This document shows, piece by piece, positions 1 through 64,000 of a DNA stretch of 64,000 nt. Made by a program: the position numbers and the translations under genes. Location: contig CM075768.1 in assembly GCA_037974665.1 (NCBI GenBank), positions 3,994,501 through 4,058,500 on the forward strand, read 5' to 3'. Source of the stretch: Ehretia macrophylla (taxonomy: Eukaryota > Streptophyta > Magnoliopsida > Boraginales > Ehretiaceae). Position 1 is the stretch's first letter; each line of letters opens with the position of its first letter. Below the pieces are notes generated by a model, which saw nothing but the letters and a program-made list of their open reading frames with translations, was not told where the DNA came from and did no database searches.

Positions 1-111
1 GAGCTAGGATCGAGACATCCAAAATATGCTCAATTCTCTCAAACCGGAGGATAACTCTTAAACTTTTATACCATTTTTTAAAGTTCAGTCCAGTTAAATA
101 ATCATGATTAA
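1..111 (-). pseudogene. Copia I gag fragment, left of element A
   Basis: This short piece resembles, on the minus strand, the start of the copia gag of element J near 38270-38400. The shared words (for example AAAGTTCAGTCCAGTTAAA here, AAAGTTTGGTCCGGTTAAA there) fall in the same order. It is the continuation of the copia sequence that resumes at 9099 after element A. The last five bases (ATTAA, 107-111) are one copy of A's target-site duplication. It is too short to judge coding state. Confidence 0.6.
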
Positions 112-2574
112 TGTGAAACCCCAGTTTTCGTCTTTACCTCGATTTGCGTGTCTTTGTCTCGATTTGTGTGATATGACCTCTTTATGTGTTATATGAATTA
201 GAATGCGCTAAATATGTTATTTATATTCCTATTACATACTATGTGTGCATTCATAAAATTTTCATAAAAAACGGAATCAAAAATTTTATCGACGGTTTTT
301 GTGAATAGTATTTTTGACGCACGTATGCTAAAATTTTTACACGGGTATTTTAAGTGTTTCAAAACCTAGCCCTCAGATATTAATAGACCTGTGTGTGATT
401 AAAATGGATTTCAAATCGACTTTGAAATTTTAAAGGTTTTTACACTTTCTTTTCTGAAAATTGAGTTTTTAACCCAGTCGGGTAAAAATGTTTGCATGTA
501 AAATTATTTGTTGTCTAAAATAAATTATCTAGAAATTATCTAAGTGTCAATTTAATGTTTTCAGCAAGAAATAGTCATAAATAGAATTAAAAGACTAGAA
601 ATACTAAAAAAATAAACTAGTGTTTACCTTTGACCTTGTTTTATTTTTGTTGACTTTGCTTACATATGCTAAATAACCAAAATTTCTCACAAAACAAAAG
701 CTCAAAACCCACTTTATTCTCACACACATGGCCGAAACATAGGAGGCCATTTTTGCTTGGTTTTGATCAATATTTTTCATTAGATTTTGCAATACAAAGC
801 CTTTACACTTGAATCAAAGTTTGTTCTTGCTTGTTGGGCATCCATTCTACACCTTTCTTGCATCAAAACACATCAAAGGTGAGAGAAAATTCTAGATCTC
901 AAAATGTCATTTTTATGTTAATTCATATAATCGAATTTTTAGTCGTTGAAATGTTAAATTGATGTTATATTATTGCTCAGTAGATGCTAAGGATTGATTA
1001 TACGTGTTTATATCAGTTTTGAACTGTTGTAGCATGAATTTTTATTTTCGGGTATTAAAATTGAGTTGTTGGCTATTTGTTGAATAATTGGAGTTGTGGT
1101 GGTTGGAATCTATTACAGTTAGCTTGTAAAAGTTTGTTAAATACGTGATTGTAATATTGTAATGTCGAAATTTTGATTGAGATGTCGGTGTGAAAGTCCA
1201 AAAGTTGCAGGCATGATGCATTAGGGTTTTGGGGTTGTTGGGTTTGATTTGGATGGATTATGGTTGGTTTCCTAAGGGGCTAATGTAGTGTGGTGATTGG
1301 ATTAGTAGAATGTAAGTTATGACTTTTAGAAGATTAGGTTGTCTTTCTTTAAAATCTTGAATTATGCCTTTGGATGTTTGGGTAGTGTTTGAGTGAATGA
1401 ATTGTGAGTTGTTGATGGTTAGACTAGGGTTTGGATGTGTGCTTATTGCATGTTAAGTTGGATGGCTTACTTTGTCATCTAACTTAGTTGTTGAGTTGTT
1501 AATTGTTTATTTGATGATATGTTGTTGAAATGATGATTATTGATCGATTATTGATGAACCGGGAGATAGGCAACTTACTTTGTTGTCTCCTGTGATAATT
1601 GATTATTGATGAGCCGGGAGATAGTCAACATGAAATGTTGTCCTCCTGAGATTTGAATGATTATTATTATTGTCATGAGTCTTGATATGTGTGTGCCACC
1701 TCTCGGGCAGCGTCGGGCTGTCGGGTTGAAAATGGCATGACTATCATAGGCTACCCCCAGCTTGCATGGGCAGAGGTGCCATGGAGGGAGGGGCTAGAGA
1801 GGTACCTCGGGTGCGTGAGTAATGGGGAGTTTATAAGAAGAACGGTTGAGATCCTGATGGCGTTTGGAGCTACACCAAGTAGAGTATCCTTTATTGATTG
1901 GTCATTATAATTAAAGTGCTTATATTGTTATTGATGATTATTATTATGTTTACTACTCAAGGGATGACTTCCAAGGAGTATAGTAAATACTATTAGAGAT
2001 CTATCGAATCCTCACTGAGCTTGTTTTATATAAGCTCACTCTCAATTATTGCATGCATACAGGTGTTACCGATCCAGATTACGGGTACGTGCCTCCAGAA
2101 GAGGATAATGTGCCATATATGGACGAGTCCTATGTGCCAGAGTCTTGTCCTTGATATCTGATGTTGTACTTTTTTGTTATCTTGTATATTAATACTAGTT
2201 GGTTTGTATTTACTTAGAAGTTATGATGTATAAGATGTTGTAAATATAATGGATTAAATGTTGCTAGTTTAGTAGTCTTGTTTTAGACAATGATTAGGCT
2301 ACTAGATTTGTTATAATCTATTTTGGGAAATGTATGTTATATAGTAAATGTATGATGTTGGAATGAAGGCGTATAACTTATGGATACAATGGTAAAAGAA
2401 TGTTTAATGTATATTGGGGTTGTGTTTTTTAATTGTTGAATTGTTTGTGGAGTTGGTTGTATGAGTTACGAAGAGGTTGGTTTAGAGCCTCGGTGTCCTA
2501 ATTATTGTCGTTATACTGCCGAAATTCTGTTGCGTCCTGATTAATTGTAAGAGGGGTCAAGTTGGGGCGTGACA
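112..2574 (+). repeat. 5' LTR of gypsy A
   Basis: Direct repeat of 6603-9098, running from TGTGAAACCCC to GGGGCGTGACA. Inside it are the family landmarks: a donor-like GTGAGAG at 879, a GC-rich module at about 1690-1889 beginning TGTGCCACCTCTCGGGCAG, a TATA-like TTTTATATAAG at 2024-2033, an acceptor-like TGCATGCATACAG ending at 2062, and the short frame 2063-2154. Apart from these the LTR is AT-rich and I see no gene in it. Confidence 0.92.
2063..2154 (+). other. Conserved short frame in A 5' LTR
   Basis: Directly after an acceptor-like CAG (2060-2062), codons in phase from 2065 read ...DPDYGYVPPEEDNVP... and end DESYVPESCP then TGA at 2152-2154. No ATG starts the frame, so it would need an upstream exon or start. 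Equivalent frames sit in B, H, E and the other A LTR. Known family: none that I recognise. A coding role is inferred from codon-wise conservation. Confidence 0.55.
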
Positions 2575-5500
2575 TTAAGTGTGATCAAAGCTAAGGTTTA
2601 ATTGTTAGCCGAGGTATTCTCGGAATGTGGGTAATGGTCTTAGCATGAAAGTATGTATGAAGTAAAAGAAAAGTGAAATGTGTGTCAAAATAATTAAGTG
2701 ATTAAGTGATTATGTGATTTAGTGATTTAGTGACTATGTGATTATGAGGTCAATTTGTTTATGTGATTGATACTTAAGTGATTTATGTGCTTTATGTGAC
2801 TTTGTTGTTTATGTGCTAATAATTGTCTATAGCCTGTCTATGTGCTGTAACCTGTGCTAACTCTTTGATTAGGTAGACCAAGAACCAGAGGTAGGCCTGA
2901 GGTAGTTGACGAGGCACCAGACAATGTGGCTCTGGGCCGAGATAGGGGTGATGACCGTATAGCTGCTGCCATGGATAGGATGACGGAGTTTATGGTAGGG
3001 CAGTCACAGTTATTAGCAGGGCAGGTAGCCTAGGCACAGGCATTACAAACTCAGTTGTTGAACATTCAGGGTGGTTACCACAGGCGTGGTACGTTGAAGG
3101 AATTCTTGGGTTATTATCCACTGAGATTTCAGGGAGAGCCAGATGATAGGAAGGCAGAAGCTTGGATTAATAAGATAGAGAAGATATTCGATCCTCTAGA
3201 CTACACGGATGAGAAAAAGTCAGTTATGCAGTTTATCTATTTGATGATGAGGCAGAGGAATGGTGGCGCACAGTGAGAGTCGGTTGGGAGGCAAGAGGTA
3301 CTCTGTGTGTTTGGGATACCTTTATTAGAGCGTTTCGGGTGAAATATGTCCCAAGGATTGCACGGGAACGGAGAGAGGTGGAGTTCCTGTCCTTGGTTCA
3401 GGGGGATGCTTCTGTGGCTCAGTATGAGGCCACTTATACTAGACGGTCCTGGTATGCACCGGAGTTTGGAGCAGATGAGGAGCGCAAGACCCGGAGGTTT
3501 ATGTTGGGTTTGATGTCAGAGATTCAGGATGCAATGACCTTGAATTAGTATGATATATTTTCTGAGGCTTTTGATCCGGCATCCAGACTGGAAAATAGGA
3601 AAGGGGAACATATTGTATCTAGTCAGCCTAGTAAGAGGCCATTTTAGCCGTAGGGCCAGCAGGTTGGGTATAGACCTTTAGTACAGCAGGGTAGTTATAG
3701 GCCTTCAGTGCAGCAGGGTTCTTTCAAACCGCAGGGTCAGCAGGTTTACTATCGGCCTCAGTTTCAGCAGGGGTCTTATTAGGCTCAGTCACAGTACAAC
3801 TCGGCCCAGTCTCAGGGTCAATATAGGCCTAGTGTTGTGAGACCCCAGCAATAGACTGGCACAGCCACTTATTCAGCTTTTGGTTTTCTAGGGGTAGTAG
3901 AAGTGCTTCGTCACCGCAGTATGCTTACTGCAAGCATCAGGGCCATATGGAGGCCGACTACAGGGCGAAGGCAGGAACGTGTTTGAGTTGCGGCAACAAT
4001 CAGCATAGGGTAAAGGATTGCCCTAGATTTCAGAGGACTGAGGGTTGGGTAGTGACCTAGGGTTATCAGGGATGACCTACCGATGGTGCACCTCAGCAGC
4101 AGCGGGTTTAGGCTCGAGCCTACGCAGTCAATTTAGAGAAGGCACCTGAGGATACGACAGTTGTGGAAGGTAACTTCCTTATACTCAATCAACTTGTTAA
4201 AGTGTTGATTGATTCTGGTGCTACGCATTCTTTCATACTACTTGTGTGCAACGTGTTAACATGCAACCTGAAAGATTGCCTTATGTGGTTGAGATTAGTA
4301 CTTCTTTAACTGATAAGTATGTGACAGGCTTAGTATGTAAATACTGTAAAATACATGTTAAGGGTCAAGATTTTCCATCGGACCTTATTTTATTTCCTAT
4401 CTGGGGGTATGATGTTATCTTGGATATGGACTAGTTTTCTAAGTTTGATGCTCAGCTAAACTGTAGAACAAAGGTAGTACGGTTTCATTTGCCAGATCAG
4501 CCAGTGGTTGAGGTAGCGGGGAACCGGGATGCTAAGACGAGTTTTATTATCTCATCAACTAAAGTTGTTAAGCTGGTGAGTAAGGGATGTTCGGGTGATC
4601 TAGCTTATTTGATCAACAAGCTATCGGACAAGCTAAAGCTGGAGGAAGTTCCTATTATTCGGGAATATCCCAATGTATTTCCCGAGGAGTTGCCAGGGTT
4701 ACCGCTAGAGAGAGATATGGAGTTTGTGATCAATCTTATTCCCGGTACTCAACCTATTTCTAAATCAACGTACCGGATGGCACCAGCTGAGTTGAAGGAG
4801 CTAAAAACACAGTTGCAGGAGTCATTAGAGAAGGGTTTCATTTAGCAGAGTTCTTCACCATGGGGAACACCTATTTTATTTGTGAAAAAGAAGGATGGTA
4901 TCTTGAGATTATGTATCGAATATCGTGGTTTGAATTAGGTGACCATCAAGAACAAGTATCCTTTACCACTGATTGACGAGTTGTTTGATCAACTTCAGGG
5001 AGCCAAAGTCTACTCTAAGTTTGACTTGAGACAGGAGTATTATCAGCTTCGGATTCGTACAGAGGATGTTCCGAAGTCTGTTTTCAGGACTCGGTACGGG
5101 CATTATGAATTTATTGTTATGCCCTTCGGACTGACTAATGCACAGGCAACATTCATGGATCTTATGCATCGGGTTTTTTAGCCGTACTTGGACCAGTTCA
5201 TGGTAATCTTTATTGATGATATCTTAGTTTATTCTTCTGTTTCGGAACAAGGTTTGTGTTCCCGATGAACCAGGTTTGAGGAGAGGTATTCTGGAAGAGG
5301 CTCATAATTCTAAGTACACCATTCATCCCGGTGGAAACAAGATGTATCGAAATTTGAAGCAATATTATTGGTGGAATAACATGAAGAGGGAGGTTGCTCA
5401 GTTTGTATCCAGATGTTTGACTTGTCAGAGAGTGAAAGCTGAACATCAACGACCTGCAGGGTTACTTCAGCCGTTGGCAATACCAAAGTGGAAATGGGAG

Positions 5501-6602
5501 CATATTACGATGGACTTCGTCTCTAGTTTTCCTAGAACACCGAGAGGTAACGACGCAGTTTGGGTTGTCGTAGGCCGTTTGACGAAGTCAGCTCATTTCA
5601 TTCCGATGAGGTTAGAAGATGAGGTTGCAAAGTTGACAGATCTTTATTTGAATCAGATTGTTAGACTAAACGGGATTCCATCTAGTATTGTCTCAGATCA
5701 AGATCCTCAGTTTACTTCTCGTTTGTGGGAGAAACTTTAGGAGACTTTGGGTACTCAGTTAAACTTTAGCACTGCGTACCATTCTCAGATCGACGATCAG
5801 TCTAAGAGGATTATTCAGATTCTAGAGGATATGCTCAGGGCTTGTGTTCTGGACTTCAAGAAGAACTGGGAAAAACATCTACCACTTTCCGAGTTTGCCT
5901 ATAACAATAGTCATCAAGCTACTATTAGGATGGCACCTTTTGAAGCTCTCTACGGCCGTAAGTGCCGTTCACCTTTGTATTGGGATAAAGTAAGGGAAAT
6001 GAAGACTATTGATCCGACTATCACGCTAGAGCTTCTAGAGAAGATTGAGAATGTTCAGTTGATCAGGTAGAGAATGCTTATAGCATAGAATAGATTCAAG
6101 AGTTATGCTAATAAACGTCATCGGGATTTGGAGTTTGCAGTCAGGGATCGGGTTTTCTTGAAATTATCTCCTCGAAAGGGGTTTGCTCGTTAAGGCAAAT
6201 GTGGTAAGCTGAGTCCGAGGTTTGCAGGGTCGTTTGAGATTACCGACAGGGTTGGTAAGTTAGCATATTGGTTGGCTTTACTGGAGCATTTCTCTAATGT
6301 CCATGTTGTCTTTCACGTGTCTAATTTACAGAAGTATAATCCATATCCTTCTCATATTCTAGAGCCAGAGTCATTCCAGCTTCGTGAGAATTTGATTTAT
6401 GAAGAGCGCCCGATTCGCATTCTTGATCAGATAGAACAGGAGTTGAGGTTGAAAAAGATTCTGATGGTCAAAGTATTGTGGAAACATTGCGATTGAGGAG
6501 GCTACTTGGGAGATGAGAGATCAGATACAGCAGTAGTATCCAGATCTGTTCCGTTCAGCAAGTAAGAATTTCGAGGATGAAATTTCTTTAAGGAGCGGAG
6601 AA
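2575..6602 (+). pseudogene. Gag-pol remains of gypsy A
   Basis: Decayed chromovirus polyprotein region. Recognisable in order are gag capsid (around 3050-3550, including [13 protein letters not shown], as in E), CCHC knuckle remains near 3930-4020, the protease D-S-G-A motif near 4212, reverse transcriptase (RTRYGHYEF and PFGLTNA words near 5090-5140), integrase zinc finger and core (about 5280-6000) and a chromodomain-like tail (about 6400-6560). It is clearly the same family as E but shorter overall and broken many times. The purine-rich tract AAGGAGCGGAGAA at 6590-6602 is the plus-strand primer next to the 3' LTR. Not expected to yield protein. Confidence 0.88.
2580..2592 (+). other. Primer binding site of A (diverged)
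   Basis: TGTGATCAAAGCT, a decayed form of the TGGTATCAGAGCT seen intact in C and E. That form is complementary to the 3' end of plant initiator tRNA-Met. It lies six bases after the 5' LTR, as in the relatives. Confidence 0.75.
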
Positions 6603-9098
6603 TGTGAAACCCCAGTTTTCATATTCACCTCGATTTGCATGTCTTTGCCTCGATTTGTGTGATATGACCTGTTTATGCGTTATATGAATTAGAATGCGCT
6701 AAATATGTGATTTATATTCCTATTAAATGCTATGTGTGCATTCATGAAATTTTTATCAAAAATGAAATCATAAATTTTATCGACGGTTTTTGTGAATAGT
6801 ATTTTAGATGCACGTCCGCTAAAATTTTTACACGGGTGTTTTAAGTGTTTCAAAACCTAGTCCTCGGATATTAATAGACCTGTATGTGATTAAAATGGAT
6901 TTCAAATCGACTTTAAAATTTTAAAGATTTTTACACTTTCTTTTGCGAAAATCGAGTTTTTAACCGAGTCGGGTGAAAATATTTGCATGTAAAATTATTT
7001 GTCACCTAAAATAAATTATCTAGAAATAGTCTAAGTGTCAATTTAATGTTTTGAGCAAGAAACAGTCAAAAATAGAATTAAAAGACTAGAAATACTAAAA
7101 AAATAAACTAGTGTTCACCTTTGACCTTATTTTATTTTGTTGACTTTGCTTATATATGCTAAATAACCAAAATTGCTCACAAAACAAAAGCTCAAAACCC
7201 ACTCAATTCTCACACACATGGCCGAAACATAGGAGGCCATCTTTGCTTGGTTTTGATCAACATTTTTCATTAGATTTTGCAATAAAAAGCCTTTACACTT
7301 GAATCAAAGTTTGTTCTTGCTTGTTGGGCATCCATTCTACACCTTTCTTGCATCAAAACACAACAAAGGTGAGAGAAAATTCTAGATCTCAAAATGCCAT
7401 TTTTATGTTAATTCATATAATCGAATTTTTAGTCGTTGAAATGTTAAATTGATGTTATATTATTTCTCAGTAGATGCTAAGGATTGATTATATGTGTTTA
7501 TATCAGTTTTGAACCGTTGTAGCATGAATTTTTATTTTTCGGGTATTAAAATTGAGTTGTTGGCTATTTGTTGAATAATTGGAGTTGTGGTGGTTGGAAT
7601 CGATTGCTGTTAGCTTGTGAAAGTTTGTTAAATACATGGTAATAATATTGTAATGCCAAAATTTTGATTGAGATGTCGGTATGAAAGTCCAGAAATTTCA
7701 GCCATGATTCATTAGGGTTTTAGGGTTGTTGGGCTTGATTTGGATGGATTATGGTTGGTTTCCTCGGGGGCTAATGTAGTTAATTGAGTGGGTGAGTGAT
7801 AGAAACTGGTTTGGAGGTGATTGGATTAGTAGAATGTAAGTTATGACTTTTAGAAGATTGGGTTGTCTTTCTTTGAAATGTTGAATTATACCTTTGGATG
7901 TTTGGGTGGTGTTTGAGTGAATGAATTGTGAGTTGTTGATGGTTAGACTAGGGTTTGGATGTGTGGTTATTGCATGTTAAGTTAGATGGCCTACTTTGTC
8001 ATCTAACTTAGTTGTTGAGTTGTTAACTGTTTATTTGATGATATGTTGTTGAAATGATGATTACTGATTGATTATTGATGAACCGGGAGATAGGCAACCT
8101 ACTTTGTTGTCCTCTTGTGATAATTGATTATTGATGAGCCGAGAGATAGTCAACGTGAAAGGTTGTCCTCCTGAGATTTGAATGATTATTATTATTGTCA
8201 TGAGTCTTGATATATGTGTGCCACCTCTCGGGCAGCGTTGGGCTGTCGGGTTGAAAATGGCATGACTATCACAGTCTACCCCAAGCTCGCATGGGCAGAG
8301 GTGGCATAGAGGAAGGGGCTAGTGAGGTACCTCGGGTGCGTGAGTAATGGGGAGTTATAAGAAGAACGGTTGAGATCGTGATGGCGTTTGGAGCAACACC
8401 AACTAGAGTATCCTTTATTGATCGGTCATTATAATTAATGTGCTTATATTGTTATTGATGATTATTATTGTGTTTACTGCTCAATGGATGACTTCCAAGG
8501 AGTATAGTAAATACTGTTAGAGATCTATCGAATCCTCACTGGGCTTGTTTTATATAAGCTCATTCTCAATTATTGGATGCATACAGGTGTTACCGATCCA
8601 GATTACGGGTACGTGCCTCCAGAAGAGGATAATGTGCCATATATGGATGAGTCCTATATGCCAGAGTCTTGTCCTTGATATCTGATGTTGTACTCTTTTG
8701 TTATCTTGTATATTAATACTAGTTGGTTTGTATTTACTTAGAAGTTATGATATATAAGATGTTGTAAAGATAATGGATTAAATGTTGCTAGTTTAGTAGT
8801 CTTGTTTTAGAAAATGATTAGGCTACTAGATTGGTTATAATCTATTTTGAGAAATGTATGTTATATAGTAAATGTATGATGTTGGAACAGAGGCGTATAA
8901 CTTATGGATACAATGGTAAAAGAATGTTTAATGTATATTGTGGTTGTGTTGTTTAATTGTTGAATTGTTTGTGGAGTCGGTTGTATGAGTTGCGAAAAGG
9001 TTGGTTTAAAGTCTCGGTGTCCTAATTACTGTCGTTATACTACCGAAATTTCGTTGCGTCCTGATTGATTGTAGGAGGGGTCAAGTTGGAGCGTGACA
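6603..9098 (+). repeat. 3' LTR of gypsy A
   Basis: Second copy of the A LTR (TGTGAAACCCC ... GCGTGACA), 2496 bp. It differs from the 5' copy by scattered substitutions and small length differences. It carries the same landmarks: donor-like GTGAGAG at 7369, GC-rich module at about 8216-8416, acceptor-like CAG ending 8586, and the short frame 8587-8678. The right target-site duplication ATTAA follows at 9099-9103. Confidence 0.92.
8587..8678 (+). other. Conserved short frame in A 3' LTR
   Basis: Same frame and phase as 2063-2154, reading DYGYVPPEEDNVP and ending DESYMPESCP before TGA at 8676-8678. It remains open although the element's gag-pol is badly decayed. Confidence 0.5.
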
Positions 9099-11261
9099 AT
9101 TAAGGTTGGAGAGAATAGGATTTATGAATAAAGCCATGGCACACAAACTGCAGAAAAAAGGTAAATATAACAGAAAGTAAGATTGTAGGTTAACAAGAAT
9201 ATATAAAAAGAAAGTTGTTCCCACAATTTGTCTTAAATCTCTTACTCCCTTAATAAGAAAACATGAATCTACAAAAAGACTCTAAGTGGGATGACCAAGT
9301 TCCCTTGATCTCATGTATTCCTCAAACCTTTATGGCTATAATTGAAATACAAGTACCAAAGGTCAACAACACTTTGTTGTCTATTTCTCTAAATAGGGTA
9401 TGGTCAACTTTAGTCCCTAAATCACTTGGTCTCAAACATTTGTGGTTATAATTGATTAAGAGTTAGATTGGACCCGCCATCACTCAGTTATTCGACAAAT
9501 TGAATCAATAACCTCAAACATTTGTGGTTATAATTGGTCGTTAGATTTTGGAAGATAACATCTCTATGTTTTATACTAGCGATTTTAATAAACTTGTCGT
9601 GAATCAAATCCTCTACTTTTGGTAAGTGGGACCGTATTCATTTAAGTTTCATTAAATCCTAAAATGGCGGAGGACTACAATAAAACTCATTTTACCGTTT
9701 TTATCAATCAAATATTAGTTTGCACATAGGGAGACAATACGATCTCATCATATAATCATGCATTCAATATACTATAAGCTAATAATCACAATTATAGCAA
9801 ATTATAGAATATGAATGCAATAATGCATGAATGGTGGATCATGGGCTAGGGTTTTGGGCCCAATGGAAATAAAACTATCTTATATAAAGATCTTCAACTC
9901 CTTGAAATCTTCATTGGGCCTCCAATTCCTTGGTTGTCCATTGGGCTTTCTTGCAAGCTTCTCTTTGAAGAATTACATAGGTGTCCTCACTACATTATTC
10001 TCTCAAAAGGCAAGAATATAAATGAGACTTATTTCTCAAATTACAACCCAATAAATTGACCCTTAAAGCCCAAATCCATGATCAAATTCACCATTTCCAA
10101 GATATATGAATATGTATGATCATTCATATCAAACATATAATAATCATCATATAAATGGCTAGCATTCAAGTTTAATTGACTCATTAATATGAAGAATCAA
10201 ACTTCATCCATACTAATTGCATAATCATAAAACACCTTTTACTAATGCAAGTCATGTTGGCCCATTAATTTATAATTCATTATAATTTCACATGCAAGTC
10301 CTAAATTCAAAGAAATCACAAATCCATGGCCAAGACATATAAAGTGGCCCAATAGCTAAAATTTAACACTAATACATGCATATAAGGCTCAAGCCCAAAT
10401 CAACATGACTTTTTGGCCTATGCACATTAATTTTAGCCCAATAGTCCTTTTAAAAGTATTATATCACTATATAATTAACTTTTAACTTTCTCAAACTTAG
10501 AAATATCTAAATGCAACACAGTAGATCATTTCCAATTTCAAGATAAGAACATAATGACCTCCCATTTATGTAAAATCAATTTTGTTATCTCAAGACATAT
10601 AAACAAGTTGCATTTTGACTATTGAACATTTTAATCATCAAGTAGTCATTTATTTAATTATATGCATGTCAATCATCAAATAAGTTCAAAACTAACTTTT
10701 CAACTTTCTTTTAAACACATGCACACATTAAATATATACATTCGAGGACTACTAGGCAACTTTTAACACCTTTACATGTCCAACAGAAAGCAAAATCATC
10801 AACCCACACAACAAGTGCAGTTCGGCCATATCTATAAAATAATGCTAGACTTGTTTTTCTTCAATTTTGACTTCACAACATGCAAAAAGGGAACTTTTCA
10901 AGAAATACCTTTTTATCTTTTCTACTTTTAGAATATTCTTCTTATTCCAAAGTCATATGTCAACCTGCAAAGATCAAATCTACCATTTATCTTCACATAT
11001 AAGCATATTAACAAGAAGAACAATTATTCTAATCATGCATGTGAAAATCGGCCATCATCAAGCATGGATCTAAACATGCAAGTTGAAATCAACACCTCTT
11101 TCCTTAAGATCCATATATACAAGCTAAGATCCAAACTAGATCTATAACATACATACATGTAGACTTAAGATAAGCTTCAAACTTGCACATTTTTTAGAGC
11201 TAACACACGGCCATATATTAGCTAGTTTCATGGACATCATAACAATGGCTCTAATACCACT
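9099..11261 (-). mobile_element. Copia I leader and gag start
   Basis: Internal 5' leader of copia I, read on the minus strand from the primer site (complement of GGCTCTAATACCA at 11247-11259) to the gag start near 9135 (CAT on the plus strand in AAAGCCATGG; J has AGAAGCCATT at the matching place). Blocks match the J leader at about 38560-39300, including three copies of a TTTGTGGTTATAATTG-like motif at 9321-9344, 9431-9454 and 9513-9536. The stretch is AT-rich and I see no gene in it. Short open frames are unshared with J and look incidental. Confidence 0.75.
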
Positions 11262-11471
11262 TGAAAGTGACATGGACCAACCCTAGGATGTAAGGTCCAA
11301 GTCCAACACATTAGTATATCATGTCAACACATATATCATAGTTGGATTCAATATCGAGGAAGGAACACATGGACATCAAGCTATGGCCGAACCATACAAG
11401 GCATATTTCAAAAAATTTCCAAGCATTCAAGCAAGAATCAACATGCATACTTCCAACTATGTCCATAAACT

Positions 11472-11502
<31 letters not shown>

Positions 11503-12389
11503 CACGCATTATATATCAACAATACATAATGTAAAAGAGAGGTTTGAAGGTATACCTCTTGTAGTCACAAAGGTAGATGAAGCTTGAAGACTAGCTCTTG
11601 AATCCTTGTAACATGAAAGTTTTAGTTGGTCCACCAAGCATCCAAAGCTCAACCACAACTTGAAGACAAAATGTGCTAGTATATCTTCAAGATTCCTTGC
11701 TAATATATGTGTTGTTTAAACAAGAACACAAACCTTTTTTCTTATGCTACAATGGACGAAACCAAGCATGAAGAAGATGAAGAATTTTTTTTGTTTTTCT
11801 TGCTATGGTCGTGTATGGTGGTTAAAGCAGAGAGAAGTTGTCATGCTTTGATTAATATATAATCTCTATTATATTCTATTGTCTTGCATAATTAGATAGC
11901 CAATCAAAATTAGTATCTTGCTTGCAAGAACAACACAAGGCCATGTAAAACAATCATTTCATCTTCTCTTTCTTCCTTCGTTGGCCGAAAATTACAGGGG
12001 AGAGAGAGAGAGTTTTTATCTTTGTTTATTATATATAATCTATATTATATGTTAATCTTACATTATTGGATAACCAAGCAAAATGGTTATCTTCCTTGCA
12101 AGAAAAAACAAAGACATGCAAAGCCTTGGATTGTAATCATTACAATCTAAGGGATTGTTTTTTCTCTCTCTTGACACTTGGCAAAAAGCACTTATCATCA
12201 AAGCTAAAGGCTAAGATTATTGTCTTTATTCTAGATTCAATCTTAACCATCCAATTCAAATTAGAAGACTAGGATTGATGACAGACAATCCACTCACCCA
12301 TATTTCACATGCCAGATGAGCATGCCCAGTCACTAATTTACCTTTTTTATTTGATGTCCAGGATCGATGATGTGGCACTACATATCATC

Positions 12390-12429
<40 letters not shown>

Positions 12430-13693
12430 TATATAATAAAATACTTTTTCATATTCTAATCTCTATTAGAATAATGTCATTGAAACAACTTTTCAATATT
12501 TGCAGTTTGGCCCCAAAAGTTTTGGTAATTACAATTTGACCCTAAAACTTTGCAAACTCACACTTTTGGCCCAAATGTTAACATAAATGACTCTTAACAC
12601 CTTAAAGTCACCAACCACATTATACGAGCTTCCAGCGAACTTATTCTTGAGGCTTATAAGTGTGTGACCTTTTAGATTCATAATCGCATATCGATGAGGG
12701 ATCGATAAACCTCCTTATCTATTTTGGAAATATTTACGCCATTTCCCGAAATACCCTCATGTTCATGAGTGACGTACTAGCAAGAAACGTACCATGAAAA
12801 TGTATACAATAATGAAGACACTGTCTTTCATGAATCTATTTACCGCCGAGAATTAGCGTGCGGTCCGATCCTTCTATTAAAAATTTTTCGATCGGTAAAG
12901 GACCATGAAATGGTAAGTCCACCTTCGATTCTACTAATAGATCTAAAGCGGTGAAATGAGAGATGACTTCCATGGAAAAATTTCTTTCCATCATTTCATA
13001 CTCGCCTTGGCCAAGGACTTCCTCGTTTAACGACCAATCTTAGATATCATAGGACATCGCCTCACGCCGGAGGTTAACAGGTCCTGTCTTGACAATTACC
13101 TTTCAGTCTATACCATAAAACTAAAATGCAAAAGGCCGTAACCTACCTTATAGAAGACAAGTATTGTCCAAACGCAATATTTAGCCCCTGATATAACCGG
13201 CAACCGTAATTTCTCAAGTCTGAAGATTAGTTTGCACAATTCCCAACTAACTAGTAAATTATTAACCTAAAACCATGTAGTTCACTATTTATTGTTACAT
13301 TCAATGATTCGTACACTGATAATCACTCATATGTATATTAATCCACATCACCATATTGTTATGGTACTTCGCATACCACCCTTTATTATTAATATCACTA
13401 TGTTAATCAAAGGTAATAACATAAGATACCCCTTACTCGATTATTCTTGTCTCGGTCGAACAATCTGAAGGGCTATAAATCGTTTCTTAATGTTTATCAT
13501 ATCGAAGAAAAACAACGAAGTATTCTAAACTCCTTTAGAATGTATTTTTCTTCTCAAATAAGCATTAGGGACATGTTTATACATAGAGGATAATATAAAC
13601 ATCCAAAACATTATTGTGTATGAAGCACACATATATTATTATTAAACCCTAATTAGGTCATCTTATCTATAGCATTAGGGCATATCCCTAACA
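11262..13693 (-). repeat. 5' LTR of copia I
   Basis: Bounded on the plus strand by TGAAAGTGACATGG next to the primer site and GGGCATATCCCTAACA at 13693. The end matches the J LTR end (TATAGCATTAGGGCATATCTCTAATA). The two LTRs are related over much of their length but clearly diverged. It holds (TA)n runs near 11477-11502 and 12391-12433 and an (AG)n run near 12000. ATTCC at 13694-13698 is one likely copy of the target-site duplication; the partner is outside the window. No gene seen. Confidence 0.78.
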
Positions 13694-14619
13694 ATTCCAA
13701 CTCAAACCACTCCCTAATCAACTCTCTTAACATACACATAATAGCAATGAAGCAATCCTATCCCCCAAAATCAACAAGCGCACACACAAAAATAGCAACA
13801 CAATCTCTTTGAACCTTTACCAAAGTTTACCATCAATAGATTCCTCAACCATCTTCTCTAGCTCAAATGGTATGCATTTCTCACTCATAAGTAACTACCA
13901 GACATGTTGAAAAGCACGATTAAACTTTATATGACACTATAGTGTAATCTTGCACCTTAGGTGTTCAATACAACTCAACTATACGAGATACGTTCACAAA
14001 TACCATAATCAAGCTCAATATGTATACAAAGGACACATAGCATGCTTATATGACTTTACAAAACTTTTAGAAAACTCCTCTCACCTCAAATCTTGAAATT
14101 GAAGACAACAAATCCAAGAAAAGTCTTGAAGATAACTATAAGATGCAAGAAATAACTTGGAATACTTTGGAAATAGCTTGAAATCCTTCTTCTTCTTCTT
14201 CTTATTCTTCATTCCTTCTCTTTTCTCTCTTCTTTTTCTCCTTTATCTCTTGGCCATGTGGTGTTGTGTGTGTGAGTGTGTGATCCGGTGTGTGTGTGTG
14301 TGTGTGTAGAGTTGTGTTTTGTTTTGTTTAGTTAGGTGAGATATTATCTAGCAAAGCCCAATTACCAATTTGCCCTTCTAACTTAATGCTTATTTCTAGT
14401 TTGCCATCTAGTTCTAGTACAATGGTATTAGTTAGCTAATGTAACGTGGAGTAAATTAATTAATGCCTATGATACCTAAAATACTCAAATGCACATCAAA
14501 CGATGCAAATGCACGTAAAACAAGGAAAATTCACGTAAAACAATGTAAAATCACATAAAATGATTTAATTATACATTATATGATCTAAATGCATGTGAGG
14601 ACTAGTATCGGGCCTTACA
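13694..14619 (-). repeat. Gypsy G 3' LTR, partial
   Basis: Ends GGGCCTTACA at 14619, directly before the reverse complement of the purine-rich tract. Its first bases match 42824 onward in the other G LTR. It contains a donor-like GAG|GTGAGAG on the minus strand at about 14087-14079, a (TTC)n run near 14190-14215 and a (TG)n run near 14282-14307. The other part of this LTR lies beyond copia I, left of the window. No gene seen. Confidence 0.78.
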
Positions 14620-17304
14620 TCCTACCCCCCTTAAAAGAATTTCGTCCTCAAAATTTTCTTCTCACCTCTTAAACAATTCCGGGTATTTTTGTTCTATTTG
14701 ATCCCATCTCTCCCAAGTTGCCTCTTTGATCCCATGATTATTCCAATGTACCTTCACCATGGGTATGCTCTTGTGGCATAACTCCCGATCCTACTTATTT
14801 GGGATCTACACAGGTTTCTCTTCATAAGACAAATTCACCCCAAGTTGTAATAGTTCCGGCTCCAAAATGTGTGACGAATCAAGATGATACTTCTTTAGCA
14901 TTGAGACATGAAACACCTTGTGAATGTTGGAGACGTTCGGAGGTAGATCCAACCGGTAGGCCAACTTGCCAACTTTACCCAAAATTTCAAATGGACCCAC
15001 ATATCTCGTGCTCAATTTCCCACATTTGCCATGTCTAATCAATCCCTTTCGAGGTGAAAACTTCAAATTCTAAGTCTCGTCTTCATTTATCTGCATAACT
15101 TTTCTGTCTACTCTAGGCCGTGAGCATTCTTTTTCAAATTAATTGTACATTCTCAATTTTCTCCATCAACTTCGGCAATAATGTAAGATATATGGCTTTT
15201 ATTTCACCGACCTTATCCCAATATAAAGGGGACCTACACTTTCGTCCATATAATGCCTTGTATGGTGCCATACCAATTGTCGCTTGATAGTTGTTATTGT
15301 CGGCAAATTCCGCTAAAGACAAGTGATTCTCCTAACTACTTCTGAAGTCCAACACACATGCCCCCAACATGTCGACCAAGATCTAGATGGTCCTTTCGGA
15401 TTGCCCGTCTGTCTGAGGATGGTATGCCGTGCTGAAACTCAGTTTTGTCCCCAAGGCTACTTGTAATTTCTGCGAGAATCGAGATGTAAACCTAGGATCT
15501 ATGTCTGATACAATGCTAACTGGCACACCATGCAGTTTTACAATATTAGCCACATACAAATCGGCCAACTTCTCGAGGTCATCCCTTTTATGCATTGTAG
15601 TGAAGTGAGTTGTCTTTGTCAATTGATCTACAATGACCCAAACCGCATCACATCCCCAAAGCAACCTTGGTAACTCCATTACAAATTCCATGGTTACATG
15701 TTTCCACTTCCATTGCAGAATATCCAAAGGTTGTAAAAGCCCTACAGGTCTTTGATGTTCAGCCTTCATCTGCTGACATGTCAAGCATCGAGATACAAAC
15801 TCGGAAATCTCTCGCTTCATATTGTTCCACCAGTAGTATTACTTCAAATTTTGATACATATTTGTACCTCCTAGGTGAATTTTGTACCTAGAATTATGGG
15901 CTTCCTCAAGTACCTTCCTTTTCAACTTCAGATCACTAGGCACACAAACCCGATTCCTGAATCTCCATAATCCATCTTCATGTAATTTGAAATCCGGTTT
16001 TCCATCTTTAATTTTCTAGCACTGGGATCTTGTTGTTGAGCTTCTCGAATCTGAGTTATCAATGTTGGTTGCACCAACATATAAGCTGAAAAGAATACCC
16101 TATTATTTGTCAACTCCAGTCTCCACTGGCTTGTTTCCTTGAGCATTTCCCATTCTTTAATCTTCATCCTCGCCAAACTTTTCTTTTGGCTCAAAGCATC
16201 CGCTACAACATTTGTTTTCCCAGGCACATAATTGATTGTGCAATTGTAGTCATCCAGGAGCTCCATCTATCTCTTCTGTCTCATGTTAAACTCCTTATGA
16301 GAAAACAGATATCTCAAGCTCTTATGATCAGTGAATATTTCAAATTGACTTCACTGCAAGTAATGCCTCCATTCCTCAATGCAAAGACAATTGCCGCAAG
16401 CTTCAAGTCATGTGTAGGATAGTTCATCTCATAAGGCTTCAACTTCCGTGATGCATAGGCAATGACTTGGTTGTTTTGCATCAATACACATCCCAGTCCT
16501 TCTTTTAAAGAATCACTATAGATAATAAACCCTTGGCTTCCCTCTGGAAATGCTAGTATAGGAGCAGTTGTCAATCTTCTCTTCAACTCCTAAAAACTGC
16601 TCTCACATTTGTCATCCCACACAAAACTGGTCTTCTTTTGTGTGAGCTTGTGAGTGGCCCTACAATCTTTGAGAAGTCCTTCATAAATCTCCAGTAATAT
16701 CCTGCCAAGCCGAGAAAACTATGCATCTCAATAACATTCTCCAGCTTCTTCCATGATTGCACTACATCAATCTTCTTTGGTTCCACTACAATCCCTTCTT
16801 GAGAAATTACATGTCCCAAGAATGGCACATGTTTGAGCCAAAATTCATATTTGCTGAACATAACATATAATTGATGCTCCCGCAATTTCTGCAACACCAA
16901 ATACAAATGTCGCTCATGCTTCTTCTCGATTTTTGAGTACATCAATATATCGTCTGTAAATATCACCACAAACTGGTCCAAATATGGGTGAAATACCCTG
17001 TGCATCAAGTCTATAAAAGCGGTAGGAGCATTTGTTAGCCCAAATGACATCACAATGAATTCATAATGTCCGTACCTCGTTCTAAAGGCTGATTTATGAA
17101 CATCTTCCTTCCTGATACGAAGCTGGTAATATCCTGGCCTCAAGTCAAATTTGGAGTATACTTTGGCTCCTTGAAGTTGGTCAAACAATTCATTGATCAG
17201 TGGCAAAGGGTATTTGTTTTTTACAGTCACATGATTCAACCCCCTATAATGGATGCACAACCTCAAGGTCTCGTCCTTCTTCTTCACAAATAAAACCGGT
17301 GTAT
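14620..17304 (-). pseudogene. Gypsy G pol remains
   Basis: Minus-strand remains of a chromovirus pol. From right to left there is reverse transcriptase (about 17290-16770; words such as [38 protein letters not shown]), RNase H (about 16560-16300; [18 protein letters not shown]), integrase zinc finger and core (about 15820-15240; [34 protein letters not shown]) and the tail linked to the chromodomain region (about 15060-14700; [18 protein letters not shown]). The complement of TCCTACCCCCCTT at 14620-14632 is the purine tract at the 3' LTR. Broken many times; solo LTR B splits it from the protease and gag part. Confidence 0.87.
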
Positions 17305-19766
17305 GTGAGACCCCATATTTTGCTTTATCTCGATTTGGGTGTTTTACCTCGTTTTACGTGAGTTGACCTATTTATGTACTATATGACTTAGAATGTGATA
17401 ATTATATGATTAATACTCCTAATACATGCTAAGTGTGCATTCATGAAATTTTCATCAAAAACGGAATCAGAAATTTTATCGTCAGTTTTGGTGAATATTA
17501 TTTTTGAACACCTGTCCGCTAAAAATTTTACAGGGGTATTTTAATCATTTTAAAACCTAGTCCTCGAGTATTAATAGACCCGTGTTTGATTAAAACGGAT
17601 TTGGAAGCGGTTTTGGAATTTTAAAGATTTTTACACTTTCTTTTACAAGAAAATGAGTTTTAAGCCGATTCAAGTGAAACTATTTTAATGTAACCTTCTT
17701 TGTCACCTAAAATATAATGTCTAGAATTAATTTAAGTGTTAATTTAATAGTTGAGCAAGAAATACTCAAGAAATGAATTAAAAGACTAGAAAAATAATTA
17801 AAGGACTAAATAAACTAACATTGACCATTTTAATAAGTTTGACCTTTAGCTTATATGCATCAACACACACTAAACACAACACAAAACACACTCATCAACA
17901 CACACAAAGGGCCGAGAGTTTCAAGGGAGAAAAGAGAAAGAAATTTCAAAGGTTTTCAAAGCAATTTTTCATAGAAAAACCTAGTTTTTGTCCGTTGAAT
18001 TTCGTGCCGAGTTAGATTCCGCTTGTTGGGCACGCATTGCACCCATATCTAGGCTTATATCGCATCAAAGGTGAGAGAAAAATTCTAGATCTCAAAACTC
18101 ATTTTTTATGTTTTTGCTCATAACTGCATTTTGAACCATTAGAATGTTAATTTGAAGTTATATTATTGATCAGTGCATGCTAGGGATCGTTTATGTGTAT
18201 TACTACAAGATTTGAGCCATTGTAGCGAAATTATTTATTTTCGGGTATTTAAAGTTGATAGATTGGCAATTTGAGGATTATCTTGAGTTGTTGTGGTTGG
18301 AATCGATTGCCGTCAATTTCTAAAAGTTTGTTAATTATGTGGTAACGCCGTTATAATGCCCAATTTTCAATTGCGATGTTTGGGTGAAAATCCAAAAATT
18401 TCAGCCTAGGTGCATTGAGATTTTAGGGTTGTTGGGCTTGATTTTGATGTGTCTTGGTTGGTTTCCGAGAGGGCTAATGTAGTTGATTGAATGGGTGAGT
18501 GTTTGAAACTGATTTGGAGTTGTTTGGATTAGTAGAATGTAAGATATGATTATTTGAAGTTTAGGTTGTCTTTCTTTAAATTGTTGAATTGAGCCTTTAG
18601 ATGATTGGGTGGTGTTTGAGTGATTGAATTGTGAGTTGTTGATGGTTAGATTAGGGTTAGATTACGTGTTTAATGCATGTTAAGTTGGATGGCCTACTTT
18701 GTCATCTAACTTAGTTATTTGTTGTTTAATTGATTACTTAATGTTATATTGATGATTGATTATTGATGATTATTGATTGATGATTGATGAACCGGGAGAT
18801 AGGCAGTTCTGCTAGACTGTCTTCCTATGAATGATGTTTATTATTATTGTTGAGTCTTGGTATATGTGTGCCACCTCTTGGGCAGCGTCGGGCTGTCGGG
18901 TTGATAACGGCATGACTACCAGAGACTACCTCCAGCTCGCATGACGGAGGTGTCATGGAGGGAGAGGCTAGTGAGGTACCTCGGGTGCGTGAGTAATGGG
19001 GAGTTATAAGAAGAATGGTTGAGATCGTGATGGCGTATGGAGCTACACCAAATTGAGTATCCTTTATTGATTGGTCATTATAGTTATGTGTTTATATTGT
19101 ATTGATGTTTATTTGTGTGTTTACTTGCTCAAAGGATCATTTCCAAGGAGCATAGTAAATACTGTTAGAGATCTATCGGATCCTCGCTGAGCTTGTTTTA
19201 TATAAGCTCACTCTCTATTATTGCATGCATACAGGTGTCCTTGAGCAAGATTACGGGTACGTGCCTCCAAAAGAGGATAATGTGCTGTATGTGGACGAGT
19301 CCTATCTGCCAGAGTCTTGTCCTTGATGATTGAGATGTTGTATTCTCTATTATCTTGTATATTAAACTAGTTGTCTTTTATTTTTTCTCGTAATTTATGA
19401 TGTATAAGTTGTAGTAAAGATAATGAACTAAATGGTGCTAACTTAGTAGTCTTTCTTTTGTTATGATCTAGGTTGCTAAGTTGGTTTATAATCTATTTTG
19501 ATATGTATGTTAAAGCTAAGGTATTATGTTGGAACGGAGGCGTATAACTATGAATGGATCGTCTAAGAATGATTGTTGTATAATATGGTTATGTTGTATG
19601 TTGTTAATGGTATTGAGGAATTGATTGTCATCTGGTTGAGGAGTTTGATTGTGTGATGTTTTGAGAGGTTGGTTTAGAGCCTCGGTGTCTTAATTATTGT
19701 CGTTATACTGCCAAAATTCCGTTGCGTCCTGACTGACTGTAGGTGGGGTCGAGTTGGGGCGTGACA
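17305..19766 (+). repeat. Solo LTR B (A/E gypsy family)
   Basis: A single complete LTR (TGTGAGACCCC ... GGGGCGTGACA, 2462 bp) flanked by a perfect GTGTA duplication (17300-17304 and 19767-19771), with no internal region or second LTR. This is the usual outcome of recombination between the two LTRs of one element. It inserted in the reverse transcriptase region of G. Landmarks: TATA-like TTATATG near 17850, donor-like AAAG|GTGAGAG at 18071, GC-rich module about 18866-19062, acceptor-like CAG ending 19234, short frame 19235-19326. Confidence 0.93.
19235..19326 (+). other. Conserved short frame in solo LTR B
   Basis: After ATACAG the frame in phase from 19237 reads LEQDYGYVPPKEDNVLY and ends DESYLPESCP then TGA (19324-19326). 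Phase and length are the same as in A and H. Confidence 0.55.
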
Positions 19767-19771
19767 GTGTA

Positions 19772-21910
19772 CCCCATGGAGACAAACTAGGTTGTATGAA
19801 CCCCTTCTCCAACAAACCTTGCAGTTGAATCTTTAACTCTTGTAATTCGGTTGAAGCCATACAGTATGGAGCTTTAGAGATTGGTTACGTACTGGGTAGC
19901 ACTTCAATCACAAACTCAATCTCCCCTTAAGGTGGCAATCCCGGCAACTCCTCCGAGAATACATCAACATACTCTTTAACCACTGGCACCTCAGCTAGCT
20001 TGTTTTGATCTGTTGGCTTGTTGATTAGATAACCCAAATATCCACTACAACCTTTTCTCATCATCTTCACAGCCTTGATTGAGGATACCACATCATTTTC
20101 TAGCAAGTCACATTTTCTCTTCACTCTAATCATAGGTTTTCCCGGTACCCTGAACTTCACAACTTTTGTTCGGCAAACCAGATGTGCATAATTTCTAGCC
20201 AACCAATTTATTCCCAAGATAACATCATTAGTCTTGGAAAGTTACTACGAGTTTAGCCAAGAATTCCCGATATTTTATGCGAATCTTGTAAGCTTTATAA
20301 CCAAACTAAGAAACATACTTAGTACCCATTTAAGTGCTAACTTCTACATGACATGGCAATGGTTCAATTTGTATCTTAATGCAATACACACATTGAGGAA
20401 AAATAAATGAATGCGTGGCTCCAAAATCAATAAGCACCTTAACCAACTGATTTAGGATCAAGAAGGTACCTTCAACAACAACAACAAACTCTGGAAGCTC
20501 TTCTTGATCAACAGCATAAACCCAGGCATGTACCCTCTGCGTCGGGACATTGCCCGCAAACTGATTTTGTGCACCTTTATTATGCCATTTTGGGCACTCT
20601 CTAGTTAAATGTTGATCACTCCCACAACCCAAGCACTTACCCGATTTCTTCCAACACTGGGCCTCAGTGTGCCCCTCCTGTTACAATAATTACAAATTAT
20701 ACTCCGAGATGTAGTTACACTACTTGATGAACCAGTAACTGATTGGGCAACTGAAGCACTAGGTTGTGGTCCAGTGGTAGCTAGTCTCACTTGACTCTGG
20801 GCTTGACTTTGAGTCAAATAAGATCTCTGCGGTACCTGAGAAAGTAGGGGCCTATTGTTAATTTGACTCAGCCCACCTCGGGTATCTAACTTCCTATTTT
20901 CAACCCGTGTCGCCCCATCAATCATATCGGCATATGTGGTGAAACAAAGTACAGCTAGGAAGTCTTGAATCTCAGACCTTAATCCCTGGACAAATTTTAT
21001 TAATCCTTCTACGTTCTGTATGGACCAACTAAGGAAGGTAGTGAGAGAGCCTATTGAAACAGGCTTCATACTGCACCACTAATATGCAACCCTGTCTCAA
21101 TATTAAAAATTCTTCTTCTTTCCTCTCTCGGGCCACATCCGAGATGTAATTCTTCTTGAAAGATCTTACAAAGTTAGCCCATGTAATAGGTGTATGTTGT
21201 TGCTCCCATTGAAGCTTTTCTATGCGCTACCATTGTTTTGCATCTCCCTCTAACAAGAACACCGCAAACAACACCTTATTTTCCTCTATATAATCAAGGG
21301 CAGCGTATATTTTCTCAACGTTCGCAAGCCAAGACTCTGCTTTTTCATAATCGGGCTCTCCTTGGAATCTAGGAGGTCTGTAGCTCAAGAAATCCCTTAA
21401 AGTTCCATTCCTATTTCCTCCATTTCCTCCGGTGTTACGGTTCGCTCCATTATTGTTATAGTTACCTACACCTCATGTGGCTTGTTGCTCCATAACTCGA
21501 CTCATGCGGTCAATGGCAGTTGCCATCATATTGAACATTTCCATTCCTGGGTTAACTTGATCAGAATGATCTATTCCATAAGCCCCTGTGTTCCTGTGTG
21601 TACTAGGTCATGCCATCAACAGGTGTAGACACCACTCACGGTTATATGACATGTATGCATTATATGAGACATGAACATGTGCACCACTAATACTCCTAAC
21701 ATGCATGTCACATGATTATATCTAACACATAAATTCCACATAAACAAAAGTAATTACAACACGTAGCACATATAGTTCACACATGGACTCATAAGTCTCA
21801 TAAACATACACAAGCAATTAGAACATCTCCAAACTAGGGCATCTACCCACGAACCCTAGTTCAAAACTCGGTCTATGCTAACAATGGCTAGCTCTGATAC
21901 CACTTAAAGG
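19772..21910 (-). pseudogene. Gypsy G gag and protease remains with primer site
   Basis: Minus-strand continuation of G beyond solo LTR B. It includes the pre-RT linker (words YLGYLINKPTDQNKLAEVP and EELPGLPP, as in E), protease (IDFGATHSFI-like near 20400-20440), a CCHC-type region (GCGSDQHLTRECPKW near 20590-20635) and gag (about 20700-21610). The primer site is the complement of AGCTCTGATACCA at 21890-21902, matching initiator tRNA-Met, just before the 5' LTR. Broken many times. Confidence 0.85.
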
Positions 21911-22304
21911 TGTTACGCCCTGACCCCAACCTATCTCTAGGAAAAGGCCGAAATGTGACGTGTCAATATCTTACCACCTGTAAGATCATCAAATAATAAC
22001 TTAACATTCTTTAATATACCCAAAGAAAAATCAAAAGTTTGCCAAAGTCCTTGGCGTTTCAAGATTCCATCAACCTATTTATGTACAAGACCTAGATCCA
22101 TCAAACTATACATGAGATAAACCTATTCAACATTCTCTAGGCTCAAAAGGATAGCCTATTAAGTTAGTTACATCCCCCGATTATCCAAAAGAATAGTTAC
22201 AAGTCATAAAAATACTTAATCAATTCTAATACAATAGCAAGAACGTCCCTAACAACAAACATGAATCACGTCAGGCAGAAATTTGTTTCATCACATAATG
22301 TAGC
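21911..22304 (-). repeat. Gypsy G 5' LTR, part 1
   Basis: Begins TGTTACGCCCTGACCCC, the inner end of the minus-strand 5' LTR, immediately after the primer site. It is cut at 22304 by copia J and resumes at 41795. GTAGC at 22300-22304 is the likely left copy of J's target-site duplication. No gene seen. Confidence 0.8.
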
Positions 22305-24368
22305 TGAAGGGCGCATAGAGGCGTCAGCTTCATAATAAAGGCGCAAAAGGCGTCAGCTTCAAAATGAAGGTGCAAAAGGTGTCAGCTTCAAAAGCGGGAG
22401 TGCAGTGGGATCGTCTCGAGATATGTAAATAACAAAAATATGCAAGCGCAGCGAAAATAATAACAATTAAAATTTGCATGTAAACAAGTTTGTATTTACA
22501 TAAACTCAAGAGTAAATCCGTAACTAGTACATTAAAAAAAAATACATAAGAAGTATATACAATTATATACATATGTATTTAAATCAAAATTCAAGAATAC
22601 CTCGCATGGAAAACTCAGATGTGAACACTTGAAGAAGATCTTGACTCGGACAAAGCTCCTTCGCACGTGCAAAGGTCCTAGTCGGTCCACGGGTATCCAA
22701 AAGCAAATAACAACTTAACTAATTGTAGTGCTAGCTTAGTTAAGTCCAAGAGCTTAGTAAATTAAGAGTTAAAAACTTAGAAGCAAAAGTTTCCTATCTC
22801 TACTAGACTTGGCCGAAAACACCAAGAGAAAAGAGAGAACAATAAGCTTCTAAAAGAGAGAGAATTTCAGCCATAAGGTGCAAACAAGAATGAAGAACTT
22901 GTCTTGCTATTTATAGATGCATGAACAAGCTCATCTAATGCCAAGTGGCATGATCAAGAAGCCAAGTGTCCTAATCCTATGCATGGCCGGCCAAAGGGGG
23001 GCGAATTGGACAATTTTTGCTTGCAACTTGTTGTTTGTCTTTTTGTGCAAGTTGTCTTTTCTCCTTTCGTGTTTCGTCTTTTAATGCTTGTCTTTTTGTG
23101 CAACTTGTTGTTTGTCTTTTAGTGAAGACAAACATTAATTATTCCTAAACCCTTTTAGAATAATTAATTGCAGATTGACCCCTCAATCTATTTGCACTAA
23201 AGCCCTAATATTTTTCAATATTTGTACTTTGACCCCAAAACTTTCAAAAATTATAATTTTGTCCCACTTAACCGGTAATGTCCAAAATCACACCGTTAAC
23301 ACTTTAACGTGTTTTCAACTCAATACCAAGCTCAGAAATGCTTTATTCATGATACCCTAAGTGTGTGACTTTCTAGGTTCATGACCGTACAACGATAATG
23401 ATTGATTCCGAAAATGTCTCCGTCATTTTCTGGAATACCTTCATGTTCATGAGTGACGTGCTAGCAACGAACGTATCATGACAATATGTACAGTAATGAA
23501 GTCAAATTCCAACGAACCTATTTATAGTCGCAAATTAGCATGTAGTCTGATCCTTTTGTTAAAATTTCTCGATCGTTGTGGGGACCATGAAATGATTTAG
23601 TTCGCTATACGATTCTATGCGTAGATCTAATTTGGTGGAATGAGAGATGACATCTATGGAAAAATACATTTCCATCGTTCAGCTACCCCGGCCGAGGATT
23701 TCTCATTTCAGACGACGGACACTAGATCGCATAGGACATCACCTCACTGTCGGAGGTTAACATATCATATCTTGACAATTACCTATCGAACTCATATCAC
23801 AAGACTAAACTGTAATAGGTCGTATCTCACCTTCAAAGAAGGCGAGCATTGTCCAAACGCAAGATTTAGCCCCTGATATAGCCGGCAACCATAATTTCTC
23901 AAGTCAAAGGATTAATTTGCACAATTTGTAACGAATGACAAACTATTAATCCAAAGTCATGTAGTTTCATCATTCCGGTCATATTCAATGGTCCGTTCAA
24001 CCAACGATCATTCATGTGTGAGTTAATCGCATCCCTATGCTGTTGTAGCTCAACGGTCGCTACCCTTTATCATTAACATCTCTATGTTAATCAAAGGTAA
24101 ACTACATATGATAGTTCGTACTTGATTATTCTAGTCATGGTCGAATAATCTAAGGACTATGAATGTTTTGAATGTTTATCATGTCGAAGAAACATGCCAT
24201 TGAATTCTCAACACCTTAAGAATATATTTCTTCTCCGAAAAACATTGAGGACATATTCATATAATTGAACGGAAAATATGAACATCCAATTAACATGTCA
24301 TTCAGATTTACATCAAAATTCCCTATATAGGTCATCTAACTATATAGCATTAGGGCATATCTCTAATA
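22305..24368 (-). repeat. 3' LTR of copia J
   Basis: Plus-strand ends are TGAAGGGCGCATAG and GGGCATATCTCTAATA. It matches 39720-41794 throughout. It includes the 29-bp tandem units at 22319-22405 and an imperfect T-rich repeat built on TTGTTTGTCTTTT near 23025-23130. AT-rich, no gene seen. Confidence 0.9.
22319..22405 (-). repeat. Three 29-bp tandem units at J LTR end
   Basis: Three imperfect copies starting AGGCGTCAGCTTCA. The first two contain a small inverted repeat of the type CTTCA-n-TGAAG. The same array is in the other LTR at 39733-39819, where it ends close to the primer site. Confidence 0.8.
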
Positions 24369-25038
24369 ATCTCCCACTTGCACTAATGCTATAGAATATA
24401 GCCTTTAGAGCATATCTACATGGTATCGCATCCCCATCTTTTCAAGATGACGTTTTAACTGCGATTGACTCATGGGCTTAGTAAGTGGGTCAGCTATATT
24501 CTCTAATGTAGGAAGTTTCTGCAAACTTATATCTTTTCAAGCAACTATCTCTCGAATTATATGGAAACGCCTTTCTATGTGTTTGGATTTCTGATGACAT
24601 CTAGGTTCCTTAGCTTGTGCAATAGCTCCATTGTTGTCGCAATACAGCGGTATCGGCAACCGATGGAAGGAACCACTTTTAGCACTAACAAGAACTTCCT
24701 CATCCAAACAGCTTCATTTGCTACATCAGATGCAACAATGTACTCGGCTTCTATAGTGGAGTCAGCAGTAACAGGATGCTTAGAACTCTTCCAACTTACT
24801 GCTCATCAATTACAAACAAACACAAATCCGGATGTAGACTTTATATCATCCGTATCAGATTGAAAATCTGAATCTATGTACCCATTTATCCGGAGTTCTC
24901 TTCCTCCATAAATCAGTGCAAGGTCCTTAGTCTTTCTCAAGTACTGAAGGATATGCTTCACTGCCATCCAGTGTTCTTTTCCTGGATCAGACTGATATCT
25001 GCTCACAAGGCTTACAACATACACAATATCAGGCCTCG
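24369..25038 (-). pseudogene. Copia J RNase H end of pol
   Basis: Minus-strand end of the copia polyprotein: the words SRYQSDPGKEHWMAVKHI and YLRKTKDLALIYGG at about 24890-25010 are typical of the copia RT-RNase H junction, followed by RNase H down to about 24560. The complement of ATCTCCCACTTG at 24369-24380 is the purine-rich tract at the 3' LTR. The upstream part of pol lies beyond gypsy C at 35071. CCTCG at 25034-25038 is C's left target-site duplication. Confidence 0.85.
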
Positions 25039-27533
25039 TGTGACGCCCGAGATTTAGCCATGCATTTAATTACTGTTGCATCCTTTGTTTGCGCATCTCT
25101 TTCTATGCCTTATTAACTGTCTTCTTAGGTTACTATTCACTCCATTTTTAAACTGCATTTTATTAGTTGATTAGCATTTTTATTAAATCATATTAATTAT
25201 TAAAGTAGTGAGAAAAATATGCAATTGAGCTAGAGGCGATAGGAGAGCTCGTTTAGAAAATGATTTTAGTAGTTGAATGAATAGTGTTACGTAACTAACT
25301 TAGAAATTTAATTAACTAGCGCATATGTTTCACTTTAGACTCGTTTTAAGCTTACTACGCGCATTATAATTGACCACTTGAACACCCAAACTTGACCCCA
25401 CCTCAAGGCCTACTTATTAAAACATGACACAAGCTCATTTTAGCACAAAAACACAACAATTTCAGCCTGTGAAGAGTGCCCAAACCCGACAGCCCTTCCC
25501 TTGTGCATTTGGAGATTTTGCTTCATCAAATCATCAATTCAAGCCAAAGCCAAGCCTTGAGCAACTAGTGTAGGGTGTTTGCAAGGTTCCTAGGTGCTCC
25601 TACGTGTATTGGTGAGGGATTTCATGGCTTATTTTTGCATTTCTAAATAGTTGTCAATTTCTTGATTTGTTGAAAATGTGATCAAATGCCATTGTATTAG
25701 TTATCTATTCTATTATACCATGTATATGAATGCTAGAGAACATATTTGAGCCATCGTTTCACAATTTAAACAGTTAGAATCGTTAGTTTGATTTTTAGGG
25801 TGAATAGTGACGTTTTTCTAGGGTTTTGCGTAATTGCTCGAATTAGCTTGATTCAATGCTTCTAATAGATGCCTTAAGTGCTAGTGAAGGTAACCTAATA
25901 GCCCCGTGCACTTGCATTGTCCTTAAATTGCCTAAAATGGAAAATAGCCGACTTTAATTTGGGGCTTTCGGGGTTAATGCGAATTCGGGTGGATTCGGGC
26001 TTCAATTATAGTATCCTTAGGTTACCTAGGTGCTATAGAAGCCTTGATATCCCTTGTTTGAAGCCCGGACAATGTATGTGTAGTTTAAAGCCATAAGAGG
26101 GAATTTGGGACTTTCGGGGTAATCGCGGGCATTTGAATGAGTTAGAGGGTTGAGAGGGTACCTTGAGGGTTAGTTAGAAGGTTGGGAGAGTTTCCTTTGA
26201 AAATGGAATCATTAACCTTGGTTTTGAAGAGAAATAGTTTGAAAACAAAGGGATTTATGAGCTATTTTGGTTGACTCACACTTCTAAACCCATGGTATAA
26301 CTTCTTGAATGTTTATATGTGGTTTCAAGTTGTTTTGAAGCTTTTGGTGTGATTCTATACTTAATTTGCATATGTCTCCTTGTAAAATTGCACATTTGCT
26401 TATATAATTGTTCTATTCTAATTGCATCAAGGTCAACCTACTTTGTTGATCCTCCTATGTGTTAATGCTTATATTATTGCTATTAACTTGCCATTGTTAA
26501 GTGTATTGCATAGTGGTTGCGCAACCATAGTGTCAGGGGCGGATGCGTTGAATATCGGCTGGGCGGCAGAGGGCTTGCCGGTGGATATTCAAACTCCGTG
26601 CCCTAGTCCCCCATTCGCTTGGTCCAGAGATTGCCAGGGGATGTTGGGTCGTAGGATTATCGGGGTACATCCGGAGTACACCCACTGGAGTGTTTGGGGA
26701 TTATGCCGGCTTATCGTGATCGTGCTCGTGGTTCGTGGTTCGTGAATGAAGATCAGTGAAGATTGGTGTATAGGGGATTGTGTGAAATGTATCCTTTTAA
26801 ATGTATGGTTACTTAAGTTATCATTGTTTCTTAAATTGTCTAAGTGATATTTTTGTATAACTGTATTATCTGTTGCATTGCACGCCCCGGGACTATATCC
26901 CTCACTGGGCAACAGTGGTTGCTCATACCTCGATATATGTTTCAGGAGACGCTGAGGGGGATCCCCAGCTTGTTGAGTTAGTTGAGGAGGAGGAAGTTCA
27001 GATTGACCCTTTACCTTAGTTGCTGTGCCTAATAGCTTGAGGTGGTTTAATTCCTTGCTGCTTTGTGGAAGGCTCAACTATTTATTTTATGTCCTATTTT
27101 GTAGCCTAAGGGCTATGTATATGCTTGTTGTATAAGTTGAAGACTAGTTGGTTGTGGTGTAGCTTTGAAAGCCTATGTACTGTAATAACTTATGATCTAC
27201 TTCTATTCGCTTTGCTTGCTTGGGAGTGAATGGCTTAAAATAGAAATGTTTGATCTTCCAATTATGTTTAATTGATTTCCTAGAATGTCATGATTATAAA
27301 ACTATGTTGATAATAAGTTCTCGCATGCTTGTGTGTTTTGGAACTATTGTGTACTATAAGGCTCGGATGTCCTTAGAACTTTGATGTCTAATTAAGAAAA
27401 GCTTGTATTGTATTGTTGGGACTTTGTTTGAGTGTTTACAGGTTTTTAGAATGTCCACGGTACAGGGGAGACTCTGTCCGTGTGTCGGGTCCAGACTTAA
27501 CCTTTAGCTTAGGGGTTGGGTCGGGGCGTAACA
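25039..27533 (+). repeat. 5' LTR of gypsy C
   Basis: Runs from TGTGACGCCCGAG to the LTR end just before the primer site. Landmarks: TTCCTAGG then 17 bases then donor-like GTGAGGGA at 25612, a GC-rich module about 26514-26735 opening with the 14-bp palindrome TGGTTGCGCAACCA (26514-26527), CCTCACTGGGC near 26902, acceptor-like TTTCAG ending 26945, and the short frame 26946-27019. No other gene seen. Confidence 0.93.
26946..27019 (+). other. Acidic short frame in C 5' LTR
   Basis: After GTTTCAG, codons in phase from 26948 read DAEGDPQLVELVEEEEVQID and end PLP then TAG (27017-27019). There are two leftover bases after the acceptor, as in the A/E family. The 3' LTR copy (34478-34551) and both D copies keep the frame. 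Confidence 0.5.
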
Positions 27534-30500
27534 TTTAAGTGGTATCAGAGCTATAGATTGCATGAAGCCGGGTTAAATTTCTCGGTCTGTGGGTAGAGAT
27601 TTGTTATGTGACTTTGTGAATACATGAGTCTTTGATTTTGATTGGCCTAAGTGAAATTTGAATAAGGAATGAATATGCTAACATGGAAATAGAATATCAA
27701 GAGTCTAGAATGTCAAATATGATCTAGTGTACTTCAAGAATGTGGAATGTTTATTTGAACTTCTATGTACTTGACTTTATGTGAATCTAATTGGACTTTT
27801 CTTTATGTGCTTACTTATAAATTGCATATATACATATATATACCTGTCATAACACTTTGCATTCTAGCTATTCGAGATGGGGCCCCGCCGTCGTGATGAT
27901 AATCCGAATGTTGGTGGAAAACCCGAGGGGGTTCATGGGCAAGAAGCTGAGGTGGCCGAAAATGCACCGCAGGTTCAAGAACCGAGCACTGCACAGATCT
28001 TGGCCACGATGGCCACTGCTATGAACACTATCGCCCAGTTTGTTACACAACAGGGTCAGCCAGGGGTCGTTGGAGGTAATCAGGCTGCGAGAGCCGGAGG
28101 TAGTGGTCCTACCGGAGGGAATCTGTATGATCGGTTTATACATCATGGGGCCTATACTTTCTTTGGGGAGCCGGACGATATGAAAGCTGAGATGTGGCTA
28201 AGGAAGTTTGAGAGAGTGGCAGCAATACTCGAGTGCCATGATGACAGGAAGATTACTTATGCTACTTTCCTTCTCGAGGGTGATGCTGAAGATTGGTGGA
28301 ATACCATCAGTGAGAAATGGGGAGTTGAGGGAGTTCATCATTCATGGGCTGACTTTGTCTGAGAATTTCGAGACAAGTATATATCGGTAGTTGCCCGCGA
28401 GAGGCGTCAAACAGAGTTCATAAACTTGAAGCAGGGAAGTATGACGGTAGATCAATACGAGGCTACTTTTACCCGACTTTCCCATTATGTACCAGCTTTG
28501 ATTCAGCCGGAGGACATGAAGATTCAGAGGTTCATCCTGGGTTTGAGGAGGGATATTATGCTGAACTTGTCTTCAAATGATTTTCCCAACTATGCTGCAG
28601 TAGTCCGAGCTGCCTCGAGGTATGAGAAACAGAAGGCCGATGTGTTAACCGAGACCAGTCAATCGAGTAAACGGTTTCAGTCTCAGAGTCAATGGTACCA
28701 GGGGCAGGCTGTATCAGTTGGGCAGAGTTCACAGCCGAGGCAGACTCAGAGTTATACAGGGCCTACTCAGACTCAGTCACGACCAGTTCAGAGTCAGTCT
28801 CAGAGTCAGCTCTGTCCAGCAGTTTCCCGTTCGCAGCAGGGTAGTTCAGCTACCTCTACTTACAGAGCTCCTTCGGGAGGCACTGTTGCAAGACGTCACC
28901 AGCAGTGCAGCTTCTGTCAGTGCCAGGGCCACACTGAGGATGTTTGTTGGAAGAAACATAACAAGTGTACAGGTTGCGGCAGTGATCAGCACAGGGTTAA
29001 AGACTGTCAGAAATTTAAGAACCCTAGGGGTTAGACAGCAGCTCAGAACTCTCAGACCAGGGCACCAGCTGCAGCACCACCACCACGAGGTCAGGCCCGT
29101 GTATTTGCTTTGGATGTTGAGAAGCTTCCGGATACTACCGCTGTGGTAGAAGGTATTTTTCTTCTTAATGATCAATCAGTTAAGGTTTTAATTGATTCCG
29201 AGGCTTCACATTCTTTTATTACTCCTACTTGTGCATAAAATGCTAAATTGAAACATGATAAACTGTTGCATGAGATTGTGGTTTATACTCCTATGGGTCC
29301 GAAGTTTGTTACTAGATCTATTTGCAGAGCATGTAGTATATTTATTGAGGGTCGTGTTTTTCCTGCTGATTTGATTATCCTACCCTTCAATGACTTTGAA
29401 ATTATATTGGGGATGGACTGGTTAAGTAAATATTATGCCCAGCTTGATTGTAGAAAGAAGATTGTGTATCTAGAAATGCCTGACCAGCCTATACTTAAAA
29501 TAGTTGGTAGTAGAAAATCTACGGGAACTCCTATTATTTCTTCTATTAGGGCATCTAAATTATTGAACAAGGGTTGTGAGGCTTATCTTGCATATTTGAT
29601 TAATCAACCTGGGGATCAATTGAAATTGAATGATGTACCTATCGTGAGGGAGTTTTCGGGGGTCTTTCCTGAGGAATTACCTGGGTTACCGCCTGATAGA
29701 GAGATAGAGTTCATGATTGATTTATTGCCGGGGACTTCACCTATCTCTAGGACTCCGTATAGAATGGCTCCACCTGAATTGCAGGAATTGAAAGTTCAAT
29801 TGCAGGGCTTGCTTGAGAAGGGATTCATTCAACCGAGTTCTTCACCGTGGGGCGCGCCAGTTCTATTCGTTAAAAAGAAAGACAGATCTCTTCGCCTATG
29901 CATTGATTATCGAGGTCTTAATCAGGTAACCATCAAAAATAAATATCCTTTGCCTTTAATCGAAGAGTTGTTTGATCAGTTGCAAGGTGCCAGGGTATTC
30001 TCTCAATTCGATCTGAGGCAAGGCTATTATCAGCTGAGGATTAAGAAAGATGATGTTCCTAAAACTGCTTTCAGAACTCGATATGGCCATTATGAGTTTG
30101 TTGTCTTGCCGTTTGGTCTTACTAATGCTCCCGCCGCATTCATGGACTTAATGCAGAGGGTATTCCGTCCTTATCTAGACCAATTTGTGGTCATATTCAT
30201 TGATGATATCCTTGTCTATTCTAAATCTGAGGCGGAACATGAACAGCATCTCAGAATTGTGTTGCAGACTCTTCAGGAGCATCAGTTATTTGCAAAGTTT
30301 AGCAAATGTGAATTCTGGCTTAAGCAAGTTGCTTTTCTTGGCCATATTATCTCGCAGGATGGTATTTCTGTTGATCCAGCGAAGATTGAAGTGGTGTTAT
30401 CTTGGAAACGACCTGAAACTGTTACAGAAATTCGTAGCTTCCTTGGTTTAGCTGGGTATTATCGGAGGTTTGTCAAGGATTTCTCTAAGATTGCAGGGCC

Positions 30501-32571
30501 TTTAACTCAACTTACTCAGAAGAAAACAGTTTTTGACTGGAGTGATAAATGCGAGGCCAGCTTCCAGGAATTGAAGAAGAGATTGACTACAGCTCCTATT
30601 CTTGCTTTACCTGAGGGTTATGATAATCTGGTGATCTATAGTGATGCTTCGAAGGAAGGTCTGGGTTGTGTATTGATGCAGAATGGCAGGGTTATTGCTT
30701 ATGCTTCCAGGAAACTGAAGCCTTATGAACTCAACTATCCGACTCACGATCTTGAGCTTGCAGCTATCATTCTTGCATTAAAGAAATGGCGTCATTATCT
30801 CTGGGGCAACAAATTTGAAATCTTTACAGATCATAAGAGCTTGAAATATCTATTTTCACATAAAGAGTTGAACATGAGGCAGAGGCGTTGGCTGGAATTA
30901 CTTGAGGACTATAACTGCACTATTAACTATCTTCCGGGTAAGGCCAATATTGTTGCTGACGCTTTGAGCCGAAAGGCTACTGTTGCCAGTTTGATTATCA
31001 AGAATTGGGAATTCATGGAAGAATTATGCTTATGGAAGCCTAGTACTTCAAATTCTGGTATTCAATTCGCAAGTTTGCAGATTCAATCTCTGTTATTATC
31101 CAGGATTCGGGAAGCTCAACAGGCTGATCTTCAATTGTTGAAAGTCTTAGAGAATTCTAAAGGGGGAGAGTCGGATTTCAAATTGCACGACGATGGTATT
31201 CTCAAATTCAAAGGTAAAATCTGTATTCCGAATGATCCAACTCTAAAGAAGGATATTCTTGCTGAAGCACACAGTTCCAGATACACTATCCATCCATGCA
31301 GTACTAAAATGTATAAAGATTTGAAGCAGAATTTCTGGTGGAATAATATGAAGAGAGAAATTGTTGACTATGTTGCCCGATGTCTTACTTGTGATAAGGT
31401 TAAAGCAGAGCATCAGAGACCTGCAGGGTTGTTGCAGCCTTTGGCTATTCCTGTTTGGAAATGGGATCATATTACCATGGATTTCGTCTCTGATTTACCG
31501 AGGTCTTCGAAGGGTAATGACTCAGTTTGGGTTATTGTGGATAGACTGACCAAGACTTCTCACTTTATTGCTAAAAAGAAGTCTGATTCTCTTGATAAAC
31601 TGGTAGAGTTGTATATTGAGAATGTTGTCCGACTTCATGGAATTCCAAAGAGTATCGTGTCAGATAGAGATCCCAGATTCACATCTCAGTTCTGGCAGAA
31701 GATTCAAAAAGCTTTGGGCACGAATTTGAATTTCAGTACAGCTTATCATCCTCAGACAGATGGTCAATCCGAGAGAACTATCTTAATCCTCGAGGATATG
31801 TTGCGGGCTTGTATTCTGGACTTCGGTAAGAGTTGGGAGAAGTATTTGCCACTGGCAGAGTTCGCCTACAACAATAGTTATCAAGCTACTATTGGTATGG
31901 CACCTTATGAGGCACTGTATGGGCGTAAATGTCGGTCTCCTCTCTACTGGGATGATGTTGGTGAAATGAAGACGGTCGACCCTACTCTCTTACCTGAAAT
32001 GAACAAAATGATTGATCATGTGCAGCTTATCAGAAAAAGAATGCTTACAGCACAGAGCCGACAAAAGAGTTATGCAGATAGACGCCGTCGTGATCTGAAA
32101 TTTGTCGTGGGCGACCGGGTATTTCTAAAAATTTCTCATTGCAAGGGTTTGATTCGGCATGGTAAAGGAGGTAAACTCAATCCTCGATATGTGGGACCAT
32201 TTGAGATAACTGAAACTGTTGGTGATTTGGCTTATCGTCTAGCTTTACCTCCCAGTCTGGGCAGAATTCATGATGTATTCCATGTTTCTATGCTTCGGAA
32301 GTATCAGCCAGATCCCTCTCACATACTTGAGCCGGAACCGCTAGAGATCAGTGAAACTTTGACCTACACAGAGAAACCTCTTCGAATTGTTGATCAGAAA
32401 GTTCAGGAGCTGAGGACTAAAAGCATTCCGATGGTTAAAGTTCTGTGGGATCATCATGGCGTAGAGGATGCAACGTGGGAGAGAGAGGAACAGATGCGGG
32501 AACGGTATCCAGAGTTATTCGCCGAATCATGTAAGAATTGCAAGGACGCAATTAGTTTAAGGGGGAGAGGA
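27534..32571 (+). pseudogene. Gag-pol region of gypsy C
   Basis: One long polyprotein frame begins at ATG 27877 (MGPRRRDDNPN) and is broken about three times. Parts in order: gag capsid (about 28130-28600), a Gln/Ser-rich linker, CCHC knuckles (about 28905-29020; [14 protein letters not shown]), protease (about 29150-29430), RT (about 29820-30340; [17 protein letters not shown]), RNase H (about 30640-30870; [10 protein letters not shown]), integrase (about 31290-31900; [34 protein letters not shown]) and a chromodomain-like tail (about 32380-32530; [14 protein letters not shown]). The pol frame ends inside the first bases of the 3' LTR. Purine tract AAGGGGGAGAGGA at 32559-32571. Confidence 0.92.
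27540..27552 (+). other. Primer binding site of C
   Basis: TGGTATCAGAGCT, complementary to the 3' end of plant initiator tRNA-Met, six bases after the 5' LTR. Confidence 0.93.
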
Positions 32572-35065
32572 TGTGACGCCCGAGATTTAGCCATGCATTT
32601 AATTACTGTTGCATCCTTTGTTTGCACATCTCTTTCTATGCCTTATTAACTGTCTTCTTAGGTTACTATTCACTCCATTTTTAAACTGCATTTTATTAGT
32701 TGATTAACATTTTTATTAAATCATATTAATTATTAAAGTAGTGAGAAAAATATGCAATTGAGCTAGAGGCGATAGGAGAGCTCGTTTAGAAAATGATTTT
32801 AGTAGTTGAATGAATAGTGTTACGTAACTAACTTAGAAATTTAATTAACTAGCGCATATGTTTCACTTTAGACTCGTTTTAAGCTTACTACGCGCATTAT
32901 AATTGACCACTTGAACACCCAAACTTGACCCCACCTCAAGGCTTACTTATTAAAACATGACACAAGCTCATTTTAGCACAAAAACACAACAATTTCAGCC
33001 TGTGAACAGTGCCCAAACCCGACAGCCCTTCCCTTGTGCATTTGGAGATTTTGCTTCATCAAATCATCAATTCAAGCCAAGCCAAGCCTTGAGCAACTAG
33101 TGTAGGGTGTTTGCAAGGTTCCTAGGTGCTCCTACGCGTATTGGTGAGGGATTTCACGGCTTATTTTTGCATTTCTAAATAGTTGTCAATTTCTTGATTT
33201 GTTGAAAATGTGATCAAATGCCATTGTATTAGTTATCTATGCTATTATACCATGTATATGAATGCTAGAGAACATATTTGAGCCATCGTTTCACAATTTA
33301 AACGGTTAGAATCGTTAGTTTGATTTTTAGGGTGAATAGTGACGTTTTTCTAGGGTTTTACGTAATTGCTCGAATTAGCTTGATTCAATGCTTCTAATAC
33401 ATGCCTTAAGTGCTACTGAAGGTAACCTAATAGCCCCTTGCACTTGCATTGTCCTTAAATCCCCTAAAATGGAAAATAGCCGACTTTAATTTGGGGCTTT
33501 CAGGGATAATGCGAATCCAGGTGGATTCGGGCTTCAATTCTAGTATCCTTAGGTTACGTAGGTGCTATAGAAGCCTTGATATCCCTTGTTTGAAGCCCGG
33601 ACAATGTATGTGTAGTTTAAAGCCATAAGAGGGAATTTGGGGCTTTCGGGGTAATCGCGGGCATTTGAATGAGTTAGAGGGTTGAGAGGGGACCTTGAGG
33701 GTTAGTTAGAAGGTTGGGAGAGTTTTATTTGAAAATGGAATCATTAACCTTGGTTTGGAAGAGAAATAGTTTGAAAACAAAGGGATTTATGAGCTATTTC
33801 GGTTGAATCACACTTCTAAACCCATGGTATAACTTCTTGAGTGTTTATATGTGGTTTCAAGTTGTTTTGAAGCTTTTGGTGTGATTCTATACTTAATTTG
33901 CATATGTCTCCTTGTAAAATTGCATATTTGCTTATATAATTGTTCTATTCTAGTTGCATCGAGGTCAACCTACTTTGTTGATCCTCCTATGTGTTAATGC
34001 TTATATTATTGCTATTAACTTGCCATTGTTAAGTGCATTGCATAGTGGTTGCGCAACCATAGTGTCAGGGGCGGATGTGTTGAATATCGGTTGGGTGGCA
34101 GAGGGCTTGCCGGTGGATATTCAATCTTCGTGCCCTAGTCCCTCATTCGCCTGGTCCGGAGATTGCCAGGGGATGTTGGGTCGTAGGATTATCGGGGTAC
34201 ATCCGGAGTACACCCACTGGAGTGTTTGGGGATTATGCCGGCTTATCGTGATCGTGCTCATGGTTCGTGGTTCGTGAATGAAGACCAGTGAAGATTGGTG
34301 TATAGGGGATTGTGTGAAATGTATCCTTTTAAATGTGTGGTTACTTAAGTTATCATTGTTTCTTAAATTGTCTAAGTGATATTGTTGTATAACTGTATTA
34401 TCTGTTGTATTGCACGCCCCGGGACTATATCCCTCACTGGGCAATAGTGGTTGCTCATACCTCGATATATGTTTCAGGAGACGCTGAGGGGGATCCCCAG
34501 CTTGTTGAGTTAGTTGAGGATGAGGAAGTTCAGATTGACCCTTTACCTTAGTTGTTGTGCCTGATAGCTTGAGGTGGTTTAATTCCTTGCTGCTTTGTGG
34601 AGGGCTCAACTGTTTATTTTATGTCCTATTTTGTAGCCTAAGGGCTATGTATATGCTTGTTGTATAAGTTGAAGACTAGTTGGTTGTGGTGTAACTTTGA
34701 AAGCCTATGTACTGTAATAACTTATGATCTACTTCTATTCGCTTTGCTTGCTTGGGAGTGAATGGCTTAAAGTAGAAATGTTTGATCTTCCAATTATGTT
34801 TAATTGATTTCCTAGAATATCATGATTATAAAACTATGTTGATAATAAGTTCTCGCATGCTTGTGTGTTTTGGAACTATTGTGTACTATAAGGCTCGGAT
34901 GGCCTTAGAACTTTGATGTCTAATTAAGAAAAGCTTGTATTGTATTGTTGGGACTTTGTTTGAGTGTTTACAGGCTTTTAGAATGTCCACGGTACAGGGG
35001 AGACTCTGTCCGTGTGTCGGGTCCAGACTTAACCTTTAGCTTGGGGGTTGGGTCGGGGCGTGACA
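32572..35065 (+). repeat. 3' LTR of gypsy C
   Basis: Second C LTR (TGTGACGCCC ... GGGGCGTGACA), 2494 bp. It has the same landmarks: donor-like GTGAGGG at 33144, palindrome TGGTTGCGCAACCA at 34046-34059, acceptor-like TTTCAG ending 34477, short frame 34478-34551. CCTCG follows at 35066. Confidence 0.94.
34478..34551 (+). other. Acidic short frame in C 3' LTR
   Basis: Same frame as 26946-27019, reading GDPQLVELVEDEEVQIDPLP before TAG. One conservative Glu-to-Asp change is visible and the frame stays open. Confidence 0.5.
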
Positions 35066-35070
35066 CCTCG

Positions 35071-38000
35071 TACATAGCATGGCATACATGAGACTGCCAA
35101 TAGCCGAAGCATAAGGCACACGTTCCATATGTTGCCTTTCATCTTCAGATTTGGGAGACATGTTCTTGGAAAGATGTATTCTATGCCGGATAGGCAGAAG
35201 ACCTTTCTTAGAACTCTCCATATTGAATTTCTTCAATACTCACTCTATGTACAGACTTTGAGACAAGCCAATCAATCTTTTCGTTCTATCTCTATAGACA
35301 CGAATCCCTAAGATATAAGAGGCTTCTTCTAGATCTTTCATGTAGAACTTGTTATTCAACCAAATCTTAGTGGACATCATCTGTTCAACATCATTTCCCA
35401 TTATTAGAATTTCATCAACATACAAAATCAGAAAAGTGGTCATGCCCCCACTATCCTTTTGTATACACAAGGTTCATCGTCATTTCTAATGAAACCAATC
35501 TCTTTGATCTCATTATTAAATTTGATATTCCAAGAACGAAAGGCTTGTTTTAGACCATAAATTGATATTTTGAGCTTACACACTTAATCTTTGTTGGATT
35601 TAAAACCTTCAGGCTGTTCCATATAGATATCTTCCTCAAGATAGCCATTCAAGAACATAGTTTTAACATCCATTTGCCATATCTCAAAATCATTGTGTGC
35701 GGCAATAGCAAGCATGATGCGGATGGACTTAAGCATGGCAACTGGTGAAAAAGTTTCGTCATAATCAACACCTTGTTTCTGACGAAATCCTTTCGCAACC
35801 AGCCTTGCTTTATAAGTTTCCACATTTACATATATTCCAAGTTTCCTTTTGAAGACCCATTTACAACCTATAGGTACAATACCTTCAGGTCGGTCAACTA
35901 AGGTCCAAACATCATTTGAATACATGGAATCTATCTCTGTTTGCATAGCCTGCCTCCATTTCTCGGAATCAATATCTTGTATTGCTTCCTCATAATTAGT
36001 AGGATCATCCAAATGATCTTTATCCCCTATCACAAACAACTCTTGTATTTCCTCAAGCAAATAACCATATATCTCGGGAGGACAGGATACTCTACTAGAT
36101 CTTCGAGGTCCTTGTGTGATAACTGGTTCTGGATCTTGTTGAATTGGTTCGGGATCATGACTTTGATCATTTTGTGGTTCATAAGACTTTTCTTCAATTC
36201 TTATTTGCCTCCTACTACCTCCTTCTTGAACAAACTCTTTTTCAAGAAAAAAGACATCTCGGCTGATCAATATCCTTTGATCATTGGGAAAATAGAAATA
36301 ATATCCTCTAGTCTCCTTAGGATATCCCACAAATTTTCCTTTGTCAGATCTTGCTTCCAACTTGTCTGTCTTAAGTTTCTTAACATAAGCGGGACAACCC
36401 CAAATCCTAATATGATTAGGACTTGGTTTTCTACCAAACCACATCTCATGCGGTGTAATAGGAACAACTTTAGTTAGAGCCCTATTCAACAAGTAAATAG
36501 TCGTAAGAAGTGCATATCCCCACAATTTAATTGAAAGATCAGTGTAACTGATCATAGATCGTACCATATCCATCAATGTATGATTCCTACGTTCAGATAT
36601 TCCATTTAATTGTGGTGTAGCAAGTGAAGTAGTCTGTGATGTTATTCCAGCTTGTTTAAGATATTCAAGAAATTTGGTACTTAAGTATTCACCTCCTCGA
36701 TCGGATCGCAAGGTTTTAATACTTTTTCCCATTTAATTTTCTACTTCAGCTTTAAATTCCTTGAATTTATCAAAAGCCTCAGATTTCTACTTCATTAAGT
36801 ACACATAACCATACCAAGAATAGTCATCGGTAAAGGTTATGAAGTAGATATAACCACCGCGAGCCAAATCTCTAAAGGGTCCGCATACATCACTATGTAT
36901 TAATGCTAACAATTTAGTGGCTCTTGTTCCTTTTCCAACAAATGATGACTTGGTCATTTTTCCGAAAATACAAGACTCACATGTAGGCCCGGGCTCAAAT
37001 CCCAATGAATCGATAAGTTCATTTTGAGCCATCCATGTTAATCTTTTTTCATTAATATGACCGAGTCTCAAGTGCCACAATTGCTTCACATTAATTTGAA
37101 AATCTTTTGTTTGTTTCTCATTTGAAGTGGAAGATGAAGTTACATGCATGCATTCATCCAAATTCAAATGATAAAGTCCGTTCAACAAAGTAGCTGAGCC
37201 GATATATTCATTACGGTAATAAATATTACAACTCTTGTTTGAAAAAGAAAATTCATAATGCTTACAAACAAGTTTAGGAATAGAAACAATATTCCTAACA
37301 GCATTCGGAACAAACAAAACATTTGAAAGATGCAAAACATGACCAGCAGGTAAACAAACTTCAATATTTCCTTTGGCATGGGCCGCAACACTTGCTCCAT
37401 TACCAACCTTCAAAATAATCTCACGCTTCCGAAGCATTATCCTATCATTCAGATTCTATGAGGACATGCAAACATGTGTTGTAGCACCAGAATCTAAAAT
37501 CCAAGATGTACAAGTCGGACTAATTGAAAAATTAGTTTCATTCACAGAAAAAGAAGTTGTACCTCGCGCATTGGCGGCAACCTGTTTCTCTTTCAACTCT
37601 TGAAGGTACAGGGGACAATTTCTTCTCCAATGGCCATCACCCTTGTAGTGATAACACTGCCCTTTAAGGACGGCTTCCTTCTTCTTAACATCTCCAGTGG
37701 GCTTCGGAGCAGTGTCCTTCTTCTTCTCGTTCTTCCTCCTTCTTCTATTCTTGGGCCTAAACCCAGAAGAAGAGGTAGCAACGAAGACAGTCTTCTTACC
37801 TTTTCCCTTGAACTGTGATTGCTCAGTGGTCAACATATTGGCCAGCTCAGGCAGAGAAGCAGAGAGCTTGTTCATTTGAAAGTTCACTATGAACTGATTG
37901 AAGGAAGGTGGGAGGGACTGCAGAATAAGGTCTATGTGCAGCTTACAGTCCATGTCAAACTCATGCATCTCAAGTTGAGTAATTAGATTAATCATCCTGA

Positions 38001-38405
38001 GGACATGTTTGCTGACATCACCACCTTCTTCCAATCTAGCTCTGAACAACTCTTTTGACAGTTCATATCTAGCAACATTACTTTGCTTATCATACAACTC
38101 TTTCAAGTTCAGAATCATGCTAACAGCATCAGACATATTCTCATGCTGCTTTTGCAGTTCATTTGACATTGAAGCAATGATGTAAGCCTTTGCCCTCAAG
38201 TCATGTTCAACCCAGAGCCGATATGTTTCTTGCTATTCTTCAGTTGCAATTTCAGGAAGGGTAGTAGGAGGGGCCTTATCCAGAACATATTCAATCTTTT
38301 CCAATCTCAAAACAATTTTAAGATTGCGAAACCAATCGGGAAAGTTTGGTCCGGTTAAAGCATTTTTATCAAGGATACGGGCAATGGGATTTGAAATAGA
38401 AGCCA
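35071..38405 (-). pseudogene. Copia J gag, protease, integrase and RT
   Basis: Minus-strand copia polyprotein remains. Gag starts near 38405 (ATGG read as CCAT, reading MASISNPIARIL), followed by gag with coiled-coil-like helices and a knuckle-type region near 37630-37660 (CYHYKGDGHWRRNC). Next come protease (ILDSGATTHVC near 37455-37490), the pre-integrase block (LWHLRLGHINEKRL near 37040-37080), integrase core (HSDVCGPF near 36880; TLRSDRGGEYLS near 36700) and RT (GCKWVFKRKLG near 35840-35880; QMDVKTMFLNG near 35660; TFLILYVDE near 35410). Broken several times; the RNase H end lies at 24369-25038 beyond gypsy C. Confidence 0.9.
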
Positions 38406-39719
38406 TTATAAAAGTACTACATAAATAAGTAGTACAGAAAGTAAGACTGCTAGTTGATGTAAAAATGCATAACTATTTAAGTATGGTCTTTACAAAAATA
38501 GTATATCCCACTAATTTTATCGAATCTCATACTCCCAGAACGAGAAATGCGAATTCGTTAGAATTCGGTAATGGGTGACCAAATTCTCTTAATAATTTGC
38601 ATCCCTCAAACCTTTGTGATTATAATTGGAATATAAATATTAAGAGTCAACAACGCTTTGTTGTCTATTTCACAAAATAGGTTATGGTCGTATTCAGTCC
38701 CTAAATTATTCGGTCTCAAACTTTTTTGGTTATAATTGACTAAGTGATTTAGTTAGATCCAACCCGTTATCTCACAGTTATCCCACAAATTGAATCAATA
38801 GCCTCAAGCCTTTGTGGCTATAATTGGCTGTTAGATTTTGGCAGACAACCACATCACTATGTTATACTAGCAACTTAATTAAACTTAGTACAAATCATGT
38901 CCCTTTACCTATGGGCAAGACCGGACATGATCGCTTTGGGTTCATTAAGTCCTAGGATGGCGGAGGACAACAGATCTAATATTGATTTGCACATTTGGGA
39001 GTTTTGTAATAGATCTCATCATGCATATATTAACAATCATATAGTATATAATGCATGCAACAGGTATAAATGGTGGATCATGGACTTTGGAATAAAAAGG
39101 AAAAACTATCTTAAAACACATCACTATGTATTCAAGATCTCCAACTCCTTTGGATTCATCCGGTTGCCTCTTTGCATTTCTTCTTGAGAATTTACATATA
39201 GTCCTCACTACAAAGTTCTCTCAAAAGCAAGAAAAATAAAATGAGACTTATGTCTCAATTACAATTTGGGTATCCACTAAGTCCATGATCAAGTTCACCA
39301 TTTATGCATCATGTAGCTAGATTAAACTTATCGCATAGATAATCAAAGCTAAATGAAAATAATCAATAAACATGTTAACGCATCATATACAAAAGATAAA
39401 CAAAGTCCATCTAATCTTCTATGAATGTTTTGACAACATGCATGAAAGAGAATTGACTCTAACATCAACCAAGCATTCCAAGACCAACCGAGTTCACAAG
39501 CTATATAGTCTCGATATGACACGTAAACCGAGATCTCCATATAAAGGGATCATTAGCCCGATCATAGAAAACTTTTTGCTCGCTACAATCAAAGTCGATC
39601 TTTCCTTGCAGGATGGAATCAACTCATATCTTTCTCATAAACATGTCAAAAAAAAACATTAAAAGATTAGATCTAATGTACATATTATGGACTTTCAAAA
39701 CCGTGGCTCTGATACCACT
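38406..39719 (-). mobile_element. Copia J leader and primer site
   Basis: Non-coding leader between the 5' LTR and gag on the minus strand. The complement of GGCTCTGATACCA (39705-39717) is the initiator tRNA-Met primer site. The leader carries three spaced copies of a TTTGTGGTTATAATTG-like motif at 38605-38628, 38715-38738 and 38803-38825, as in copia I. Otherwise AT-rich with no gene seen. Confidence 0.8.
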
Positions 39720-41794
39720 TGAAGAGCGCATAGAGGCGTCAGCTTCATAATGAAGGTACAAAAGGCGTCAGCTTCAAAATGAAGGCGCAAAAGGCGTCAG
39801 CTTCAAAAGTGGGAGCGCAACGAGATCATCTCAAGATATGTAAATAACAAAATCATGCAAGCGCAGCGGAAATAATAACAATTAAAATTTGCTTGTAAAC
39901 AAGTTTGTATTTACATAAACTCAAGAGTAAATCCGTAACTAGTACATTAAAAGAAAATACATAAGAAGTATATACAATTATATACATATGTATTTAAATC
40001 AAAATTCAAGAATACCTCGCGTGGAGAACTCGGATGTGAACACTTGAAGAAGATCTTGACTCGGGCAAAGCTCATTCACACGTGCAAAGGTCCTAGTCAG
40101 TCCACGGGTATCCAAAAGCAAAGGACAACTTAACTAATTGTAGTGCGAGCTTAGTTAAGTACAAAAGCTTAGTAAATTAAGAGTTAAAAACTTAGAAGCA
40201 AAAGTTTCCTATCTCTACTAGACTTGGCCGAAAACACCAAGAGAAAAGAGAGAACAATAAGCTTCTAAAAGAGAGAAAATTTCGGCCATAAGGTGCAAAC
40301 AAAAATGAAGAACTTGTCTTCTATTTATAGATGCATGAACAAGCTCATCTAATGCCAAATGTCATGATCAAGAAGCCAAGTGTCCTAATCCTATGCATGG
40401 TCGGCCAAAGGGGGGGCAAATTGGACAATTTTTGCTTGCAACTTGTTGTTTGTCTTTTTGAGCAAATTGTCTTTTGTCCTTTTGTGTTTCGTCTTTTAGT
40501 GCTTGTCTTTTTGTGCAACTTGTTGTTTGTCTTTTAGTGAAGACAAACATTAATTATTCCTAAACCCTTTTAGAATAATTAATTGTAGATTGACCCCTCA
40601 ATCTATTTTCACTAAAGCCTCAATACTTTTCAGTATTAACACTTGGCCCCAAAACATTCAAAAATTATGATTTTAGCCCACTTAACCGGTAATGTCCAAA
40701 ATCACACCGTTAACATTTTAACGTGTTTCCAACTTAATACCAAGCTCAGAAATGCTTTATTCATGATACCCTAAGTGTGTGACTTTCTAGGTTCATGACC
40801 GTACAGCGATAAAGGATCGATTCTTAAAATGTCTCCATCATTTTCTGGAATACCTTCATGTTCATGAGTGACATACTAACAACGAATGTATCATAACAAT
40901 ATGTACAGTAATGAAGTCAAATTCCAACGAACCTATTTTTAGTCATAAATTAGCGTGCAGTCCGATCATTCTGTTAAAATGTCTCGATCGTTGTGAGGAC
41001 CATGAAATGATTAAGTCCACTATACGATTCTATGCTTAGATCTAATTCAGTGGAATGAGAGATAATATCTACGGAAAAATACCTTTCCATCATTCAACTA
41101 CCCCGGTCGAGGATTTCTCATTTCAGACGACCAACACTAGATCGCATAAGACATCGCCTCACTGTCGGAGGTTAATAGATCTTATCTTGGCAATTACCTG
41201 TCGGACTCATATCATAAGACTAAATTGCAAGAGGCCGTATCTCACCCTCAAAGAAGGTGAGCATTGTCCAAACGCAAGATTTAGCCACTGATATAGCTGG
41301 CAGCCATAATTTCTCAAGTCAAAGGATTAATTTGCACAATTTGCAACGAATGACAAACTATTAATCCAGAGTCATGTAGTTTCGTCATTCCGGTCACATT
41401 CAATGATCCGTTTAACCAACGATCATTCATATGTGAGTTAATCGTATCCCTATGCCATTGTAGCTCAACGCTCGCTACCCTTTTATCATTAACATCTCTA
41501 TGTTAATCAAAGATAACTACATATGATAGTCCGTGCTTGATTATTCTAATCCTGGTCGAATAATCTAAGGACTATGAATGCTTTTGAATGCTTTTGAATG
41601 TTTATCATGTCAAAGAAACATGCCATTGAATTCTCAACACCTTAAGAATATATTTCTTCTCCGAAAAATATTGAGGACATATTCATATAATTGAACGGAG
41701 AATATGATCATCCAATTAACCTGCCATTCATATTTACATCAAAATGCCCTATATAAGTCATCTAACTATATAGCATTAGGGCATATCTCTAATA
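39720..41794 (-). repeat. 5' LTR of copia J
   Basis: Pairs with 22305-24368; 2075 bp, plus-strand ends TGAAGAGCGCATAG and GGGCATATCTCTAATA. It contains 29-bp units at 39733-39819 and the imperfect TTGTTTGTCTTTT repeat near 40440-40540. A short internal duplication of GCTTTTGAAT occurs near 41580-41600. No gene seen. Confidence 0.9.
39733..39819 (-). repeat. Three 29-bp tandem units next to J primer site
   Basis: Units begin AGGCGTCAGCTTCA with period 29. Two carry CTTCATAATGAAG or CTTCAAAATGAAG, which can fold into small hairpins. On the element's own strand the array ends about 13 bases before the LTR edge and 16 before the primer site. Confidence 0.82.
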
Positions 41795-42856
41795 GTACCT
41801 TCACCCTCAACCCGAAAAGTCGACTCGGGTTTAGGCTCAGCCTCACTTGAAATTGTTAGAAAGAAGGTGAGTTGCACTTAGCTCAGTGAAGGACAACGAG
41901 AAGGGGATTTTCGCAAGCATTTTATCCTTTTGAAATTATTTAAAAAACCATGCCATGCACACATGATCATTTAACAATATATGGAATTATACATGATAGC
42001 AATAACATATAACCTAACTCTCCATAGGCTAGGGCCCAAGCAAGAGTAGTAACTTGTAAGGTTAAAAGAATACAGTGTTCCTACGGTTGTTGGAGATAGT
42101 CAGCCTTGAATTTGTCAACAATATCAATCCCTTGCTCCAAACAATGAGGGTAATCCGGATAAACCCCAATTCCTACGATCCGTTTTTTCAAGGATTAGGG
42201 TCCAAGCAAGAATGGGATTGGGGACCATGGTAGTCAAGACCTACTGGCAAGCCTGATGTTGCCCAGGGGAAACGAATGCTACCATGCCCGAAAGAATAGT
42301 TGCAACCTTGCTGCGCACAAATAGTCCAATCACATTTGCATATAGAATGTATAAGACACGATATGAAGGGCAACAAAGTAGGTTGCCTCCAGTACACAAG
42401 CATTACCAAATGTGAACAACAAATAAACTCATGAGATGTTCAATGCATTATAAACAATTCTATTTCCAATGAAATTCAGTATGTAATGCAAAACAACCTT
42501 CACATACACCATTTTTATGCCACAAAATTATCTCTACAAAGCTAATGAAGCAAGTTAGTGTCTAAGCAAGCAAATCCACAATTTAAACTAACAAAAAAGG
42601 TTAAAACATAAATGGGGAACATAGGAATTCGATCGAGTAGCCAGGTGAGTCACTTGCCTGGGTCTACTCGACCGGCTTTTCCAGAGACTTAAGGTGGAAG
42701 GTTGGTTGAGTACCCGAGCGCTCGACCGGCATGAGCTGAGATGAAACCGAACTTTGTGTTTTTTAATGCTTTAGCCACCAATTTCCAATCCTTGTGATTC
42801 TTAGCTAAGTACATGCATGTTCCAACTCAAACCACTCCCTAATCAACCCTTCTAAC
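41795..42856 (-). repeat. Gypsy G 5' LTR, part 2
   Basis: Continuation of the G LTR after copia J. It includes a GC-richer middle near 42180-42330 in a position like the GC modules of the other gypsy LTRs, and GTTGCAACC near 42298. From 42824 it matches the other G LTR at 13695. It stops at 42856 where copia LTR K begins; CTAAC at 42852-42856 may be K's target-site duplication. No gene seen. Confidence 0.75.
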
Positions 42857-43569
42857 TGAAGGTGCTTGTGAAACCCCAGATTTCGTCTATACGTGAATTT
42901 GCATGTTTTGACCAGTATGTGTGTTATATGAGTTAGAATGCGCTAATTTATTGATTTATAATCCTATTACGCGCTATGTGTTCATTCATAAAATTTTTTA
43001 TCGAAATCGGCATTGAAAATTTTATCGTCGAATTTATGAATAGTATTTCCGAAACACGTCCGCTATAATTTTGAAACTGATTTTTTTAATATTTCAAAAC
43101 CCAATCCTCTGTTATTAATATACCCGTGTTTGATAAAAATTGATTCTGAAACGGAATATGAATTTAAATAGACTTTTCGGGCAAAAAGTAGCATTTTTTA
43201 GCCAAATAGTGATTTCTTCTAAACCCGATTCTTACGTTGACTTTCGTTGACCTAGTATATATTAATATAAATGTATTTATATGTGATTTTAAGTGATTTT
43301 AGATTAATTGTGCATTTAGAAGACATTTGAAAAAATAATTGATATGACTTTTCAACTTCTTTTGTAAAATTGAGTTTTATACCCTAGTGTATGTATATGT
43401 ACGCATATGAAAATGTTGTCACCTACATTTAAAATACTAAATATAGTATATATGATAGACATATATATAAGTAAGCAAAATAGTCAATAAAAATAATTAA
43501 AATACTAAAAAATACAATTAAAAGACTAAGTAAATCAATTTGGACTTTTTATATTTTGTTGACTTGAGC

Positions 43570-43576
43570 TATAAAT
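43570..43576 (+). promoter_or_regulatory. Candidate TATA box in LTR H
   Basis: TATAAAT, followed about 30 bases later by a CA-rich run (ACACAAAACACACTCACA) of the kind common at plant transcript starts. B has TTATATG and A 3' has TATATATG at the matching place. A second TATA-like word lies far downstream in each LTR, so which one is used is open. Confidence 0.4.
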
Positions 43577-44950
43577 CATCAACACACAATCAAAACAACA
43601 CAAAACACACTCACATACACACACAAGAGGTTGAAACTCCATAGGCAACTTTGGGAGGTTTTTCAACATATTTTCTAAACAATTTTGTCTTAGAAAACTC
43701 ATTTTTTGGCCAAAGCTTTTCAAACCGAGTTAGATTTCGCTTGTTGGGCACCTATTGCACGCATTCCTAGTCTTATTTCGGATCAAAGGTGAGAGAAAAA
43801 TTCTAGATCTTAAAATGCTATTTTATGTCATTTTCATATAATTGAATTTTTATCTAATGAAATGTTAAACTGTTGTTAGATTATTGCTCAGTAGTTGCCA
43901 AGGATCATTTACATGCGTTTTTATAGGTTTTGAACTGTAGTAGCATGTATTTTTATTTTTCAGTATTAAAATTGGATTTTGAGTTCATTGTTGAATAATT
44001 GTTGTTGTAGTGGTTGGAATTGGTTGGTTGTTACTTCTAAAAGTTTGTTAATTATGGGTAGTAATGTTGTAATGCCGAATTTTTGATTTGGATGTCGTGG
44101 TGAAAGTCCAGAAAATTCAGCCTTAGTGCATTACGAAATTAGGGTTGTCGGGCTTGTTTTAGATGGGTTATGGTTAGTTTCTGAGGGGGCTAATGTAGAT
44201 ACATAAGTAGGTGGGTGATAGGAAGTGGTTTGGTGGTTATTGGATTAGTAGATTGTAAGTTATGATTGTTGGAATTTTGTGTAGTCTTTCTTTAAATGTT
44301 GAAATATTGTCTTTGGTTGTTTGGGTGGTGTTTGAGTGGTTGAATCTTGGGTTGTTTTTGGTTAGATTCGGGATTGGTTGTATGGTTTGATGAATGTTAA
44401 GTTAGGTTGCCTACTTTATCATCTAACTTAGTTGTTAGTTGTTTATTTGATTAATTGATGTTATGTTATTGAAATGATGTTAATTGATTGATTATTGATG
44501 ATGTCGGGAGATAGGCAACCTACTTTTGTTGTTCTCCTATAATATGAATGTTTATTATTATTGTCATGAGTCTTGATAGTGTGTGCCACCTCTCGGGCAG
44601 CATTGGACTGTCGAGTTGATAACGGCATGACTATCATAGACTACCCCCAACTCGCATGGGCGGAGATGCCATGGAGGAAGGGGCTAGATGAGGTACCTCG
44701 GGTATGTGTACTGGGGAGTTATAAGAAGATGGTTGAGATCATGATGGCGTATGGAGCTACACCAACTAGAGTATCCTTTCTCAAATGAATGGTTATTTAT
44801 GTGAATGAATTGTTAATGTTGAATAAGTTATTTGAATGTATTGCTTATGTGGTGGTTTACGAGTATAAGTAAATGTTTTCACCAGATCTATCGAATTCCT
44901 CACTGGGCTTGTTTTATATAAGATCACTCTCATTCATTTTCTGCAATCAG

Positions 44951-45042
44951 GTATTACTGAACTAGGCTTTGAGTATGTTCCTCAGGAAGCTGAGTATATG
45001 CTTTTTGTGGAGGAGTCTTATGTGCCGGAGTCATATCCATGA
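44951..45042 (+). other. Conserved short frame in solo LTR H
   Basis: After CAATCAG, codons in phase from 44953 read ITELGFEYVPQEAEYMLFVE and end ESYVPESYP then TGA (45040-45042). Many codons differ from A and E at the third base only (TCT/TCC/TCA Ser, CCG/CCA/CCC Pro). Confidence 0.55.
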
Positions 45043-45613
45043 GTTTGTCCTAGTTTTTGTAGTATGATGTATTGTATAACTTACTTAAATAAAAAGGCTT
45101 ATATAAATCTGGTTTAATAGTTTTCCTTTTGAACATGATTAGATTGCTAGACTGGTTTATAATCTATTTTGCAAATGTATGATATAACCTATGTATGATG
45201 TTGGCACAGAGGCGTATAACTTATGGATGAATTGTTGAAAGAATGTTTAATATATGGATATGGTTGCGTTGTATGTTGTTAACATGGTTGTGGAGTTGTT
45301 GTTGATCTTTGGAGTTGGTTGTATGAAGTCCTAAAGGGTTGGTTTAGAGCCCTAATGACCGTGTTACTATGTTATACTGCCGAAATTCCGTTGCGTCCTA
45401 ATTGATCGTAGGTGGGGTCGAGTTGGGGCGTTACAGTGCTAGCCAACATTTTATATCATGTCACTACATATACATATGTTGGATTCAAGATCGAGAAATA
45501 CATGCATAGATAGCTTGCTAGGCCCGAAAAAGACTAGGCCAAATTTCAAAAAAATTCTAGCTAACATCAACATACATTCTTTCATCCATGTCCATATACT
45601 AGTAATGCTCATA

Positions 45614-45674
<61 letters not shown>

Positions 45675-45691
45675 AATATATATAATCAAAG

Positions 45692-48178
45692 TGTCACGCC
45701 CCGACCCAACCCCCAAGCTAAAGGTTAAGTCCGGACCCGACACACGGACAGAGTCTCCCCTGTACCGTGGACATTCTAAAAACCTGTAAACACTTAAACA
45801 AGGTCCCAATAACACATACAAGCTTTTCTTAATTATACAATAAAGCTATAGGGCCATCCGAGCCTTATAGTACACAAAATCTCCAAAACACACAAGCATG
45901 CGAGAATTGGTTGCCGGCATAGTCTTATAATCATAACATTCTAGGAAATCAATAAAACAACTTAAGGGATGAAGCATTCTACATCAACCATCCACTCCCA
46001 AGCATGCAAGGAAATAAGGCGAGAAATAAAAGTTATTACAATTCATAGACTTTCAAAGCCATAACCCAACCAACTAATCTTCAACTTATACAACAAGCAT
46101 ATACATAGCCCTTGGGCTACAAAATAGTACATAAAGTAATCAGATGAGTCTTCCACATAACAACAAAATCATTAACCACCTCAAGTTATCAGACACAGCA
46201 ACTAAGGTAAAGGCTCGATCTGAACTTCTTCTTCCTCAACTAAATCAACAAGCTGGGGATCACCCTCAGCGTCTCCTGAAACAGATATCGAGGTATGAGC
46301 AACCACTGTTGCCCAGTGAGGGATATAGTCCCGGGGCGTGCAATGCAACAGATAATACAATTACACAACAATAACACTTTAACAATTTAAGAAACAATGA
46401 TAACTTAAATAACCACACAATTAAAAGGATACATTTCAACAATCCCCTATACACCAATCTTCACTGGTCTTCAATCACGATCCACGAACCACGAGCACGA
46501 TCACGATAAGCCGGCATAACCCCAATCACTCCAGTGGGTGTACTCCGGATGTACCCCGAATCCTACGACCCAACATCCCCTGGCAATCTCCGGACCAGGC
46601 GAATGAGGGAATAGGGCACGGAGTTTGAATATCCACCGGCAAGCCCTCTGCCGCCCAGCCGATATTCAACACATCCGCCCCGACACTATGGTTGCGCAAC
46701 CACTATGCAATGCACTCAACGATGGCAAGTTAATAACAATAATATAAGCATTAACACATATGAGGATCAACAAAGTAGGTTGACCTCGTTGCAATTAGGA
46801 TAGAAGCAAAGATAGAAGCTAATAAGCAGTTTACAAATGAACTTATACCATATAAGCATAGAATCATTCCAAAAGCTCCAAATCAATTTAAAATCATATA
46901 TAAACACTTAAGAAGTCCTGACATGGGTTTAGAAGTGTGAGACAACTTAAATTGCACCTAAACCCCTTTGTTTTTCGAACTATTTCTCTTCTAAACCAAA
47001 GTTAATGATTTCATTTTCAAAGGAAACTCTCCCAACCTTCTAACTAACCCCCAAGGTACCCTCTCAACCCTCGAACTCAATCAAATGCCCGCGTTTACCC
47101 CGAAAGCCCCAATTTCCCTCTTTTGGCTTTAAACCACACCTACATTGTCCGAGTTTCAAATAAGGGATATCAAGGCATCTATAGCACCTAGGTAGCCTAA
47201 GGATACTAGAATTGAAGCCCGAATCCACCCGGATTCGCATTAACCCCGAAAGCCCCAACTTAAAGTCGGCTATTTTCCATTTTTAGGCGATTTAAGGGCA
47301 ATGCAAGTGTACGGGGCTATTTAATTATCTTCACTAGTACCTAAGGCATCAATTAGAAGCATTAATTCAAGCCAATTCGAGCAATTACACAAAACCCTAG
47401 AAAAAACGTCATTATTCACCCTAAAAATCAAACTAACGATTCTAACCGTTTAAATTGCGAAACGACGGTTCAAAAGTGTTCTCTAGCATTCATATAGATA
47501 GTATATTAGCATAGATAACAATTATAATGGCATATAATCATATTTCCAACAAATCAATAAATGAGCAACTATTTAAAAATGCAAAAACAAGTCGTGAAAT
47601 CCCTCACCACTACGCGTAGGAGCACCTAGGAACCTTGCAAACACCCTACACTAGTTGCTCAAGGCTTGGCTTGGCTTGAATTGAAGAGTTGAAGATGGAA
47701 AAATGCTCCCAAGTGCAAGGAGGGGCTGTCGGGTTTGGGGCTGCTGTTTCAGCTTTTTATTTTTTTTTTCTTTTGCATTTTGTGAGTTTAAGTGATATAA
47801 TAAGGGGTTGAGTTGAGGTGGGGTCAATTTGGTGCTTAAGTGATCTAATAAAATGTGCGTAGTAAGCTTTAAAACGAGCTTAGATGGTAAAATATATGCT
47901 AGCTAATTAATTACCTAAGTTAGTTACGTAACACTATTCACTTGACTTCTAAAATTATTTTCTAAACGAGCCCTCCTAACGCCTTTAGCTCAAATGCGCA
48001 TTTTTTCCACTACTTTTACAATTAATATGATTTAATAAAAATGCTAATTAATTAATAGAAGACAGTTTAGAAATGGAATGAATAGTAACCCAAGAAGGCA
48101 GTCAATAATGCACAGAAGGAAATGCGTAAACAAAGATGCAACAGTAATTAAATGCATGGCTAATTCTCGGGCGTCACA
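45692..48178 (-). repeat. 3' LTR of gypsy D
   Basis: Plus-strand ends TGTCACGCCCCGACCC and GGGCGTCACA. On the minus strand: donor-like GTGAGGG at 47607, palindrome TGGTTGCGCAACCA at 46689-46702 within a GC-rich module (about 46490-46702), acceptor-like TTTCAG ending at 46276, short frame 46275-46202. No other gene seen. Confidence 0.93.
46202..46275 (-). other. Acidic short frame in D 3' LTR
   Basis: Reads DAEGDPQLVDLVEEEEVQIE, then PLP and TAG. Against C, several changes are synonymous (GGG/GGT, GAG/GAA twice, ATT/ATC) and two are Glu/Asp exchanges. Confidence 0.5.
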
Positions 48179-51100
48179 TCCTCTCCCCCTTAAACTAATT
48201 GCGTCCACGCAATTCTTACATGATTCGGCGAATAACTCCGGATACCGATCCCGCATCTGATCCTCTCTTTCCCATGTCGCATCCTCTACTCCGTGATGAT
48301 CCCACAGAACTTTAACCATCGGAATGCTTTTAGTCCTCAACTCCTGAACTTTCTGATCACTAATTCGAAGAGGTTTCTCGGTGTAGGTCAAAGTTTCACT
48401 GATCTCTAGCGGTTCCGGCTCAAGTATGTGAGAGGGATCTGGCTGATACTTCCGAAGCATGGAGACATGGAATACGACATGAATTCTGCCCAGCCTGGGA
48501 GGTAAAGCTAGACGGTAAGCCAAATCACCAACAGTTTCAGTTATCTCAAATGGTCCCACATATCGAGGACTGAGTTTACCTCATTTACCATGCCGAATCA
48601 AACCCTTGCGAGGAGAAATTTTCAGAAATACCCGGTCCTCCACAGCAAATTTCAGATCACGACGTCGTCTATCTGCATAACTCTTCTGTCGGCTCTGTGC
48701 TGTAAGCATTCTTTTTCTGATAAGCTGCACCTGATCAATCATTTTGTTCATTTCAGGTAAGAGAGTAGGGTCGATAGTCTTCATCTCACCAACATCATCC
48801 CAGTAGAGAGGAGACCGACATTTACGCTCATACAGTGCCTCATAAGGTGCCATACCAATAGTAGCTTGATAACTATTGTTGTAGGCGAACTCTGCTAGTG
48901 GCAAATATTTCTCCCAACTTTTACCGAAGTCCAGAATGCAAGCCCGCAACATATCCTCAAGGATCAAGATAGTTCTCTCGGATTGACCATCTGTCTGAGG
49001 ATGATAAGCTGTACTGAAATTCAAATTCGTGCCCAAAGCTTTCTGAATCTTCTGCCAGAACTGAGATGTGAATCTGGGATCTCTATCTGATACGATACTC
49101 TTTGGAATTCCATGTAGTCGGACAACATTCTCAATATACAACTCTACCAGTTTATCAAGAGAATCAGACTTCTTTTTAGCAATAAAATGAGAAGTCTTGG
49201 TCAGTCTATCCACAATAACCCAGACTGAGTCGTTACCCCTCGAAGACCTCGGTAAATCGGATACGAAATCCATAATAATATGATCCCATTTCCAAACAGG
49301 AATAGCCAAAGGCTGCAACAACCCTGCAGGTCTCTGATGTTCTGCTTTAACTTTCTGACAAGTAAGACATCGGGCAACATAGTCAGCAATTTCTCTCTTC
49401 ATATTATTCCACCAGAAGTTCTGCTTCAAATCTTTATACATTTTCGTACTGCCTGGATGGATAGTATATCTGGAACTGTGTGCCTCAGCAAGAATATCCT
49501 TCTTCAGAGTTGGATCATTCGGAATACAGATTCTACCTTTGAATTTAAGAATACCATCGTCGTGCAGTTTGAAATCCGACTCTCCCCCTTTAGAATTCTC
49601 TAAGACTTTCAACAATTGAAGATCAGCCTGTTGAGCTTCTCGAATCCTGGATAACAACAGAGATTGAATCTGCAAACTTGCAAATTGAATACCAGAATTT
49701 GAAGTACTAGGCTTCCATAAGCACAATTCTTCCATGAATTCCCAATTCTTGATAATCAAGCTGGCAACAGTAGCCTTTCGGCTCAAAGCATCAGCAACAA
49801 TATTGGCCTTACCTGGAAGATAGTTAATAGTGCAGTTATAGTCCTCAAGTAATTCCAGCCAACGCCTCTGCCTCATGTTCAACTCTTTCTGGGAAAACAG
49901 ATATTTCAAGCTCTTATGGTCTGTAAAGATTTCAAATTTGTTGCCCCAGAGATAATGACGCCATTTCTTTAATGCTAGAATGATAGCTGCAAGCTCAAGA
50001 TCATGAGTCGGATAGTTGAGTTCATAAGGCTTTAGTTTCCTGGAAGCATAAGCAATAACCCTGCCATTCTGCATCAATACACAACCCAGACCTTCCTTCG
50101 AAGCATCACTATAGATCATCAAATTATCATAACCCTCAGGTAAAGCAAGAATAGGAGCTGTAGTCAATCTCTTCTTCAATTCCTGGAAGCTGGCCTCACA
50201 TTTATCATTCCAGTCAAATACTGTTTTCTTCTGAGTAAGCTGAGTTAAAGGCCCTGCAATCTTAGAGAAATCCTTTACAAACCTCCGATAATACCCAGCT
50301 AAACCAAGGAAGCTACGAATTTCCGTGACAGTTTCAGGTCGTTTCCAAGATAACACAACTTCAATCTTCGCTGGATCAACAGAAATACCATCCTGCGAGA
50401 TAATATGGCCAAGAAAAGCAACTTGCTTAAGCTAGAATTCACATTTGCTAAACTTTGCAAATAACTGATGCTCCTGAAGTGTCTGTAACACAATTCTGAG
50501 ATGCTGTTCATGTTCCGCCTCATATTTAGAATAAACAAGGATATCATCAATAAATATGACTACAAATTGATCCAGATAAGGATGGAATACCCTATGCATT
50601 AAATCCATGAATGCGGCGGGAGCATTAGTAAGACCAAACGGCAAGACAACAAACTCATAATGGCCATATCGAGTTCTGAAGGCAGTTTTAGGAACATCAT
50701 CTTTCTTAATCCTCAGCTGATAATAACCCTGCCTCAGATCAAATTTAGAGAATACCCTGGCGCCTTGCAACTGATCAAACAACTCTTCGATTAAAGGCAA
50801 AGGATATTTATTTTTGATGGTTACCTGATTAAGACCCCGATAATCGATGCATAGGCGAAGAGATCCGTCTTTCTTTTTAACGAAGAGAACTGGCGCACCC
50901 CACGGTGAAGAACTCGGCTGAATGAATCCCTTCTCAAGCAAGCCCTGCAATTGAACTTTCAATTCCTGCAACTTAGGTGGAGCCATTCTGTACGGACTCC
51001 TAGAGACAGGGGAAGTCCCCGGCAACAAATCAATCATGAACTCTATCTCTCTATCAGGCGGTAACCCAGGTAATTCCTCAGGAAAGACCCCCGGAAACTC

Positions 51101-53227
51101 TCTCACGATAGGTACATCATTCAATTTCAATTGATCCCCAGGTTGATTAATCAGATAAGCAAGATAAGCCTCACAACCCTTGCTCAATAATTTAGATGCC
51201 CTAATAGAAGAAATAATAGGAGTTCCCGTAGATTTTCTACTACCAACTATTTTAAGTACAGGCTGGTCAGGCATCTCTAGATACACAATCTTCTTTCTAC
51301 AATCAAGCTGGGCATAATATTTACTTAACCAGTCCATCCCCAATATAATTTCAAAGTCATTGAAGGGTAGGATAATCAAATCAGCAGGAAAAACACGACC
51401 TTCAATAAATATACTACATGCTCTGCAAATAGACCTAGTAACAAACTTCGGACCCATAGGAGTATAGACCACAATCTCATGCAACAGTTTATCATGTTTC
51501 AATTTAGCATTTTGTGCACAAGTAGGAGTAATAAAAGAATGCGAAGCCCCGGAATCAATTAAAACCTTAACTGATTGATCATTAAGAAGAAAAATACCTT
51601 CTACCACAGCGGTAGTGTCCGGAAGCTCCTCGGCATCCAAAGCAAATACACGGGCCTGGCCTCGTGGTGGTGGTGCTGCAGCTGGGGCCCTGGTCTGAGA
51701 GTTCTGAGCTGATGTCTGACCCCTAGGGTTCTTAAATTTCTGACAGTCTTTAACCCTGTGCTGATCACTGCCGCAACCTGTACATTTGTTATGTTTCTTC
51801 CAACAAACATCCTCAGTGTGACCCTGACGCTGACAGAAGCTGCACTGCTGGTGACGTCTTGCAACAGTGCCTCCCGAAGGAGCTCTATAAGTAGAGGTAG
51901 CTGAACTGCCCTGCTGCGAACGGGAAACTGCTGGACGGAACTGACTCTGAGTCTGACTCTGAACTGGTCGTGCCTAAGTCTAAGTAGGCCCTGTGTAACT
52001 CTGAGTCTGTCTCGGCTGCGAACTCTGCCCAACTGATACAGCCTGCCCCTGGTACCCTTGACTCTGAGACTGAAACCGTTTACTCGATTGACTGGTCTCG
52101 GCTAACACATCGGCCTTCCGTTTCTCATATCTCGAGGCAGCTCGGACTACTGCAGCATAGTTAGGAAAATCATTTGAAGACAAGTTCAGCATAATATCTC
52201 TCCTCAAACCCATGATGAACCTCTGAATCTTCATGTCCTCCGGCTGAATTAAAGCTGGTGCATAACGGGAAAGCCGGGTAAAAGTAGCCTCGTATTGATC
52301 TACCGTCATACTTCCCTGCCTCAAGTTTATGAACTCAGTTTGTCGCCTCTCGCGGGCAACTACCGATATATACTTGTCTCGAAATTCTCGGACAAAGTCG
52401 GCCCACGAATGATGACCTCCCTCAGCTCCCCATTTCTCACTGATGGTATTCCACCAATCTTCAGCATCACCCTCGAGAAGGAAAGTAGCATAAGTAATCT
52501 TCCTGTCATCATGGCACTCCAGTATCGCTGCCACTCTCTCGAACTTCCTTAGCCACATCTCAGCTTTCATATCGTCTGGCTCCCCAAAGAAAGTATAGGC
52601 CCCATGATGTATAAACCGATCATACAGATTCCCTCCGATAGGACCACTACCTCCGGCTCTCGCAGCCTGATTACCTGCAACGACCCCTGGTTGACCCTGT
52701 TGTGTAACAAACTGGGCGATAGTGTTCATAGCTGTGGCCATCGTGGCCAAGATCTGTGCAGTGCTCGGTTCTTGAACCTGCGGTGCATTTTCGGCCACCT
52801 CAGCTTCTTGCCCCTGAACCCCCTCGGGTTCTCCACCAACATTCGGATTATCAGCACGACGGCGAGGCCCCATCACGAATAGCTAGAATGCAAAGTGTTA
52901 TGATAGGTATATATATATGTATATATGCAATTTATAAGTAAACACATAAAGAAGAGTCCAATTAGATTCACATAAAGTCAAGTGCATAGAAGTTCAAATA
53001 AATATTCCACATTCTTGAAGTAAACATAAATCACTAGATCCTACTTGACATTCTAGACTCTTGATATTCTATTTCCATGCTAACATGTTCATTCCTTATT
53101 CAAATTTCACTTAGGTCAATCAAAATCAAGGACTCATGTATTCACAAAGTCACATAACAAATCTCTACCCACAGACCGAGAAATTTAACCCGGCTTCATG
53201 CAATCTATAGCTCTGATACCACTTAAA
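48179..53227 (-). pseudogene. Gag-pol region of gypsy D
   Basis: Minus-strand polyprotein in one frame from ATG at 52873 (MGPRRRADNPN), broken about four times. Parts: gag capsid (about 52620-52150), CCHC knuckles (about 51850-51740), protease ([12 protein letters not shown] near 51560), RT (about 50940-50420; [11 protein letters not shown]), RNase H (about 50130-49890), integrase (about 49470-48860; [22 protein letters not shown]) and chromodomain-like tail (about 48380-48230). The primer site is the complement of AGCTCTGATACCA at 53209-53221; the purine tract is the complement of TCCTCTCCCCCTT at 48179-48191. The frame ends inside the 3' LTR edge. Confidence 0.92.
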
Positions 53228-55261
53228 TGTCACGCCCCGACCCAACCCCCAAGCTAAAGGTTAAGTCCGGACCCGACACACGGACAGAGTCTCCCCTGTA
53301 CCGTGGACATTCTAAAAACCTGTAAACGCTTAAACAAGGTCCCAATAACACATACAAGCTTTTCTTAATTATACAATAAAGCTATAGGGCCATCCGAGCC
53401 TTATAGTACACAATATCTCCAAAACACACAAGCATGCGAGAACTGGTTGTCGGCATAGTCTTATAATCATAACATTCTAGGAAATCAATAAAACAACTTA
53501 AGGGATGAAGCATTCTACATCAACCATCCACTCCCAAGCATGCAAGGAAATAAGGCGAGAAATAAAAGTTATTACAGTTCATAGACTTTCAAAGCCATAA
53601 CCCAACCAACTAATCTTCAACTTATACAACAAGCATATAATAGCCCTTGGGCTACAAAATAGTACATAAAGTAATCAGATGAGTCTTCCACATAACAGCA
53701 AAATCATTAACCACCTCAAGTTATCAGACACAGCAACTAAGGTAAAGGCTCGATCTGAACTTCTTCTTCCTCAACTAAATTAACAAGCTGGGGATCACCC
53801 TCAGCGTCTCCTGAAACAGATATCGAGGTATGAGCAACCACTGTTGCCCAGTGAGGGATATAGTCCCGGGGCGTGCAATGCAACAGATAATACAATTACA
53901 CAACAATAACACTTTAACAATTTAAGAAACAATGATAACTTAAATAACCACACAATTAAAAGGATACATTTCAACAATCCCCTATACACCAATCTTCACT
54001 GGTCTTCAATCACGATCCACGAACCACGAGCACGATCACGATAAGCCGGCATAACCCCAATCACTCCAGTGGGTGTACTCCGGATGTACCCCGAATCCTA
54101 CGACCCAACATCCCCTGGCAATCTCCGGACCAGGCGAATGAGGGAATAGGGCACGGAGTTTGAATATCCACCGGCAAGCCCTCTGCCGCCCAGCCGATAT
54201 TCAACACATCCGCCCTGACACTATGGTTGCGCAACCACTATGCAATGCACTCAACGATGGCAAGTTAATAACAATAATATAAGCATTAACACATATGAGG
54301 ATCAACAAAGTAGGTTGACCTCGTTGCAATTAGGATAGAAGCAAAGATAGAAGCTAATAAGCAGTTTACAAATGAACTTATACCATATAAGCATAGAATC
54401 ATTCCAAAAGCTCCAAATCAATTTAAAATCATATATAAACACTTAAGAAGTCCTGACATGGGTTTAGAAGTGTGAGACAACTTAAATTGCACCTAAACCC
54501 CTTTGTTTTTCGAACTATTTCTCTTCTAAACCAAAGTTAATGATTTCATTTTCAAAGGAAACTCTCCCAACCTTCTAACTAACCCCCAAGGTACCCTCTC
54601 AACCCTCGAACTCAATCAAATGCCCGCGTTTACCCCGAAAGCCCCAATTTCCCTCTTTTGGCTTTAAACCACACCTACATTGTCCGGGCTTCAAACAAGG
54701 GATATCAAGGCATCTATAGCACCTAGGTAGCCTAAGGATACTAGAATTGAAGCCCGAATCCACCCGGATTCGCATTAACCCCGAAAGCCCCAACTTAAAG
54801 TCGGCTATTTTCCATTTTTAGGCGATTTAAGGGCAATGCAAGTGTACGGGGCTATTTAATTATCTTCACTAGTACCTAAGGCATCAATTAGAAGCATTAA
54901 TTCAAGCCAATTCGAGCAATTACACAAAACCCTAGAAAAAACGTCACTATTCACCCTAAAAATCAAACTAACGATTCTAACCGTTTAAATTGCGAAACGA
55001 CGGTTCAAAAGTGTTCTCTAGCATTCATATAGATAGTATATTAGCATAGATAACAATTATAATCGCATATAATCATATTTCCAACAAATCAATAAATGAG
55101 CAACTATTTAAAAATGCAAAAACAAGTCGTGAAATCCCTCACCACTACGCGTAGGAGCACCTAGGAACCTTGCAAACACTCTACACTAGTTGCTCAAGGC
55201 TTGGCTTGGCTTGAATTGAAGAGTTGAAGATGGAAAAATGCTCCCAAGTGCAAGGAGGGGC
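53228..55261 (-). repeat. 5' LTR of gypsy D, partial
   Basis: Matches 45692-47731 almost base for base. It is interrupted by E just after AAGGAGGGGC; the uninterrupted 3' copy continues with TGTCGGGTTTGGGGC from 47727. Landmarks: short frame 53810-53737, palindrome TGGTTGCGCAACCA at 54224-54237, donor-like GTGAGGG at 55142. Confidence 0.93.
53737..53810 (-). other. Acidic short frame in D 5' LTR
   Basis: Same as 46202-46275 with one residue changed (LVNLVEEEE), still open to TAG. Confidence 0.5.
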
Positions 55262-57703
55262 TGTGAAACCCCACTTTCTTGCTTATCTCGTTTTACGTGT
55301 TTTACCTCGTTTTACGTGCATATAACCTGTTTATGTGCTATAGGACCTAGAAAGTTATAATTTTGATCTCAATACTTCTAATACGTGCTAAATGTGCATT
55401 CATGAAATTTTCATCAAAATCGGAGTCAGAAATTTTATCGTCGATTTTCAGTGAATAGTGTTTTTGAAACACGTCCGCTATAATTTTGAAACTGGTCTTT
55501 TTAACCCTTCTAGACCTAGTCCACGGACTTTAATAGACCTGTGTTTGATGAAAACGGTTTTAAAATCGGCTTAAGAATTTATTAGGGTTTTTACACCGAC
55601 TTTTGCGAAAATCGAGTTTTAAGCCGACTCGGGTGGAATTCTTTGAATGTAAAACTTCTTGTCACCTAAAAATAACTCACTTGAGATATCTTGGGGGTTG
55701 CATAATTAATTTTAACTTGGTGATCACTAAAATGCAATTAAAGACATTAAAAACACAAAATTACCTATTAAAATAACTTTGACTTTAATTAAATATTTGA
55801 CCATTTAAGCTTATGTCCTCAACACACACTCACACAACACAAAAACACCACCACACACACACACATTGCCGAGAGGAAGAGGAGAGAAAAGAGAAGAGAA
55901 AAACTTAAGCTTTCAATCCAATTTTTCAAAGAAAAACCTAGTTTTTGTCCGTGAAACTTCGCACCGACTTGGATTCTGCTTGTTGGGCACGCATTGCACG
56001 CATTCCTAGGCTTATATCGCATCTAAGGTGAGAGAAAAATTCTAGATCTCAAAATGTCATTTTTGTGTTTTTGCGTATAAATGAAGATTGAACCGTTAGA
56101 ATTGAAATCTGATGATAGATTGTTGCTCCTTGCATGCTAGGGATCATTATATACTAATACTACAAGTTTCTGTCGGATATAGCATAATTTTTATTTTCCG
56201 GGTATTTAATTTTGATTAAAATGTTCAAAGTTGATTTAATTGAGTTGTGTTGCTCGAAATCGATTGCCGTCGATTTCTAAATACTTGATAATTACGTGTT
56301 AGCGCTGTTGTAATGCCGAATTTTCGATTACATTGTTTGTGTGGAAATCCGGAAAATCCAGCCATGACGTCATAGAGTTTTAGGGTTATCGGGCATGTTT
56401 TGGAGGTGTTATGGTGGATTTCCGAGAGGGCTAATGTAGTAGGTTGAATGGGTGAGTGATAGGAACTGATTTGGCAATGTTTGGATTAGTAGATTGTAAG
56501 TTATGAATTTTAGAAGTTAGGTTGTCATTCTTTAATTTCTTGAACGATGCCTTAGATGGTTGGGTAGTGTTCGAGTGATGAATGGTGAGTTGTTGTTGAG
56601 TAATTTAGAGTTTAATTATGAATATTATGCATGTCCGGTTAGATGGCCTACTTTGTCATCTAACTACGTTGTTTGATGTTTAATTTAATATTGATGTTAT
56701 ATTGATGTTATATTGATGTTATTGATTGATTATTATTGAATGCGGGAATCGGGCACTCTTGTTGCTGATCTCCCAATTGATTGATCGATTTATGCTTGCA
56801 TGATGATTGATGAAAATGGAGCCTTGGTATGTGTGTGCCACCTCTCGGGCAGCGTCGGGCTGTCGGGTTGAAACCGGCATGACTGCCATAGGCTACCCCC
56901 AGCTCGCATGACGGAGATGTCATGGAGGGAAGGGGATAGTGAGGTACCTCGGGTGCGTGAGTAATGGGGAGTTATAAGAAGAACGGTTGAGATCGTGATG
57001 GCGTTTGGAGCTACACCAAATAGAGTATCCTTATTGAATGGTCATATAGTTATGTGATGATAGCTTTATTTATGTTATTATTGTTGTTGTGTGTTTACTT
57101 GCTCAAAGGACTAAATCCAAGGAGCGTAGTGAATACTGTCGAGATCTATCGGATCCTCACTGGGCTTATGTATATAAGCTCACTCTCTATTAATGCATGT
57201 TTCAGGTGTACTTTCACAAGATTTCGGGTACGTGCCTCCTGAAGAGGAGAATGTGGAAAATGTGCCTTTTGTGGATGAGTCATATGTTCCCGAGTCTTAT
57301 CTATGACTTTATGTTGTTAAATGTCTTGTATATTAGTTTAATAGACTTTATATGCTTTACGGTTCTTAATGTAATAGATATTGAAAAGATGATGAACCTA
57401 ATGATGTTAACTTAGCGGTTTCCTTTTGTGGATGGTTAAATTGTAGTTGTGTCTCAACTTGTTTTTGAAATGTATGATAAAGTTGAGGTATTGTATGTCA
57501 TGTTGGAACGGAGGCGTATAACGAAGATGTTTTATTGTATTATATGGTTGTGTTGTATGTTGTTGTTGTATTGAGGAATTACGGGATGTATGATGTTTAA
57601 TGAGGTTGGTTTAGAACCTCGGAAATCCGTTTACTGTCGTTATGCCGCCGAAATTCCGTTGCGTCCTGACTGATCGTAGGTGGGGTCGAGTTGGGGCGTG
57701 ACA
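55262..57703 (+). repeat. 5' LTR of gypsy E
   Basis: TGTGAAACCCCACTTTC ... GGGGCGTGACA, 2442 bp. Landmarks: CA-rich run near 55820-55865, TTCCTAGG then 17 bases then donor-like GTGAGAGA at 56028, GC-rich module about 56830-57030, TATGTATATAAG near 57167-57178, acceptor-like TTTCAG ending 57205, short frame 57206-57306. No other gene seen. Confidence 0.94.
57206..57306 (+). other. Conserved short frame in E 5' LTR
   Basis: After GTTTCAG, codons in phase from 57208 read VLSQDFGYVPPEEENVENVP and end DESYVPESYL then TGA (57304-57306). It is nine bases longer than in A, B and H, a whole-codon difference. Phase after the acceptor is identical in all five copies. Confidence 0.58.
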
Positions 57704-57710
57704 GTTTAAG

Positions 57711-57723
57711 TGGTATCAGAGCT
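57711..57723 (+). other. Primer binding site of E
   Basis: TGGTATCAGAGCT, complementary to the 3' end of plant initiator tRNA-Met, seven bases after the 5' LTR. Confidence 0.95.
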
Positions 57724-57973
57724 CATGTTAGTTGTCAGCCGGGGTATTCTCGGAATGTGGGTAATGGTCTTAGCATGAAATATGTATGAAAGGAAAGAAA
57801 AATGAAATATGTATTGGTATGATTAATTGATTAAGTGATTATGTGATTTAAGTGCTTATGTGATTATGTGATCAATTTGATTATGTGTTTTATATGAGTT
57901 TGTTATTTATGTGGTAATAGTTGTTTATAACCTGTCTACGTGCTATAACTGTGCTAACTCTTTGATTAGTAGA

Positions 57974-60900
57974 ATGGCCGGTCGACCGAGAACCAGAGGT
58001 AGGCCTGAGTTGACTGATGAGACTCCGAGTAACGTGGCACCGGGCCGTGACGGGGGTGATGACCGATTTGGAGCCGCTATGGAGCGGATTGCAGAGTTAG
58101 TGGCTAGTCAGGCACAGTTATTAGCAGGGCAGGCTGCCCAGAATCAGGCTATGCAGGCTCAGCTTCTGAATATTCAGGGTGGTAACCACGGGCGTGGTAC
58201 CCTGAAGGACTTTTTAGGATATCACCCACCGAGATTTCAGGGGGAGCCGGATGATAGGAAGGCGGAGGTTTGGATTAGCAAGTTGGAGAAGATTTATGAT
58301 CCACTTGGCTATACTGATGAGCAGAAAGTCTCTTTTGCCGTGTATTTGTTAGATGACGAGGCAGAGGAGTGGTGGCGCACGGTAAGGACTAGCTGGGCGG
58401 CACAGGGTATTCCTTATATTTGGGGTACCTTTCTAATGGCTTTCCAGGCAAAGTATGTCCCGAGGATTTGCAGGGAACGGAGAGAGGCCGAGTTTCTAGC
58501 CTTGCTCCAGGGAGATGCTACAGTGGCTCAATATGAGGCCACATTTACTCGATTGTCCCGGTATGCACCGGAGTATGTGGTAGACGAGGAGCGGAGGACT
58601 CGCAGGTTTATGTTGGGGTTGCGGCCCAAGTTTCAGGATGTGATGGCTCTGAATCGTTATGATATTTTCACTGAGGCTTTTGATGCAGCTTCTAGATTGG
58701 AGAAGAGGAAAGGGGATCAGATTGTCTCCAGTCAGCCTAGTAAGAGGCCGTATCAGCCGCCGGGCCAGCAGGTTTTATATAGGCCTCCAGTACAACAGGT
58801 TGTCTACAGGCCACCTGCCCAGCAGGGTTCTTTTAGGCCACAGAGTCAGCAGAGTTATTATCGGCCTCAGTTTCAGCAGAGGCCATATCAGGTTCAGACT
58901 CAGTTTAGGCCAGCCCAGTCTCAGGGTCAGTACAGGCCTAGTGTGGTGAGACCTCAGCAGCAGGCTGTATCAGCTGCTTCTTCAGCTTCTGGTTATTCTA
59001 GGGGCAGTGCTAGTGCCACATCATCGCAGTGTAATTACTGCAAGCGCTCAGGGCATGTAGAGTCCGACTGCAGGGTAAAGGCAGGGACATGTTTGGGTTG
59101 TGGTAGCATCGATCATAGGGTGAGGGATTGCCCTAAGTATGCGAGGACTGAGGGTCGGGTAGCGACTCAGGGTTATCAGGGTAGGCCTACGGGCAGTGTA
59201 CCACAGCAGCAGCGGGTTCAGGCTCGGGCTTATGCAGTTGACTTAGAGGAGATGCCTGAGGAGACTGCAGTTGTGGAAGGTAACTTTCTTATACTTGATC
59301 AACTTGTTAAAGTGTTGATTGATTCTGGTGCTACGCATTCTTTCATTACTCCTGCTTGTGTGCAACATGTTAAATTGCAACCTGAAAGATTGCCTTATGT
59401 GGTTGAAATTAGTACCTCTTTGACTGATAAGTATGTTACTGGCTTAGTATGTAAGGATTGTTTAATACATGTTAAGGGGCATAATTTTCCTTCGGACCTT
59501 ATTTTATTTCCTATCCGGGGGTATGATGTTATCTTGGGTATGGATTGGCTTTCTAAGTATGATGCCCAGTTGAACTGTAGAACCAAGGTAGTACAGTTTC
59601 GTTTGCCAGATCAGCCAGTAGTTGAGGTAGCGGGTAACCGGGGTGCTAAGACGAGTTTTGTTATCTCAGCAACTAAAGCCGTTAAGTTGGTGAGTAAGGG
59701 GTGTTCGGGTTATCTAGCTTATTTGATCAACAAGCCATCTGTTAAGCTACAGCTTGAGGAAGTCCCTATTATCCGGGAATATCCTAATGTATTTCCCGAG
59801 GAGTTGCCAGGATTGCCGCCAGAGAGGGATATCGAGTTTGTGATTAATCTTGTTCCCGGTACTCAACCTATTTCTAAATCGGCATACCGGATGGCACCAG
59901 CTGAGTTGAAGGAGTTGAAGACTCAGTTACAGGAGTTGTTGGAGAAAGGATTTATTCAGCAGAGTTCTTCACCTTGGGGAGCTCCTGTTTTGTTTGTGAA
60001 GAAGAAGGATGGTACCTTGAGATTGTGTATAGATTACCGTGGTTTGAATCAAGTGACTATCAAGAATAAATATCCTTTGCCACTGATTGATGAGTTGTTT
60101 GATCAACTTCAGGGAGCCAAAGTCTACTCTAAGTTTGATTTGAGGCAGGGGTATTATCAGCTTCGGATTCGCTCAGACGATGTTCCGAAGTCTGCCTTCA
60201 GGACTCGGTACGGGCATTATGAGTTTGTTGTTATGCCCTTTGGTTTGACTAATGCACCGGCAGCATTCATGGATCTTATGCATCGAGTCTTTCAGCCGTA
60301 CTTGGACCAGTTCGTGGTGATTTTTATTGATGATATCTTGGTCTATTCTAAATCTGAATTGGAGCACGAGCAACATCTACGGCTTGTATTAGAGAAGTTG
60401 CAGGAGCATCAGTTGTTTGCCAAGTTCAGCAAATATGAATTTTGGCTGCGACGGATTTCTTTTCTTGGCCATGTTATTACACAGAGTGGTATTTCTGTAG
60501 ATCCCACTAAGATTGAATCGGTGATGTCTTGGAAGCGGCCAGAGAGTGTTACTGATGTCCGTAGTTTTCTTGGCTTGGCGGGTTATTACCGTAGGTTTGT
60601 CAAGGACTTCTCAAAGATTGCGGGGCCACTATCTAAGTTGACTCAGAAACGGACTATCTTTAATTGGGACGAGAAGTGTGAGAGTGGATTTCAGGAGTTG
60701 AAAAAGAGGTTAACTACCGCTCCAGTACTTGCTCTACCAGAGGGGACCGATAATATGGTCATTTACAGTGATGCATCCAAGGAGGGCTTGGGATGTGTTC
60801 TTATGCAGGATGGCCGAGTTATTGCCTATGCTTCCAGGAAGTTGAAGCCTTATGAGGTGAATTATCCGACTCATGATCTTGAGTTGGCAGCAGTTGTCTT

Positions 60901-62797
60901 CGCACTGAAAAAGTGGCGTCATTACCTGTGGGGCAGTAAGTTCGAGATTTTCACTGATCATAAGAGTCTTAAGTATTTATTCTCACAGAAGGAGTTGAAT
61001 ATGCGCCAGCGGAGGTGGATGGAGCTTCTTGGAGATTATAACTGTTCTATCAATTATCTGCCTGGTAAGGCAAATGTTGTGGCAGATGCTCTCAGCCGGA
61101 AGGCTAGTATTTCTTGTTTGGCTGTCAAGAAGTGGGAGGTTCTTGAGGAGTTTAGTTATTGGAGACCAGAGTTCACTCAGGTTGGGGTGATGTGTTCACA
61201 TCTCCGTATTCAGCCTTTATTGTTGTCTCAGATCAGGGAAGCTCAGCAGCTTGATGTTAACCTTCAGAAGATCAAGGATCAGATTTCGGATGATCAGTCT
61301 GACTTTAAAGTGCATGAGGATGGTATTCTTCGGTTTCGGAACAGGGTTTGTGTTCCCGATGAACCGGGCTTGAGACGAGGTATTCTGGAGGAAGCTCATA
61401 ATTCTAAATATACTATTCATCCTGGTGGAACCAAGATGTATCGGGATTTGAAACAGCATTATTGGTGGAACAACATGAAGAGGGAGGTTGCTCAGTTTGT
61501 GTCTAGATGTTTGACTTGTCAGAGAGTGAAAGCCGAACATCAACGACCAGCAGGTTTGCTTCAACCGTTGGCTATACCAGAGTGGAAATGGGAGCATATT
61601 ACGATGGACTTCGTCACTGGTTTGCCTAGATCACCGAGGGGTAATGATGCAGTTTGGGTTGTCGTGGATCGTTTGACGAAGACAGCCCATTTTATCTCGA
61701 TGAGGTTAGGAGATGAGGTTACAAAGCTGACGGATCTCTATCTGGATCAGATTGTTAGACTTCACGGTATTCCATCTAGTATTGTCTCTGATCGAGATCC
61801 TCGATTTACTTCTCGTTTGTGGGAGAAACTTCAGGAGACTTTGGGTACTCAGTTGAACTTCAGTACAGCGTATCATCCACAGACCGACGGTCAGTCTGAG
61901 CGGACTATTCAGATTCTGGAAGATATGCTTAGGGCTTGTGTTCTGGACTTCGGGAAGAACTGGGAGAAACATCTACCACTTGCCGAGTTTGCCTATAACA
62001 ATAGTTATCAAGCTACTATTGGGATGGCACCTTTTGCAGCTCTTTACGGTCGTAAGTGCCGTTCACCTTTGTATTGGGACGAGGTAGGAGAGATGAAGAC
62101 TATTGATCCGACTATCATGCCAGAACTTCTTGAGAAGATCGAGAATGTTCAGTTGATCAGGCAGAGAATGCTTACAGCGCAGAGTAGATTCAAGAGTTAT
62201 GCTGATAAGCGTCGTCGAGACTTGGAGTTTGCAGTTGGAGATCGGGTTTTCTTGAGATTGTCTCCTCGAAAGGGGTTTGTTCGTTATGGTAAAGGTGGTA
62301 AGCTGAGTCCGAGATTTGTTGGGCCGTTTGAGATTACTGGCAGGGTTGGTAAGTTGGCATATCGGTTGGCTCTACCGGAAAACTTCTCTAATGTCCACGA
62401 TGTGTTTCACGTGTCTAATTTGCGGAAATACAATCCGGATCCTTCTCATATTCTTGAGCCAGAGCCGTTACAGCTTCGTGAGAATTTGACTTATGACGAG
62501 CGTCCGATTCGTATCCTAGATCAGATGGACCGAGAGTTGAGGTCGAAGAGGATTCCGATGGTTAAGGTGTTGTGGAAGCATCACGGCATTGAGGAAGCTA
62601 CGTGGGAGAGACGAGATCAGATGCAGCAGCAATACCCAGATCTATTCCGTACATCAAGTAAGAATTTCGAGGACGAAATTTCTATAAGGGGGGGAGAATG
62701 TGAAACCCCACTTTCTTGCTTATCTCGTTTTACGTGTTTTACCTCGTTTTACGTGCATATAACCTGTTTATGTGCTATAGGACCTAGAAAGTTATAA
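57974..62797 (+). CDS. Gag-pol polyprotein of gypsy E (chromovirus)
   Basis: A single frame of 1607 residues from ATG 57974 ([13 protein letters not shown]); an in-frame ATG at 57911 has no counterpart in the relatives, so the later start is preferred. Parts: gag capsid (about residues 70-240), Gln-rich linker with repeated RPPxQQ words (about 255-345), two CCHC knuckles ([14 protein letters not shown] near 59029; [14 protein letters not shown] near 59090), protease D-S-G near 59321, RT (about 59960-60500; [26 protein letters not shown]), RNase H (about 60757-61000; [10 protein letters not shown]), integrase HHCC finger (about 61395-61530) and DDE core ([20 protein letters not shown]), and chromodomain-like tail (about 62500-62650; [14 protein letters not shown]). 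These parts normally make the capsid, cut the polyprotein, copy RNA to DNA and insert it into the genome. The last 32 or so residues read into the 3' LTR. Confidence 0.95.
62686..62698 (+). other. Polypurine tract of E
   Basis: AAGGGGGGGAGAA-type purine run abutting the 3' LTR, the normal plus-strand primer. It overlaps the end of the gag-pol frame. Confidence 0.88.
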
Positions 62798-64000
62798 TTT
62801 TGATTTCAATACTTCTAATACGTGCTAAATGTGCATTCATGAAATTTTCATCAAAATCGGAGTCAGAAATTTTATCGTCGATTTTCAGTGAATCGTGTTT
62901 TTGAACCCCGCCCGCTATAATTTTGAAACTGGTCTTTTTAACCCTTCTAGACCTAGTCCACGGACTTTAATAGACCTGTGTTTGATGAAAACGGTTTTAA
63001 AATCGGCTTAAGAATTTATTAGGGTTTTTACACCGACTTTTGCGAAAATCGAGTTTTAAGCCGACTCGGGTGGAATTCTTTGAATGTAAAACTTCTTGTC
63101 ACCTAAAAATAACTCACTTGAGATATCTTGGGGGTTGCATAATTAATTTTAACTTGGTGATCACTAAAATGCAATTAAAGACATTAAAAACACAAAATTA
63201 CCTATTAAAATAACTTTGACTTTAATTAAATATTTGACCATTTAAGCTTATGTCCTCAACACACACTCACACAACACAAAAACACCACCACACACACACA
63301 CATTGCCGAGAGGAAGAGGAGAGAAAAGAGAAGAGAAAAACTTAAGCTTTCAATCCAATTTTTCAAAGAAAAACCTAGTTTTTGTCCGTGAAACTTCGCA
63401 CCGACTTGGATTCTGCTTGTTGGGCACGCATTGCATGCATTCCTAGGCTTATATCGCATCTAAGGTGAGAGAAAAATTCTAGATCTCAAAATGTCATTTT
63501 TGTGTTTTTGCGTATAAATGAAGATTGAACCGTTAGAATTGAAATCTGATGATAGATTGTTGCTCCTTGCATGCTAGGGATCATTATATACTAATACTAC
63601 AAGTTTCTGTCGGATATAGCATAATTTTTATTTTCCGGGTATTTAATTTTGATTAAAATGTTCAAAGTTGATTTAATTGAGTTGTGTTGCTCGAAATCGA
63701 TTGCCGTCGATTTCTAAATACTTGATAATTACGTGTTAGCGCTGTTGTAATGCCGAATTTTCGATTACATTGTTTGTGTGGAAATCCGGAAAATCCAGCC
63801 ATGACGTCATAGAGTTTTAGGGTTATCGGGCATGTTTTGGAGGTGTTATGGTGGATTTCCGAGAGGGCTAATGTAGTAGGTTGAATGGGTGAGTGATAGG
63901 AACTGATTTGGCAATGTTTGGATTAGTAGATTGTAAGTTATGAATTTTAGAAGTTAGGTTGTCATTCTTTAATTTCTTGAACGATGCCTTAGATGGTTGG
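62699..64000 (+). repeat. 3' LTR of gypsy E, cut by window end
   Basis: Repeats 55262 onward with about six differences. It includes donor-like GTGAGAG at 63465. The rest of the LTR, the right target-site copy and the end of D's 5' LTR must lie beyond 64000. Confidence 0.94.

Follow-up and report, generated by a model that had tools for sequence, protein, structure and literature searches.

An intron followed by a constrained coding exon inside the LTRs of gypsy chromoviruses in Ehretia macrophylla, with gag as its candidate partner

Judged from genomic sequence, the LTRs of Tekay-like gypsy chromoviruses in Ehretia macrophylla hold a real GT-AG intron and, behind it, a coding exon (exon 2) whose frame is clearly under purifying selection. 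The partner of exon 2 is most likely the element's own gag, in preference to an unrecognised accessory gene, and we lean slightly towards a spliced Gag-only protein with an acidic tail, formed via a donor at the Gag/protease border and the LTR acceptor. In the proposed mechanism, the first 70-100 bases of exon 2 would encode a strongly acidic C-terminal tail with a conserved stop codon, and exon 2 of the 3' LTR would probably act as the last exon of a subgenomic mRNA made by splicing. Splicing from the border donor to the LTR acceptor would take out protease, reverse transcriptase, integrase and the polypurine tract, and the product would be Gag plus the acidic tail. The unspliced RNA would serve as Gag-Pol mRNA and genome, and the presumed function is an excess of Gag over Pol. 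Retroviral p6 has a position comparable to that of the proposed tail.

An intron and a coding exon within the LTR

The window, the whole 64,000-nt stretch of DNA that was analysed, sits in a 1.58-Gb genome assembled as 20 contigs and is densely filled with Tekay-like gypsy chromovirus elements; the Tekay clade label for these chromodomain elements is provisional and based on sequence motifs. Domains were checked in element H alone, where Retrotrans_gag, zinc knuckle, RVP_2 and SH3_Tf2-1 all scored above the Pfam cut-off and Chromo scored below it (19.9 vs 25.1 bits). Gag, protease and an integrase C-terminus with chromodomain (from the H domains), together with flanking LTRs (from the LTR pairs), place the elements among the Ty3/gypsy chromoviruses. 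The gag-pol of H is a single open frame of 1628 codons; its pol ends ~100 nt inside the LTR, almost 2 kb short of the coding exon.

The preliminary description of the window had pointed to a short frame after an acceptor-like CAG in five LTR copies. All five were recovered inside LTRs of ~2.5 kb. Each follows a CAG, is open in one shared phase, with its first full codon starting at the third base, and ends in TGA:

2063..2154, plus strand, LTR exon 2 coding part and stop, 5' LTR of element A; the phase 1 frame behind the CAG is open as far as TGA and under selection
8587..8678, plus strand, LTR exon 2 coding part and stop, 3' LTR of A
19235..19326, plus strand, LTR exon 2 coding part and stop, LTR E
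44951..45042, plus strand, LTR exon 2 coding part and stop, LTR F
57206..57306, plus strand, LTR exon 2 coding part and stop, 5' LTR of H; carries a nine-base in-frame insertion

The first two had been taken for separate subfamilies and turn out to belong to a single element, in its 5' LTR (110-2579) and its 3' LTR (6601-9104), which are 93% identical. The 3' LTR of H is truncated by the window edge, so the second H copy of the frame lies outside the window.

Upstream of the CAG by ~1.2 kb, the A-type LTRs have a conserved donor, AAG/GTGAGA (the slash marks the splice site), and this pair of sites delimits the following introns, to which those of a second LTR family (elements C and G) correspond:

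879..2062, plus strand, LTR intron in the 5' LTR of A; 1184 nt, GTGAGA ... CAG; relatives lack exactly that stretch
7369..8586, plus strand, LTR intron in the 3' LTR of A
18071..19234, plus strand, LTR intron in LTR E
43789..44950, plus strand, LTR intron in LTR F; its close relative L021 has no intron
56028..57205, plus strand, LTR intron in the 5' LTR of H
63465..64000, plus strand, first part of the LTR intron in the 3' LTR of H, truncated at the window edge
25612..26945, plus strand, LTR intron in the 5' LTR of C; 1334 nt; relatives L073-L075 lack it

Genome searches with the joined sequence yielded nine intron-less LTR copies at six places, missing exactly the ~1.2-1.3 kb from donor to CAG. 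Three pairs (A/F-type, C-type and A/H-type) make up six of them; two singles were found alongside the A/F-type pair and one alongside the C-type pair, and the search that gave the A/H-type pair recovered one of the earlier singles again. The absence of the intron is backed by flanking alignment in eight of the nine, the ninth being known from its search row alone. At locus L021 precisely the donor-to-acceptor stretch is missing. The intron-less C-type pair represents both LTRs of one element, 98.6% identical, with gag on one side and pol on the other. Such copies are rare against more than 10,000 stem-loop matches (see below). Because they look like reverse-transcribed spliced RNA, the CAG, previously called acceptor-like, can be regarded as a genuine, functional acceptor and the intron as removed in vivo. 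The same copies indicate that the transcript begins before exon 1, within the LTR.

The LTRs of C and G have little in common with the A-type along most of their length (no match of at least 300 nt), yet they follow the same plan: a GTGAG donor and an intron of ~1.33 kb with a stem-loop and TTTCAG at its end, then two bases and a run of 23 acidic codons closed by a stop. Their exons are as follows:

26946..27019, plus strand, second-family exon 2, 5' LTR of C; 23 acidic codons and TAG
34478..34551, plus strand, second-family exon 2, 3' LTR of C
46202..46275, minus strand, second-family exon 2, 3' LTR of G
53737..53810, minus strand, second-family exon 2, 5' LTR of G

An internal stop occurs in one of 13 C-type exons, which are too alike for a rate test. 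Further versions of the acidic tail, in the same layout, are present at L041 and L045, which have no pol beside the LTR. The tail has been lost from the Y-type LTRs L011, L012 and L039, and no acidic exon was found in the LTR of the minus-strand element at 14.6-17.3 kb, although this LTR does have a donor-like GTGAGA where one is expected. In a further LTR family, near 14084 (minus strand), AG/GTGAGA stands ~535 nt into the LTR, the expected place of the exon 1 donor.

Genome-wide, the general polypurine-tract pattern of these lineages gave 23,991 matches and the stem-loop that precedes the acceptor gave 10,924. Matching ends with no pol seen in the 800 nt before the LTR were observed at L009-L013, L020, L021, L024, L026, L027, L040, L041 and L045-L047, and such pol-less elements may make up the majority of the polypurine-tract matches. 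Two second-family elements in the window, 27826-32618 and 48132-52924, lie in opposite orientation 15.5 kb apart and are 96% complementary across 4.8 kb.

Selection on the exon 2 frame

The frame was compared among 52 copies. Those chosen by the polypurine-tract end (17) or by the stem-loop 5' of the acceptor (20) all come from one contig. The remaining 15 comprise the five copies in the window, six hits of a similarity search whose query includes the exon, three from the junction search and one chance find in L095. Exons were located by a loose match to their start, which may favour copies with a conserved start. This gave 53 exons, reduced to 52 by removal of L070 as a duplicate of L021; L017 was left out, its polypurine tract not being found. 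The exon was present in 17 of 19 A-type LTRs picked by the polypurine tract (L018 had lost it and L019 gave no match), and the exon-match search was negative in L009, L010, L013, L026, L027, L031, L040, L046 and L047.

On a tree of the 52 copies, the changes inferred at codon positions 1, 2 and 3 number 59, 67 and 125, a spread greater than expected by chance (binomial p 5e-8; column permutation p 1.5e-4). The preliminary description had proposed a codon alignment with dN/dS set against the flanks. In the 3' flank of the 52 copies the changes show no third-position bias (176/191/165 by column). Pooled dN/dS was 0.20 over 14 subfamily representatives hand-picked from the 52, with pN below pS in 91 of their 91 pairs, which are not independent of one another. 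By half, the ratio in these representatives was 0.30 in the first and 0.12 in the second, which holds the DESYVPES residues. As a frame control, the 11 representatives with 29 codons gave 0.21 in the proper frame and 2.33 and 0.73 in the shifted frames. Alleles found in at least three copies are distributed 10/17/35 across codon positions and singleton alleles 15/10/12. The third-position bias of shared alleles, absent from singletons, is the pattern left when selection acts on active lineages and copies evolve neutrally once inserted.

Length changes tell the same story as the substitutions. In a raw-DNA alignment, made with no codon assumption, the exon has a single gap type, of 9 nt, and the stop positions of all 52 copies share one column; the next 101 columns contain 24 gap types, of which 22 would shift a reading frame. 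An earlier gap count had used a protein-guided alignment, which is blind to frame-breaking gaps, and the raw-DNA count agreed with it. The nine-base change had been noted before as the sole length change in the exon and as in-frame, which holds; it had been placed in E and belongs to the copy at 57206. With the third-position excess, the dN/dS of 0.20 and this in-frame-only gap, the earlier suggestion of translated sequence under selection is borne out.

The frame is intact in 44 of the 52 copies and 50 end in a stop codon; among the 20 copies picked by the stem-loop, the figures are 15 and 20. A ratio near 1 or frequent stops had been named beforehand as signs against a coding frame. The ratio is 0.20; in-frame stops do occur, in eight of 52 copies, and two of 52 lack the final stop codon, as expected of dead copies. 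The 44 intact tails carry a net charge of -5 to -9, and tails such as those of A and H contain neither Lys nor Arg. Three versions of the tail matched no Pfam family above the cut-off, and the one version searched against PDB had no match; within this narrow sample, capture of a host gene finds no support. With 23-32 codons, no conserved ATG and a place inside the LTR rather than in the gap between pol and LTR, the frame differs from an independent env-like ORF.

A conserved stem-loop in the adjoining region speaks for conservation of an RNA or DNA element with no protein product. This reading is scarcely credible, given the third-position spectrum, the in-frame-only length change, the kept stop and the low dN/dS, and given that another acidic peptide occupies the same place in the plan of the second LTR family.

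Candidate partners of exon 2

No ATG is conserved in the exon 2 frame, and in several subfamilies stops close exon 1 in the exon 2 phase; in H its last full codon is TAA. On both counts a C-terminal exon, one of the two readings offered by the preliminary description, fits better than an LTR-encoded peptide. Because exon 1 is closed, the coding partner is probably inside the element, translation of the frame in the 5' LTR is improbable, and selection probably acts on the 3' LTR copy, used as a downstream exon. Exons 1 and 2 might instead form a short 5'-leader ORF with a non-AUG start, since the intron-less copies show that the two are spliced together and the final exon 1 codons are open in the exon 2 phase in A, E, F and C. 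We regard this as very improbable: besides the TAA of H there are stops in other copies, no in-frame ATG lies directly upstream, and H-type exon 2 is intact in most H-type copies regardless.

A donor scan of the elements, which used approximate plant donor frequencies, found a few donors conserved between A/H and C/G. The one proposed here as partner lies at the Gag/protease border, with a phase 1 intron:

59276..59285, plus strand, proposed partner donor in H at the Gag/protease border; GAAG/GTAACT, putative intron from 59280, phase 1
4166..4175, plus strand, proposed partner donor in A; GAA G/GT AAC, putative intron from 4170, phase 1
29149..29158, plus strand, proposed partner donor in C; GAAG/GTATTT, putative intron from 29153, phase 1
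51592..51601, minus strand, proposed partner donor in G; GAA G/GT ATT, putative intron from 51597, phase 1

GAAG/GT was present in all 14 copies that yielded the region; 20 had been sampled, and the other six gave no match to it. In H the zinc knuckle is upstream of this donor. By extrapolation, two Pfam protease models would begin at the junction glycine; the RVP_2 model begins 21 residues before the junction, so that the border is somewhat blurred. Across 12 A/H-type rows there are 94 variable sites in 301 nt, and the least variable 27-nt segment (two sites) contains the donor. Between H and G, 16 of the 22 conserved codons just downstream of the donor are identical, against 408 of 909 overall, a synonymous signal matched by 1.3% of segments before allowing for the several sites tried. 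Synonymous constraint beside the Gag/protease donor is in our view suggestive only. Joined to exon 2, the donor gives glycine whether the exon begins with GT (A-type) or GA (C-type). As G/GT and G/GA both encode glycine, the difference between the families is silent only with a donor that ends in G.

The LTR exon could also be the C-terminal exon of Pol, following integrase and chromodomain, with splicing from a donor at the end of pol, GTAAGAATT, just before the polypurine tract, to the acceptor of the 3' LTR:

62658..62662, plus strand, rival donor GTAAG at the end of pol in H

A donor-like GTAAG was likewise observed at 6562-6566, at the end of pol. In the A/H-type and C-type copies compared, pol ends with GTAAGAATT, which pol-less families do not have; it is in phase 1 in H, C and G, and the A/H join gives serine. 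This reading is nonetheless distinctly unlikely. The join in family C produces an immediate TGA, although the C tail keeps its acidic frame, and the conservation of GTAAG is not specific to splicing, as it encodes residues there too. The one genome search for a junction copy found only two ordinary intron-bearing acceptors. Since the pol-end donor gives serine in H and a stop codon in C, a Gag-only mRNA is favoured.

That exon 2 ends a small accessory protein, with its first coding exon elsewhere (at another donor in gag or pol, or in a short exon with an ATG), is unlikely as well. H and C/G have several further phase-1 donors in common, for example near the RNase H/integrase border, and one of those conserved in pol scores higher than the Gag/protease donor. 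Against an accessory protein, no extra coding region was recognised, and the gag-pol of H is one open frame.

Besides these other conserved phase-1 donors, two observations bear against gag as the partner. L020, L021 and L024 keep the frame and have no pol in the 800 nt before the 3' LTR, and no copy of a gag-to-exon-2 junction was found in the genome at the sensitivity used. The second is weak counter-evidence, because such an RNA would be without a polypurine tract. If the Gag reading is true, the splice that adds the tail deletes the polypurine tract, and the Gag mRNA would therefore never be a replication template.

How plant gypsy elements with a single gag-pol frame make far more Gag than Pol is a standing question, to which a coding LTR exon would be a directly testable answer. 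We put at roughly even chances the wider proposition that an abundant plant retrotransposon lineage makes its Gag via a 3' LTR exon, the LTR then combining promoter, intron, coding exon and terminator in at least two LTR families of mostly unrelated sequence. Splicing could in this way separate RNA for translation from RNA for replication, and LTRs, usually masked as non-coding, can contain exons under selection.

Related systems and sequences around the splice sites

Gag-only RNA made by splicing is described for Ty1/copia elements in the available text of three papers (PMC8892269, PMC7730604, PMC3735527). As far as the accessible portions of the literature go, Arabidopsis EVADE with its shGAG, Drosophila copia and barley BARE1 resemble the proposed scheme in having one gag-pol frame and a spliced subgenomic Gag RNA. 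They are copia elements, whereas the elements here are gypsy chromoviruses in which the acceptor and the coding end would lie in the 3' LTR. In the same portions, BARE1 has a 104-nt intron near the end of gag, with a stop three residues later, and splicing of EVADE is coupled to early poly(A).

CRM group A chromoviruses likewise have a 3' LTR that contains protein-coding sequence; in them, according to the part of the report available, the polyprotein frame continues into the LTR (PMC3059260); here the pol of H stops and the exon sits behind an intron. H does not show the CRM group A combination of a polyprotein frame running on through the 3' LTR and a targeting motif. Splicing in plant gypsy elements is reported, in accessible excerpts, for Ogre, CRR and Bagy2, and for Diaspora donors are predicted in the LTR and acceptors at the start of gag; these excerpts describe, for all four, neither an intron with both ends in the LTR nor a coding LTR exon. 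The 2005 Diaspora paper states, in its available text, that an intron upstream of gag had not previously been reported (PMC1142308). A 2025 review, in the portion available, calls plant LTR elements generally intron-less, with Ogre and EVADE as exceptions (PMC12786077), and the accessible text of another paper lists CRR and Bagy2 too as spliced (PMC3735527). In a 2024 sunflower paper on active elements, Tekay included, 'splic' and 'intron' are absent from the main text. In the open-licence literature we recognised no LTR-internal intron with a coding LTR exon for plant gypsy elements, which is not proof of absence. Further afield, the CERV protein of Cer1 in C. elegans, as presented in the available part of its description, is an extra protein of a gypsy-type element made from a spliced mRNA that shares Gag sequence; CERV is a multi-exon RNA-export protein, whereas the extra part here is a tail of 23-32 residues (PMC10309623).

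The stem-loop used in the searches lies just 5' of the acceptor:

2016..2038, plus strand, stem-loop just 5' of the acceptor; includes TTTTATATAAG

It folds in five of six sequences from different families and is weaker in the sixth. It stands between a CTCAC/CTCGC motif and the acceptor, likewise in other LTRs. For the inner pairs, A-type LTRs have TT/AA, whereas the C-type, L041 and L045 have AA/TT. TTTTATATAAG was considered as a TATA box or promoter, and this was dropped: the spliced copies place the transcription start before exon 1, and TTTTATATAAG forms part of the stem-loop. It is more likely a part of the acceptor region.

An acceptor-like TTTGATTAG or TTTGCATTCTAG stands directly 5' of the gag ATG at ~57990 in H and 27880 in C, and exon 1 might also be spliced straight to gag. 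At 62663-62680 in H, an inverted repeat lies right before the polypurine tract, with a counterpart in the matching place before the 3' LTR at other loci. Its arms co-vary between families (AATTTCG-AGGA-CGAAATT vs AATTGCG-TGGA-CGCAATT), in pol-less families too, and the repeat appears to behave as a kept hairpin would.
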